Of a stretch of 64,000 bases of DNA, positions 1-64,000 are shown in pieces. Under the pieces are notes generated by a model. It was given only the letters and a program-made list of their open reading frames with translations, searched no databases and was not told the DNA's origin. Every line of letters starts with the position of its first letter. The stretch's first letter is position 1. Origin of the DNA: Dillenia suffruticosa (lineage: Eukaryota; Streptophyta; Magnoliopsida; Dilleniales; Dilleniaceae); NCBI GenBank assembly GCA_033439265.1, contig JAVTVX010000031.1, forward strand, positions 18,582,001 through 18,646,000. Direction: 5' to 3'. Position numbers and translations under genes: made by a program.

Positions 1-3000
1 TAAATGAGAATATTAATAAAATAAAAATAATTATATGATAATATAAATGGAAAAAAATATAAATTTTTAGAAAAGCTGGAGCATTTTACTTAAAAACTAC
101 TTTTCAAATTTTTCTTTATAAAAAAAAGCTCATTTTTTTTAAAACTTTTAAAAAATCCTGTTTAGTAGAGTTTCTCCTTATAATGAGAAAAATTAAAAAA
201 AAAAAAACTCTGTCAAACGGACATTTAGAAAGGTAAGAGAACTTAACTATTTCATAAAAAGATAATTACTAAAACGAGCGGTTTCATGTTTATATATACG
301 ATATCACTGATGTTGAGTTAATCAGATACTAAATTTAATATTCTCTCTACAAATAACAAATTTTACGTAAACATAGGATATATCATCAAGAGGGAAAAAA
401 AATCGAATTAGAACATATCTAATTTTAATATGATTTTATATTATGGTAGAACTTATATTAAGACATCGAGTTTTATATTTTGAATTTAAAAATCTCAGTA
501 ACAAGTTTGTGAATATCCTTATATGGGATTAATTTTTCAATAATTATCATCGAATTTATAGTCATAATAAAAACATTTGAATTTGAGATTTAAAAGAAAA
601 AGAAGAAAGAAAAAAAATGATAATAATTGAGTTATTACTCGACGCCCATCGTCTGGAAACGTTTTTAGATACTTGTTAATGGTCAGGATTAGCCATTAGA
701 CAGACAAAATTGCACAAACTACTAGACTAGATTGTTAACTACAAAACACTAGAGAGATTAAGTGATACGAAAACGAGGTAGGCTTTCAAGTTTAAGGAAA
801 CTACGTAGGTTTTACAATTCCCCAAACTGCTTCATAGGTTTTGACACCCCAGAAGTGCCAAACTTGCAACCGTACAAACCTGTCCCAACTCAGAGCACAA
901 TAATGATACAGAGAGAGAGAGGGGGGGGGGGCAAATCCTGATAATTGGTCCCATTTCACAAAGAAGATTGTCCGGCAGATATCCTTAATAATGGCAAACT
1001 AGTAGATTCTCTGTTTTCTTTTCCCTTTTTTCATGGTCCCTTTTCAGTGGCTGGCAATATGTAATCTCTGATCATGGATATGTTCTCACCCATCTTAGCT
1101 GTGGATGTGTAAAATTATTTTGATTCTGAATTAGCTTATCAATTAATATTCAAAGAGGGTGATTACCCTAAGCTATCCTTTTAACCAGCCAAAAAGAAAT
1201 CTTATTAGCTAAAAAAATATCACGATTAAAGTTAAAAATTTATATCAATCATAGTATAATATATACTTAAAATTACAATTTTCGGGATAGTGTTATAATT
1301 TTTAATATGATAGATAATATTTGTTACTATAATTATTGAAATTATGTATATATATTTTTCTCATAAATTTTTACGGGCAATTTCCCTTTGGTCCGACCCC
1401 TCCGTGGCCCTCCTTTGATGTGGCTAAAATATTTATCCGAGAGTTTTATATTTTTTAAAGAGAAATCATAATGAAAATTTGATAAATTCATGAAACGAGT
1501 AATAACATTTTGAATACGTAAATCAAATTTAAGAAAATTTATGATAAAATTAAATTAGACCATGTCATCAATACATAGTAATTGTAATATTATTTTTAAT
1601 CAATTATATATTCTCATAACTTAGTACCACATTTTATTTTGAAATAAAAGTTATTATAATAAATTAAAATGCATGGGCACATGACTAGTTACTTTATTAT
1701 GCTAATTTTTGCCACATATAAACAATTTTTTTCTCCATTATAAATCTCCTTCAATTTATGGTCAACTAAACCAATTTTATGACTGTTAAAAAGATCTATC
1801 AATGAGTTATAATTCAACTGATATTATTTTTTTTCTTCTTAAAAGTCTGATTTCGATATTCTCCTATGTATAAAAAAAATGAAGAAATCCTAGTCAGGTT
1901 TAAAGGCAAAGAAAGATCATAGGTAAACAGTAATTAAAGCACTTAGAATCCCTAATTTATAATTAATTAACTTTAAATTCAGTTTTAATCCCTAATTTGT
2001 AATTCCCACTTTCATGGTCGTGAATGATTTAAGTTATAATTATTTGTTTTATTCAAGGATTTGAGTAATGTTAATTAGAGGCATCAAAAAGAGTCAAAAA
2101 TAAAAAATCATAAAGATTATATGGTGCAATTTCATTGGCGATAAGAGCATATAATAGTTTAAAATGTTGTCAATAAAATAATGTATAGCAGTCCGTTCAA
2201 TATTAATTCTTTTCTATTGTTTTTTTTTTCTTCTTCTTCTATGATTACAAAGAAATTTAAACATCAAATCATGAAAATAAAATAGAGAAATATGACTACT
2301 AAACTGTCTCTTGAGATATTATTCTTTTTTTCTCCTTCAAGGGTAGTGGTGGCCTGGGGAGCCCAAAGGGGCCATGGCTCCCTAGAATTTTAAAGTATTT
2401 TTTTTGATTAACTGATATACAAAGTTATATTTTAATTAATTGATTTAATTTATCGTCAAATCCTTTATAAGAGATCTCTCTCGACTTAAAATTTTTAAAA
2501 TATCTTTTACTCATGGGGTTATTTAAAATTATGGATAAATCAAATTAAGGTATTGTGATTTATATTAATCACATTTGAATGCTTGCACAAACATGAACTC
2601 AAGAAGTCATGGCAATGGCAAGTGACCATAAGCACATCCCAAAGAATTTCCCATTATTTTAATTTAAATCCACTAGAGTAAGTCATTAAGAAAAGACATC
2701 AACCACAGGAAAAGCCATCAGCAATGACACTAAAGATATGATTGAAGATTTGATTATGATTGCTTTTATAATTGATTACGATGTTTTAGTAGTGCCTAGT
2801 AACTTTTTAGGTTTTAACCTTAAAAAGAAATGCATCAATCATCGGAATTTTTCTTATTACTACTTATTAACAAATTTTAATATTATTATAGTTTACTTTC
2901 ATTATTTTCTTTTTACAAAATTGATCATAAGTTTAGTGGCGCATATGAACCTAAAAAACATATATATATATTTTTTTTTTTTTTGCTCCCTTTTAAGTAA

Positions 3001-3107
3001 AAGGGAGTCGGCATGGATGAAGTCCACGAGCGCGCATGGTTTACGACCAGAAATTGAATTTAAATTTGGAATAAAAAATTTTGAAAATTGATTTTAGAAA
3101 CCCATGT

Positions 3108-3295
3108 GTTTTTTTTTTATAAATCACTGGTATCTGATAATTATATTACTCTCGATCAAATCTAGTTTGAGTTATATTGATTCTTTAAAGAATAAAATTC
3201 TTTCGATACATATTTTCTCCATATATAATATTTGAATCCAAAATCTTATGGGGATATAAGTTTTCAACCATTAGACCAATAACTGTCGGTGAAAT
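3108..3295 (-). mobile_element. Decayed tRNA-derived SINE
   Basis: Read on the minus strand, the block opens with a tRNA-like head containing TTGGTCTAATGGTT (box A-like) and GGATTCAAAT (box B-like). It ends with the motif CAGATACCAGTGATT followed by an A-run. The same head and tail layout recurs in other copies in this window (34.1, 37.8, 44.6 and 57.4 kb). SINEs of this kind are transcribed by RNA polymerase III and copied by LINE machinery. The copy is old and no target duplication is evident. Confidence 0.45.
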
Positions 3296-3510
3296 CCATG
3301 TCTTCATTTGTATTTCAATAATCTCATTTGCATTCCATTAATTGAAACAAATAATATAGATTTCAACACTTTAATCAAACATCTCTTAAAATTTCTACTG
3401 AAAACCAAAATACAATATGATGGGGTATGGGCAGAGTATAATTTTTAGAAAAATAAAAATATTTTTGAAATCCTTTTTAACAATATTTCTTAAACTCCTA
3501 ATTATATTTT

Positions 3511-3560
3511 CGCAAAGAGATTAATGCATAGTACACGCAAAGAGATTAATGCATAGTACA
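3511..3560. repeat. Perfect 25-bp tandem doublet
   Basis: Two identical 25-bp units lie head to tail (3511-3535 and 3536-3560), each starting CGCAAAGAGATTAATGCATA. There is no sign of coding. The perfect identity suggests a recent slippage duplication. Confidence 0.9.
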
Positions 3561-5084
3561 TGTTGAAGTAAAAAATGACTCTATAGGTCGATCATCCCTC
3601 TGGCCTAAATGGGAAACTGGTGAGACGATGTCTGCTAGGTCGTCTTAAGAAAAGAGTCCTACAAAAAACCTACAAGAGGTGACTCTGACGAATGAGATTT
3701 TGACTCTCAAGTTAGAAAAAACGACAATAGAGAGAAAGACTGAAAGAGCCAAGAGTTTTGTATAGTCTCCGTATATAATGTGTATAGAAAGAGATGCGTA
3801 TTTAGTCAGTTGCCTCTGTTTTATACATATATAGCATGTAATATGTGTTTGGGAGTATAGAAATCCTACTTATCTTATGGAGAGATCATATAAGATTTTT
3901 CTAAATTATTGGAATCATAGTCATAGACTTTCTTTACATTTAAAGTCTTTTGAAATAAGAAAGTTTTTGTTATTGTTGCCAAAAACAAGAGAGTTTTTAC
4001 TGTTAAGAGATTTATTTTCTAATCGGGAGAAATCACAATAAATTTGTATTGGATTAATGAATATGGATTAATGAATATTTAAATTTAATTAAGATTTCTT
4101 TTCTTATATGGTAATTAAGATTTAGATTCTTCATGCAATATGAATTATTTTCGCAATGACCGAGGGACCAAGAGATCGAAAAGCCTAAAAACTGATGGGT
4201 CCATCCGGTGATCAACAGATAATTTAGTTTCCCATAGGCTTGGGTGTAGCCTGATAGGCCCTGTGAAATTTGAACTTTAATGGCCATGAACTGTATGATC
4301 ATTGGTCCTCCGACCCGGTATCATCAATACATATTAATTTTAATTTTTTTTTTGGGAATTTCAAGGCGGGATTTGCCCCGGCTTTGCCTATGTTTCCCCT
4401 TATCATCCATATTGCCTTTGACCCATGTTTAATTTTTGTTTTTTGTTTTTTTTTTTTTTCAATTTTATAAAAAACTATCTTTAATTTCAGTCATATCTAT
4501 TGTCCTCATATTATTTTTTTTATCAATTTTGCCATAATATAAAGTAGTTAAAAAAAAATTTATAACCTTGCAAATTTTCAAATATGTCTTCACAAATATA
4601 TATATATTTTTTACCTTATAATCAAAAATTGAATCCATGAACTACTTGTATTGCGGAGAATTATAGGGATAAATTTAATCAGTGACATGACAGAGCGGGG
4701 CCTCAGACTTTTATCTATTATGTCTTAGTTGTCATAGAAGACTAATATGAATTATGAAACATAACATTTTACCTAATATTTTGTTTTTTTACCCTCGTGC
4801 ATAGACTCATGGTTATACTAGAATTTACGATTATGGTCGGGTAATTATGAACAAATCATGAGCTTCCAAGTTGATTGGTGGCTCACTAGTCCACCGACTA
4901 TAATATAAGTCACTAGGGGGGAAGACAATGGATGCGATCACTACGCGAGTGTGCAGATGATAATGATGGATTTGAATTTTTTTTTAGGGGGTTTGTGGTA
5001 TACGATTTATATATTAATTAAATAACATTAAATAATACATCAAAGATCATACTTATTGTAAATGATTTAGTGCTGTAAATTTTT

Positions 5085-5189
<105 letters not shown>

Positions 5190-5260
5190 GAAAAAGAAGA
5201 GAAACAAAAGCAACCTCCATGGGCCCATATTATGTCTCCTCAATAGACCCTCAGATGTGA

Positions 5261-5310
5261 TCTCTCTCTCTCTCTCTCTCTCTCTCTCCCCACCCCCCCC
5301 CCCCCGCCCC
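5261..5310 (+). repeat. (TC)n followed by a C-run in the likely ALOG 5' leader
   Basis: A TC repeat (5261-5288) runs into a nearly pure C tract ending about 65 bp before the ALOG ATG. Pyrimidine tracts of this kind are common in plant 5' leaders. The tract is probably polymorphic. Confidence 0.85.
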
Positions 5311-5374
5311 AAATTTTTTTTTTCCATATATCATTCACAAGAATATTTCCATCTTCATCAAACAATAAACCAAC

Positions 5375-5965
5375 ATGTCGAGTAGTGCAAGAGCAAAAGA
5401 AGTAGTAGTATCATCATCATTAGAAGGAGGAGTAGGATCATCAAGGTCTGTTGGAGCAACAACATCCAACGATCATCATCAACAACAACCAGCTCCATTA
5501 AGCCGATACGAGTCACAAAAGAGACGAGATTGGAACACTTTTGGGCAGTACTTGAAGAATCAAAGACCTCCAGTCCCACTCTCACAGTGCAACTGCAACC
5601 ATGTCCTAGAATTTTTAAGGTACCTTGACCAGTTTGGCAAGACTAAGGTTCACTTGCGTGGTTGTGTCTTCTTCGGACAACCCGACCCACCGGCTCCTTG
5701 CACGTGTCCTCTTAGGCAAGCTTGGGGGAGTCTTGATGCATTGATCGGACGACTTAGAGCTGCCTACGAAGAGAACGGCGGCTCCCCGGAGACTAACCCT
5801 TTTGGTAATGGAGCTATACGTGTTTATTTGAGGGAAGTCAAGGAATGTCAGGCCAAAGCTAGAGGCATACCCTACAAGAAGAAAAAGAAGAAGAAGATCA
5901 CTAATAATCAAATCAAGGGTCCTTCGAGTGATCATGTCCCAAAACCTATGAAGCAATCCTCCTAA
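5375..5965 (+). CDS. ALOG/LSH (LIGHT-DEPENDENT SHORT HYPOCOTYLS-like) nuclear regulator
   Basis: The 196-residue protein is complete in one exon, as usual for the family. ALOG proteins are nuclear DNA-binding or co-regulatory factors acting at organ boundaries, in meristems and in light-dependent growth (Arabidopsis LSH1-10, rice G1, tomato TMF). A variable Ser/Gln-rich N terminus (1-42) precedes the ALOG domain at about 43-166, recognisable by [13 protein letters not shown] near 44. Within it is the zinc-ribbon insert with His93, Cys97, Cys109 and Cys111, then [20 protein letters not shown] lysine run at 168-174 is the expected nuclear localisation signal. The C-terminal tail is short and variable. 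The ATG follows a GA/TC-rich leader. Length and domain content are normal, so the family call is firm. The exact LSH member cannot be assigned from the domain alone. Confidence 0.96.
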
Positions 5966-6275
5966 TTCGATGAATATCAAATGGTAAATTCTAATTAAAT
6001 TTCCTATTTTTTTTTCATTATATGACCTTTTTTTTTTTTTACTTTTTAAAAAAGAGCGTGTAGCATATTTTTTTGATAATTTTGGATTTAATATTTATCA
6101 TTTAAGGAACAAAATTATGATGAAAATCAAACTAGTTCGATTTTATAGGGAAACCCTCAAACCCAAAAACATAGGAGATCAATTGATAGTAAAAGATTGT
6201 ACAACTAAGTTTTTAGCTAATGTTAAAATATATACAGCATGCCTTATAATTTGATGGTCGAGACATACACATCCA

Positions 6276-6277
<2 letters not shown>

Positions 6278-6315
<38 letters not shown>
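6278..6315 (+). repeat. (CT)n microsatellite
   Basis: A pure CT dinucleotide repeat of about 19 units lies in non-coding DNA downstream of the ALOG gene. Confidence 0.9.
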
Positions 6316-6318
<3 letters not shown>

Positions 6319-7066
6319 CCTCTTTCTCTCTCAAATCATGCAAAACACTGTTGGTGCGGGTTTTGAAAATTTTGTAAAATAATCATAAATTACATCTTCC
6401 ACTTTTCACTAGTTTTTGGCTCCTTTAGGATTCTGCACGATTTTGTGCTCCCCATGGATATGGTCATGCGAGATATTGATAAAGAAATATATATATCCAT
6501 CACACTTTGCATGTGAATTTCTTGATACAGATTTGACTACGTAGAGAGCAACATCTACAAAAGCTTTAATTGCATTCTCTGTGTGTCTGTCCGTGTGTGT
6601 TTTGTGTAATACATCATGACAAAGTCTCCGCAGTAAGTTTTATCAAACACTGTATGTGCAATGTTCTTCATCAAACTATGATCTCTCTTTAGCTTGCGTA
6701 GCTTTTCATTTGTATTCTTTCCTTGGAAGTATATTTGCTTGTTTCCAAGCAAAACTTGTTTGGACTTTTCCTTTTATAAACATGGGATTTCTCCATACAT
6801 TTTTTTTTTTTAATGTCTGCTTGAAAGCTTGCATAAAACATCTAAACAAAGCTATTAGTCTTTTGATCTCACAGATAGCATTATGTTTTTCGAGAAGAAC
6901 ATGAGAGACAGAGACGAGAAGGAAATTTTAATAATTTTTTCCTTTATTTCTATTTCTACCTCTTGCATTTTATCATGTATTCATTGTTTTAATTTTTTGG
7001 TCTTATATTTCAAATTAAACGCTTCTATAGACACATTATCATCTTTTTACTAAACTGATGACATAT

Positions 7067-7068
<2 letters not shown>

Positions 7069-7106
<38 letters not shown>
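7069..7106 (+). repeat. (CT)n microsatellite
   Basis: A CT dinucleotide repeat with one interruption near its end lies in intergenic DNA. Confidence 0.85.
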
Positions 7107-8599
7107 AGCTACTCATTAATGACATTTCTTTCTGTCCTAAATTGTGATTTTCTAATTTAGTTTTACTTTTGCTTTGTTTTCCCCCCTTTTTATCTTTGCC
7201 ATGGAAATTGCTTGAGGGGTCATATATTTTTCTCAGTTCATTCATCATTTAGTTCATAATGCACATCATTTCTCTTGGGGTTGAACTTCTCATTTGTGCA
7301 CTAATGTCTGCTCTGATACCTTTTTAAGCTATTTTTAGCAGAGAAATTAGTTTTTTCTCTAACTAAACTGCATTTGGCTTGCATATACAAGAAGATGACA
7401 GACATATTTGATTACCTAGACTAAGTTGAAGAGAATTTATGTACTTTAAAAGTGTACATACTCAACCATGTTGGTATATACATACATGTGTGAATGCAAT
7501 ATGCAAGCATATACCCAAAAAACTCTTATGTTTAGTGTCTACAAGAAGACATATTTTTGTGACATAATCAATGCTTATTCAGGAATTTTATTATGATATT
7601 TTTAAAAGTAATTTTTTTCTTTTTAAAAATATAAGATTTTGCAAATATGAATTCGATTTACTTAATTCTGAGCGAGTTCGATATGTATATAGTATATATG
7701 CTATTTATTTTGTTGTCTAAAGTTTTTTATTTTTGTAAAAGTAAATAGATTAATTCAACTTAAAAAGGACTCTTCGAAGAAAAACCTATTAATGCAAGGA
7801 TATAATACCAAAGACTTCCAAAGGGAAAACCCCTTTCATTACTTGATATTTCATATAATAGTTTTCCGATCATTTTACAAACCGATTATATCAATACCCA
7901 TAAAAATTATAAAAAAAAATCTCTCATGCTTGATCCGAAAGGTAGAAATATACTGTGGGTGGGAAGCATACTAGCTTTGGTAGTTCTTTACATCCAATGG
8001 TTGTCCATGTTTTCCATCTTGTACACAAAAGACTTTAGCCTAGATGGTACTGGTTGGCATTACAAGAAGACCAGTAATGTATTTATTTCCCAAATAATAT
8101 TTGTAATTGTTTTTTATATTGAAAATAGTCATGAAGAATGACTTTATACTCAAACAATAGTCTTGTATATATACACAAGACTTAATCCGAAATCTCATTT
8201 AAGGGATACCGGTGCCCAGTCACAGGACCAGCCAGGTTTTGGTACAAATAACTCTCTAATTTGACACAATCTGTTGTATTTATAAGAGTTGCATCACATG
8301 AATTATTCCATTCCTCCATTACCATTTCCTTTCTTTTTATAACTTTCTTTCTATGAAATAAATATTTTCTATTTTATATATTTGAATTGGATCGAAACTT
8401 AACCACTTGATTAAATTTTCAAAACCCCACATGTTATGAATGCTCCAACAATAGGCAATGTCACTAGCACTCCATCAATTTACAAAAATTTCTCCCTTCT
8501 ATGCGCAGCAACCATGAACTCCAAAGCAACTCCGTACCCTAGACTAAAGAAAGGAGCTCTACTACCAATTTGATAGAAAAAATTGCTCTTACCATGAAA

Positions 8600-8600
8600 A

Positions 8601-8632
<32 letters not shown>
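8600..8632 (+). repeat. (AC)n(AT)n compound microsatellite
   Basis: About 12 AC units pass directly into about 5 AT units, in intergenic DNA. Confidence 0.9.
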
Positions 8633-9402
8633 GCAACCAAAAGAACTCAAATATAAAGTACAAGATATATGTAGTTTCACCAATTATAATCATCATTTCC
8701 CTCATTCATTATTCATATGAATCAACTACAAATAATTTTCTCAATTATATCCTAACCATTTACCATAATAAAACTCTTAACTGTATTAAAGTCCAACTTA
8801 AGTCTAAAACTAAGCCCACAGTCATACCACATAAACGACCACTTTTTGTGATTCTAACCGGAGGATGGTTACCGATAATTGACCACATCCACCATCCTTT
8901 CTTTGTAAGCCTCCTGGTAAGTTCGAAAAAGCCATACTCTAACCTAGTAACTTGCACACAACATAAATATCTTTCTAAAGTTCTTTTACATCAAATATTT
9001 TCTCTTTCCACTTGTTATTTTGTTTTCTATGATTTACTTTTCATCCAAAAAATAATCTATATTTATTAGAGTAGCGAACTCGCACAAGATAAAAATATCT
9101 TATCAGAATTCTTACGCGAGAAATAATCGGTTTTTGCACTTACTATTTTCTTTCTTTTTTTTTAATTTTCTTTCCTTAAAAAATATTTTCTATTTCTATA
9201 GATTTGGATTGAACCAGAACAAAAGAAATACCAAGTATAAATCACAATTTGTAGAAATTTATGATCACTAAAAGTTGGTTTTCATTTTTGAAAGAAAAAA
9301 AGAAAAAGGCAGGAAGTCATTCCCCCTCCCTTCTATATATGCATCACATGAGTTATGCCTATCTCCATTATATTATGTTTAGGTGGAGTGTTTCGAATAT
9401 AG

Positions 9403-9527
9403 ATGAAAAGCTATAATTGGTTGTGTGTATGTTGATACCATAGTTCAAACTTCGAACCCGAGGTTTAAGTCCCATGGGGAACCATAACCACCGGATCAAT
9501 GTTCTACGGTATGAAAAGCTATAGTTG
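9403..9527 (-). mobile_element. Very short SINE-like insertion with 18-bp target duplication
   Basis: An 89-bp insert (9421-9509) is flanked by an 18-bp direct repeat (9403-9420 and 9510-9527, one mismatch) that starts ATGAAAAGCTATA. On the minus strand the insert reads like a tRNA-derived head: GATCCGGTGGTTATGG (box A-like) followed about 40 nt later by GGGTTCGAAGTTTG (box B-like). A long target duplication plus internal polymerase III boxes indicates a retroposed tRNA-like RNA. The insert is shorter than a typical plant SINE, so it may be a head-only copy. Confidence 0.6.
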
Positions 9528-10572
9528 GGAGCAAGAAAAGTGTAACTTCTTTTATTGGTACTGAGCCTGTGTAGACTTGCCAACACCTCCGTAATTTAAT
9601 AGAGAGGATCCTTAATTGTTTGATGTGTAGCTCTTGCTCAAGAACCACTAAGTATGAAGTTTTTCATTGCCTCTCCTTGGCTATGCTATGTGTGTTAAAG
9701 ATGTAAATCAATATAATAAATCTTTGTCACATTATATCCATTGCTTCTCATTTTTAATATGATATCAGAGTTAAAATTCAAATATTTATATCTGCTATTA
9801 GAGTTGTGTTTAAATTTCTCTAACAATATGAATTACCATGGAAGATCGAAAACCTTAGCTCGTATAATAAAACTAATCAGTAAATAGGAAACTTTAGTCA
9901 ATAGTAACTCATAAACTTAAACATTTCCTTCCTTTGCCCAATTTACATAAACCCTATAAGTTTTCTTACCAACAATTCCTTGCTAGGTTCAAAACTCTAG
10001 TCATCTTAAGATAATGTACAAGCTTCTCCTTCCTTGGCCAATATGTTGGACACCCCCGCCAAAAAAAGAAAATTTTCTTTCCCTCAAAGTCCTACCTCAT
10101 TTACTTGGTTTCCACTTGCGTTGTTGGTAGTGATCATCAAACATGATTAACTTTTTCAAATTCTCAAATGCTTGGAGTGCTATTTCATGCTCTCTGTCAA
10201 GTATGAATCCTAATCTAAGATGGTATGATTTACTTGTTCACCATGTTATATTATCTACTAGTTAAAAGTTACAAATATTAGCCAGCTTATATGCATATAA
10301 GCAAGTCAATTTTTTTATTATTATTATTTTCATTTATCAGATTTGGAACTTTTCCTTATACAAAATATTCTAACTGGAGTTTATGATTTTGATGGATCTA
10401 CAGGAAAATTGTACTATAATAAGAGAGATTTTTACATTTTTGAAAACCCTTTTTTGTTGGGAGGGGGGGACCTCCTTCTTTGTTTTTTTTGGTCCTTTGA
10501 CCTCCTTCTTTTTAGGCACTCTAAGAGAGGAGGGAAAAGCAGTATAATAGAAGAAAAGCCTCCATAATGAGT

Positions 10573-10618
10573 AGTGACATTATCCTATAAATTTAAGTGA
10601 CATTATCCTATAAATTTA
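10573..10618. repeat. Perfect 23-bp tandem doublet
   Basis: Two identical 23-bp units (10573-10595 and 10596-10618), each starting AGTGACATTATCC. Non-coding, probably recent slippage. Confidence 0.9.
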
Positions 10619-10839
10619 TGTTTTCTTTTTTTGTCATTTTTGCTTCTTTAATGTTATTGATTGATTGATTTATTTATTTATTTTGATGAAACATCCATAA
10701 ATTGTTCTTAAGAAATTGCTCCTTATGCTCTTTTATTTTCCGTGTCTTAGTTCTTACTCAGAAAATAACCTTACATAATATGATGCACATTTATTTGTAT
10801 AATGTAGGTGTATATCTATTTTAGAAATTAATAAGCCAC

Positions 10840-10945
10840 CCCTAACTTTCCTACATTTTCTCTACAAAACTCGAATCCAAGAGTTTGTTTTAGGGGTACT
10901 AGTATTTAGCCACTGTACTAACTAGACGTTGGTTTTTCTTTGTTA
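10840..10945 (-). mobile_element. SINE-head-like fragment
   Basis: On the minus strand the block carries GTCTAGTTAGTACAGTGG, which resembles a tRNA-derived box A region. About 45 nt later comes CTTGGATTCGAGTT, a good box B. No 3' body or target duplication is clear, so this may be a truncated SINE. Confidence 0.35.
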
Positions 10946-11866
10946 TCTATAATATACTATCCCAACTATTAATCCAATTCGAATGCTTTTTATGTAAAAA
11001 TTGCTAGCTTTTTATTAAATGCATGCAATATATCAAGAAAAGTCGATTCCCACTTTGCATATGACCGAAATTTTCAAGTGCTATGCTATTGTGCAGTGCT
11101 ATCAAGAAGATAACTGATATTATTACCAATGGGAGCAAACCAGATGGATAATAATGAAAAGTATGATTTCTCAGCATAAATTTAGAGCATGATTGATTAG
11201 GCAAAGAGAGTAACTAACGCACAAGTCTCACAAAATCTTTCATTCATCAGTTACACATACACATAATGAGTTGAATTTAAAAGTTCTTCTACTTGTCCCT
11301 GGTTTCCCCTTCCCTTGTAATCTGATTGTACTCGTTTGTGTCATTTGTCAAAGATCTTTACCTTAATTCTACCATTTTGGAATGTCTGGAAGAGGGTAGT
11401 TCACATCTGAACCATTCATTTTGCTCTAAATTTCTGCCGTGAAACTGAGCTAGAATGTGTCTATGCTACGCCATATCTGGAAGATGTCAAAGTTCTCGAG
11501 AGAAGCTTTGATAATTTGCATGTTTTGTTGAGTAAAATGTTTCTACTTCCTTAACTCAAGAAAACCCCTTTTCTGCACCTGTTTTGACTTGTTCTTTTGG
11601 TTATGTTTTGGCTGGAGTTGCAGGCTTCTATGTAATATCGTCTGCTGATTCATGTTGGCAAATGTATCGGGCAAATTTGGAAGCGTTTGATCTGGAAAGG
11701 AGCACATCTTCCTCAACAAAAGCTTCTATCCCTTTCCAAAACATAATTAGACTCAGTTAGTACCCATATAATATATGGCCAGGTCTTGATATTTGTCCAC
11801 TTTTTGATAAAGACGCCTTGTATGTTATTGTGAGTTTTAAACATCTTTGAAACAGCAAATACCATG

Positions 11867-11975
11867 TTTAGGTGGACCAAGAGCTTTGGCTCAAAGGGTA
11901 AAACTTGAACAACCCGAAGCCCTTCCCTTTAATACAGGTTGTAGGTCCAAGTCCCTCCCCCCCCCCCCCCCTTAA
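11867..11975 (+). mobile_element. SINE-head-like fragment next to a C-run
   Basis: TTGGCTCAAAGGGTAAA (box A-like) is followed about 50 nt later by GGTTGTAGGTCCAAGTCC (box B-like) and then a C-run. The spacing fits a tRNA-derived promoter. It sits exactly at the left edge of the 1.1-kb tandem duplication, whose second copy begins with the related GGTTGTAGATTCGAGCC. Confidence 0.4.
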
Positions 11976-14145
11976 AATTCTCTTTTAGAACAGAAAGAAA
12001 AACTTCCACACTAGATAATAAGTAACAATATACTATATTTTTCTATGAAGAATGTCTTAATTGTTCATTCCATAATGCATGCTTCGAATAAGAGCAGGAC
12101 GTTATAAGCCTTGCATTTGCAGCCACAATCCAGGGAACTTAACATTTTCTCATAATTTTTCGTTGCTTGTTTGCATAAATAGTATGCTTAGTATATCTGC
12201 ATTTTTCACTACAAATCTTGTGGCCTCGCATGGCGACATCATCAGGTGCCAGAAAAGGAGCTTAGATCGGTGTTTGAATTTGTATATGTGATTGTGCTTA
12301 CGTTAGGCAACTCTGCCTCATGCTTTCAACCACAAACTCTATAGCTGAGAACGAAGGCTTGAATTTGGGAGTGGGATTTTGGGTTGCTGGTCCTTATTGT
12401 CCTTAGTGAAAGTCTAGGCGGCAAGTGTTTTCTTGGGTAGCTAGCTTTTGATTGCCTGCCTACTATTTGATGGGCGGATTTCTGATTTAGGTTCTTGTAT
12501 TATACCCCCTATTTTGAGGTTAAGTTCGTACCCAATTTAGGTATGGTCCTTTGTTTTGTGATGTTTGTACGCCATTATTTTGTCATGTTGGTGTGTAGTT
12601 TGGCTCTTGCCATTGCTTGTCCTAGGTTCTATGTTCGGGGACCTAGGCTCCCTACGCACAAAAAAGAGAGTAACAACATTCTACTTGCACAATGCTAAAA
12701 CATTATTTCTCTGTTCACTGATATTACCCCGAGACATTGTCTGCTAATTTATGGTCGTTCCAGCTCAAAAATCCGAACAACCATGAAAGAAAATCTTAAT
12801 CAATTCAAAACTCAGAGAGATGCACCAGCATCAAGTACTTAGAATTTATGATCGGTTCTTTGTTAATATAATTTCCCACCATACCTCCAGAGAAATATGC
12901 CAATTGCACATTCCAGCTGTGGATGGGAAAATCATCATTATAAAAATAAGCTTAATCTGAAACACGAAGATTCATGAAACTAATTGAGCCATCAAGATGG
13001 TACCAACAATCATACACATTAACATTAAGCCAATATTTTACATGATTTTAAATTTCCGGCCGGTTGTAGATTCGAGCCTAAATTCTCCTTTAGTACAAAA
13101 AGAAAAATGTTCCACACTAGATAATAAGTTACTATATACTATTTTTTCTATGAAGAATATCTTTAATTGTTCACTCCGTAATGCATGCTTCGAATAAAAG
13201 CAGGACATTATAAGCCTTGATACCACGCATTTGCAGCCATAATCCAGGGAACTTGAGACAACATTTTCTCAATCTTCTGGTGCATGTCTGCATAAATAGT
13301 ATGCTTAGTACATGTGCATTTTCCACTATAATCTTGTGCCCTCGCATGGCGACATCATCGGGTGTAAGAAAAGGAGCTTAGATCACTGTGCTTGAATTTG
13401 TATATGTGATTGTGCTTACGTTAGCCAACTCTGCCACATCCTTTCAACCACGAACTCTATAGCCGAGAACGAAGGCTTGAATTTGGGAGTGGGGATTTTG
13501 GGTTGCTGGTCCTCATTGTTCTTAGTGAAGGTCTAGGCGGCCAGTGTTTTCTGGGGTAGCTAGGTTCTGATTGCCTGACTACCATTTTGATGGGCAGATT
13601 TCTGACTTAGGTTCTTGTGTTGTACCCCTTATTTTGAGGTTAAGCTTGTACCCAATTTAGGCATGGTCCTATGTTTTGTTTTGTTATGTTTGTATGCCTC
13701 GTCCTATTCGGACAAAAAAAGAGCAATAACATTCTGATTGCACACTGCCAAAACATTACCCCGAGACATTTTCTGCGAACTTTTCCAAGAAAGAAAATCT
13801 CAATCTATTTTTTTTTTACATAGAAATTTAAACTCGAACCACTAGATTCGATTGGAATAGAAGGATTGTGACTACTACTGGGGACAAGATCTTAATCTAT
13901 TCAAAACTCACAGAGATGCACCAGCATCAAGTACCTGGAATTTATGATCGATTCTTTGTTAATATAATTTCCCACCATACCTCCAGAGGTATATGCCAAT
14001 TGCACATTACAGCCGTGGATGGGAAAATTATCATTATAAAAATAAGCTTAATCTGCAACAGAAAGATTCATGAAACGAATTAAGCCATCAAACAATCATG
14101 GACATTAACATTAAGCCAATATTTTACATGACTTTAAATTTCCGT
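11940..14145. repeat. Diverged tandem duplication, unit about 1.1 kb
   Basis: Unit 1 (about 11940-13062) and unit 2 (about 13063-14145) are direct repeats. Shared landmarks in the same order include CACACTAGATAATAAGT, AATGCATGCTTCGAATAA, GAACGAAGGCTTGAATTTGG, CCCACCATACCTCCAGAG and ATTAAGCCAATATTTTACAT. By eye they are roughly 85-90% identical with several indels. No long open frame is conserved between the copies, so the unit looks non-coding. Both units begin at SINE box-B-like wording, which may have seeded the duplication. Confidence 0.8.
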
Positions 14146-16899
14146 TTACAAGAAGAAAATATTACTAAATGAGAAAAAAGGAGAAACCTAGTAAGTCCAT
14201 ACTAAGCCAGTTGAGCATTGACAATCTTCGCTATATATGCTTGTTGATGAACCACAATATTTCCTTCGTGCTTGTTACCGAGGGCCACCCTTTACCCAAA
14301 ATCAGCTGAACTTCATGTTCTTGCAGCAATACAGGGAAGGCCTGAAAAATGTCCCGTCCTTTGAACTTGATACTTTCCTCTCTAAGGCTACCGGTAGATA
14401 TCTGCATAAAAATAGCACATATAGGCCTTCATTTAGTAATCATACTGTACATGCTAGTGCTGATCATTTTTGCAAATATAGATTGATATTTGGTCCCGCC
14501 ATACATACAACACCAATACATGTCTCAGCCTATATTGACCCATATGATGGCAATTTTCAACTCCTAGACAGCCAGTGACCCTGTCCCAGCTCCAAAATCA
14601 AAGGAACTGAAGGACCTAGTGAGTCGTCAGCCAGAATAAGTAAGGCAACACAATTTATGAAATTGAATCCTACAATGGCTCAGCATTATAAAGGATTTAA
14701 AGCTGCAAGGTTCATATCACAAAGAATCACATAAGATATTCTGAATCCGAACAACCGTGCTGTCATTTTGAATCGAGAACAATTGGACTCGTTTATAGAG
14801 GGATATGACACATTTCAATAAAATTAAAATCCACAACTATACACATCTCCAGGCAGATAAAGTAAGCAGGGAACAAGGAGATTAAAAGACAAAGAATTGA
14901 GAAACATCACATAAGTCGATCAGAGCCAAAGGCTCTGAAAGGGCAATTCAAGCAGTAACTTTGTTCTTGGATCAACCATCAAGAAAAATATTTGCTTCAG
15001 TCAACTAGCTGTATTAACACATGCCTAATGTGCATGTACGAACAGAGCAGTCCAGCAGGCCAATGTTATGGAAGTTTCCAAAAAAGATCCACAATAGGTC
15101 TAGGGTGAGCTTTCCGTTTCCAAACCTCAACTTTCTAATAAAATTATACCAAGCATCTCAGCACAGTTGAATGGGCTAATGGATCCAAGAAATCAACCAA
15201 TTTATTTCATTGGTCTGTCAAAATAGTCCACTAAGTTATCACTTAGTATCTTTAAGACCCTATTTTAATTGCAAAATTCAAATTATCAAACCAAACCACA
15301 GTGAAAACATTCTCCACCATTTTGGATCACATGATAAACTTTCTCAAGAGAACAAACACACATAACCCCATCTAACCGAATACAAATTTAGAGTATCAAT
15401 CTGAGAACCTCAAATATAAGGATGACATTGAACTACTTTAAATTTTCTCAACATACATTCTATGGGTCGAATAATGCAGATGGAACATCAGCTCCCCAAT
15501 TTGAAGTAAATGAGCAAAGATTGAAACAAACAAGAAAGAAAGGATTGTCAAATTCCACAATCTGTCCAAAACTGTATGCCCAGGAGGATTTGAAGCAGCG
15601 ACAAAGGTGAACTAATCTATAGGCCATACCTCTCTTCTCTGAAAATAAATGGACCAACACTTTGATTTTTTATACATAACCACTCTGTCCTGTATCTGAC
15701 CAATGAGAAAGAAGACAAAACTCATAGAGGAAGAGGGACAAAGTGAGGCAAGTTCTTAAACCTGGAAAATGGAGTCTTCTAGTATCCACCCTCTCTATGA
15801 CTAAGCCAACTTAAGCCCTCAAGGTAATGGTAAAACCCTTATGTTGCCATTTTAAAAGCCTAAGCCCTCAACAGTCCACAAGATCCTAGAGGAGTCATAA
15901 GCATTCAACCTCTCCCTCCCTTCAATGATAAAGCAACTTGAACCATTCATCCCAATCTTGATTCAATGAAACCATCTCACTTCTTAGTTTATTCTAGTTT
16001 ATATATAGCACTTGACTATGCAGCCACAGAATGGAAGTCATCCCAGATGCTAGCAAAACACTAAAAACAACAACAATAGAACTGGACAAGTTTAAGTAGT
16101 TCAAATAAGAAACCTATCAACTTTCAGGATGAGCTAGAGATACAAAGATGGTGAAATCACCATGGCTTCAATCCCTCCCCCCCCCCCCCCCCCCCAAAAA
16201 AAAAAAAACCAAAAAAAGGAAATCCTAAAACATGTCACAACTCACAAATCTAAGGGATTTATATATATCAAGGATAGCATCCCTTGCACCCCCGCCCCCA
16301 AAAGCACTAATATGTGGTAGACTAAGATAGGCCCTCAGCCTATTAAAAGCCTCCTTATTTTAACATTTAGGCTTCACAAATGAACCAACAAAATAAACTT
16401 ATGGAGTGGAAAACAATGTTCAAATAAGTTCATGCACTTGACATCACCCAAACTACCCTGAATTTGTTATGTGATACATATCATATGCACCAACATTACA
16501 AAGAGATTACTTCACTTTATGGACAATCACTTGAAGGAAGTATCCATTAATATGCCTAAATTAACTAACTTCACTTTATGCTTAAATGAACCTTCTCCAG
16601 ACAAATTCTCTTTACTTCCCAAAATTAACCATAAAACCCAGAAACTCTCAGCACTCCCTCTCCTGCAGTACTTTAGGTATCAGAAAAAGCTGGACAAAAA
16701 CAAAAAGTTCCATTATATCAATAGCATGGGCGGTCATTGTAAGGCAAATATTTCATAATAAAAAAAGGGGGCCATGAGGAAAAGATTTCACTGTCCAAAC
16801 TAAATAAAGATTCAAAATCGAACAATGTTTAGAAAGGAAAGCAATATGAAGCATCCATGATTCAACATCACATTGACTACAAATCAATTCATTGAAGAA
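14146..16899. other. Intergenic or 3'-transcribed stretch beside the trihelix gene
   Basis: No recognised gene. An open frame at 14237-14578 (+, 113 codons) matches no family I know and has no conserved motif. A C-run followed by an A-run lies at about 16171-16208. Because the trihelix frame ends at a good splice donor, part of this stretch may hold its last exon or 3' UTR, but I could not identify that exon. Confidence 0.5.
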
Positions 16900-17763
16900 T
16901 TAAAGAGATGTCTTACCATTCGAATTCGATCTCTTTATCTTCTTAATCTTCTGAAGCTGAACTTGAGTCTCCATAAACATCTGCATTCTCTGAAACTCCA
17001 AATCCTTCAAAAACTGCATTCTCTGCTTCTCCAATTCAATCATTTGCCTCTGCTTTTCCCTCTCAATTCTCTCATACGCCTCTCCAAATTTCATAATTGC
17101 CTTGGCCAAATCCCTAATCCCCTCTCCAAGTCCTAGCCTCTTCTCCTCTTCCTCCTCCTCACTAAACCTAGAAGCCTCCGAATCACTCTCACCATGTCTC
17201 CCCACTTCCTCCTCGTCCTCGCACTCCTCCTTCGCCGCCGCCGCCGCCGCAACCGCCGAATAATTCCTCTTGAGAAACGAATCGTCCATCCCCACACTTG
17301 CGGCCTCCAACGGCGTCGATTTCTTCAACGGCAAAGAAATCGCCACCGGAGGCGACGTTGGAGAACTCACAATCGGCCGTTTCATCGAGTTTCCGATCAG
17401 AAAATCCAACCGATCAAAGAAAATCCAAGAGCTCTTCACAGATCCGTTCGATTCCAAAACCTTAGCTTTCTCGATCTTGTATTTCTTCTTGATAGTGTCG
17501 ATCCGGTTTTTGCACTGGATGTCGGTTCGGAAGGTCTTCTTGGTGTGGCCATGGCGGTGATTAACGGCGTTAGCGACTTCTTGCCAGTGCTGTTGACGGA
17601 GATTTCCGCGATTCAGTTGAAGATAACGGCTGCCCCAAGCCCCGATGAGAGTCGCCGTCGCATCTTCCGTCCAACAGTCTTCGCGAACGGGGAGGGATTT
17701 GGTGTGAAACGGCGTCGTTTGGGGAATCGGAGGAAGAGACAAAGGTTGTTTGAGATCTTCCAT
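16900..17763 (-). CDS. Trihelix transcription factor (SIP1/ASIL-like clade)
   Basis: The 287-residue DNA-binding protein is a plant-specific trihelix (GT/Myb-SANT-like) factor that should act in the nucleus. The trihelix domain spans about residues 29-125, with WTEDATATLIGAWG at 31-44, the second Trp at 60, IQCKNRIDTIKKKYK near 82-96 and WIFFDRLDFLIG at 113-124. A basic and acidic linker follows (178-207). A C-terminal amphipathic coiled coil at about 203-275 is rich in E/K/Q and M, typical of the SIP1-like clade, and probably mediates dimerisation. The start follows a CT-rich 5' leader on the minus strand. In the last codons, AATG|GTAAGA (intron would start at 16916) is a good donor, so the true C terminus may lie in a further exon and KTSL may be read-through. 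Members of this clade include seed-programme repressors and histone-linked ENAP proteins. The exact orthologue is not assignable. Confidence 0.92.
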   Translation of the reverse strand: MEDLKQPLSLPPIPQTTPFHTKSLPVREDCWTEDATATLIGAWGSRYLQLNRGNLRQQHWQEVANAVNHRHGHTKKTFRTDIQCKNRIDTIKKKYKIEKAKVLESNGSVKSSWIFFDRLDFLIGNSMKRPIVSSPTSPPVAISLPLKKSTPLEAASVGMDDSFLKRNYSAVAAAAAAKEECEDEEEVGRHGESDSEASRFSEEEEEEKRLGLGEGIRDLAKAIMKFGEAYERIEREKQRQMIELEKQRMQFLKDLEFQRMQMFMETQVQLQKIKKIKRSNSNGKTSL

Positions 17764-18400
17764 TTCGCGAAGAAAGCAAAAGAGAGAGAAAGAGGGATAG
17801 GAGAGAGAGAGAAAAGGAGGAGAGGTAGAGAAGAGACGGCGAAGGGCCGGGAAAGGAGAAACGCGTGAAGGAAGACATCATGGGAAGAGAGTGGATGAGA
17901 GGCGCGAGAGAGTACGGTAAGGTCGCCGGTCGAAGAGAGAGAGAGAGGGTAAGCGCGTGAGCCGACGTTCACGCGACTTGAAAGTTGAAATTATGATTTT
18001 GTTTTTATTATTATTTTTTTTAATTTTTATTAGTTGCATGGGGGAATTGAGTGAAGAGAAAGAAAGTGGAGGGGGGTTTGCGTCGGTGTTTGGAATTCGC
18101 GGCTGATTGGGTGAGAGATGCGACTGAAACGGCCAGGGAGTATGAACGGAACGGACGGGCAAATGGGTAGAGAGAGAGAGAGAGAGAGAGAGAAAGTGAC
18201 GTGTGGAGGTGTGGGGCGTGGGGACAGGGTGGGATGTCTGAAAACTGAAAGGGACCGAGGAGGAGGAACCCGGGTTCCGGTTTTGGAGAAAAATGGTGCC
18301 ACGTGTTTCGTCTCCGGTTGGCCAGCGACTCCCGTTCCATTTCCTGTGGCGCTTGCCTTATTTGCCCTTTTCCACGTTTTTTAGATTTTGCTCCCACGAG
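17764..18400 (-). promoter_or_regulatory. Probable 5' leader and promoter of the trihelix gene
   Basis: The stretch is less AT-rich than its surroundings and full of GA/CT runs (17780-17830, 17930-17950, 18171-18193). A perfect G-box CACGTG lies at 18300-18305, about 540 bp upstream of the ATG. G-boxes bind bZIP and bHLH factors. Open frames here are GA-repeat artefacts. The promoter role is inferred from position. Confidence 0.5.
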
Positions 18401-21024
18401 TAATTTACTGGATTGCTTAATTTTTAGATTAAATATATATATAAATAATTAATCAGCATATCAAACAGCGACTAAAGTTTAAATAATTTTTTTTTATATC
18501 ATAATATCTCAAATCGAGTCCGAATTGGATTACTCCATAAATGCTGTCATATAAAATTCATCATTTTCACAAATTCAATAATTTAATATTAAATTTATTC
18601 GATTGAAATTCAAACATTGAATTTAAATACTAAACTTTAGTTAGAATAGATTGACTTGAAACCCCTTCACGAACCCAACAAATTCCCGGCCTGAGCCCAT
18701 TTTCTAATTAATTAATATTTTCAAACTAAATAACATATATCAATATGATTTAAATTATATTAATTTTTGGATATATTCTCTATAAAATGATAATTAATGC
18801 TCTACCCTTTGCTTCAAATGTCCACAACATAAAATTAATGCATCGGTATTATTATTTTTTGAAGTTTAATCAATTAGTTGAAAAGAATTGTGTTTATCTG
18901 ATATTACATCGAAAATTCTTATGTGGGCAATCAAAGAGAATTCAAAAAAAAAATATTTTTATTCAAATAATAATAATAATCTTTATTTAAATTAAATATT
19001 CTAATAATCGCTGATGGATCGAAACTAAGAGTGAATTAACATTTTCTCTTTTTCTTGAGAAAAAGCCTACTGCATTTTAAGGTTGATTTTAACCCGAAGA
19101 AATATAATACTATTTTATATTTCTTTGATTCATTGATATAGTTAATAGAAAGTGTGCAGATGTCAATAAAGGAAAAATAACAAAATGCCCTGAATCTGAG
19201 ATATAACATGACCTTGGCTTGGCACCATCAATGGCATCTAAAAAGATTTATGGATAATATCTAAATCATGTTACCTTTTCTCTGGCCCCAAAATGGTGGG
19301 GCAGAGCCAGAGATGGAACTGTCATTGGGATCAAAGAACATGGGCTGGAAAGTTGAAAATCCCCACCATATTATGACCTTTATAGGATGCTATGGGCATC
19401 GTCTAATCATCTCCTAACAGACCAAATTGCTGAAGGAAACCTCTCACCCTCTTCCCACCACCACCCATATTCGGTATTCATAGTTATATTTTAATTTCTT
19501 TAATTAGAATATTTATGAGACTTTTTTTTTTAACGAATAACCTTTTCAATATAATATTTTTTATTTTTAAATTTTAAATTCAAAATTTGATTAAAACGAT
19601 TATCCATTAATTCTCTCTCTACCCCCACTTGCTAATGCAAGGCCAGAAGTGCATTCTTCTATGGTCGAAAGAAAAGCTGTGTTGTGGTGACTATTATTCC
19701 ATCTATCTCTCCAAAGGGACTTTTGATCATCTGAATATGAATTTTATGCGGCAGTTTTGATGGTTGGGGGACCCAACAATGCATCTAAGATCTATCAAGA
19801 CGGGTTCCCTTCACATCCTTAGGTAAAGCTAAATCATCCCAACGTAAGTAATCATGCTATTTGACTTTGAGTAACAATATATACTAATTAATTATATGTA
19901 CAAATATTTCTTAATACCTCGGAAATTCAAAATCACATGTTTGATTTAGGACTATAAACCATTCAAACCAAAGCCAAATCTCATGTACAAAACAACTAAA
20001 AAATCTCTTCAAAATTCAGGCTATTTAACTAATTAATCGTGTTAAATTGATCGATAAATCCCTTTCGAGTTCAATTTGTTAAACTAATCGAATAAAGTGA
20101 TAAAAATGTCCAAGTCATGAATTTTTTATTATAAGTTTAATTTATTTGTTGTCGTAATTTTTTTTATTTCAAAATTAGATAAAAAAATTCTAGACATCAA
20201 TAAATAATTTGGCAAACAGTTTAACAAGACAAGGTAGTTGTTGTTCCGATTCCTTTTTAATTTAATTGTAATTATCGCTTTTCTTTAATAATACTATTAA
20301 GACTTTGTTATTTATAGAATCATGAAAGTAAATGTATGAAATTAGTAAAATTATATATATACTGATTAAGTGGACCACCATTTTTTATATTTATTTATTT
20401 TTCTCTTTTAACCTTTTTCGAATTGCAGAAACAATTAATTAATTATTCATTCTACTAATAAAAATTTTCATTTGGGTTTTTTAACCTTTCGCATTTACGA
20501 AATTAGTGATTCCGATGATCATTAATTTTATGAAAATTAATATTCATCAAAATATTTTAAAATTTCTCAAAATCGAGGGGAGAAATGATGCGAGCATTAC
20601 ATCAGTGGCAATAAAGAAAAGGGGTGCGTGATGCTAAAACTTATGGACAAAATAGTCCTCGGATCACTGCGGGTGTTGGTGCAATGATCACATCACAAAC
20701 AAACCCGCCGATTCCCATGATCTTTATGCATTTCAATGCCCCAACAAAGGCACTTAACAGTAGAAGTTCTCTCTCCTCTCCTCTCCTCTCTCTCTCTCTC
20801 TCTGGAGACCCACATTACAATAATATAGCTATTTTTTAAGCTCAAGAAGAAAAACGCCCATGAGAAAAGAAAACTTTCCCATCATTTTTTTTTCTTCTTT
20901 GCTTATATATACAACTAGTAAACGAAGTTTCTAGCTAAAAATGAATCATCATAATAATAAAAAAGAAAACCAAAAAACATTTCGAAGAAAAAGAAAAGAA
21001 AGAGAAAGAGAAAACCCGCAAATA
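18401..21024. other. AT-rich intergenic stretch between divergent flanks
   Basis: No gene seen. AT-rich DNA with short SINE-like A/T-run-bounded blocks near 18480-18660 and 19530-19620 that are too decayed to call. A CTCTC-rich microsatellite lies at about 20768-20802. The stretch separates the upstream side of the trihelix gene from the 3' side of the DUF4228 gene. Confidence 0.65.
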
Positions 21025-21585
21025 TTACAGATCACTTGGTGACTCAGAAATGCTCTCCAAATGAGGTCTCCAAACACCAACACGTCCTCTTCTTCTATCT
21101 TTCTGGGTAGCAATTTTCTCATGTAGTATATCACTCAAATACCTATCGGATATGAGAAAATTACTCATAGAAAGAGAATTGTTGTTAATGGTGTTGCTAC
21201 TAACGTTGTTCTTGTTGGCAACATTCTCGGATGGTAATTCTGATAAAGATGATGATCTCTTCTTCTTCTTCTCTGAAGATCGGGTTTTTCCCGGTGCGGT
21301 TGGAACTGGCATGAGGAAGTAGATCTTCCCACGTTGGAGTTCTGCATCGGGTGGCACGATCACGATCTTAGGTACAACGCTGTCATCCGAGGTTGATGCT
21401 GGTGATGAGGGTTTCTTGAGTACATGCTTTGGATGAGCCTTCATGATCTCACTTGCTCGGATGGTGCCGCTTAGTTCTTCTACTCTTCCATTTGAGTGTA
21501 CTATTCGGACTACGTCAAGTGCTCCGCATGGAAGAATGCAAGCTATGCAGCACCTTATGGTGTTCTTCATGGCTCCTTCTCTCAT
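21025..21585 (-). CDS. DUF4228/PADRE-domain protein
   Basis: The frame has 186 codons; the second Met (21570), giving MKNTIRCCIACILPCGALD, is the more typical family start and yields 181 residues. The hallmarks are in order: the N-terminal Cys-rich stretch with LPCGALDVVRIVHSNGRVEEL, a central PPDAELQRGKIYFLMPVP, a basic linker (KKKKRSSS), and the C-terminal ISDRYLSDIL plus RRRGRVGVWRPHLESI. This is a single-exon plant family whose members often respond to pathogens and abiotic stress. Its biochemical function is unknown. A TATA-like ATTATATATA lies at 21728-21737 on the minus strand, about 145 bp upstream, with a GA/CT-rich leader between. Length and motifs are normal. Confidence 0.94.
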   Translation of the reverse strand: MREGAMKNTIRCCIACILPCGALDVVRIVHSNGRVEELSGTIRASEIMKAHPKHVLKKPSSPASTSDDSVVPKIVIVPPDAELQRGKIYFLMPVPTAPGKTRSSEKKKKRSSSLSELPSENVANKNNVSSNTINNNSLSMSNFLISDRYLSDILHEKIATQKDRRRGRVGVWRPHLESISESPSDL

Positions 21586-21727
21586 TTGAGAGAGAGAGAA
21601 AGAGAGAGAGCGAGATGGGAGAAGAAGAAAATATATTGGAGAGAGAGAAGGCTAGCTCTTTTCTTCTTTGCCCTATCGATGAGAAAGGGTATCAATCACA
21701 CCAACAAGAATTTAGTAACAAAGGATG

Positions 21728-21737
21728 TATATATAAT
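21728..21737 (-). promoter_or_regulatory. TATA-like box of the DUF4228 gene
   Basis: Minus-strand ATTATATATA lies about 145 bp upstream of the frame start, followed by a CT-rich leader. Position and sequence fit a TATA box. The call rests on sequence alone. Confidence 0.45.
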
Positions 21738-22735
21738 ACTCTATTAACTTTTTCCCCGCTTTTTACTCTGCTTTTTGAGGAAATAAAAAGCGAAAACAAA
21801 TGCTGTATTTCAAACAATACAATGATGTGTGGAACCTTAATGACCCACCCTTATTGACTAATTAAAATAAGGAAATAATTTGAGTTGAGTAATGAGGAAA
21901 TTTATATGATTGATGTGATTTTTTTCATATAGAGATAAAAAGTTTTTCCTTTTTGTTGAGGAACATAACTCATTTGCTTTGGATGAAATTCATGGTATTA
22001 ATAATTGCACCACACCCTGTACTTTACCTTTTCGATCTCTATCATAGAGAAAAAAAAAGGCCCTTATCCCCTTTCCCTTGCCCTTCAATAATTTGAGTTG
22101 GGTGTTGTTGTGTGAGAGGTGAGGGACTTATGGGTATGCATTTTTGTCCATGCATGATTGGGACTGCCGAGTGAGAAAAAGAAATACCTCCTTGAAGGGG
22201 TCACCTAGGACAGGTGTTTGAATCATAATGAGACACACGTACTCGAGATGATATTAGTAAATTAATTTGGGATCCTTTAGTATTATCGGATATCTAACAT
22301 TTAAACTTTTATGGACAATCATAAAAATAATAAAAAAAAATTGTTAATTAATTTGGGGCAACTACTAGGTGTATGAGTGAGAGGGAGAGGGTTTCGTTTG
22401 GTTTATTTTGAAATTTTTTAAATTAATTTTAAATAGATCAGATAAATTATTAAATTAAATTAAATTAAATTTTACATAACATTTTAAATCAATATATTTT
22501 GTTATCAAAACAGGATGTTAATATGAACCGCCAAACTAGAATTTGGTTATTTACTCAATCTAATATATTTTTCTTTTCAAATATTTTTAGAGGGGATGAA
22601 AATGGGTATGGGGTACGGAGAGATCTTTTGAGATAGCATTGTAATCTTTCAAAATCCCTAAGCAAGATCATGTGGGTTGGAGTTTTCATTGGAAAGGGGA
22701 GAGGGTCTCAAACATGATAGTCATCTTTTGCTTTA

Positions 22736-22770
22736 TCTCAGTCTCAATCTCAATCTCAATCTCAATCTCA
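22736..22770 (+). repeat. (TCTCAA)n hexanucleotide repeat
   Basis: Five to six TCTCAA units lie in tandem in non-coding DNA. Confidence 0.85.
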
Positions 22771-23384
22771 TGTTTCTTTGGTTTGTAAAGAAGTGCATTG
22801 ACTCTAGTGACAGTGTTGGCCTATTTGGCCTTATTTATCAAAATTCTATTCAATTCTCTCTCACTTCCTAAATGGGCATGTGGGGGCCTTCATTTACACA
22901 AACAACCCTTTGTAATATAAAATATTACTTATTTTGATTTTTTTTTTAATAATTAAGAGATAATGACAATTTTTGTTTGCACTTTTCCACGTTTTGATTG
23001 GAAAAATGTCATCCATGACAAGATAGATATCCATCACCCTTCACTTCCATTAGTAATTTGTTTTTGATAAAACATAAAAATGTAATGGAACGAAATCAAA
23101 TTAAAGAAAATATAATGAAAATAAAATGACTCCACCACCGCTTGAACCGGGACCTTCCACAAGTATTCTCCATATCTATTTCAAGTACAGCATAACATAA
23201 AACTTCAAAGGAAGGATTATGGCTCCAAGAAGAATTCTCAACGCTTATCCCTTGAAAGACATCATCATATGATTGCTAATTATCTCTGGTCATTATTCAT
23301 ATGGGTCATTTCAATCGAATGGGTTCATCAAATTACTGTAATGCTAAATAAAACCTTAAATACCAATTGATTACGGGTATAACG

Positions 23385-23520
23385 ACTGAGTCGATAAATG
23401 TTTTTAATCAAAATTTTAAATTTAAATTTTAAAAATAAAAAAATAAATAGTGAAAGAGCTAATCTCTTAACTAACTCTCACAATATTCGATAAAATTTGA
23501 ATACCGATCGATAAAAAAAT
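23385..23520 (+). mobile_element. Decayed SINE body
   Basis: The block has the layout of the other SINE copies here: a box-B-like AT-rich remnant, a CTCTTAACTAACTCTC body, then GAATACCGATCG and an A-run. Box A is not recognisable and no target duplication is clear. Confidence 0.35.
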
Positions 23521-23988
23521 ATCAACTTACACAAAAAAAAAATAATAATAATAACAAAACAAAAGTGTTCACGTTGGTTCGGACTGTTTGCTAATTTTTG
23601 GTTAATTAAGTCCCATCCATGGGGGGTGACCCACCCATTAAATGGTTCAGATGTAGACGTAAGTGGGCAACATGTGAGGGATAAATGGGTGAGGGGTCCA
23701 TTTAAATGTGCTGATAAATGTGGATGCCCTTTATCACAAAGTCTAACCTACTTTAAACTATATCTTCCTATGAACTTAAAAAGGAGAATGAAAACCCTTT
23801 GTCTTTCTTCTAATGTAGAGTATTCTTGGTTAAGATTAGTGGAAAAGTAACTAAATAATAGAAAGAAAATAATGAGTCCAAATAGTTCATTTTTCTTTTT
23901 TTCTTTTTAATAATAAGCATAAATTCACTATAAAGATCATTTACTATGCGAAATGTTGGATTTAAGCTAAAATTTCTCACTTATGTTA

Positions 23989-24002
23989 CACTACAAAAAA
24001 AC
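23989..24002 (+). repeat. CACTA terminal inverted repeat (element 3' end)
   Basis: CACTACAAAAAAAC, identical to the complement of 34017-34030. TNP2-type transposase acts at such ends. Confidence 0.95.
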
Positions 24003-24017
24003 TTGTATTTAGCCACA

Positions 24018-24760
24018 AATTTTGCGACGAAAATTTAAAAAATATTCGTCGCTAAATTATTTAGCGACCAATTTTTCGACAAAAACGAATTTGTCGCTAA
24101 TAACTCGTCGCAAAATTTTCCGACAAAAAATAAGAAATTTGTCGCCAATTAGCGACAGATTATAGTTCGTCGCAAATTTCGTCGCAAATATTAGCAACAA
24201 AAAATTTTTAGTTGCAATTTTGCGACAACATTTGCGACGAAACATTTTGTCGGAAAAATTTCCAACAAAAAAATATTTGTTGCAAAAATTGTTGCACAAA
24301 TTAGCAACCAATTATTTTTTGTTGCAATTTTCCGATCAATTTTGCGACGAAATAGTATGTTTCAAATTTCTCAGACGGAAAATTCGTCGGATAAATTAGC
24401 ATCAAAAATATTTTTGTTGCAATTTTGCGACCAATAGAACGACGAATATTTTTTGTAACAAATTAGCGACAAATTTAGTCGTTGCAAAATTCCAAGAATA
24501 GTTTTTTGTTGCTAAAATTTGCAACAAAATCTGCGACGAATTTAATTTCGTCGCAATTTGCGACAAAATTTATTTGTGAGATAATTTGTCGCAATTCTGC
24601 GACAAATTCAGCGACGGCTTTTGCGACGAATTTTGCAACAAAATCTTAAAAATTCAGCAACAAATTTTGCAACGAATGTCAAAATCAGCGACGAATTTAG
24701 CGACGAATATAGACAATTTGCGACAAAAAGATTTAATTTGTTTAATATTTGCACCAAATT
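24018..24760. repeat. Subterminal repeat zone at the element's 3' end
   Basis: Dozens of variants of GCGACGAA / TTCGTCGC and TTGCGACAAA occur in both orientations over about 740 bp, irregularly spaced and AT-rich. In En/Spm, short subterminal motifs of this kind in both orientations are bound by the second element protein (TNPA) and bring the ends together. The motif here differs in sequence, so the role is by analogy. The open frames in this zone are artefacts of the repeats. Confidence 0.85.
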
Positions 24761-25071
24761 TCCACGTATATCATATTCCTCCCTGATAGTCTCAACCAAC
24801 CAGTTTATGAACTAAACCACCAACATCATCATCAACAAATCATCCAGGGTACCATCGAACACACATGAGTACGAAATTTATGCAGTATCTACTCATTCAA
24901 ATAACTGACCATCTAATAGTATGAATGAAATAATAATTAAAAAAACAGTACCATCGTCATGAAATAATATTAAACAGTACTAAATAAGTTACAGAATATC
25001 GAATTTGTAGAAGTAAAAATGAAATTCTAATGAGAAGTCTAATTAAATATAAACGTGAAATAAAAATTGTT

Positions 25072-27283
25072 TCAAAAAACATTATCACCATCATCGTTAC
25101 CATCACCATTACCGTCACCGACACCATCACCATCACCATCACCAAATATGTCAAAATCATCATCACCATCATTTGGAGGAGATAGAGAAGGGGGAATCGA
25201 ACTTGAAGCGGAAACTAGCTGAAGATGCTGCATTATAAGCCTCTGTTGTGCGCGAAACTCTTCAAATTCATTGTCTCTTCGCTGCTGTTCAACGCGCATG
25301 GCTTGAAGTTCATTGTCTCTTCGCTGCTGTTCTACGCGCATGACTTGAAGTTCATTGTCTTTTTGTGCTAACAGCTCCTTCATGTGGCTCAGCTCTTGGT
25401 TCATTTGCATTAATTCTGCTCTAACTGGTGTCTGCCCGGAAGAACTTAGACCACTGAGTCTGCAAGTTCTGCTCAATGAGCCCATCCCAAGTACTCTTCC
25501 CTTCTTTGCTCCACCAGTTGCCTCGAGCCATAAAGCCATATCATTAACAGATGGCTCAGACGTTGCAGCATCATCACTACCACTGGAATTTCTAAGTAGA
25601 AGTTGGTCATATTTCTCCTGCATTATCGTATAAGAAATTAGAAGAAAAATAAAATAACAATATAATAAAATATCCAACGAAAAAAAGAAGTGTCAATTAA
25701 CAGTTGAACAAATTTTTAAAAAATCTAACAAATAAAGTAAGAATACAAAATTGTATTTCTCATTAAGCGATTGACAGTAAGCAATAAGACACAAAAATTA
25801 TCTTTGTCAATCAAATATTATAAATTTAATACACTTATGGAATTCGAATGATATTTAGTTGCTTAATCCATTAAAATGATATTTAGATAATGAGGAGTGT
25901 TGTAATTGAAATTAAAATTCGACTACTATTACGAGTTTGACACTATAACAGATCGAATAAAGGAAAAAATTATACTATACGTGACATAATGAACCAACCA
26001 TTTGGAATGGACGTAACAAATTTGATATTATGTATTTTCTAATTTTAATTTATAATGATTCATATATATATATATGAATTTGAAATGAAAAGTTCAATTT
26101 AAGTATTTGAGAAATTATTGGAATAGACAAATCTATTAAATTCTTATTATAATGTTGTGATGATAAATTGAGCAAAATATGTTAAAAAAAAAGTTTTTAT
26201 AAAACAATTTAAATTTTTGAAATTACATACCATAACCGTTCTAGCTCTCTCCCCACTCCAGGTCTTGTCTTTTTTCTGAAAAGTCCGTGCGAAAGTCTCT
26301 TTAAATGATGGCGGTGATCCCATTTCCTTGATCTAAAAACAAAACACCGTTAGATGAATTAATGAAAAAATAAATGAATTAAATACAAAAGAATGGTAAT
26401 TGAACCAAATTACCATTCTAATTCTATGCTCATCAATATTGATTGAGCCTCCCGCATAAGTAGCAGATGATTCCCCTGAATTATAAGCTCGATTTATTTT
26501 ATTTTGCTCACTCCTCCGTTGGCTCTCATCGGAATCCCAAAAATTTAAAATGTTGAGCAAATTTTCTTCGGTGATGCAGTGTGGCTTCTTTCGGCTTTTT
26601 TTTGCATGATTCAGTACACCTCGGATGTGATGACCGCATTTTTTTTTAAATATTCTTCTTATTTCAAGCTCCTCGGTCTCATCCCAATTGAACTTTCGCT
26701 AAAAAAAAACAATTTGTTATATTTAAATTATACACTGAATTGTATATTTAAACTTAGAGGCCTCATTTACCTTGAATTCTCTCCACCATAGCTCTTTGAT
26801 ATCATCTGGAGTACTTGTGTATGACATCGATGCTCCTCCCCAATGGTTGTTAATGATTCTATTCAGCTCATGAATAACATACACAGAATTTGTGAATCTA
26901 TCATAAAATTAGAAAAAAAAATGGTTAGTAAAAAAAATTTTTAAATAAACTAATAAATTGTGATAATATTTCAATTTTTAATACTTACGAATCTCCGCAA
27001 GGGGATATCACCTCTCGCGTATCTTCCCCTTCAACGTGTGAAGCTTGCATTGAAGGTACAATTGAAGGTGCAACTGATGGAAACGGTGAAGGTATATCAG
27101 TACAAGGCGAAGGGGCATGGGAAGGTGCAGCTGAAACGGACGGTGACGCCGAAGAGTTTGGTCTTGCATTAGAAGATCGTCTATGTCCTCCACGTTGAAA
27201 CTGTAACAAGAGTTTTTTCTTGCAAGCAATGAATATTGCATGATTTTAAAAAATATATTAGAGTATATGAAGAAACATACCAT
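25072..27283 (-). CDS. CACTA second gene: Ptta/En-Spm-type (Transposase_24-like) protein
   Basis: A six-exon gene can be threaded at GT/AG sites: 27283-27281 (ATG), 27200-26989, 26897-26771, 26698-26414, 26332-26231 and 25617-25072. All junction phases agree, giving 424 residues and no stop. The N terminus is low-complexity, rich in Ser, Pro and Ala. The middle carries the family signature: WGGASMSYTSTP, then ELWWREFKRKFNWDE, then a Lys/Arg-rich helix and FKETFARTF. The C terminus holds a coiled coil with a 14-residue repeat built on MRVEQQRRDNEL and an Asp/Gly-rich tail. This is the partner gene of TNP2 in plant CACTA elements and probably binds DNA and other proteins at the subterminal repeats. 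It lies about 200 bp downstream of TNP2 on the same strand. Alternative first exons are possible upstream of 27283, where an acceptor-like site occurs at about 27311. Confidence 0.87.
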
Positions 27284-27482
27284 ATTTAAATTGTCGTCAG
27301 AAATGAGCTATAAAAAAAGAAAATATATTAGCAAACAATATTTCGAAAATGAAACATTAGGCACTAAATATAACATACAAAATTGAACTCTAAATGTATT
27401 TTCACATGAAAACAGTAAAATAAAATTTCATATTATGTTAGACAATTTTAATAAATCTTAAAAAAACAATACTTACCGACGA

Positions 27483-30400
27483 TCAAATATCAAAGTAATT
27501 ATTGTCATCATCATCCTCATTATCAGAGTCTTCAACATCAAATTCTTCCTCATCTTCATCCTCATCTTCATCATCTGTCTCCAAATCAGGTTCTTCATCG
27601 CCAGACTCATGAATTTCATTTTGATCCACATCTATCATTACTCCATGTGGATCTCGTAATGTTGGAATAATATATTCCTCAGTCTGAAACGTATTGCCAA
27701 CTTCCATTTGTTGATATGCCATGTCTTCCCAACGTTCCTCAATTTTCTTTCGTGCTTTCGTTTTACAAACAGCCCACCAATCAACTTTGTCACGTTTCAA
27801 ACTAGGATATGAAGCATAATACACTTGAATCGCTTGTTGTGCCAATACGAATGGTTCATATCTTTTATAAAATTTTTTATGATTTATATCAACCAATTTA
27901 AACTTTGGATGCACATTCATCCCTTTTACGGGGTCAAACCATTGGCACATAAATAAAACGACTCGCAACTCTGCTCCAGTGTACTCAACCTCTATAATTT
28001 CATCCAACAAACCATAAAACTCATCTTTTACACCTCCATCGTTGGATGACTGAACACAAACACCACTATTCATAGTAGCTTTTCCGGTTCCATATTCTTG
28101 AGTGTGAAAATTATACCCGTTTATAAAATACGATGGCCATGTTCGCACCGTCGAATTTGGACCCCATGACAGATTAACTAACAATTCTTGTTCAACTTGA
28201 TCTTGATTACATTGAACCTGAAGTAAAATAAATGTGTTATATTTTTAATAATCAAATAGATATAAAATTTAAAATTCGTAAAACTAACATATGTTTTGAA
28301 CCATGCTGCAAAATCTTCATCGCACACACGATTGAACTCATGCATCGATAGTTCAGACCGTGAATGTTGAAAAATCCTACGATTAAAGAAAACGATTTAT
28401 GTCAACAATTTTTAAAAAAAAAAACACATTTTTTATACTTGAGAAAAAAGGACTTACTCGAAGTATGGCGTAACTTCTGGACAGTTCAGTAAAATATATG
28501 TATGGGCTGCCCGCCATTCTTTCGCAGTTAAATATCTAACCTTACATGACCCACTTGGTCGACCGAGATAGTTGAAAATAGAGAATGATTTTAATTTAGG
28601 ATCAACAGGACCCTCATCATTTCTACCCGCGCGCCGTCTCTTACACTGGACATGAGGCTCGAAATAATATGAAGCAAAAGTTGTCACTTCCTCCGCAATG
28701 TATGCATTAACAATAGATGCTTCAACCCGTGCCTTATTTTTCACTTTTCTCTTCAAATGATATAAAAATCTAATTGATATGGAATAAAAAGTGTATCAGA
28801 AAATGATATATAATAAATTTAGTACATTGACATGCACTATAAATATTATTATGATGAGAATGTGCAAAAGTTACCTTTCAAATGGATACATCCATCGATA
28901 TTGGACGGGACCTGCAACTCTGGCCTCATAAGGCAAGTGAACCAAAAGGTGTTCCATGGAATCAAAAAATGAAGGAGGAAAAATCCTTTCTAAATTACAT
29001 AAAATGATAGGGATATCTTTCTCCAATTTCGCCATATGTGATTCCTTTAATACTGTCGAGCAAATATCATGCAGGAAAATACTTAACTCCGTAATGACGG
29101 ACCATACAAAATCTGGTAATATTTCCTTAAAAGCAATTGGAATCAATCTTTCCATAAATATGTGACAATCATGACTTTTCAAACCAATCAACTTGCATTC
29201 TTTCATATCTACACATCTCCCAAGATTTGAGGCATAACCATCAGGAAATCTAAGGGATTTCAACCATTCACAAACTTTCCGTCTCTGATCCTTATTTATT
29301 GTATAAATTGCCTTTGGTTTTGGTCCCTTACTACTTCCATCCGCATCAAGTGTAGGCCGATTACAAAGAAGCCGCATATCTTTTCTCGCATTCAAGTTAT
29401 CTTTCGTTTTTCCAGAGACATCCATCAATATATTAATCAGATTATCGAAAACATTTTTCTCGATATGCATCAAATCGAGATTATGATGAATCAGATGGGT
29501 CTTCCAATATGGTAAATCCCAAAATATACTCCGTTTGGTCCATTTATGTACACTTCCATATCCGTACGTTGTATCATGTGGGTCTTCAATTGCAGATGGA
29601 AATTGAGACACTTGCTCCCAAATTTGTTCACCAGTTAATCTCAACGGAGGAGGTGTTTTTTCAAATTTATTTTTCTTAAATTCTTCTTTATTTCTTCTAA
29701 ATTTATGATTGCGTGGCAAAAATTGTCTATGACAATCAAAATAACTCGCCTTCTTACCATATTTCAATCGGAATGACTTAGATCTCTCCATACATATTGG
29801 ACATCCTAAAACCCCAGCAGTACTCCATCCCGATAGCATGCCATAAGCTGGGAAGTCATTTATCGTACAAAGAAGAATTGCCTTCATTACAAACATTTGC
29901 TCAGTGTTAACATCATACGTAAGAACACCGTTATCCCATAACTGTTTTAACTCCGCAATCAATGGTTGCATATAAACATCAATCAACTTCTTCAGATTTT
30001 GCGGGCCCGGTATAACCAATGTCAAAAACATATAGGGTGTTTTCATACACATACCCGGAGGTAAATTATAAGGAGTTAATATCACTGGCCAACATGAATA
30101 ACTTTTTCCCGATTTTCCAAATGGAGCAAAGCCATCAGCACAAAGACCTAACCTAATGTTTCGAGTCTCTCTTGCAAATTCAGGATATGTCATATCAAAA
30201 TTTTTCCACACCTCTGTATCCGAAGGATGACACATTAACCCTTCCTCTGTTTGATGATTTGCATGCCAAGTCATATATTCAGCAGTAGTTTTCGATGCAT
30301 AAAGTCTTTGCAATCTAGGAGTCAAAGGCAAATAAAACATTTGCTTGAATGGTTTACGTCGCTCAGTACGACCTGCTGTCCTAGTACTCTTGTACCTACT

Positions 30401-31234
30401 TTGGTTACAGAATTTACAAAATTGTACATTTTCATCATTTCCCCAAAACAACATGCAACCATTTATGCATACATCAATTCTTTCCACCGGAAGGCCCAAG
30501 TCATTCACCAACTTTTTCATACTATAAAAGTCATTCGGCATTATATGATCACGAGGTAATACTTCTCCCATTACTTGAACAATATCATTGAAGCAATTCT
30601 CAGACATATTATGCTCTGCCTTAACATTTAACATTCTAGCCGTTAATGACAATTTAGTGTGGGTGTCACAACCAACCCATAACGGTTCATCTGCAGCTCT
30701 CAACATTTCTTGAAATTGGTTAGACAAATAATTCTCATGTTGCACATTCTCATCGACACATGTTGCTTCTACCCCCTCCAATGGTGATGCATAAGATGTA
30801 GGTACATCTTGATTTGTTGGTATAGAACTAGAACTTGCATTGTTTGTTTGGGGAAAAAAATTATGACCCGCTGCATCAAATACCATCTGCTGATATGGAT
30901 TTAACTGATCATAACAATTGTTATCCCCTGTACTTGAATATTCCAAATTTTGCACATACTCTTCATCAGATATAAATGGTTCACCATGACAAGTCCAATT
31001 GTAGTAATTTAAAGTAAAACCAAATCTACAAAGATGTTCCCTAACTTTATCACATACATGAAATTTGCCATTACCACACTTTGTACACGGACACCTTAAC
31101 TTATTTCCATCCATAAACTGAACATTACTAGTAGCGAAATTCAAGAATTGTTCCACCCCACAAATAAACTCATCAGTTAAACCACGACGATCAGGTAAGT
31201 TCTTATTATACATCCAATTTCTTTCGTTTTGCAT
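27483..31234 (-). CDS. CACTA transposase, TNP2 family (Transposase_21)
   Basis: Four exons join in phase at canonical sites: 31234-28875, 28769-28458, 28376-28289 and 28217-27483, giving 1164 residues with no stop. Domains in order: transposase-associated N-terminal zinc-finger-like domain (about 6-85, with RCPCTKC at 47-53); the TNP2/Transposase_21 core (about 255-600) with acidic residues Asp367 in LCADGF, Asp460 in TINDFPAYGMLSGW and Glu592 in HIEKNV, candidates for a DDE catalytic triad; then DUF4218-like (exons 1-2, ending in the ECPEV-like CPEVTPYFE) and DUF4216-like (exon 4, LFMCQWFD). An Asp/Glu-rich tail closes the protein. The enzyme cuts element ends and mediates cut-and-paste transposition in the nucleus. 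Size and domain order are those of full-length family members. The start MQNERNWMYNKNLPDRRGLT is typical. A 5' untranslated exon further upstream is likely. Confidence 0.93.
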
Positions 31235-32730
31235 TGTCGCTGTTAAAAAAAAATATATTATAAAATATTAATAAATTAATTATTAACAAACTATATATTA
31301 AACTGACAAAATAACATTAATAAGAAATAAAGCACATCTAAAAACAAAACATTTTAAAATTATTTAACATATTTTCAGAAAATTTAACAAATATAAAAAC
31401 GTTGAGTCGGAAAAATAACAAAATAATTTATAACTATTGCATTTCACGAATTCACAACATACATACATTGAAACTAAGAATAAGGGATATAAAATAAAAA
31501 ACAAAAAATAAAATATACGACAAAAAATATATACCTCGACCGCTTGAAGACAAGAATTTCTCCCCTTTAATTGAACAACACGTCCAATCAACGCAAACAC
31601 ATCTGCAATGCAAAACCATTAATGTTATTTTGACAAAATTTAGGGTACGAAATTTTCTCAGTCATTGCGATTTATCGTTTCTCATTTTTAAATTCTACAA
31701 CTTAATCATTGGGGTTAAAGGTGTCACTCAGAGGAGAGAAAAAGTTTTACAATGAACAACAAGAGACGTCAAGGTCACTATGTTGTGGTTGGCTATTAGA
31801 AATACTAAATACTATTCTTTTTATTTCAAATTTATTTTAGAGTAGTGAAATGAAAAGTATGTCACATGACATATAAGTCAAGCGAAAGAACCAAATCTAT
31901 CAAAGTGCAAAATTCATCAATGACAATAGGTTAAAATTTAGGGGGTAAGTAAATCATATCAAATTGGACTCTGGTGGGGGCAAAAATTATGGGAAAAAAT
32001 TAAATAACTAAAATGTAAGTCATTGAGACAAAATTAACAAGAACAACAATAAAAATTATAGAATCAATCGCAAAGAAATTCAAGAAGAAATATAACACAT
32101 AAGCCTGGGCATAAAGCTAAAAAGAACTGTCATAATTTGATGTAAATAATCTAATTTTGGCCTACATGTTATGGTTAGTTGGAATTTATCGGAAAGAAAG
32201 CACTTTCATTAAAAGCATCAAGATGGTGCAAATAGGTGCAAATAGACACATTGAGGTATTCGTTGCAGCTAGAGAGTAAGCAAATGTGTTTTTTACTTTT
32301 TTATGAGGAGACGATTAATTTATGGTAAATCCCATCATCATAGTACAAATACCTCAATGTGGTAGAATTTCAAATTTATTAGCATGTATTTGATTCACCA
32401 ACAATCATAACAAAGCAACTTCATATTGTGGCCATACAAAACATGTAATAATTAACAAAAATTCTCAAAGTTAGCATAAGTTCGAATATTGACGGAACAT
32501 TCCGAAACTATCAAAGATTTCAAAATTAACATATATTCATTCGATAGAAAATTCTAAAATTAGCAAAGATTTTATAATTAATAGAAACTTAAATATTGAT
32601 TATTAAAAGTTCAAAAATTAATAAAAGTCTGAATACTAATAGAAGTCCAATGACTGTTTACTGGAAATTACCCAAAAACTAGTTATGAGTTAAAAATCTA
32701 AAAACTAATAAATAAGTTCAAAAATTCATT
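31235..32730 (-). other. CACTA 5' non-coding part (probable leader intron)
   Basis: AT-rich DNA between the transposase ATG and the GC-rich repeats. No open frame of note. In En/Spm the transcript starts near the subterminal repeats and has a GC-rich leader, so this stretch is probably a leader intron. No donor/acceptor pair could be fixed by eye. Confidence 0.45.
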
Positions 32731-32732
32731 TA

Positions 32733-33126
32733 CTGTGGCCAGATCTCAGCGGGGGAGGCGCTGCGGCGCCTCCCCCGATGTTCAAAGAAACCCGGGGGAG
32801 GGGCGCTGCCCCTCCCCCGGTCGGCCCCGCCTGCGAAGATGCGGGCGGGGCCATCCCGTCCGAGATCCGGCCTCTGTGGCCGGATCTCAGCGGGGGAGGC
32901 GCTGCGGCGCCTCCCCTGAAGTTCAAAGAAACCCGGGGGAGGGGCGCTGCCCCTCCCCCGGTCGGCCCCGCCTGCGAAGATGCGGGCGGGGCCATCCCGT
33001 AGGAGATCCGGCCTCTGTGGCCGGATCTCCGCGGGGGGAGGCGCTGCGGCGCCTCCCCCGCCGTTGAAACCAGCCCGGGGGAGGGGCGCTGCCCTTCCCC
33101 CGCCATGATCCGGCGGGCCGCCGGAT
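32733..33126. repeat. GC-rich 141-bp tandem repeats in the CACTA 5' region
   Basis: Three units start at 32733, 32874 and 33015, exactly 141 bp apart; the third is partial. Each carries palindromic GC-rich wording such as GGAGGCGCTGCGGCGCCTCC and CCCGGGGGAGGGGCGCTGCC. The block is strikingly GC- and CpG-rich against AT-rich surroundings. Maize Spm has a GC-rich downstream control region in the same position whose methylation controls activity, so an analogous role is inferred. Long open frames across the block are compositional artefacts, not genes. Confidence 0.9.
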
Positions 33127-33127
33127 C

Positions 33128-33175
<48 letters not shown>
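33128..33175 (+). repeat. (AG)n microsatellite inside the CACTA 5' region
   Basis: About 24 AG dinucleotides lie between the GC-rich repeats and the palindromic array. Confidence 0.9.
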
Positions 33176-33178
<3 letters not shown>

Positions 33179-33307
33179 TACCTCGTTGGAGGGGGACGAC
33201 CGCGGGGAAGAGAGGGGGAGAGGAGGAAGAGAGGGAGAGGAAAGTGGGGGGAAGAGAGGGAGAGGAAAAATGGGTTTGATGCATTAAAAAAATTTTGCAA
33301 CGAAAAC

Positions 33308-33880
33308 AGCGACGAACTCGTGTTCGTCGCTGAAAACAGCGACGAACTGCGGGTTCGTCGCTGAAAACAGCGACGAACTGCGTGTTCGTCGCTGAAAACA
33401 GCGACGAACAGCGTGTTCGTCGCTGAAACCAGCGACGAACTGCGTGTTCGTCGCTGAAAGCAGCGACGAACTGCGTGTTCGTCGCTGAAAACAGCGACGA
33501 ACTGCGGGTTCGTCGCAGAAAACAGCGACGAATAGATGGTTCGTCGCAGAAAACAGCGACTAACTGGGTTTCGACGCTGAAATCAGCGACCAACTCAGGG
33601 TTCGTCGCTGAAAATAGCGACGAACCGCGGTTTCGTCGCTGAAATTAGCGACGAACTCAGGGTTCGTCGCTGAAATTAGCGACGAACTCAGGGTTCGTCG
33701 CTGAAATTAGCGACGAACTCAGGGTTCGTCGCTGAAATTAGCGACGAACCGCCGTTTCGTCGCTGAAATCAGCGACGAACTCAGGGTTCGTCGCTGAATA
33801 CAGCGACGAACTGCTTGTTTGTCGCTGAAATCAGCGACGAACACCCTATTCGTCGCTGAACCGCGACGAGGAATGGTTTC
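33308..33880. repeat. Array of about 19 palindromic 31-bp units (CACTA subterminal region)
   Basis: Each unit has the form AGCGACGAAC-(4-6 nt)-GTTCGTCGCT followed by a GAAAxx spacer, so each unit alone can form a hairpin with 9-10-bp arms. Units recur about every 31 bp. Central units around 33640-33740 are nearly identical, suggesting recent homogenisation. The array is followed to 34016 by degenerate motifs of the same kind. By analogy with TNPA-binding motifs near the Spm ends, these are likely binding sites for an element protein and part of the promoter. Confidence 0.88.
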
Positions 33881-34016
33881 GTCACTAAATTAGCTACGAA
33901 GTTTTTTTCGTTGCGAATTTTGTTGGAAAATGCTTATGAAATTTTTTTCCGCCGCCAAATTCGTTGCAAAACAGCAACAAAAAATGTTTGTCGCAAATGT
34001 CCGTCGCAAATTCCGT

Positions 34017-34030
34017 GTTTTTTTGTAGTG
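34017..34030 (-). repeat. CACTA terminal inverted repeat (element 5' end)
   Basis: The complement reads CACTACAAAAAAAC, identical to the other end, and is followed directly by the TTA target duplication. Confidence 0.95.
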
Positions 34031-34033
34031 TTA

Positions 34034-35527
34034 TAAATTATCAGTATTTGAAATCGTGTTAAAATCAACTAAATCTGAATTTGAGTCTAGTTAGACACTT
34101 AAGTGGTATCTGATAATCATTATAAAAATCTTTCGATATTTATTTTTTTCATACATAATATTCGAATTTAACATCTTGAAAAAACTAATCAAATCCAATG
34201 TATTTACTGGATATTGATATTTTATTTTTAAAAAAAAATTCTCACTCTTCGGCGATGCCCTTGCCATGGAGGTGGGGCTGTGAGGGCAACTCCTTAAAAT
34301 TTTAAAGGAAAAGAATGATGTATAATTTTTTTATGTTGTTTCAATAATTTCTTTAAAAATCTTAAAATTCAGTTAAAATTCTGTAAAATATTGTTTATTA
34401 AAAAATTATAATTTCTATCTTATCTGCTCTCTACATGGTGCATTTTACTTACTAATATAAATTTTCTAACATTACTCCTACTGTTGAATCCATCATCCTA
34501 ATCTTGTCAAAACCTTACACATCCGATACTAATTCATTTATAACTCATGAATTATTTTTTTTTACTTGACAATTAATATTCAAAATCTTATTAATTTGAT
34601 TCGAGCTACTATAAGTTTAATTTAGAAATTATCTCTCTCGTTTTTTATTTTTCAAATTTTAATTCGAAACCTTGATTAAAATAGTTTAATATTTTATCAC
34701 TAAATTTATAATCGTTAAATTAACTCTGAATTTAATAAGCAAACAAATTCCTAACATGACATAACCCCAATTTTTTTCCTAATGGGTGGTAATAAAATGT
34801 AAGTTTTGGAGTAATTGAGGTATTGGGAAATGTGGTATTTTTGTGCGTTGGGGGGGGGGGGTTTCCTACGCAAATCATGACAATCTCAATTCAAGATGGA
34901 GAATCATGGAAGTTGCCCTCCGCAAGGACATCTTACTTTCGGATCATACAAAAATTTTCTCATTGATGTCTTCCTGAGTAAATCTCACTCTGTAGGTTTA
35001 ATGTTCTGAGTACCAAGTTCAAGGATATTCTTCTACCCCATCACTACTCTGCTGAAATCACCACCAAACTGTTGAATACCATTCCTCTCTCTCTCTCTAC
35101 TTACCCACTCATTGGGCAATATATGGACAAGTTTTGATAAAAAATATATATATATATATCTGTCATCTTCGGAGTGGACTATATTCATTTTCGGAGCCAT
35201 TCGATAATCTTTTTTTCTCACAATTAATGTTAGCATAAAATCATGAAGTCCAGACATTTTCAATATGTCCAGAAAAGAGCCACTTGACCTTTATGTCTGT
35301 CTTTTGTTCTCTTCCATTTAATTTTTTTTTCACTTCCTTTTTCGTTTTCTTTCAATCCCTTCAAAAGTGGACGATTGCAAAATGATTGAAAAGAGCTGAC
35401 AAACTGGCATTTGATATGATATATAGTTGGTAAACATTATATCATATTTGGGACCTTTGCCATGTGATATTGGGTTTATGGAAGTTACATGTTCCTAGGA
35501 TGACATTCTCATGGTGCTTACCCTAGC

Positions 35528-35530
<3 letters not shown>
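34034..35530. other. Intergenic stretch right of the CACTA element
   Basis: No gene seen. Around 34075-34185 there is wording matching the tail of the SINE family on the minus strand (GGTATCTGATAATCATTATA on the plus strand), too short for a full call. A G-run lies near 34850-34860. Confidence 0.6.

Positions 35531-35595
<65 letters not shown>
35531..35595 (+). repeat. (CT)n(AT)n compound microsatellite
   Basis: About 20 CT units run directly into about 12 AT units. Confidence 0.9.
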
Positions 35596-35631
35596 CATAC
35601 ATACTAGGATAGTTCTCGCCTGCCCTTGCCC

Positions 35632-37060
35632 AGATTTTTTTTTTCTTGTGTGTATTATAATTATTGAAAAAAAGTGTGAAGGGTGAAAAAAAAGAAGTAA
35701 ATAAGAAAAAGAAGAAACAAAAAAAAGATGTAAAAAAAATGAATAATAGGAAATCGGTAATAGTAAAACTCAAAAAAATCAGTAAAAAAAAGAAGAGTGA
35801 AAGGAGAAAAAAATTATAAAAAAAAAGAAGAAAAAACCCAAAAATAAGTAATAGAAAAAAAAGGGTGAATGATGAAAAAAAAGAAAAAAAAAAGAAACAA
35901 AAAAAAGGTAAAGGGAAAAAAATGTAAAAAGAAAGGAAGAAGAAAACCCAAAAAAAAAAAAGAAAAGTAGTTCCCATCCAAGGTGGCGATTCCTCCCATC
36001 CCCCTCTCCACTTGTTTTTTTTTATAAAAAAAAGCCTTCAATGGTGTGTAGCTGTATACAAATATAATTTTTTTATGGAATGATATTTAGTAAATTAGAC
36101 AATCAAAAAGAGTCGAAAAAACTAAGTTGCATCAAGTGACGTCAAGAGTAGAAGGGATTTCCAAAGAGAGTTATGAAAACAGATAAAAAAATGCAAATAA
36201 AAAAAGTAGACAGAGGATAAGAGATAGATTAATAAGGAAAAAATGGTGAGAGGTGAAAAAAGGTAATAAAAAAAAAGCAAAAAAAAAAAAAAAAGGGTAA
36301 AGGGTGAAAAAAAAGAAGTAAATAAGAAAAAAAAGTAAAAAAAAAAGAAATAGTATCAAATCAGTAACAGTGGAATCCAAAAAAAAGAAATAAAAAATAG
36401 GTGAAGGGTAAAAAAAAATAGAAGAAAAACTCAAAAAAAAAAAAAAAGTGTGAAGGGTGAAAGAATTAAATGGTAAAAAAAAAAAAGTAAGAAAAAATTC
36501 CAAAAAAAGATGGAAATAGTAGCCAACCGTTTCCATCCGAGGTGGCACTCCATCTCTCCTCTCTCAACTTGTTCCTTTAGACAACTAAAAGGAGTTCACA
36601 AAAAAAAGAAAATGATCCGAAAAAAATCAAGTTGTACCAAATGGTATCAAAAGGATGAGAGACTTTCAAAAAAGTTGTAAAAACAATCAAACACAAAAAA
36701 CGAAAAAAAAGCGAAGAGATGAGAAATGATAGATTAGTAACAAAAAAAAAGAATGAATGGTGGGGAAAAAAGCAAAAGAAAAATAAAAAGAAGAGTAAAG
36801 GATAAAAGGAAGAAGAAAAAAAGCAACAAAAGAAAATAAATAAAAAAAAGAATAATAACAAAAAGGTAATAGAGGAATAAAAAAATGAATAAATAAAAAA
36901 AGAAGGGTGAAATGTGAAAAAACCAAAAAATAAAAAAAGAAGAAGAAGAAGGAAAAACAAAAAAAAAAGTAAAAAGAAAAAAAAAAAAGAAGTGTGAAAG
37001 GTGGAAAAAAAAGGAAGTAAAAAAAAGAAAAATAAAAAAAAGAGTATTTGGGGGGTGACA
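35632..37060. repeat. 1.4-kb polypurine (A/G) block with internal ~0.5-kb repeats
   Basis: The plus strand is almost entirely A and G, in short runs such as GGGTGAAAAAAAAGAAG. Less biased islands recur: CCATCCAAGGTGGC near 35976 and CCATCCGAGGTGGC near 36534, and AAGTTGCATCAAGTG near 36123 against AAGTTGTACCAAATG near 36629. The spacing of about 505-560 bp shows that the block is built from two to three diverged tandem units. Open frames on the minus strand are Phe/Leu-rich shadows of the purine bias and are not genes. Confidence 0.8.
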
Positions 37061-37263
37061 CTTAGGACCGGAACATTGGATTACTGTTCCCACCTCTTAT
37101 ATTTTTTTTTGGAATTTCTTCTTCTTAAATCATTATGCTACAAGAGAGCCACTAATGGACAAAGCTAAAAATATAATAAAAATGCATCAAGAAAAATGTC
37201 TAATTTAAACAAACAATCATTTAACAAATATTAGATTTTCTAAAGACATGCCCAATCCTGATA

Positions 37264-37316
<53 letters not shown>

Positions 37317-37747
37317 GCATCCCTTTCTCGTAATTAATGTTAAAACATTTCTCATGTCTGTTAATACTGTGTTTGTGACGGATGATCTGAGGGGTCTCAA
37401 GCGTGTGTGCTCTCTCATCCTCTGGTCCAAATATTTTGTAGAACGGGTAATAAAGAATAAGAATCCATTAACCACTTGCTGACATTTCCGGAAACGTGCA
37501 AAGGGTGTGGGATTTCTTCGCTTTTTTTTTTTCAATCTCGATAAGTTTGCTTCGTATAACGACAAGGTTAATTAATCTATTTTTAATAACATAGCAGACA
37601 TAAAATCTCAAATTTAAATTTTAATAATAAAAAATTAAATATCAGAAGAATCAACTCGATTGAATCCTATATTATTTGAACCGAATTAATTAATAAAGTT
37701 TTTAAATGTTAGTAAATATATAAATCTATTTTTCTTTTGTTACAAGC
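37061..37747. other. Intergenic stretch with a CT microsatellite
   Basis: No gene seen. A (CT)n tract lies at 37266-37312. AT-rich wording at 37560-37700 resembles a further decayed SINE body but is not firm. Confidence 0.6.
37266..37312 (+). repeat. (CT)n microsatellite
   Basis: About 23 CT units, about 0.9 kb upstream of the PEX7 start codon. Confidence 0.9.
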
Positions 37748-37925
37748 TACTCAATACTAATAGATAGTTAATTTAGTAAAATGAGATACTAAATCGTTTA
37801 ACCAAATTTCAAGTTTGAAATTTGGGAATGAAAAAATTATATTAGAAGAGTCACCTCTCTAAATAGGAGTTTCGTAAACAGTCAAATCAGATCGTAGATA
37901 CCAATAGTCTAGTAAAAAAAAAATT
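37748..37925 (+). mobile_element. tRNA-derived SINE
   Basis: The block carries CAAGTTTGAAATTTGGGAAT (box-B-like), a body with GAGTCACCTCTCTAAATAGG, then GATACCAATAGTCTAGT and an A-run. A possible 5-bp target duplication CAAGC flanks it (37743-37747 and 37926-37930). It matches the copy at 57.4 kb over most of its length. It lies about 260 bp upstream of the PEX7 start codon, within the promoter region. Confidence 0.6.
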
Positions 37926-38067
37926 CAAGCGGCCCAATTGTAATATGAGAGAGCTTAAGCCCACTTTAGAGTACTAGGGACAACTTGGGCCTTCTTACCA
38001 AAAAATGGGCCGTAACATGTCTGCACAACCTTATCCAATTCCATCAAACACCAAAATCACTTTCTGG

Positions 38068-38068
38068 C

Positions 38069-38106
<38 letters not shown>

Positions 38107-38141
38107 TCTCACAAAAAAAAAAAAAGAGAGAGAGAGAGAGA
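38068..38141 (+). repeat. (GA)n tract in the PEX7 5' leader
   Basis: GA repeats interrupted by an A-run (38068-38106 and 38125-38141) lie just before the PEX7 start. The tract is in frame and stop-free with PEX7 from an upstream ATG at 38005, where it would encode Arg/Glu repeats. Confidence 0.85.
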
Positions 38142-38187
38142 GGAGTCCATCTGTACCAAAAAAAGAGAGAGGAGTCCACTCCAACAG

Positions 38188-39138
38188 ATGCCGGTCTTCA
38201 AAACCCCGTTCAACGGCTACGCCGTGAAATTCAGTCCCTTCTACGAAAGCCGACTCGCCGTCGCCACTTCCCAAAACTTCGGCATCCTTGGCAACGGCCG
38301 TCTCCACATCCTTAACCTCAACCCCTCCGGACCCATCTCCGAATTCGCCTTCTTCGAAACCTCGGACGGCATCTACGACCTCGCCTGGTCGGAAGACAAC
38401 GACAACATCGTCATCGCCGCCATCGCCGACGGCTCTGTCAAAATATACGACCTCTCTTTTCCCCCAACTCAAAACCCCATTCGCTCTCTCCACGAACACT
38501 CCCGCGAAGTCCACTCCGCTGATTACAACCCAGTTCGCCGAGATTCCTTTTTAACCTCGTCCTGGGACGACACAGTCAAACTTTGGACTATTGACAGACC
38601 CACGAGTGTCCGTACATTCAAGGAGCACACTTACTGCGTGTACTCTGCAGCGTGGAATCCTCGGCATGCCGATGTTTTTGCTTCAGCTTCTGGGGATTGT
38701 ACTCTCCGAATTTGGGATGTTCGTGACCCGGTGAGTACGATGATTATCCCTGCACATGAATTTGAGATTCTGTCTTGTGATTGGAATAAGTACGATGAAT
38801 CTTGCATTGTCTCTGCATCCGTTGATAAGTCAATTAGGGTTTGGGATGTGAGGAATTTTAGGATTCCAGTGGCGGTACTGAATGGACATGGGTATGCAGT
38901 TAGGAAAGTGAAGTGTTCACCACATAGGCAGAATATGATTGTTTCATGTTCCTACGATATGACAGTATGTATGTGGGATTATATGGTGGAGGATTCGCTT
39001 GTTACTAGGTATGATCATCATACAGAGTTTGCCGTTGGAGTTGATATGAGTGTGCTTGTTGAAGGGCTTATGGCGAGTACCGGGTGGGATGAACTTGTTT
39101 ATGTTTGGCAGCACGGGATGGATCCTAGAGCGCCGTGA
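38188..39138 (+). CDS. PEX7: Peroxisome biogenesis protein 7 (PTS2 import receptor)
   Basis: The 316-residue protein starts MPVFKTPFNGYAVKFSPFYE, the conserved PEX7 N terminus, so 38188 is chosen although the frame stays open upstream to an ATG at 38005 through GA-repeat DNA. The whole protein is a WD40 propeller. Repeats are visible as DGIYDLAWSEDNDNIVIAA...IYD, HSADYNPVRRDSFLTSSWDDTVKLW, CVYSAAWNPRHADVFASASG...IWD, ILSCDWNKYD...SVDKSIRVWD, and a closing ASTGWDELVYVW. PEX7 binds the PTS2 nonapeptide of matrix proteins in the cytosol and, with PEX5 in plants, delivers them to the peroxisome docking complex. The length is close to the Arabidopsis protein and the gene is a single exon. A poly(A)-signal-like TAATAAAAATAA lies at 39259-39270. 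Confidence 0.96.
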   Translation: MPVFKTPFNGYAVKFSPFYESRLAVATSQNFGILGNGRLHILNLNPSGPISEFAFFETSDGIYDLAWSEDNDNIVIAAIADGSVKIYDLSFPPTQNPIRSLHEHSREVHSADYNPVRRDSFLTSSWDDTVKLWTIDRPTSVRTFKEHTYCVYSAAWNPRHADVFASASGDCTLRIWDVRDPVSTMIIPAHEFEILSCDWNKYDESCIVSASVDKSIRVWDVRNFRIPVAVLNGHGYAVRKVKCSPHRQNMIVSCSYDMTVCMWDYMVEDSLVTRYDHHTEFAVGVDMSVLVEGLMASTGWDELVYVWQHGMDPRAP

Positions 39139-39752
39139 ATTTTGGAGATGGAGGAGCAATGTGGCTTGCTCGGGTATGTAGTTATTGGTGTTGTTGTTGA
39201 TTTGTTATTGCAATAATCAACACGCACTTGAATTTGTGTACTTGCTTTAAACACTTCTAATAAAAATAATATGACACTTGTTTAGTCCCCCATTTAACTT
39301 ACTCAATCTTGAGGATGTGTTATTTTAATCTCGGAGCCCTTCACTTTAGGAGCTACTTTTTAATGTAGGAATCTATTTCTCTCCTAATAATATCAATAAA
39401 ATACCATTGATTCATGTCATAATATGTATAAGCTTGTTTTTTGTGGTTTTTGTGTTTATGATGCATGTACATTAGGGAAACAACATTGTTTTTCCTTTGA
39501 CTTTATGAAGTGCCATCCATGTGAAACCAATGACTTCCGAATTTTTTTGACTTGCCTTCTTATATAAGAGTAAGATTTGCAAATTATTGGTCTTGCACTA
39601 TTGTTGATATTAATTTTGATATTGTTGAGGTTTTAATTTGATGGGAATGAGGGAAATAATCTTAAGTTTTACATTTACTATGCTATAAAACAACATGATG
39701 GCATTATATGGATTTCATGTTGGCTGGTACTGGAGCATAAAATTGTTTCGGA

Positions 39753-39785
<33 letters not shown>

Positions 39786-42332
39786 CCTCTTTCGCCATTT
39801 ATGGCACAATACAAAATGAGAAAAGAGCAAGGTAATATAGAAGATAAGATGGAGGCTAAGTTACTAGGCTGAACTTAGAGGACAGTGAAGCAGAAGGGAG
39901 GGTGTCTAAGAAAGAGGAGAAGAAGATAGGAAATCAGTAACCAATTGTATAACACATCCTTCTATTGAGCAAAAAGAAAGAAAAAATGATCAAGAGGCTG
40001 TTAGTTGCACCTATTGTAGAAGACTAATGCTCGTAAAGCGCAAAAATGAATGCAGAAATGAAAGTTCATTGCATTTGGTTCATCAATGCTGCAACCATTA
40101 AAAAGTGTGGTCCTGGAACAAGGTTGCCTTGTATGCTTTGGATGCTCTTCTTTCTCATGCTATCAATGGTATGGATACTTTTTGAAGCTACCGATGCTGA
40201 TGATTACAAGTGTAAGTCTAAGGGTATGTGTGCCAACTTGGATCTGGATTTGCATGTTAACTTCAAATGTCTTAATTTGCTTTGCTAATGGACTCTTTCG
40301 TGACTAGCAAAATCTTGACATTAATCTTTTTTCCTTTTTTCGAACAAGTTTAGCATCATTCATTCCCCTCAAATGCATGTGGCACTTATCCACCCATCAA
40401 TGTCAAAATTGGCAATACCCTCTCTCTCTACACTTTCCCCAAACCCCTACATCCAATTGAAACCCCACCACTGCTGCCATCACCATATCAGCAATCATGC
40501 CCTCCCATCTCCCACAAGCAACGCCATATTTCGCCATCAGAGGCACTGAGGATGCGAGATTAGAGATAGATCTCTTCACATGATTCACAAATCCATCGTC
40601 AAAATTGAGTGATAGCAAGAGAGAGGAGTAGAAATAACAAAGAGCTCCTCAAACATGTTGGGTTGAATGTATTGATGGTGAAATATGGGCTACATTGTGT
40701 TTTTCTCTCTTTGGAAAGGAAATTTAGGGGGGGGGGAGAGAGAGAGGCTAGGGTTTGGGTGTGGAGAGAGAAGAATGGGAGATGGGAGACGGCAGGTTGA
40801 GTGATGAGAGAAGGGGCTTGTTTCATTGAGAGAGATGGAGATGGAGGTCTTGTGGCTTTTCTGGTTGGGGTCTAGGTCATGGTTGAGGCTTGGTTTTGGG
40901 TTGGTGGGTGTCATTTCAAATCTATGGATTTTGATTTTTCAAATCCTAGGTGGATTTCATTCAAATCCAAATCCTCTCCATGATTGTGTATCCAAAAAAG
41001 AGAATTGGATTTGAGGCTCCAAATCCAAATTCCTTGACCTCAAATCGCTGTTCCCAAACAAGACATAAAAGAATTGGCTGCTCATGGTTTTCCATTAGAT
41101 GAATAAATGAGATCTTCGGGCAAGGATCCTTGGAACTAGATGATTGAGGAAAAGAGTAAAATTTGTTTGTAGATACACTATAGTGGATATCCTAACTTTT
41201 ATGGTCGTGCTGATGCTCATAATCCTCATCTCCACACTCGGGAGATTCAGATCGGGAAGACTTGGTTCTTTCAAAGAGCTGGAACCATTTCCATTCTCCA
41301 TGAATTCCATGGCGGAATTTAAAAAAAAAAAAAGTGGGGTTTTGTTTGGTTCAACATGGCCTTAAGGTTTATTATGCTATAGAATGGCATGATTTGTTTT
41401 ATGTGGGTTTAATTTCATAGGTACTGTAATGTTAAAATGGAGCTTTAATATTCCTTTGGGGAAATTGCGAGATGAAGGCCTTATTATTTCCTTTGGCATA
41501 TATGCGATGGATATTGTGTGAACTATGTTACTCTTTGTGACAATGCTTAAGCTCATTTTGTCACTCAAGTTTTAATACTAGGTCTTGGTTTGCCTAAGAA
41601 TTGGACAAGTGGAGAGAGTGTGGGATTCAATGGTTTATAACCCAAGCCAGGCAAGGAAACAAAGTAATTCTGATGATTGGTGAAATATGGAAAGCCACCT
41701 GAAAAAAAAAAGGCAAGCTGCGGATTGAAATTGATGACTGGTATTTGGCTAGAGATTATTTTAGAAGGATTCTCCATTGGATAAAGAATTCAAAAATAGA
41801 AAAAAAATAATAAATAAATAAAGGTGCATACATGGGAAGGGGGCCCCACTACTTTTTGATTCAAGGGGGGTCTAGCCTAATTGCGCAGGATAATACGAGC
41901 CAACCAGAAGAAGAAAGGCTTGGATGACCAGATCCAGGACAGAACGTGTACATTGGCATTGGGTGTTGGTTAGCATAGCCTGTTGAAATTTGGAGTGCGG
42001 AAGCGTAAGTAATTGAGCTAGGGTTTTGTATTTGTGCAATGGATTGAAGGCTTTGTGTTTTTTTTTTAAAGGTTGAAGAACAACAAAGAAAATGAGAGCT
42101 TGAATTTGTGAGAATGAAATCAATTGTATTGTTTTGATGAAATATCAAATACAAGACACTTTTGTTGAGACAATGCTAAAGATTATATGAAGACACTTTA
42201 AGAGAGACTATGCTCTATACTAGGCTATGGATGACAATGCTCCAATATATTACAAGTGAAGGGAGGAGACTTATTTATAGCCTAAAAGATCCTACTAGTC
42301 GGTAGACACAAAAACTAGCCGTTATAAATTTT
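39139..42332. other. Intergenic stretch downstream of PEX7
   Basis: No gene is recognised. A (GT)n tract lies at 39755-39783. Open frames at 40046-40288, 40403-40618 and 40826-41014 lack family motifs. On the minus strand, 41990-42330 has the look of part of an old retroelement long terminal repeat, but neither ends nor a partner copy could be fixed. Confidence 0.55.
39755..39783 (+). repeat. (GT)n microsatellite
   Basis: About 14 GT units, roughly 0.6 kb downstream of the PEX7 stop codon. Confidence 0.9.
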
Positions 42333-44093
42333 GTCCAAAATACCCTTGGTAGTTTGGGCTGTCTTCTTGGGCTTTTCTGGGCTTCTTTGGGATTTCATTT
42401 TGGACCTCTCTTAATGGACTTTCATCCCTCCAACTGTGCCTTTCTTCATGCTTTTCTTGCTGCATAAAATAGGCCACCAAAGTTGGCTATGTTCTGGAAC
42501 TTTTTCTGGATAGTATTCTGTCCAGTTTAGAACCAGCTTCCTTGGACCGGTTCTTAGGTCATTTTGACCCCTTTTTTTTCTTCTTTTATTGGACTTTTGA
42601 TGCACCTTTGCTATTCAAGTTTTTGACGAATTAGGGCTATATATTCGGGAGGCATCCATTCGCATGCTTCTTGGAATATTTCATCGTCATCTTCAACATA
42701 GCCTACCATATATTCTTCTGCAGATTGGATTGTATAAAACATGAATTAAATCCAAGAAATTACATGAAAAAGGCTTAAAATATGATCTGCTATCATATCT
42801 AGAGCCACCCTATAAGAAGAAAGCACATTTTTCTGTTGAGGTCTTGAGGTTGTATAATAGGAGAGTAACAGATTACATAAATTCAAAATTCAACTATGTC
42901 ATTGGTACTCAAATTGGTTTTCCACTTTTCTGTCCAACAGATGGAGTTATGAAAGATTAAAATGTAGGAGTTAGAGATTGTTAAGATAATTAACAATTAA
43001 CACAGTTCTTTATATTCATATTTGTCAACAAAGGAAAAAGTAGTGAAACAAGATAAATGTGTGACAGAATGCAAACTGGGATTCTAATGAATGAATTTCA
43101 ATGTCCTTGGAGGGGTATCAACTGTGCATTTCCAGTTGATGCAAGTAGTGTGAGAAGAAATCAGAAGGAATATTAAATTATTCAACTTCTTCAGTAGGCT
43201 GATTGTGTCCAAAATACCCTTGGTAGTTTGGGCTGTCTTCTTGGGCTTTTCTGGGCTTTTCTAGGCTTCTTTGGGATTTCATTTTGGACCTCTCTTAATG
43301 GACTTTCATCCCTCCAACCGTGCCTTTCTTCATGCTTTTCTTGCTGCATAAAATAGGCCACCAAAGTTGGCTATGTTCTGGAACATTTTCTGGATAGTAT
43401 TCTGTCCAGTTTAGAACCAGCTTCCTTGGACCGGTTCTTAGGTCATTTTGACCCTTTTTTTTTTTCTTCTTTTCTTGGACTTTTGATGCACCTTTGCTAT
43501 TCAAGTTTTTGACGAATTAGGGCTATATATTCGGGAAGCATCCATTCGCATGCTTCTTGGAATATTTCATCGTCATCTTCAACATAGCCTACCATATATT
43601 CTTCTGCAGATTGGATTGTATAAAACATGAATTAAATCCAAGAAATTACATGAAAAAAGCTTAAATTATGATCTGTTATCATATCTAGAGCCACCCTATA
43701 AGAAGAAAGCACATTTTTCTGTTGAGGTCTTGAGGTTGTATAATAGGAGAGTAATAGATTACATAAATTCAAAATTCAACTATGTCAGTGGTACTCAAAT
43801 TGGTTTTCCACTTTTCTGTCCAACAGATGGAGTTATGAAAGATTAAAATGTAGGAGTTAGAGATTGTTAAGATAAATAACAATTAACACAGTTCTTTATA
43901 TTCATATTTGTCAACAGAGGAAAAAGTAGTGAAACAAGATAAATGTGTGACAGAAAATGCAAACTGGGATTCTAATGAATGATTTTCAATGTCCTTGGAG
44001 GGGTAACAACAGTGCATTTCCAGTTGATGCAAGTAGTGTGAGAAGAAATCAGAAGGAATATTAAATTATTCAACTTCTTCAGTAGGCTGATTG
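42333..44093. repeat. Recent 0.88-kb tandem duplication
   Basis: Copy 1 (42333-43206, 874 bp) and copy 2 (43207-44093, 887 bp) are direct repeats, about 97% identical by eye with a few small indels. Both start GTCCAAAATACCCTTGG and end TTCAGTAGGCTGATTG. Minus-strand open frames at 42411-42605 and 43295-43504 are the same peptide in both copies but match no known family. The content may be part of an old retroelement; this is uncertain. Confidence 0.9.
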
Positions 44094-44519
44094 GATTTTC
44101 CATTGCAGGGTATTTGGGGATAACCTGGATTTAGGTGTAGAAGACTCTGCCTCTGAATATCTTAGTTCAACTGAAAATAGTGGGGGATGAACATAATTTG
44201 ACCAATGTAGCAGAGGATGTTTATGTAGCAGAGGATGTTTAGTTGACGAGTAATGCTACCAGTTTGGGTATCAGAATATAGACAATATGGTTGATGGAAT
44301 TATTTGCCGGATTTGGAAGATGCCGTTACTTGTTTTCATGAGAGTGACTTTTCTGAGAAGCCCCCCTTTCCTTCCTTTGACTTGTATTGAACTGAGAAGT
44401 GATGAAGACTGGAAAAACAGCCCGTCTTTGAATAACAGTTTTTTCAATTCACCTTCGTAGATATATAATTTCTCTATGTTGTATTTATCCTTCATTCATC
44501 GTCCTTGACAAGAGGGACA
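44094..44519. other. Intergenic stretch
   Basis: No gene is recognised. A splice-acceptor-like TTTCCATTGCAG lies near 44098-44109, but no exon could be attached to it. Confidence 0.5.
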
Positions 44520-44705
44520 TACTCCGGCTCAACAACTGGTATTTGGAGTCATGCTCTGACTAATCCGGTTCGGGACTTGCAGTGGCCTATTTAGGGAGCT
44601 ACTCTCTCAACGTAGTCTACTCCATGCCCAAGTCGCAAGTCAAATCCGGGTTCTTGGTTAAGGAGCCTAATGCCACATTCCACTAGACCAACTGACTGTT
44701 GGTAG
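44520..44705 (-). mobile_element. tRNA-derived SINE
   Basis: On the minus strand the copy starts CCAACAGTCAGTTGGTCTAG (box-A-like head), then CCCGGATTTGACTTG (box-B-like), and ends CCAAATACCAGTTGTTGAGC. It is the best preserved example of the head of this family in the window. No A-tail or target duplication is obvious. Confidence 0.5.
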
Positions 44706-46090
44706 GTACAATAGCTTTAGAACCTTGCATATTGGCATGTCTTAAAAATCTATGTAGCACAGCAGCACATGCTGGTTAGAAATGCATCGAGGTATTCAAA
44801 ATTTCTTTGTGATCTTTGGTAATTTACTCTGAATTGGGCTACTGTTACTCCACGTCAGTATTTCTCCTTGTGCATATCCCGCTCTTTCTTTTCAGGTACA
44901 AATGATAACCTTATATTATTCTCGAGTTGTACAGACCAACTGAATTTACCTTATTCTATGGAGATAGATGTCTTTGCTGAGTGCGGATCTTTGTTTTGTA
45001 TTACATAGAATGTTGCTTAGTTCTGTTGTTGGATATGCTGCAATGAGCTCTAACGATTTGATATTTCAACTTGTCATGAGCTTGTAATTGACGTTTATTG
45101 TCGTAGTGCTAGCTGGCTTATATTTCTTGCTGGGGACGATGATTTAGCTGGTTCAGTTGGGATTTCTTTTTCAGCGGTGTTTAAGATGAGAAACTGAGAG
45201 GCCAACATGCGATTTGTCATTATAATGATTGATTGATTGATCTCGGAACTAGAATGAACATCAACTCCTTATGTTGCTTGTAGGATTCAAGCAACCTCGT
45301 CTGTCTCCGGTCCATCATTTCTCGTTATTTAAGATTATTTTCCCTAAATTGTTTTCCTTGTGCTAATTAACAAATAGCAGCATGGGTTGAGAGTTCTCCC
45401 ATCACCGTCGTCTTTGAAGCCAAATGTAAGCAGCTATGATGAACAAATAACATGTTTTGATAAATAGATGTTGCACATGAATTATTCAGTTTAATTTGGG
45501 TTGTCCGCATGCTTCAGAATTTAGGGTTGCTTCAATTGGAGCATTAGAGCATCTGTTATCATCTTTTGGACAATGCTCGAACTCGTGGGTTGTTATCTAC
45601 ATTTTAAAACCTAGCTATCTAATCAGTGAGCTAAAAAACATTGGCTTTGTGGGTGTCAGTGACAAACCAAGTTCAGTTGGGTCTCCTCACCCACGTTGTG
45701 GAGATCTTTTCCCTTTTTCTATGGATACAATAATCATAGGAGTGAAGAAAGGCATGCTAAATAGGCAATTGCTAGAGCTAAATTGGAGAGGGGTTCAACG
45801 CCTGAACAGATTGCATCATTTTTGAATCGATCCGTATCTTTTCCATCACAATCTTGAATAATTTGTTTGTCAAAATGGATATACCTCAATCATCTCATTA
45901 GGGTTTTGCTCAGATTATCCCTCCTCCATGGTGACCGGAGCCCATGTTTTGCACTTTGGGTGGAACCCTAATCACTTAATGACAACTGGAGCAAAGTTGA
46001 ACCCAACCAAAGAGCCACAAAGACACTACAAACCAGATTGTAAACGGGCAGTACCCATAAATGGCAGACACTTGGAAAGCTAATGGTACT
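44706..46090. other. Intergenic stretch with one unassigned open frame
   Basis: The plus-strand frame at 45496-45825 (109 codons) has a protein-like composition but no domain or motif I recognise. It may be chance or a remnant. Nothing else is seen. Confidence 0.5.
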
Positions 46091-49089
46091 AGAGTCACTG
46101 ATGCTTCAGAGGGAGATGAAGAATCATTACTTTACCCATCACCTTGACAAATGGTGGGTGGATTCATACTTTCCACGGTATTGAAAACTAGAGAATGAAG
46201 AAGCCGTGTTGAAATTTCTCACGAACCTATTACAAAAGTGCACGATACATGCACGCAACTAGAATTGGATAAAATTCACCAAAAAAAAAAGCTAGAATTG
46301 GATAAATCTTATATTGAAGGGGAGATTAAGGAAGTTGTCAAAAGATTTTTTTTTCTTTGTTGCTTTTGCTTTCGCTTTCGCAGCTTAACTTTGTCTACGG
46401 CTCTTGTGGAATTCTAAAGAATTCTCTCTAAGCAAAAGGGCAATGCATAGTGCTCTCACAGTTCATTCAATGCCAAGATGAAGGGGGAAGAGAACTGGTA
46501 TACAGTCATCTCAATTAAAATAAGCCTAAAAGTTGAGCTTAGGCTTATCTGCACCTCTTCCTCCATGTTTTCTTTCCTTTTTTTTTTTTTATAATTTTGA
46601 GCTGCCTGTGCACAACTATGGTGAGCAAGCGGTCACACACACACAGACACAGATGCTCACTGTTGGCCATGTGGCCAAAGGCGTTGTGGTGACTGCTTTT
46701 GCTATTTCACTCTGTTCATTTTGGAAGAACAGGATCGAGCAATTCTCAAGAAAATAAGCTTATGGTTATAATTTCTCTCCTAACATTGAAATCCACGGTT
46801 TAAATCCTTAACAAAAAAAAAACCAAGAACCGCACATAATGACAAGGACCTGAGCAGCCAAAGGAGTAGATGGACCCACCTACTCCGCAAGATGCTCTGG
46901 TCCTTGTCCTTGCTCGTCCAACACCAATAGGGCAAAGTAACGATAGCAATCACCACTACGTCTCCAGCCACAAGGCCAACAATGAGGCCTGTATGTGTAT
47001 GTGGCCGCCGTTGACCAGCGTCTTATTGGAGAGAGAGAGAGAGAGAGAGAAGAGCAAGTGGAGCTTTTCTTTCCACTTGTTTTCCGACCATTGAGCACAA
47101 AAAGTGTCAAGATTCGGTGAGAGAGAGAGATCGGGAAGAGAGAGCTCTGATTCCTCTGTTTAAAGGATGGAGCCCTTCAATTAAAAAAAAAAAGGTTCTA
47201 CTCTCGTGCAAGGACTTTAATACCATCTTTTTATATCTTGTGAGCTTATAATAGGTGTTCATAAAGTAAAGATGATGAGACCAAAAAATAAATAAAGTAA
47301 AGATGATATGAGACTTACATTGTTGTGTCATTATCGTATGGCTACCAAGGACCGGCACGTACACAAAATTTGTAGAAATACACGGGGTGTATGTAGCTAC
47401 GTTATCAAATATGGATGCAGTGGTTATATATTATATTTCTTTAATTATAGATCTCGAAATTTATTTAGTGAGAATAAAGAAACACGAATCGGGAGTTAAT
47501 CCTTCGATAAATCTCATGATACCCTAATCGAGACCCGAACACCGATAACGGTGAGTAAGTCACTTACACTGAAAAAAAAAATATGGTAATGTACAGTTAT
47601 AGTCAAAGTAGAGATGATATAAGACTGGTATAGCAAAGAAGTAGAATACCTTGGATGCTATGTTAGAGCATCAAGTCGGACACCATGGCGTTCACTTGCT
47701 GCTCCACGTATGTTTAAGAATGCTGACATGGAGAACCATTCCCAGGAAAGGAAGACTGGTTGTCAATGCCACTTCAAGCTTGAAAGTGAAAAAGGAAAGA
47801 AAAGTAGATGCAGGTGACCACTGTTCCGTTGCAACCGAAGAAATCCTTTTTTTTAAAAAACCATCCGAGTGGTTTATTTAATTTTTGGTTTTGCTTTGGA
47901 TAAAATAAAAATTTTAATTTTGTTGTTTGGATGGTTATTGATTTAACAATTTTTATTTCGATTAAACCGAATTAACCAAAATAGTTAAACATATATATAT
48001 TTTTTAGATAATTTTTATTCATTTAAACATTAATACAATATTATAACTTAAAGTTAAAAGTGAAAAAATATTATAACTAGAAAAATCTTAAAAGAGATAT
48101 ATATCATTATAATTAAAAGTTAAAAGAGAAAAATATTTTAAAGATTATTTATTGAATGATAATGTAAAGTTAATTATTTTTTATTTTATGTACTATTGAT
48201 AAATTAGTGGAGTTAGTTTAAAATTTTTATATTTTATTATTTTATTTGAATTTTGAATTTTGAAATGTTCGACATTTGATTAACTATAATTATTAATAAA
48301 TTTTAAATTTTAAATTTATATGTTATATTTACACGTTGTTATAAGTAATATATATTACATTAACATAAATATGAATAGAATTCATTGTCACTTAAGTCTA
48401 GTCTTAGATTTTAATAATATGATTAATTTGGATAATCGAATCGAATTAAATGTATAATTTGATCAAACAGAACTTTGATTTTTGGTTATTAGGTTAGGTG
48501 ATAATTATGATACTTATATAATTAAATCAAATTAATTATTTTAATTTTTATCATTTTAATCGGTGACTAAGCGGCTGTAACTGGGAAAGCCATTCAAATC
48601 TAAAAGTGAAAGGAATAAAAAACAAAATATCTGTTGCTACAAGTGCATTCCTTAGTATTGTTCTCCACATCTCCTGCTTCTAGTGTCTTGGGCCACCAGT
48701 TGAAATTACTGTATCTTTATCTTCATTCTCACACAAGCACTTGATATACAACACCCCCCTTTTCCGTCCAGTCCACCACTTTCCATTACTGCATCTTTTT
48801 TTCTTGCTCACGCATTCCCAAAGACTCTCTCTTTCTATATCTTTCCCTCTTCCTCTACCTTCCTATAGCTGATTCTTTATCTCCATCCTCATTCCTCCTC
48901 GCAGATATACATACCTCATATTTCAGATAAAACTCGTGAGCTACACACTGCTCCCTTCTCTCTTTAGGCCATCCATTTTTAAGATGATGTAACTTTTCTT
49001 CATTTTCACACCTTCTTAAATATTCTCTCTCCCCGTGCAGACCACCAATTCACGTCTGAATCTTTATCTTCATTTCTGTTGCTCCTCGG
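46091..49089. repeat. MAX2-like tandem array: 3' flank of copy 1 and start of 5' flank of copy 2
   Basis: Sequence from about 46.1 to 47.8 kb is paralogous to 57.0-58.0 kb and 63.2-63.9 kb. Shared landmarks are TCAATGCCAAGATG (about 46470, with near-matches at 57250 and 63240), ACACAAAATTTGTAGAAATA (47360, 57810) and CTCCACGTATGTTTAAGAAT (47702, 57932, 63730). A short stretch near 46110 matches the last MAX2-like wording of copy 2 (57010-57030). From about 48640 the DNA is paralogous to 58.2-58.65 kb, the 5' flank of the next copy. It ends abruptly at 49089 where an LTR element is inserted. AT-rich DNA at about 47.9-48.55 kb is specific to this copy. Confidence 0.8.
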
Positions 49090-50477
49090 TGATAGAGCTT
49101 AAATAAATATAATATTTACGATTGATTTTGTATTATTTTTGAATAAATATTACACTAATATTTATGTTTTGTGACATTTGATTTAGGAGAAAACTTATTC
49201 TGGAAAATGAAGAAAAATGAACTAAATTGGAGTAATTTTATAAAGTATAGAAAATTAGACAGCAATACTTTTTCATTAGCACGTGGGCACGTGGATTTCA
49301 AGAGACAAACAAGAGATTTTGAAGATTTACTACAGTAAAAATTTCCTTTCCCAGTTACACATTCAAGAGGAAATTAGAGTGGAATTGGAATATTAAAGAT
49401 ATTAAAGAATTTTATTCCATTCCTAATATTTAAGAAAAGAATTTTTTAAAGATATAAATTTCTTAGATATTATGTTTTAGGAATTTTACTTTTTACTTTT
49501 TACTTTTTACTTTCTTTTTATTTATTTAGTAGTTATTAGGTTCAGCTGGGCAGCCCCCTTGGGGGCAGCACTATTCACGTCTGCAGTAGCAGCCGGTAGC
49601 CAGCAGCCATTGTCCATGTATCCCAACATTTTCTTTTCATTTTTAGTTTAATTTGTGAGTTTTTCTTTTTAGATGATTTTGGTTTAATTTATTTTTCTAA
49701 TAAAAGGATTATTGAAATCTTGATAAATGATGATTGTGAGATCTAAATGATCTTATTTGTTTGATATTTGTGGATATTTATTTAATCTCTATACTTAGTG
49801 TTTATAATTGTTTTGGAATTGTTAAATAGAGGGTTATGTTTAATAACTCTAGAATAGTCTACTATCATTTAAAAATAGCAAAATTTGTATATTTTTAATT
49901 GAGTGATAATTGACATAATTTTATGGTCTCGTAAACGGTAGGATTTATGTCAAGAGATTAGGTAATCTAATTTAAATAAATCCAGGTTGGAATTTACTGA
50001 TTAGAATTGTGTCTCTCTATATCTTAATGCTGTCGGAACATTAAATCCAACGAGTGTCTCTTGAGTTGTCTTTCGATTAGAGAAGTAATTAACGATGATA
50101 TCTTGATTACCGAAAAAGTACGGAAAGATTGGTCGCTTCGTGGTACTTAGTGGTTATAACCAATTTATTCGCATAATATCGAGTAATTTTTATATCGATG
50201 ATCAATCAAACATATCAAGACAGAAATAACTCATTTGTCTAGATTTTATCTTAATTGACATTTTTTCCTTTAATTGATATTATCTTATCATTTTATTTTA
50301 GTTAATTTTCATTGATTTGTTTGTATAGTTATTTTATTATTTCATCAAAACCCTCAATATTTTTATTTTTCTTGAAAGAGATAAATCCGCCGTTCCTTGT
50401 GAATTCGACCCTGCTCACCCTAAACTCGTATTTAGTGAAGTAGGTAATTTTATTTTTGGTTGTTTGACGACACACCA
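49090..50477 (+). repeat. 5' LTR of fossil A
   Basis: Direct repeat partner of 53945-55420. It starts TGATAGAGCTTAAATAA and ends GACGACACACCA. Confidence 0.9.
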
Positions 50478-50624
50478 AATTTTGGAACCGTTGCTAGAGA
50501 ACGGTATTAAGTGATTTATTTTTTTTAAGTTTTGTTTCCTTTTTATTTTTGGGACTAATATTTACAGTGAATTTACTGAAAGTTTGTCAACGACATTGAA
50601 GAGAAGGATTTTAATCATTCAGAC

Positions 50625-51832
50625 ATGGTCAGTCAAAAGACTTTAAGGGAGTTGTTATTTCCTGATTTTAATGAACATGCTTTTTGCAATAATTTTTCTA
50701 ATATTGAGACTCCTCATCAATTTGGAATATGGCAAGATATTCCAACAAGGGTCAATGAGGTGAGTAGTTCTTCTCTCGAACAGAAAATAGATTCCCTAAC
50801 TTCTATTGTGGAAAGATTGATTGTAGGACAAATCCAACAAGTGAAAACATGTGGTATTAGCTCGAACATGAGGCACTCACCGATAAGTGTCCCATTCTTT
50901 ATGGTGACCCATATTCGAATTCCTACAACCCAGGATGGTAGGATCAACCAAACTTCAGTTATAGAAATTGGTAACAAGAGTTCCCACAACAATCACAATA
51001 CCGACCACAATTTCAATCTCAGCAACCGTCTTTGAATCAAGGTACATCTCTAGAAAAGATTGTTAAAAGTTTGGCTAACAGCACTTTGTTAATTCAACAG
51101 GAAAGCCAACGATTTCAACAGGAGACAAGAGCCAACATCCAAAATTTAAAAAATCAAATGTCACAATTGATGGCAACAGTGAGTCGATTAGAAAAATCAT
51201 CAAAAGAAGTGGAAGACAATTCATCAAAAGCCAAAGAAGATACGAAGAACGAGCAAATAGAGAAATCATCAACAGCGAATGAATCCACCGAGGAGGTAAG
51301 TAAAGAGTCCAACACTTTCCAAACAAAAATTTTGATCTTACCACATGTTCCCAGTAGGTTAGCACAATCGAAGAAAGATGAAGAGAATGAGATTTTGGAA
51401 ACTTCTCCAAAAGAAGGATTCAACACTTCTCTCTTAGAGGCAACAAAGCAAGTGTCAATACCATTCATAAAAACAGTTGAGACAATAATTGATGTGGATT
51501 TGGATATTTTAACTCTTGAGTTTAATGGTAAAATTGTTACTTTTGATATTTTTGGTATCATGAAATATCCAAATGATTTTAAATCTATTTTTCATGATAG
51601 TATGGTGGATTTCATTATTCATGATAATTTTGTGCAACATGAATTGGATTTTGTGTTTAAGGAAAATGTGACAAATAAGGTTGCACAATGGGACAGATTT
51701 CTTGATGACAAACTCCCACATCGAAAACGATTTATGGTAGGCCATAAAGTCATTCATTTCAATTTAAGATTGAAATTCATTCCAGGCAAGTTAAAGTCAA
51801 AATGGATCGGACCGATGTTTGAACGAAATTGA
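50625..51832 (+). pseudogene. gag-like and short pol-end-like coding remains of fossil A
   Basis: The remains include a Gln-rich, coiled-coil-like stretch (LMATVSRLEKSS) typical of Athila/Tat gag and, at the end, wording like the close of a gypsy polyprotein (RLKFIPGKLKSKWIGP). The element is a fossil with several breaks, and no function is expected. Confidence 0.7.
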
Positions 51833-51945
51833 AGCGAGAAGATCATGTCGAGCCAAAAACACGAAACAAATGCGCTTATTGGGAGGTAACCCAATATTTT
51901 CTTTATGATTTATTTATTTTTATTTATGTTAACTTGATTTATGAT

Positions 51946-51986
<41 letters not shown>

Positions 51987-53944
51987 CAGAAGTACTCCTT
52001 GCTTAAGGCGTGCCCACGCCTTAAGCCAAATCTATTTCTGCCCATACAGATCACATGAACAGCTTTTCTCCTTACTTATAGCGTGCCCACGCCCTAAGTC
52101 AATTCCATTTCTGCCAAAGGAGTATACATTTCACTGCATGACTAGAAACACTCTTTATTTAGAGCGTGCCCACATTCTAACCACACATCACTTCTGAAAA
52201 AAAAAAGAGAGAGAGAGAGAGAGATAGAGGTGAATTTCACTTCTATTTTAACACTTGCATTTTATTTTTTTTAGGGTTTCTCTCTCTACCTTGAAGGCTC
52301 AATAATGGACCGAAATGCTTGATAATTACGATGTGCCCACGTCATAGCTCTTTTCTCGAGTTCATTAGAATTGTTTCTCCATTCTTCACTCTACCTTAGG
52401 GGAGTATTGTTCTCACATTTCTTTCTTTGTTCTTTGTTCTTTGTTCTTTTATTTTATTTGATTTATTTATACATTTTTTTTATCTTTCTTAACTTGAACA
52501 TACATTGAGGACAATATATGATTTAAGTGTGGGGGGATATTAGGTGTTTTTCTCTTTGTTTTGGTTTTTGACACTATATATTTTTTTTATTATTACATTA
52601 GTTTAAATTTTGTTTCTTCAAAAATGAAAAAAAAATGAAAAAAAAATTCCAAACTTTCTTTGTTGATGTATACTATTTGGTTGGCTAAAGATATATGAAA
52701 AATGGTTTGTATCAATGGTTTTTGTACTTGAAATGACTTCTTATATCTTTAATAGTTTTCTTTAAATGATGAGTATGCAAAGATTTGACATAAACCCTAC
52801 TTAAAAAGTGAGGTTTTGAGTCATAAACGAGTAAATTCATTCTTTGTACTCGACATTATTTTTTCTTGATTAGTGTTTATCACACTTGGATTGCACATTC
52901 TAGAACTTGCATTGTTATGCATTTCGAGACCACATATAGGATTTTATGCATTGAAATGATAAAGGCACTTAGGTTTTACCCCATTTTGGATTTCGTAAAA
53001 ATACATACCTTAATTTATAATCCCTTTAGTGAACCAAATTGAGCCTGAGGCCCTTTCTTTCTTCAAAACCTACTCAATACAACACATAGCCTTTGATTTT
53101 AGCATTCATTTCAAACCCTTGTACCAAAGGTATATATATTTAATTGCATGATTTTGGCTTTATGTTTACCTCAATAGGAATATGATGATTAGAATTTTGA
53201 TATTGACATTTTCATGAAAATAATATATGTTAGAAAAAAAAAGGGCAAAAGCAAGAAAAAAAAAACAAAGAAAAAGAAAAAAAAAGTGGTTGAGAAAAAG
53301 AAATATTGTATTTTGATTGAAAATTCATTTACACTTCAGTCATAAAAAATTGAGAAAGCATTTGATATTCTTATATGTTGTTTGCTATTGTCTATTCATT
53401 TGAAGAGCAAGAAGTCAATTTTGTTAGCTATTTGTTGAGGCAAAAATCGATCAATATTATAAAAAATTGTGTGTTTAGTTATATATGGCCTTTGATATGA
53501 TTTTAACCCTTGATATTCCCTTTTATCCTACCCCTAACCCTAGCCACGTTACAACCAAATGAAAAACCTTTAGATTGATGCATGAAATTCTAATTTTTAA
53601 GTGGTGAAAATTTGATATATTTGCAAGCATATGGTAATGACATTCCATATTGTTGATTTGAGAGACATCTATATTCCTAATCCTTTCGAGTGCATTAGAG
53701 TGACTCCTTGGAGAGAATTGTCGAATCTTGGTGTTTTGATTTCATAAGTGACTGTTGGGATATGTAGTAGTTGTTTTAGTGCGGATCGCTGTGAAATACT
53801 TGTTGTTTCGATTGTATTTTTGGTTTGACTCATATAGTAATTGTTAACTTGGATGCTTGGAAGAAAAAAAATTAGGTTGGTTAGTTTTAATTTATTTTAG
53901 TTAGAGATACTTGAGAACAAGCATCATATTAATGTGGGGGAATT
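51833..53944 (+). other. Non-coding internal 3' part of fossil A
   Basis: Contains an A-run, three imperfect repeats of a GCGTGCCCAC-bearing segment (about 51990-52180), and low-complexity DNA. It ends in the purine-rich tract before the right LTR. Much of it (about 52.56-53.94 kb) is paralogous, inverted, to the inside of fossil B. Confidence 0.75.
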
Positions 53945-55420
53945 TGATATGGCTTAAATAAGTATAATATTTGCGATTGATTTTGTATTATTTTTGAATA
54001 AATATTACACTAATATTTATGTTTTGTGACATTTAATTTAGGAGAAGATTTATTCTGGAAAATGAAGAAAAATGAGCTAAATTGGAGTAATTTTGTAAAG
54101 CATAGAAAATTGGACAGCAATACTTTTTTATTAGCACGTGGGCACGTGATTTCAAGAGGTAAACAAGAGATTTTGAAGATTTACTGTGGTAAAAATTTCC
54201 TTTCCCAGTTACACATTCAAGAGGAAATTGGAGTGAATTTGGAATATTGAAAATATCGAAAAATTTTATTCCATTCCTAATATTTAGGAAAAAAAATTTT
54301 TAAAAATGTAAATTTCTTAAATATTATGTTTTAGGAATTTTACTTTTTACTTTTTACTTTTTTTTTTATTTATTTAGTAATTATTAGGGTTAGAAATATT
54401 TACTTTTACAAATAGGAAAAATTTTATTTTCTTTAGGGTTTCTACTCATATATATATAGGAGTATTCCATACCTTGGAAGAGAACTTCTTGGAGGAGGCA
54501 GCCGGGTAGCCCCCTCGGGGGCAGCACTATTCACGTCTACAGCCGGCAGCCATTGTCCATGTAACCCAACATCTTCTTTTCATTTTTAATTTAATTTGTG
54601 AGTTTTTCTTTTTAGATGATTTTGGTTTAATTTATTTTTCTAGTAAAAAAATTATTGAAATCTTGATAAATGATGATTGTGAGATGTAAATGATCTTATT
54701 TGCTTGATATTTGTGGGTATTTATTTAATCTTTATACTTAGTGTTTATGATTGTTTTGGAATTGTTAAATAGAGGTCTATGTTTAATAACTCTAGAATAG
54801 TCTACTACCATTTAAAAATAACAAGATTTGTGTGTTTTTATGGAGTGGTAATTGACATAATTTTATGGACTCGCAAGCGGTAGGATTTATGTCAAGAGAT
54901 TAGGTAATCTAATTTAAATAAATCCAGATTGGAATTTACTGATTAGAATTGGATCTCTCTAGATCTTAATGCTGTCGAAACAATAAATCCAATGAGAGTC
55001 TTTTGGGTTGTTTTTCGATTAGAGAATTAATTAACGATGGTATCTTGATTACCGAAAAAGTACGGAGAGATTGGTCGTTTCGTGGTACTTAGTGGCTATA
55101 ACCTATTTATTCGTATAATATCGAGTAATTTTTGTATCGATGATCAATCAAACATATCAAGGCGGAAATAACTCATTTGTCTAGGTTTTATCTTAATTGA
55201 CATCTTTTCCTTTAATTGATATTATCTTATCATTTTATTTTAGTTAATTTTCATTGATTTATTTGTATAGTTATTTTATTATTTTATCAAAACCCCCAAT
55301 ATTTTTATTTTCTTTGAAAGAGATAAATCAGCCGTTCGCTGTGGATTCGACCCTGCTCACCCTAAACTCTTTTTTAGTGAAGTAGGTAATTTTATTTTTT
55401 AGTTGTTTGACGACACACCA
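53945..55420 (+). repeat. 3' LTR of fossil A
   Basis: Direct repeat partner of 49090-50477. It starts TGATATGGCTTAAATAAG and ends GACGACACACCA. Confidence 0.9.
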
Positions 55421-55747
55421 CACAGCAATCCATCTCTTGTCAACGAGACATGTTTCATATCTTTATCTTTATCTCCATTCTTCCACCACAACGTGTTTTA
55501 GTTTCATCACCCCATCTGCCTGTCTTTCCCCCACTCTCTGTAAGCCACAAGTTCCAAATCTTTATCTTCATGGATATGCGTTGCCACAGGTACATCCAAC
55601 CCTCTATTAAAGACATTAATTCAACCTATGTCATTATCTCCAATCCCTACGACATCAATCGCAGATTCATCCTTACATCTTTTCTCACCAAAACCTGAAA
55701 AAAGGAAATCAAGGGAGAAGACTAACTGGTCTGACTTAACTGACACC
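55421..55747 (+). repeat. Rest of the 5' flank of the MAX2-like copy 2
   Basis: Continues the paralogy to copy 3: AGCAATCCATCTCTTGTCAA matches 58664 onward, and CATCAATCGCAGATT matches 58882 onward. Downstream wording matches 63080-63180 right of fossil B. It leads straight into the MAX2-like pseudogene. Confidence 0.85.
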
Positions 55748-57085
55748 CCTATACATGACTTGCCAGATATTCTTCTGTCCAACATATTCTCATGAGTTTC
55801 AGACACCTGAAGTTGAAATGCCATGTCCCTTGTCTGCTTAAAATGGCACTCGCTAGAGCGTCTGACACATACGTCTCTCACCCTCTGTGGCAACATTAAG
55901 GACCTCTTCCTACTCTCCCCCTAGGTCTCCCTCGTTTAGATTTCTCACCCGACCCCAGCCTCCTTGCTCACCTCCTCCACAATGCATTCCCTTCAGTGGT
56001 TTCTCTTAATATTTACATTCAAAATCCAGCTACACTTTTTCTTGCCACATGCTGGCCTAATCTCCTCCATGTCAATCATGTCCGCTGGCACCAGAGATAC
56101 TCAACTCCCCTTGGAAGTGATTTCCACCCATTGCTTGAAAATTAACTTTCACTTTCTTCCCTTGATCTTTCTCATTTCTATTGTTGGACATAAGATCTCC
56201 AACAAGCACTTGAAACTCACCCTGACACAGCGGCTTCTCCTTCATGTCTTGATATCCTCACATATACTTCATCGGATGGGTTCAAGTCTAATGAGCTTCT
56301 GGCAATAATGGCTGCCTTCCCAAATCTCCGCCAGCTCCTTGCTGCATGTGTTTTTGATCATATATATGTTGACTATGTTGGGGATTCAACAATGCTTGCT
56401 CTTGCTTCAAATTGTCCTCAACTTTCTCTACTCCACGTAGTTGATATCTCTGTGTTGACTAATGCAGAGACCAATCTTGAAGATGTTGGATTCACAGATG
56501 GCATCAGTCATGCCATGCTCCTTGACCTTTTCGCAGGCTTGCCACAACTCGAAGAGTTGGCTCTATATATTAAACAAAATGTTAGAGATGCTGGACCCGC
56601 ATTAGAGCTACTTAACTCCAAGTGTCCCCGCCTCATGTCCTTGACATTAGGAAGGTTTCATGAAATCTGCAGGTCAATGGACTCAAAGCTTGATGGATTC
56701 ACCCTTTGTAGAGGATTGGAATCTTTGTCCATAAAAAACTGTGCTGTTTTAACCGATTCTAGTTTGACCGCTATCTTCCTAGGCTGCACCAGACTGGCCA
56801 AATTTGAGATCCAGGGCTGCAAGACGATCACAGATATTGGAATTAGAACAATGACTCATGCTATTGGGCAGACTTTGGTTGATGTCAAAATTTCTTGCTG
56901 CAAGCATCTCAATGCTGTCTGCTTGTTACAAGCTCTGAAACCAATTCAAGTTTGCATTTAACGGTTGCACACAGATTATGAATGGCAAAAAATGCAGCCA
57001 GCAATCGGAGGGTGAAGGAAGTTCTTCACACACACCTTCCAAATTGATGAACTCCCCTACTGGAAAGAGATTCTAGAGAATCAAG
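55748..57085 (+). pseudogene. MAX2-like F-box/LRR pseudogene (copy 2), truncated
   Basis: MAX2 is the F-box/LRR subunit of the SCF ligase used in strigolactone and karrikin signalling. The F-box start reads HDLPDILLSNIFS (from 55754). KWHSLERLTHTSLTLCGN follows in the same frame, with three in-frame TGA codons between. A frameshift near 55.91-55.93 kb, with some loss of sequence, leads to a second frame: SLLAHLLHNAFPSVVSLNIY, then RWHQRYSTPLGSDFHPLLEN and two more stops. It then runs open over 56308-56961 with LRR wording such as LEELALYI, LNSKCPRLMSLTLGRFHEIC and LESLSIKNCAVLTDSSLTAI. Faint homology (SEGEGSSSHT) continues to about 57060. The C-terminal third or more is absent. The intact MAX2 is usually intronless and about 700 residues. 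The copy cannot make a functional protein. Confidence 0.88.
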
Positions 57086-58130
57086 AAGCTGTTGAAATTC
57101 TCACGAACGTATACCAATACGTGCATGCAAAACCCCTATTACGGAAAAAGAATGAATGTCTAGATTTGTCAAAATCTTATATTGAATGGTAGATAAAAAA
57201 AAAAAAAAAGAAGTCATCCTCTACATAGTTCTCTCTCAGTTTATTCATTGCCAAGATGTAGGGGGAAAAAACTGGTTTTATCATTATTCTGAAACTACTT
57301 AGCGTTCGGCTGTGCCGGGGGGGGGGGGGGAACTAAAATAGCAATATGAATACTATTAGCTAGACTAGCTCCTCGGCCACTAACAAAACATCATTGAATG
57401 AGCCGGCAGTGAGACCAATAGATAAGTGTGTTAAATCTCTTAATCAAGTCTCAGTTTCGAAATTTGAGAATAAAAAAAATTATATAGAAAAAATTGTCTT
57501 CTAAAATAGATCTGATAAGTAGTCGAACCAAATTGATTGGAATATTATCCTAGATACCGACTAGTATAACACAAAAAAAAAAACAATAATAACATTGAAA
57601 CTGCGGTAGACCAGATAATAAAGTTTTAAAGTGGCTTGCTTGGTGTCGACACCCCTTCCATACAGCACATTCATGAGCAAAAGAACGTGCTGGATAAATA
57701 TTGCCCTTTGAATATGACAACGATACCAAACTTTATAAATTCAAACCTTGCAATATTTTACAACTTTGTCACGTTGTTGTATCATTATGGTATTGGTACC
57801 TAGGACTAGGACATACACAAAATTTGTAGAAATATGCAGAGGCGTATGTGGTAACGTACACTGCAAAGAAGTAGAATGTCTTGGAAGTAATGTTGGAGCA
57901 TCAAGTTGGACACCATGTCGTTCACTTGCTGCTCCACGTATGTTTAAGAATGCTGACATGGAGAATCACGCCAAGGAAAGGATGACTGTCTGTCACTGCC
58001 ACTACAAGCTTGAAAAAGAAAATGTAAAAGAAAAACGGAAAGCCATTCAAATGTAAAAGTGGAGAATAAAAATCAGATGGATCGTAATCAGAATAACATC
58101 TCAACCAACAGTTCTGTAAACTAATAGGTC
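57086..58130 (+). repeat. 3' flank of the MAX2-like copy 2
   Basis: Paralogous to 46.2-47.8 kb and 63.2-63.9 kb, with the same landmarks in the same order. It contains a SINE insertion (57399-57592) and a G-run near 57318. The open frame at 57748-58056 is not conserved in reading frame among the copies and is not called. Confidence 0.8.
57399..57592 (+). mobile_element. SINE inserted in array copy 2, with 7-bp target duplication
   Basis: A 194-bp insert is absent from the paralogous place in copy 3 (about 63357). It is flanked by CATTGAA on both sides (57392-57398 and 57593-57599). It contains CAAGTCTCAGTTTCGAAATT (box-B-like), a body like that of the copy at 37.8 kb, GATACCGACTAGTAT and an A-run. 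The empty paralogous site confirms the insertion. Confidence 0.8.
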
Positions 58131-58901
58131 ATATGAACTCTCTCTCTCTCGGACACACGCAAAAACACAAAATCACATATATCCGATGCTTCTGGTATAT
58201 TCCTTGGTATTGTTCTCATCTCCAGCTCCCAGGGTCATGGGCCACCAGTTGGCATTGCTGTGTCTTTATCTTCATTCTCACACAAACACTTGATATACAA
58301 TACTCCCTTTTCCGTCCTGGCCGCCACTTTCCACTACTGCATCTTTTTTTCATGCTCACACCATCCCAAAGATTCTCTCTCTCTCTCACCCCCCTACCTT
58401 CCAATATGTGAATCTTTATCTCCATCCCTCATTCCTCCTCGCAGATATACATACCTCATATTTCAGATAAAACTCGTGGGCTACACCCTACTCCCTTCTC
58501 TCTTTAGGCCATCCATTTTTAAGATGATGTAACTTTTCTAGGCCATCTATTGTTAAGGTGATGTAACTTTTCTTCATGCTCACACCTTCCTAAATATTCT
58601 CTCTCTCCCCATGCAGACCACCAATTTACGTCTGAATCTTTATCTTCAATTCTGTTGCTCCTCAGCAATCCATCTCTTGTCAACGAGACATGTTTCATAT
58701 CTTTATCTTTATCTCCATTCTTCCACCACAACGTGTTTTAGTTTCATCACCCCATCTGCCCGTCTTTCCCCGGCTCTTTCTGTAAGCCACAATTTCCAAA
58801 TCTTTATCTCCGTGGATATGCGTTGCCACAGGTACATCCAACCTTTAATTCAACATGTGTCATTATATCCAATCCCTACGACATCAATCGCAGATTTATC
58901 C
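58131..58901 (+). repeat. 5' flank of the MAX2-like copy 3
   Basis: Paralogous to 48640-49089 plus 55421-55670. The open frames here are pyrimidine-rich artefacts. The stretch itself shows a loosely periodic motif (TCTTTATCTYCAT recurring every 60-130 bp). It ends at 58901 where fossil B is inserted. Confidence 0.85.
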
Positions 58902-60239
58902 TGTCAAACAACCAAAAATAAAATATCTACTTTAAACAATACGAATATAGCGCGAGTAGGGTCGTATCCACAGAGAACGGCGGATTTATCTCTTTCAAGG
59001 AAAATGAAAATATTGAGGGTTTTGATAAAATAATCTAAAATAACTAAGCAAACAAATTAATGAAAATTAACTACAATAAAATGATAAGAAAATATCAATT
59101 AAATGAAAAGTTATCAATTAAGAGAAAACCTAGGCAAATGAGTTATTTCCGCCTTGATATGTTTGATTGATCATCGATACAAAAATTACTCGATATTATG
59201 CGAATAAATTGGTTATACTCACTAAGTACCACGAAGCGACCAATCTCTCCGTACTTCTTCGGTAATCAAGATACCATCGTTAATTACTTATCTAATCGAA
59301 AGACAACCCAAGAGAGGCCATAAAATTATGTCAATTACCACTCCATTAAAAATACACAAATCTTGCTATTTTTAAATGGTAGTAGACTATTCTAGGGTTA
59401 TCAAACATAGGCCTCTATTTAACAATCTCAAAACAATCTAAACACTAAGCATAGAGATTAAATAAATACCCACAAATATCAAGCAAATAAGATCATTTAG
59501 ATCTCACAATCATTATTCATCAAGACTTCAATAATCCTTTGACTAGAAAAATAAATTAAAAACAAAGCATAATAAAAAGAAAACTCATAAAAAATGAATA
59601 TTGCTTCTAAGAAATGAAGAAAAGAACAAAGAGTTTCTCTCCCGGCTGAAGGTTGCTACTGTAGACGTGAATAGTACTGCCCCCAAGGGGCTGCCCGGCT
59701 GCCTCCTCCAAGGTTCTCTCCCTTCAAGGTATGGAATACTCCTATATATATAGGAGTAGAAAACCCTAAAGAAAATAGAATTTTTCCTATTTGTAAAAAG
59801 TAAATATTTCTAACCCTAATAACTACTAAATAAAAAGAAAGTAAAAAGTAAAATTCCTAAAACATAATATCTAACAAATTTACATCTTTAAAAATTTTCT
59901 TTCCTAAATATTAGGAATGGAATAAAATTTTTCAATATCTTCAATTCCATCCCAACTTCCTCTTGAATGTGTAACTAGGAAAGGAAATTTTTACTGCAGT
60001 AAATCTTCAAAACCTCTTGCTTGCCTCTTGAAATCCACATGCCCACGTGCTAATGAAAGAGCATTGCTGTCCAATTTTCCATACTTTACAAAATTGCTCC
60101 AATTTAGTTCATTTTTCTTCATTTTCCAAAATAAGTCTCCTCCTAAATCAAATGTCACAAAATATAAATATTAGTGTAATATTTATTCAAAAATAATACA
60201 AAATCAATCGCAAATATTATACTTATTTAAGCTCTATCA
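58902..60239 (-). repeat. 3' LTR of fossil B
   Basis: Direct repeat partner of 61621-63073 and inverted relative of the fossil A LTRs. Its right edge reads GCTCTATCA on the plus strand. Confidence 0.9.
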
Positions 60240-61620
60240 AATTCCCCCACACCTATATGATACTTGTCCTCAAGTATCTCTAACTAAAATAAAATTAAAA
60301 CTATCCAACCTATTTTTTTCTTCCAAACGTCCAAGTTAACAATTACTATAAAAGTCAAACCAAAAACACAATCGAAATAACAAGTATTTCACAGCATTCT
60401 GCACTAAAACAACCTCCATATGTCTCAACAGTCACTTATGAAATCAAAACAGCAAGATTCGATAATCCTCTCCAAGGGATCGCTCTAATGCACTCGAAAT
60501 GGTGAAGAATATTTCAACAACACTCAAATCAACACATTGGAATTTACATTACCATATGCTTGCAAATATATCAAATCTCCACCACTTAAAAATTAGAATT
60601 TTATGTATCAATCAAAATGTCTTTTATTTGGTTGTAATGGGGTTTGGGTAAAAGGTAGGATAAGGGGATATTTAAGGGTTAAAAACGTACCAAAAGAAAT
60701 ATATAATTAACTACATAATTCTCATAACATCGATTGATTTTTGCCTCAAGCAACCAATAAACAAAATTTGACTTCTTGCTCTTCAAATATATAGCCAACA
60801 GCAAACAATATACAAGATTTCAAATGATTTCTCAATTTTTCATAATTGAAGTATAAATAAATTTTCAATCAAAATACAATACTTCTCTTTTTCATCCACT
60901 TTTTTTTTCTTTTTTTTTTTCTTCTTTTTTTCGGCATTTTCTTTTTTTTTTCTTCTTTTTTTTTCGAACATATTTCATCTTCATGAAAATGTCAACATCA
61001 AAATTTCAATCATCATCTTTGTATTGAGGCGAATATAAAACCAAAATCATGCAATTAAATATATATATCTTTGGTACTAGGGTTTGAAACGAAGGCTAAA
61101 ATCAAAAACTAGGTGTTGTATTGAGTGGGTTTTAAAGAAGAAAAATGGTAAAAGCTCAAATTGGGTAACTAAGGGTTTATGAAATCAGGGTATGGATTTT
61201 AAGAAAGCCAAAAATTGGGTAAAACCTAAGTGCCTTTGTCATTTCAATGCATAAAATCCTATATGTGGTCTCGAAATGTATAACAATGCAAGTTCTAGAA
61301 TGTGCAATCCAAGTGTGATAATCACTCATCAAGAAAAATAATTTCGAGCACAAAGAATGAATTTGTTCGTTTATGGCTCAAAACCTCACTTTTTAAGTAG
61401 GGTTTGTGTCAAATCTTATATGTTCAATATTCAAAGAAAACTATTAAAGACATGAGAAGCCATTTCAAGCACAAAAGCCATTGATACAAGCCATTTTTCA
61501 TATATCTCTAGCCAACCAAATAGCATACATCAACAAAGAAAACTCAGAATTTTTTTTTAAAATTTTTTTTTTATTTTGGAAGAAACAAAATTTAAACTAA
61601 TAAAAAAAAATTCCGAGCTT
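60240..61620 (-). other. Internal non-coding part of fossil B
   Basis: AT-rich, without any coding remains. A purine-tract complement (AATTCCCCCACACC) lies next to the LTR at 60240. It is paralogous (inverted) to 52.56-53.94 kb. Confidence 0.8.
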
Positions 61621-63073
61621 TGGTGTGTTGTCAAACAATCAAAAATAAAATACTTACTTCAAACAATACGAATATAGCGCGAGTAGGGTCGTATCCACAG
61701 AGAACGGCGGATTTATCTCTTTCAAGAAAAATGAAAATATGGGGGGTTTTGATGAAATAATCTAAAATAACTAAGCAAACAAATTAATGAAAATTAACTA
61801 CAATAAAATGATAAGAAAATATCAATTAAAGGAAAAGTTATCAATTAAGAGAAAACCTAGGCAAAGGAGTTATTTCCTCCTTGATATGTTTGATTGATGA
61901 TCGATACAAAAATTACTCGATATTATGCGAATAAATTGGTTATAGTCACTAAGTACCACGAATCGACCAATCTCTCCGTACTTCTTCGATAATCAAGATA
62001 CCATCGTTAATTACTTCTCTAATCGAAAGACAACCCAAGAGACTCTCGTTGGATTTAATGTTCCGACAGCATTAAGATCTAGAGAGATCCAATTCTAATC
62101 AGTAAATTCCAATATGGATTTATTTAAATTAAATCCTACCGCTTGCGAGGCCATAAAATTATGTCAATTACCACTCCATTAAAAATACACAAACTTTACT
62201 ATTTTTAAATGGTAGTAGACTATTCTAGGGTTATCAAATATAGGCCTCTATTTAACAATCCCAAAACAATCATAAACACTAAGCATAGAGATTAAATAAA
62301 TACCTACAAATATTAAGCAAATAAGATTATTTAGATCTCACAATCATTATTAATCAAGACTTCAATAATCCTTTGACTAGAAAAATAAATTAAAAACAAA
62401 GTATAATAAAAAGAAAACTCATAAAAAATGAATATTGTTTCTAAGAAATGAAGAAAAGAACAAAGAGTTTCTCTCCCGGCTGAAGGTTGCTACTATAGAC
62501 GTGAATAGTGTTGCCCCCAAGGGGCTGCCCGGCTGCCTTCTCCAAGATTCTCTCCCTTCAAGGTATGGAATACTCCTATATATATAGGAGTAGAAAACTC
62601 TAAAGAAAATAGAATTTTTCCTATTTGTAAAAAGTAAATATTTCTAACCCTAATAACTATTAAATAAAAAGAAAGTAAAAAGTAAAATTCCTAAAACATA
62701 ATATTTAACAAATTTACATTTTTAAAAATTTCTTTTCCTAAATATTAAAAATGGAATAAAATTCTTCAATATCTTCAATTCCATTCCAACTTCCTCTTGA
62801 ATGTGTAATTAGGAAAGAAAGTTTTTACTGCAGTAAATCTTCAAAACCTCTTACTTGCCTCTTGAAATCCACGTGCTCACGTGCTAATGAAAGAGCATTG
62901 CTGTCCAATTTTCCATACTTTACAAAATTGCTCCAATTTAGTTCATTTTTCTTTTTTTTCCAAAATAAGTCTCTTCCTAAATCAAATGTCACAAAACATA
63001 AATATTAGTGTAATATTTATTCAAAAATAATACAAAATCAATCGCAAATATTACACTTATTTAAGCTCTATCA
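61621..63073 (-). repeat. 5' LTR of fossil B
   Basis: Starts TGGTGTGTTGTCAAACAA on the plus strand and ends GCTCTATCA at 63073, next to the CATCC target duplication. Confidence 0.9.
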
Positions 63074-63197
63074 CATCCTTACATCGTTTCTCATCAAAAC
63101 CTGAAAAGAGGAAATCAAGGGAGAAGAATAACTGGTCTCACGGAGAGGAAAATTGTGGAATGGATAAGGACTCAACTGACACCCATATACATGACCT
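63074..63197 (+). pseudogene. Start of the MAX2-like copy 3 (relic of first codons)
   Basis: After the target duplication, 63080-63170 matches the 5' flank of copy 2. ACTGACACCCATATACATGACC (in part, from 63175) matches the first codons of the copy 2 pseudogene (55739 onward). The match stops at about 63197, and sequence matching the 3' flank follows at once, so nearly the whole gene body has been deleted. Confidence 0.75.
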
Positions 63198-64000
63198 GAA
63201 AAGAAAGAATTTACCCGCTGCATAGTTCTCTCTCAGTTTATTCAATGCCAAGATGTAGGGGAAAAAAACCTGGTTTTATCCATATTGCAGAGGGGGGAAC
63301 TAAAAAGGCAACATGAATACCATTAGCTAGACTAGCTACTCGGTCACTAACAAAACAACATGGTAGCCATGGTAGACTAGATAATAAAGGTTTAAAGCGG
63401 CTTGCTAGGTGCACTCACCCCTTCCATGCAGAACATTGCTGTATTCAAACGAATGTGTTGGATAAATATTGCCCTCTGAATGTAACAACGATACCAAACT
63501 TTATAAATCAAAACAATGCAATATTATAAAACTTTGTCACATTGTTGTGTCATTATGGTATTGCTACCTAGGACTAGGACGTACACAAAATTTGTGGAAA
63601 TGCGCAGCGGCGTATGTGGTAATGTACATCGTTGTGTCATGTATGTGGTAATGTACATTGCAAAGAAGTAGAATGTCTTGGATGAAATGTTAGAGCATCA
63701 AGTTGGACATCATGGCGTTCACTTACTGCTCCACGTATGTTTAAGAATGCTGACATGGAGAATCATTTTTTTTTTTGTTGGTGAATAGACATGGAGAATC
63801 ATGCCAACGAAAGGAGGAGGGATTGTCACTTCCACTTCGAGCTTGAAAGTAAAAAAGGAAAGAAAAGTGAATGCAGGTGACCACTATTTTGTTGAAAGTG
63901 AACAAATCATTTTTTAGATAATTTTTGTTGTTTGGACAATTATCAAGTTTTTAATTCTATCAAATCAAATTAATCAAATATATATTTTTTAGATAATTTT
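63198..64000 (+). repeat. 3' flank of the MAX2-like copy 3, running off the window
   Basis: Paralogous to 57.2-58.0 kb and 46.4-47.8 kb. A T-run-bearing short insertion relative to the other copies lies near 63766-63790, with the words ACATGGAGAATCAT repeated on either side of it. A further short local duplication (TATGTGGTAATGTACAT) occurs at 63613-63659. The array may continue beyond the window. Confidence 0.75.

Follow-up and report, generated by a model that had tools for sequence, protein, structure and literature searches.

A transposable element of the CACTA (EnSpm) superfamily occupies 10,042 bp (23989-34030) of the 64-kb window, the window being the whole stretch of DNA that was analysed. 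It displays a CACTA-type terminal inverted repeat (TIR), a 3-bp duplication, subterminal repeats and a TNP2-type transposase, as is typical of the superfamily. From left to right, the locus contains the following features.

23986..23988, unstranded: left target-site duplication TTA (from sequence)
23989..24002, plus strand: left TIR CACTACAAAAAAAC (from sequence)
23989..24760, unstranded: left subterminal region, containing repeats of the GCGACGAA / TTCGTCGC type in either orientation (from repeat counts)
25072..27283, minus strand: Ptta/TnpA-like gene, 424 aa, 6 exons, Transposase_24 (gene model and Pfam)
27483..31234, minus strand: TNP2 gene, 1164 aa, 4 exons (gene model rebuilt from sequence, and Pfam)
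31535..31602, minus strand: predicted 5' untranslated exon (from splice signals only)
32733..33128, unstranded: 141-bp units forming a block of 75% GC, promoter side (from sequence)
33182..33189, minus strand: predicted end of the leader exon, followed by a GT donor (from splice signals)
33302..33860, unstranded: right subterminal array with 18.1 copies of a 31-bp unit (from tandem repeat analysis)
34017..34030, minus strand: right TIR (from sequence)
34031..34033, unstranded: right target-site duplication TTA (from sequence)

The inverted ends CACTACAAAAAAAC and GTTTTTTTGTAGTG are identical over 14 bp with no mismatch. These perfect ends and the perfect TTA duplication had been reported in the original prediction and both were found again. 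The element it placed at 23986..34033 is real, but that span counts the duplicated TTA. In the 64-kb window, 747 CACTA/TAGTG pairs lie 0.5-30 kb apart, and five of them have a 14-bp inverted end. Only the pair delimiting this element adds a matching 3-bp duplication, while the remaining four involve sequence within or close to the inverted repeats at 49-63 kb. A chance origin of the ends was ruled out, as 1 of the 747 pairs combines both properties.

The motif GCGACGAA is present in 7 copies at the left end and 16 at the right end, and TTCGTCGC in 4 and 16 copies, respectively, with 0 copies of either in the rest of the 64-kb window. On the right side the two motifs make up the 31-bp array. 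Further inward, a leader exon with its end at 33182 is predicted from splice signals, together with a 5' untranslated exon at 31602-31535 and an acceptor 5 bases ahead of the TNP2 start; by these predicted sites, the 75%-GC block would fall within the first intron. A literature search for CACTACAAAAAAA combined with CACTA found no related work (the sole match, on a human virus, was judged unrelated), and no paper was retrieved for the Spm downstream control region.

Both genes are read from the minus strand, with TNP2 nearer to the promoter side and Ptta following it. The TNP2 exons (31234-28875, 28769-28458, 28376-28289 and 28217-27483) are joined in phase across GT-AG introns with zero internal stops, and the protein contains the Pfam domains Transpos_assoc, Transposase_21 (1.3e-80), DUF4218 and DUF4216. 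The Ptta exons (27283-27281, 27200-26989, 26897-26771, 26698-26414, 26332-26231 and 25617-25072) likewise have GT-AG at every intron and zero internal stops, and their product matches Transposase_24 (7.2e-22). Rebuilding both models thus reproduced the two in-phase, GT/AG-spliced genes of the original prediction, a TNP2 of 1164 aa and a Ptta-type protein of 424 aa. The splice sites are also maintained in the family: GT-AG is found at all three TNP2 introns in 28 of 30 copies, the exceptions being one copy with a GC-AG and one with an AT-AG intron, and at all five Ptta introns in 6 of 6 copies.

D367, D460 and E592, which we take to be the catalytic acids of TNP2, are intact in the window copy. 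A missing catalytic residue would have spoken against a functional element, and all of the presumed D/D/E acids are present. Across the 30 TNP2 family copies, D367 is present in 29, and D460 and E592 in all 30; another open copy, L016, carries D367N and thus has asparagine where the first of the presumed catalytic acids should be. Solved structures offered no credible homologue of TNP2, the three matches all having E values of 0.43 or worse.

We searched the genome (596 Mb in 37 contigs) with a 2.4-kb TNP2 probe and obtained 40 scored matches out of 1107 candidates, each of the 40 being at least 97% identical. Over the region 27380-32750 (~5.37 kb), four siblings, on C26, C31 (at 12.56 Mb), C13 and C16, differ from the window copy by 0.22-0.34%. 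A fifth copy, on C30, matches the window within the gene and differs on the promoter side. Differences among the five copies of the youngest group are nearly all private, with 5-8 private changes per copy, a pattern that would fit a burst. In the window copy itself, 6 of the 5243 ungapped columns aligned across nine copies show a private substitution, as do 4 of the 2359 columns of the Ptta block of six sequences, in total 10 in 7602 columns or 0.13%. Some of these substitutions could be assembly errors. At plant substitution rates of 0.7-1.5e-8 per site per year, 0.13% private substitutions would place the insertion roughly 0.1-0.2 million years ago.

Perfect 3-bp duplications flank 17 of the 18 copies with both ends in hand, the exception being C12:22959579; a nineteenth copy, at C4:13.31 Mb, was left out, its left end being altered so that the match starts at base 3 and its right end falling beyond the sequence retrieved. 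Flanking letters and duplications differ from copy to copy, and an origin of the copies by segmental duplication was therefore set aside. Together with the four siblings at 0.22-0.34%, these duplications support the youth attributed to the copy by the original prediction. The left flank of the element also matches a diverged duplicated region on C12, in which both flanks align (~66-86% in longer pieces; the right flank was compared with the C12 piece only) around a site without the element. As ~206 bp of the window (34031-34236) are absent from the C12 region, the exact breakpoint is uncertain. From this comparison it follows only that the insertion postdates the duplication, or else that the C12 region has lost it.

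Judged with the window's gene model, TNP2 is open with acceptable splice sites in 15 of the 30 copies, the window included, and broken in the other 15. Of six Ptta copies, the three in the window, C26 and C13 are open, and the three in C31 (12.56 Mb), C16 and a short C12 copy are broken. Compared with the window, the 21 older copies have dN/dS values of 0.41-0.80 (dS 0.019-0.036); values for the 8 closest copies are 0.85-1.83, with one undefined, and stem from few changes (0-5 synonymous). Such a pattern would fit selection on source copies followed by drift after insertion.

Comparison with the siblings reveals drift of this kind at conserved residues in the window copy. In TNP2 the missense changes are P414L, W456C and G554D, of which the latter two are found only in the window among the 30 copies while P414L recurs in one other. 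Ptta carries W161L and T210I relative to C26, C13 and the short C12 copy. W456 lies within LLWTINDFPAY, four residues ahead of D460. In the family, position 456 is W in 28 of 30 copies, the others being the window's C and one stop, and position 414 is P in 28 of 30. We extended the comparison to 17 sequences (window, C26, L005 and 14 pieces from other Transposase_21 matches), which cover only about six lineages and include several near-duplicates. In this set, W456 is conserved in 15 of 17, again with the window's C and one stop as exceptions, P414 in 16, D367 in 16 and D460, invariant in the 30 family copies as well, in all 17. The W456 and P414 columns are also nearly invariant in alignment A1, which holds 8 of the 14 other-lineage pieces. 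At the position of Ptta W161, W is found in 8 of 8 fetched Transposase_24 loci, chosen by a pattern with no tryptophan requirement. Judging from these alignments, W456, P414 and the Ptta tryptophan appear to be almost always conserved, distant CACTA lineages of the genome included.

Domain scores for ten open copies out of the 30 fetched point in the same direction for Transposase_21: the window scores 271.4 bits, the lowest of the ten, although just 0.7 bit under the next lowest copy (others 272.1-280.7; C26 280.7, C16 280.6, C13 279.2). For Ptta, the C26 sequence reaches 82.0 bits from residue 159 and the window's 78.5 from residue 165. In contrast, the window exceeds C26 for Transpos_assoc (69.8 vs 66.8) and DUF4218 (87.7 vs 85.1). 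Siblings C26 and C13 have both genes open without the missense changes of the window. Nevertheless, with private TNP2 changes of its own (L68F, P754H and A800V) and these two lower domain scores, C26 is not pristine by sequence; C13 has three private TNP2 amino-acid changes, as many as C26. The window copy thus has open frames for both genes, as expected of an autonomous element, but normally conserved residues are altered in TNP2 (W456C, P414L) and in Ptta (W161L). The suggestion that it may still be able to move is therefore weakened by these three changes, even though neither frame is interrupted and none of the presumed D/D/E acids is missing.

As the original prediction had proposed, a genome search for shared ends recovered relatives: pairing the best 40 matches to the left end with the best 40 to the right end gives 25 paired-end copies, of which 16 are at least 9.5 kb long and 9 measure 2.8-7.9 kb. 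Perfect duplications flank 7 of the 8 short copies whose ends were read. A 5.5-kb copy on C12 (L082) is devoid of the stretch ~27379-31799, that is all of TNP2, but still has both ends, the promoter side and a Ptta gene interrupted by a stop. In a 2.8-kb copy on C37 (L109), ~25919-32750 is replaced by short filler. Each of these two deletion junctions, from 2 of the 9 short copies, occurs once among the 40 scored matches, and deletion in place after insertion explains L082 and L109 as well as mobilisation in trans does. That the element could drive non-autonomous copies is possible for the family, in which 9 of 25 paired copies are shorter than 9.4 kb.

Taken together, we consider it probable that the locus holds a full-length CACTA/EnSpm element from a recent burst, which now likely lacks a fully working protein pair and whose ends are perhaps usable in trans. 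By analogy with En/Spm (PMC2613891, PMC8195511), TNP2 would be the transposase making the cuts at the CACTA ends, and the Ptta-type protein a TnpA-like helper with the subterminal repeats as its expected binding sites. Insertion would create the 3-bp duplications that are observed, and after its recent insertion the window copy would have gained its ~0.13% private substitutions, including missense changes in both proteins. Because W456C beside D460, P414L and Ptta W161L affect normally conserved residues of both proteins, the pair is most likely no longer fully working. The ends of the window copy look intact and could still serve proteins from a sibling.

It is unlikely that the window copy is instead fully autonomous, with the W456, P414 and W161 changes tolerated and both proteins made, moving itself and its relatives. 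Such a copy would be expected to have open genes spliced in phase, perfect ends and duplication, the presumed catalytic acids and very low divergence from its siblings, all of which are found here; missense changes at almost always conserved residues in both proteins and the lowest Transposase_21 score of the 10 copies argue against it. A changed conserved residue need not abolish function, and the loss of a working pair is deduced from sequence comparison. That P414L is common to one other of the 30 copies also counts against the preferred explanation. Very unlikely is a silent and immobile copy whose proteins and ends are unused through age or silencing, the burst being over. TNP2 is broken in 15 of 30 copies, and among the five youngest copies C>T or G>A changes account for 28 of the 35 private substitutions, a share that methylation would produce but that ordinary mutation bias would produce too. 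The CG/CHG/CHH contexts of the C>T changes (4/3/21), however, follow the background (224/208/1334), so a methylation signature was dropped, and perfect ends and five youngest copies just 0.22-0.34% apart speak against this reading. There is also a small chance that the family is transposing today with one or more siblings as live masters, the window copy being weakly active or a source of competing defective transposase.

With an impaired protein pair as the preferred reading, the locus illustrates that a copy is not autonomous merely by having perfect ends and genes that are open and splice well. A young group of nearly identical CACTA copies of full length, in some of which neither gene is interrupted, nevertheless provides a practical entry to finding live plant transposons.

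The protein layout of the window element is already known as the CACTA 'Type 3' described by Belyayev et al. 2022 (PMC8978399), in which ORF1 encodes TAD, Transposase_21, DUF4218-type and DUF4216 domains and ORF2 Transposase_24. As far as that description extends, the likeness covers domain layout, a size of 8-10 kb, CACTA ends and subterminal repeats in two orientations. The Jozin elements of the same account differ, with ends starting CACTAGT... rather than CACTACAAAAAAAC and another subterminal motif. With maize En-1/Spm, as presented in PMC2613891, the element shares the tnp2 domain, a second domain belonging to the PF03004 class and a GC-rich segment close to the end on the promoter side. 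In En-1 this segment is exon 1 (82% GC), whereas the block here would be intronic by its predicted splice sites, and En/Spm is known for alternative splicing, whereas the sequence here gives two adjacent gene models. The same source describes soybean Tgmt*, a putative autonomous CACTA of 20.5 kb, compared with 10,042 bp here, with no GC-rich exon 1. Both have a tnp2 transposase, a 3-bp duplication and asymmetric subterminal repeats; Tgmt* has nearly identical 13-bp ends, and its second domain is PF03017 (TNP1) instead of PF03004. The lettuce CACTA family LsC1, which according to the relevant section of PMC8195511 has an active member and tnpD/tnpA homologues recognised by Transposase_21/Transposase_24, shares both protein types with the window element; unlike it, LsC1 itself is described there as having no transposase genes. 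Finally, in exon count and length, the features compared, our TNP2 model agrees with the four-exon ancestral CACTA transposase outlined by Buchmann et al. 2014 (PMC4158355), with four exons, introns downstream of the catalytic region and 1,164 aa here against an average of 1,163 aa.

On its promoter side (32180-32750), the CACTA element differs strongly in sequence among family copies in the same genome that show about 98-99% or higher similarity in their TNP2 transposase genes, and this part therefore turns over fast. To the right of the element, about 206 bp (34031-34236) are missing in the C12 region, a diverged duplicate of the flanks that lacks the element. TTCTCACT is found at each border of this stretch, which may be a small insertion that lies next to the element's site or encloses it.

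The window further contains four ordinary plant genes and a set of long repeats:

5369-5962, ALOG-domain protein gene
16903-17877, Myb/SANT-like protein gene
21028-21651, PADRE-domain protein gene
37978-39135, WD40 protein gene
49090-55278 and 58902-63628, long repeats, direct and inverted copies

Tandem duplications were observed at 12270-14091 (unit of about 1.1 kb, 92% alike) and 42368-44093 (about 886 bp, 95-98% alike). The direct repeats at 49090-55278, which are 90-94% alike, are spaced 4.85-4.94 kb apart, and copies in inverted orientation lie at 59-63 kb. Between the direct repeats, at 50580-51832, are ORFs that matched no Pfam family. Both repeat blocks may represent nested retroelement copies.
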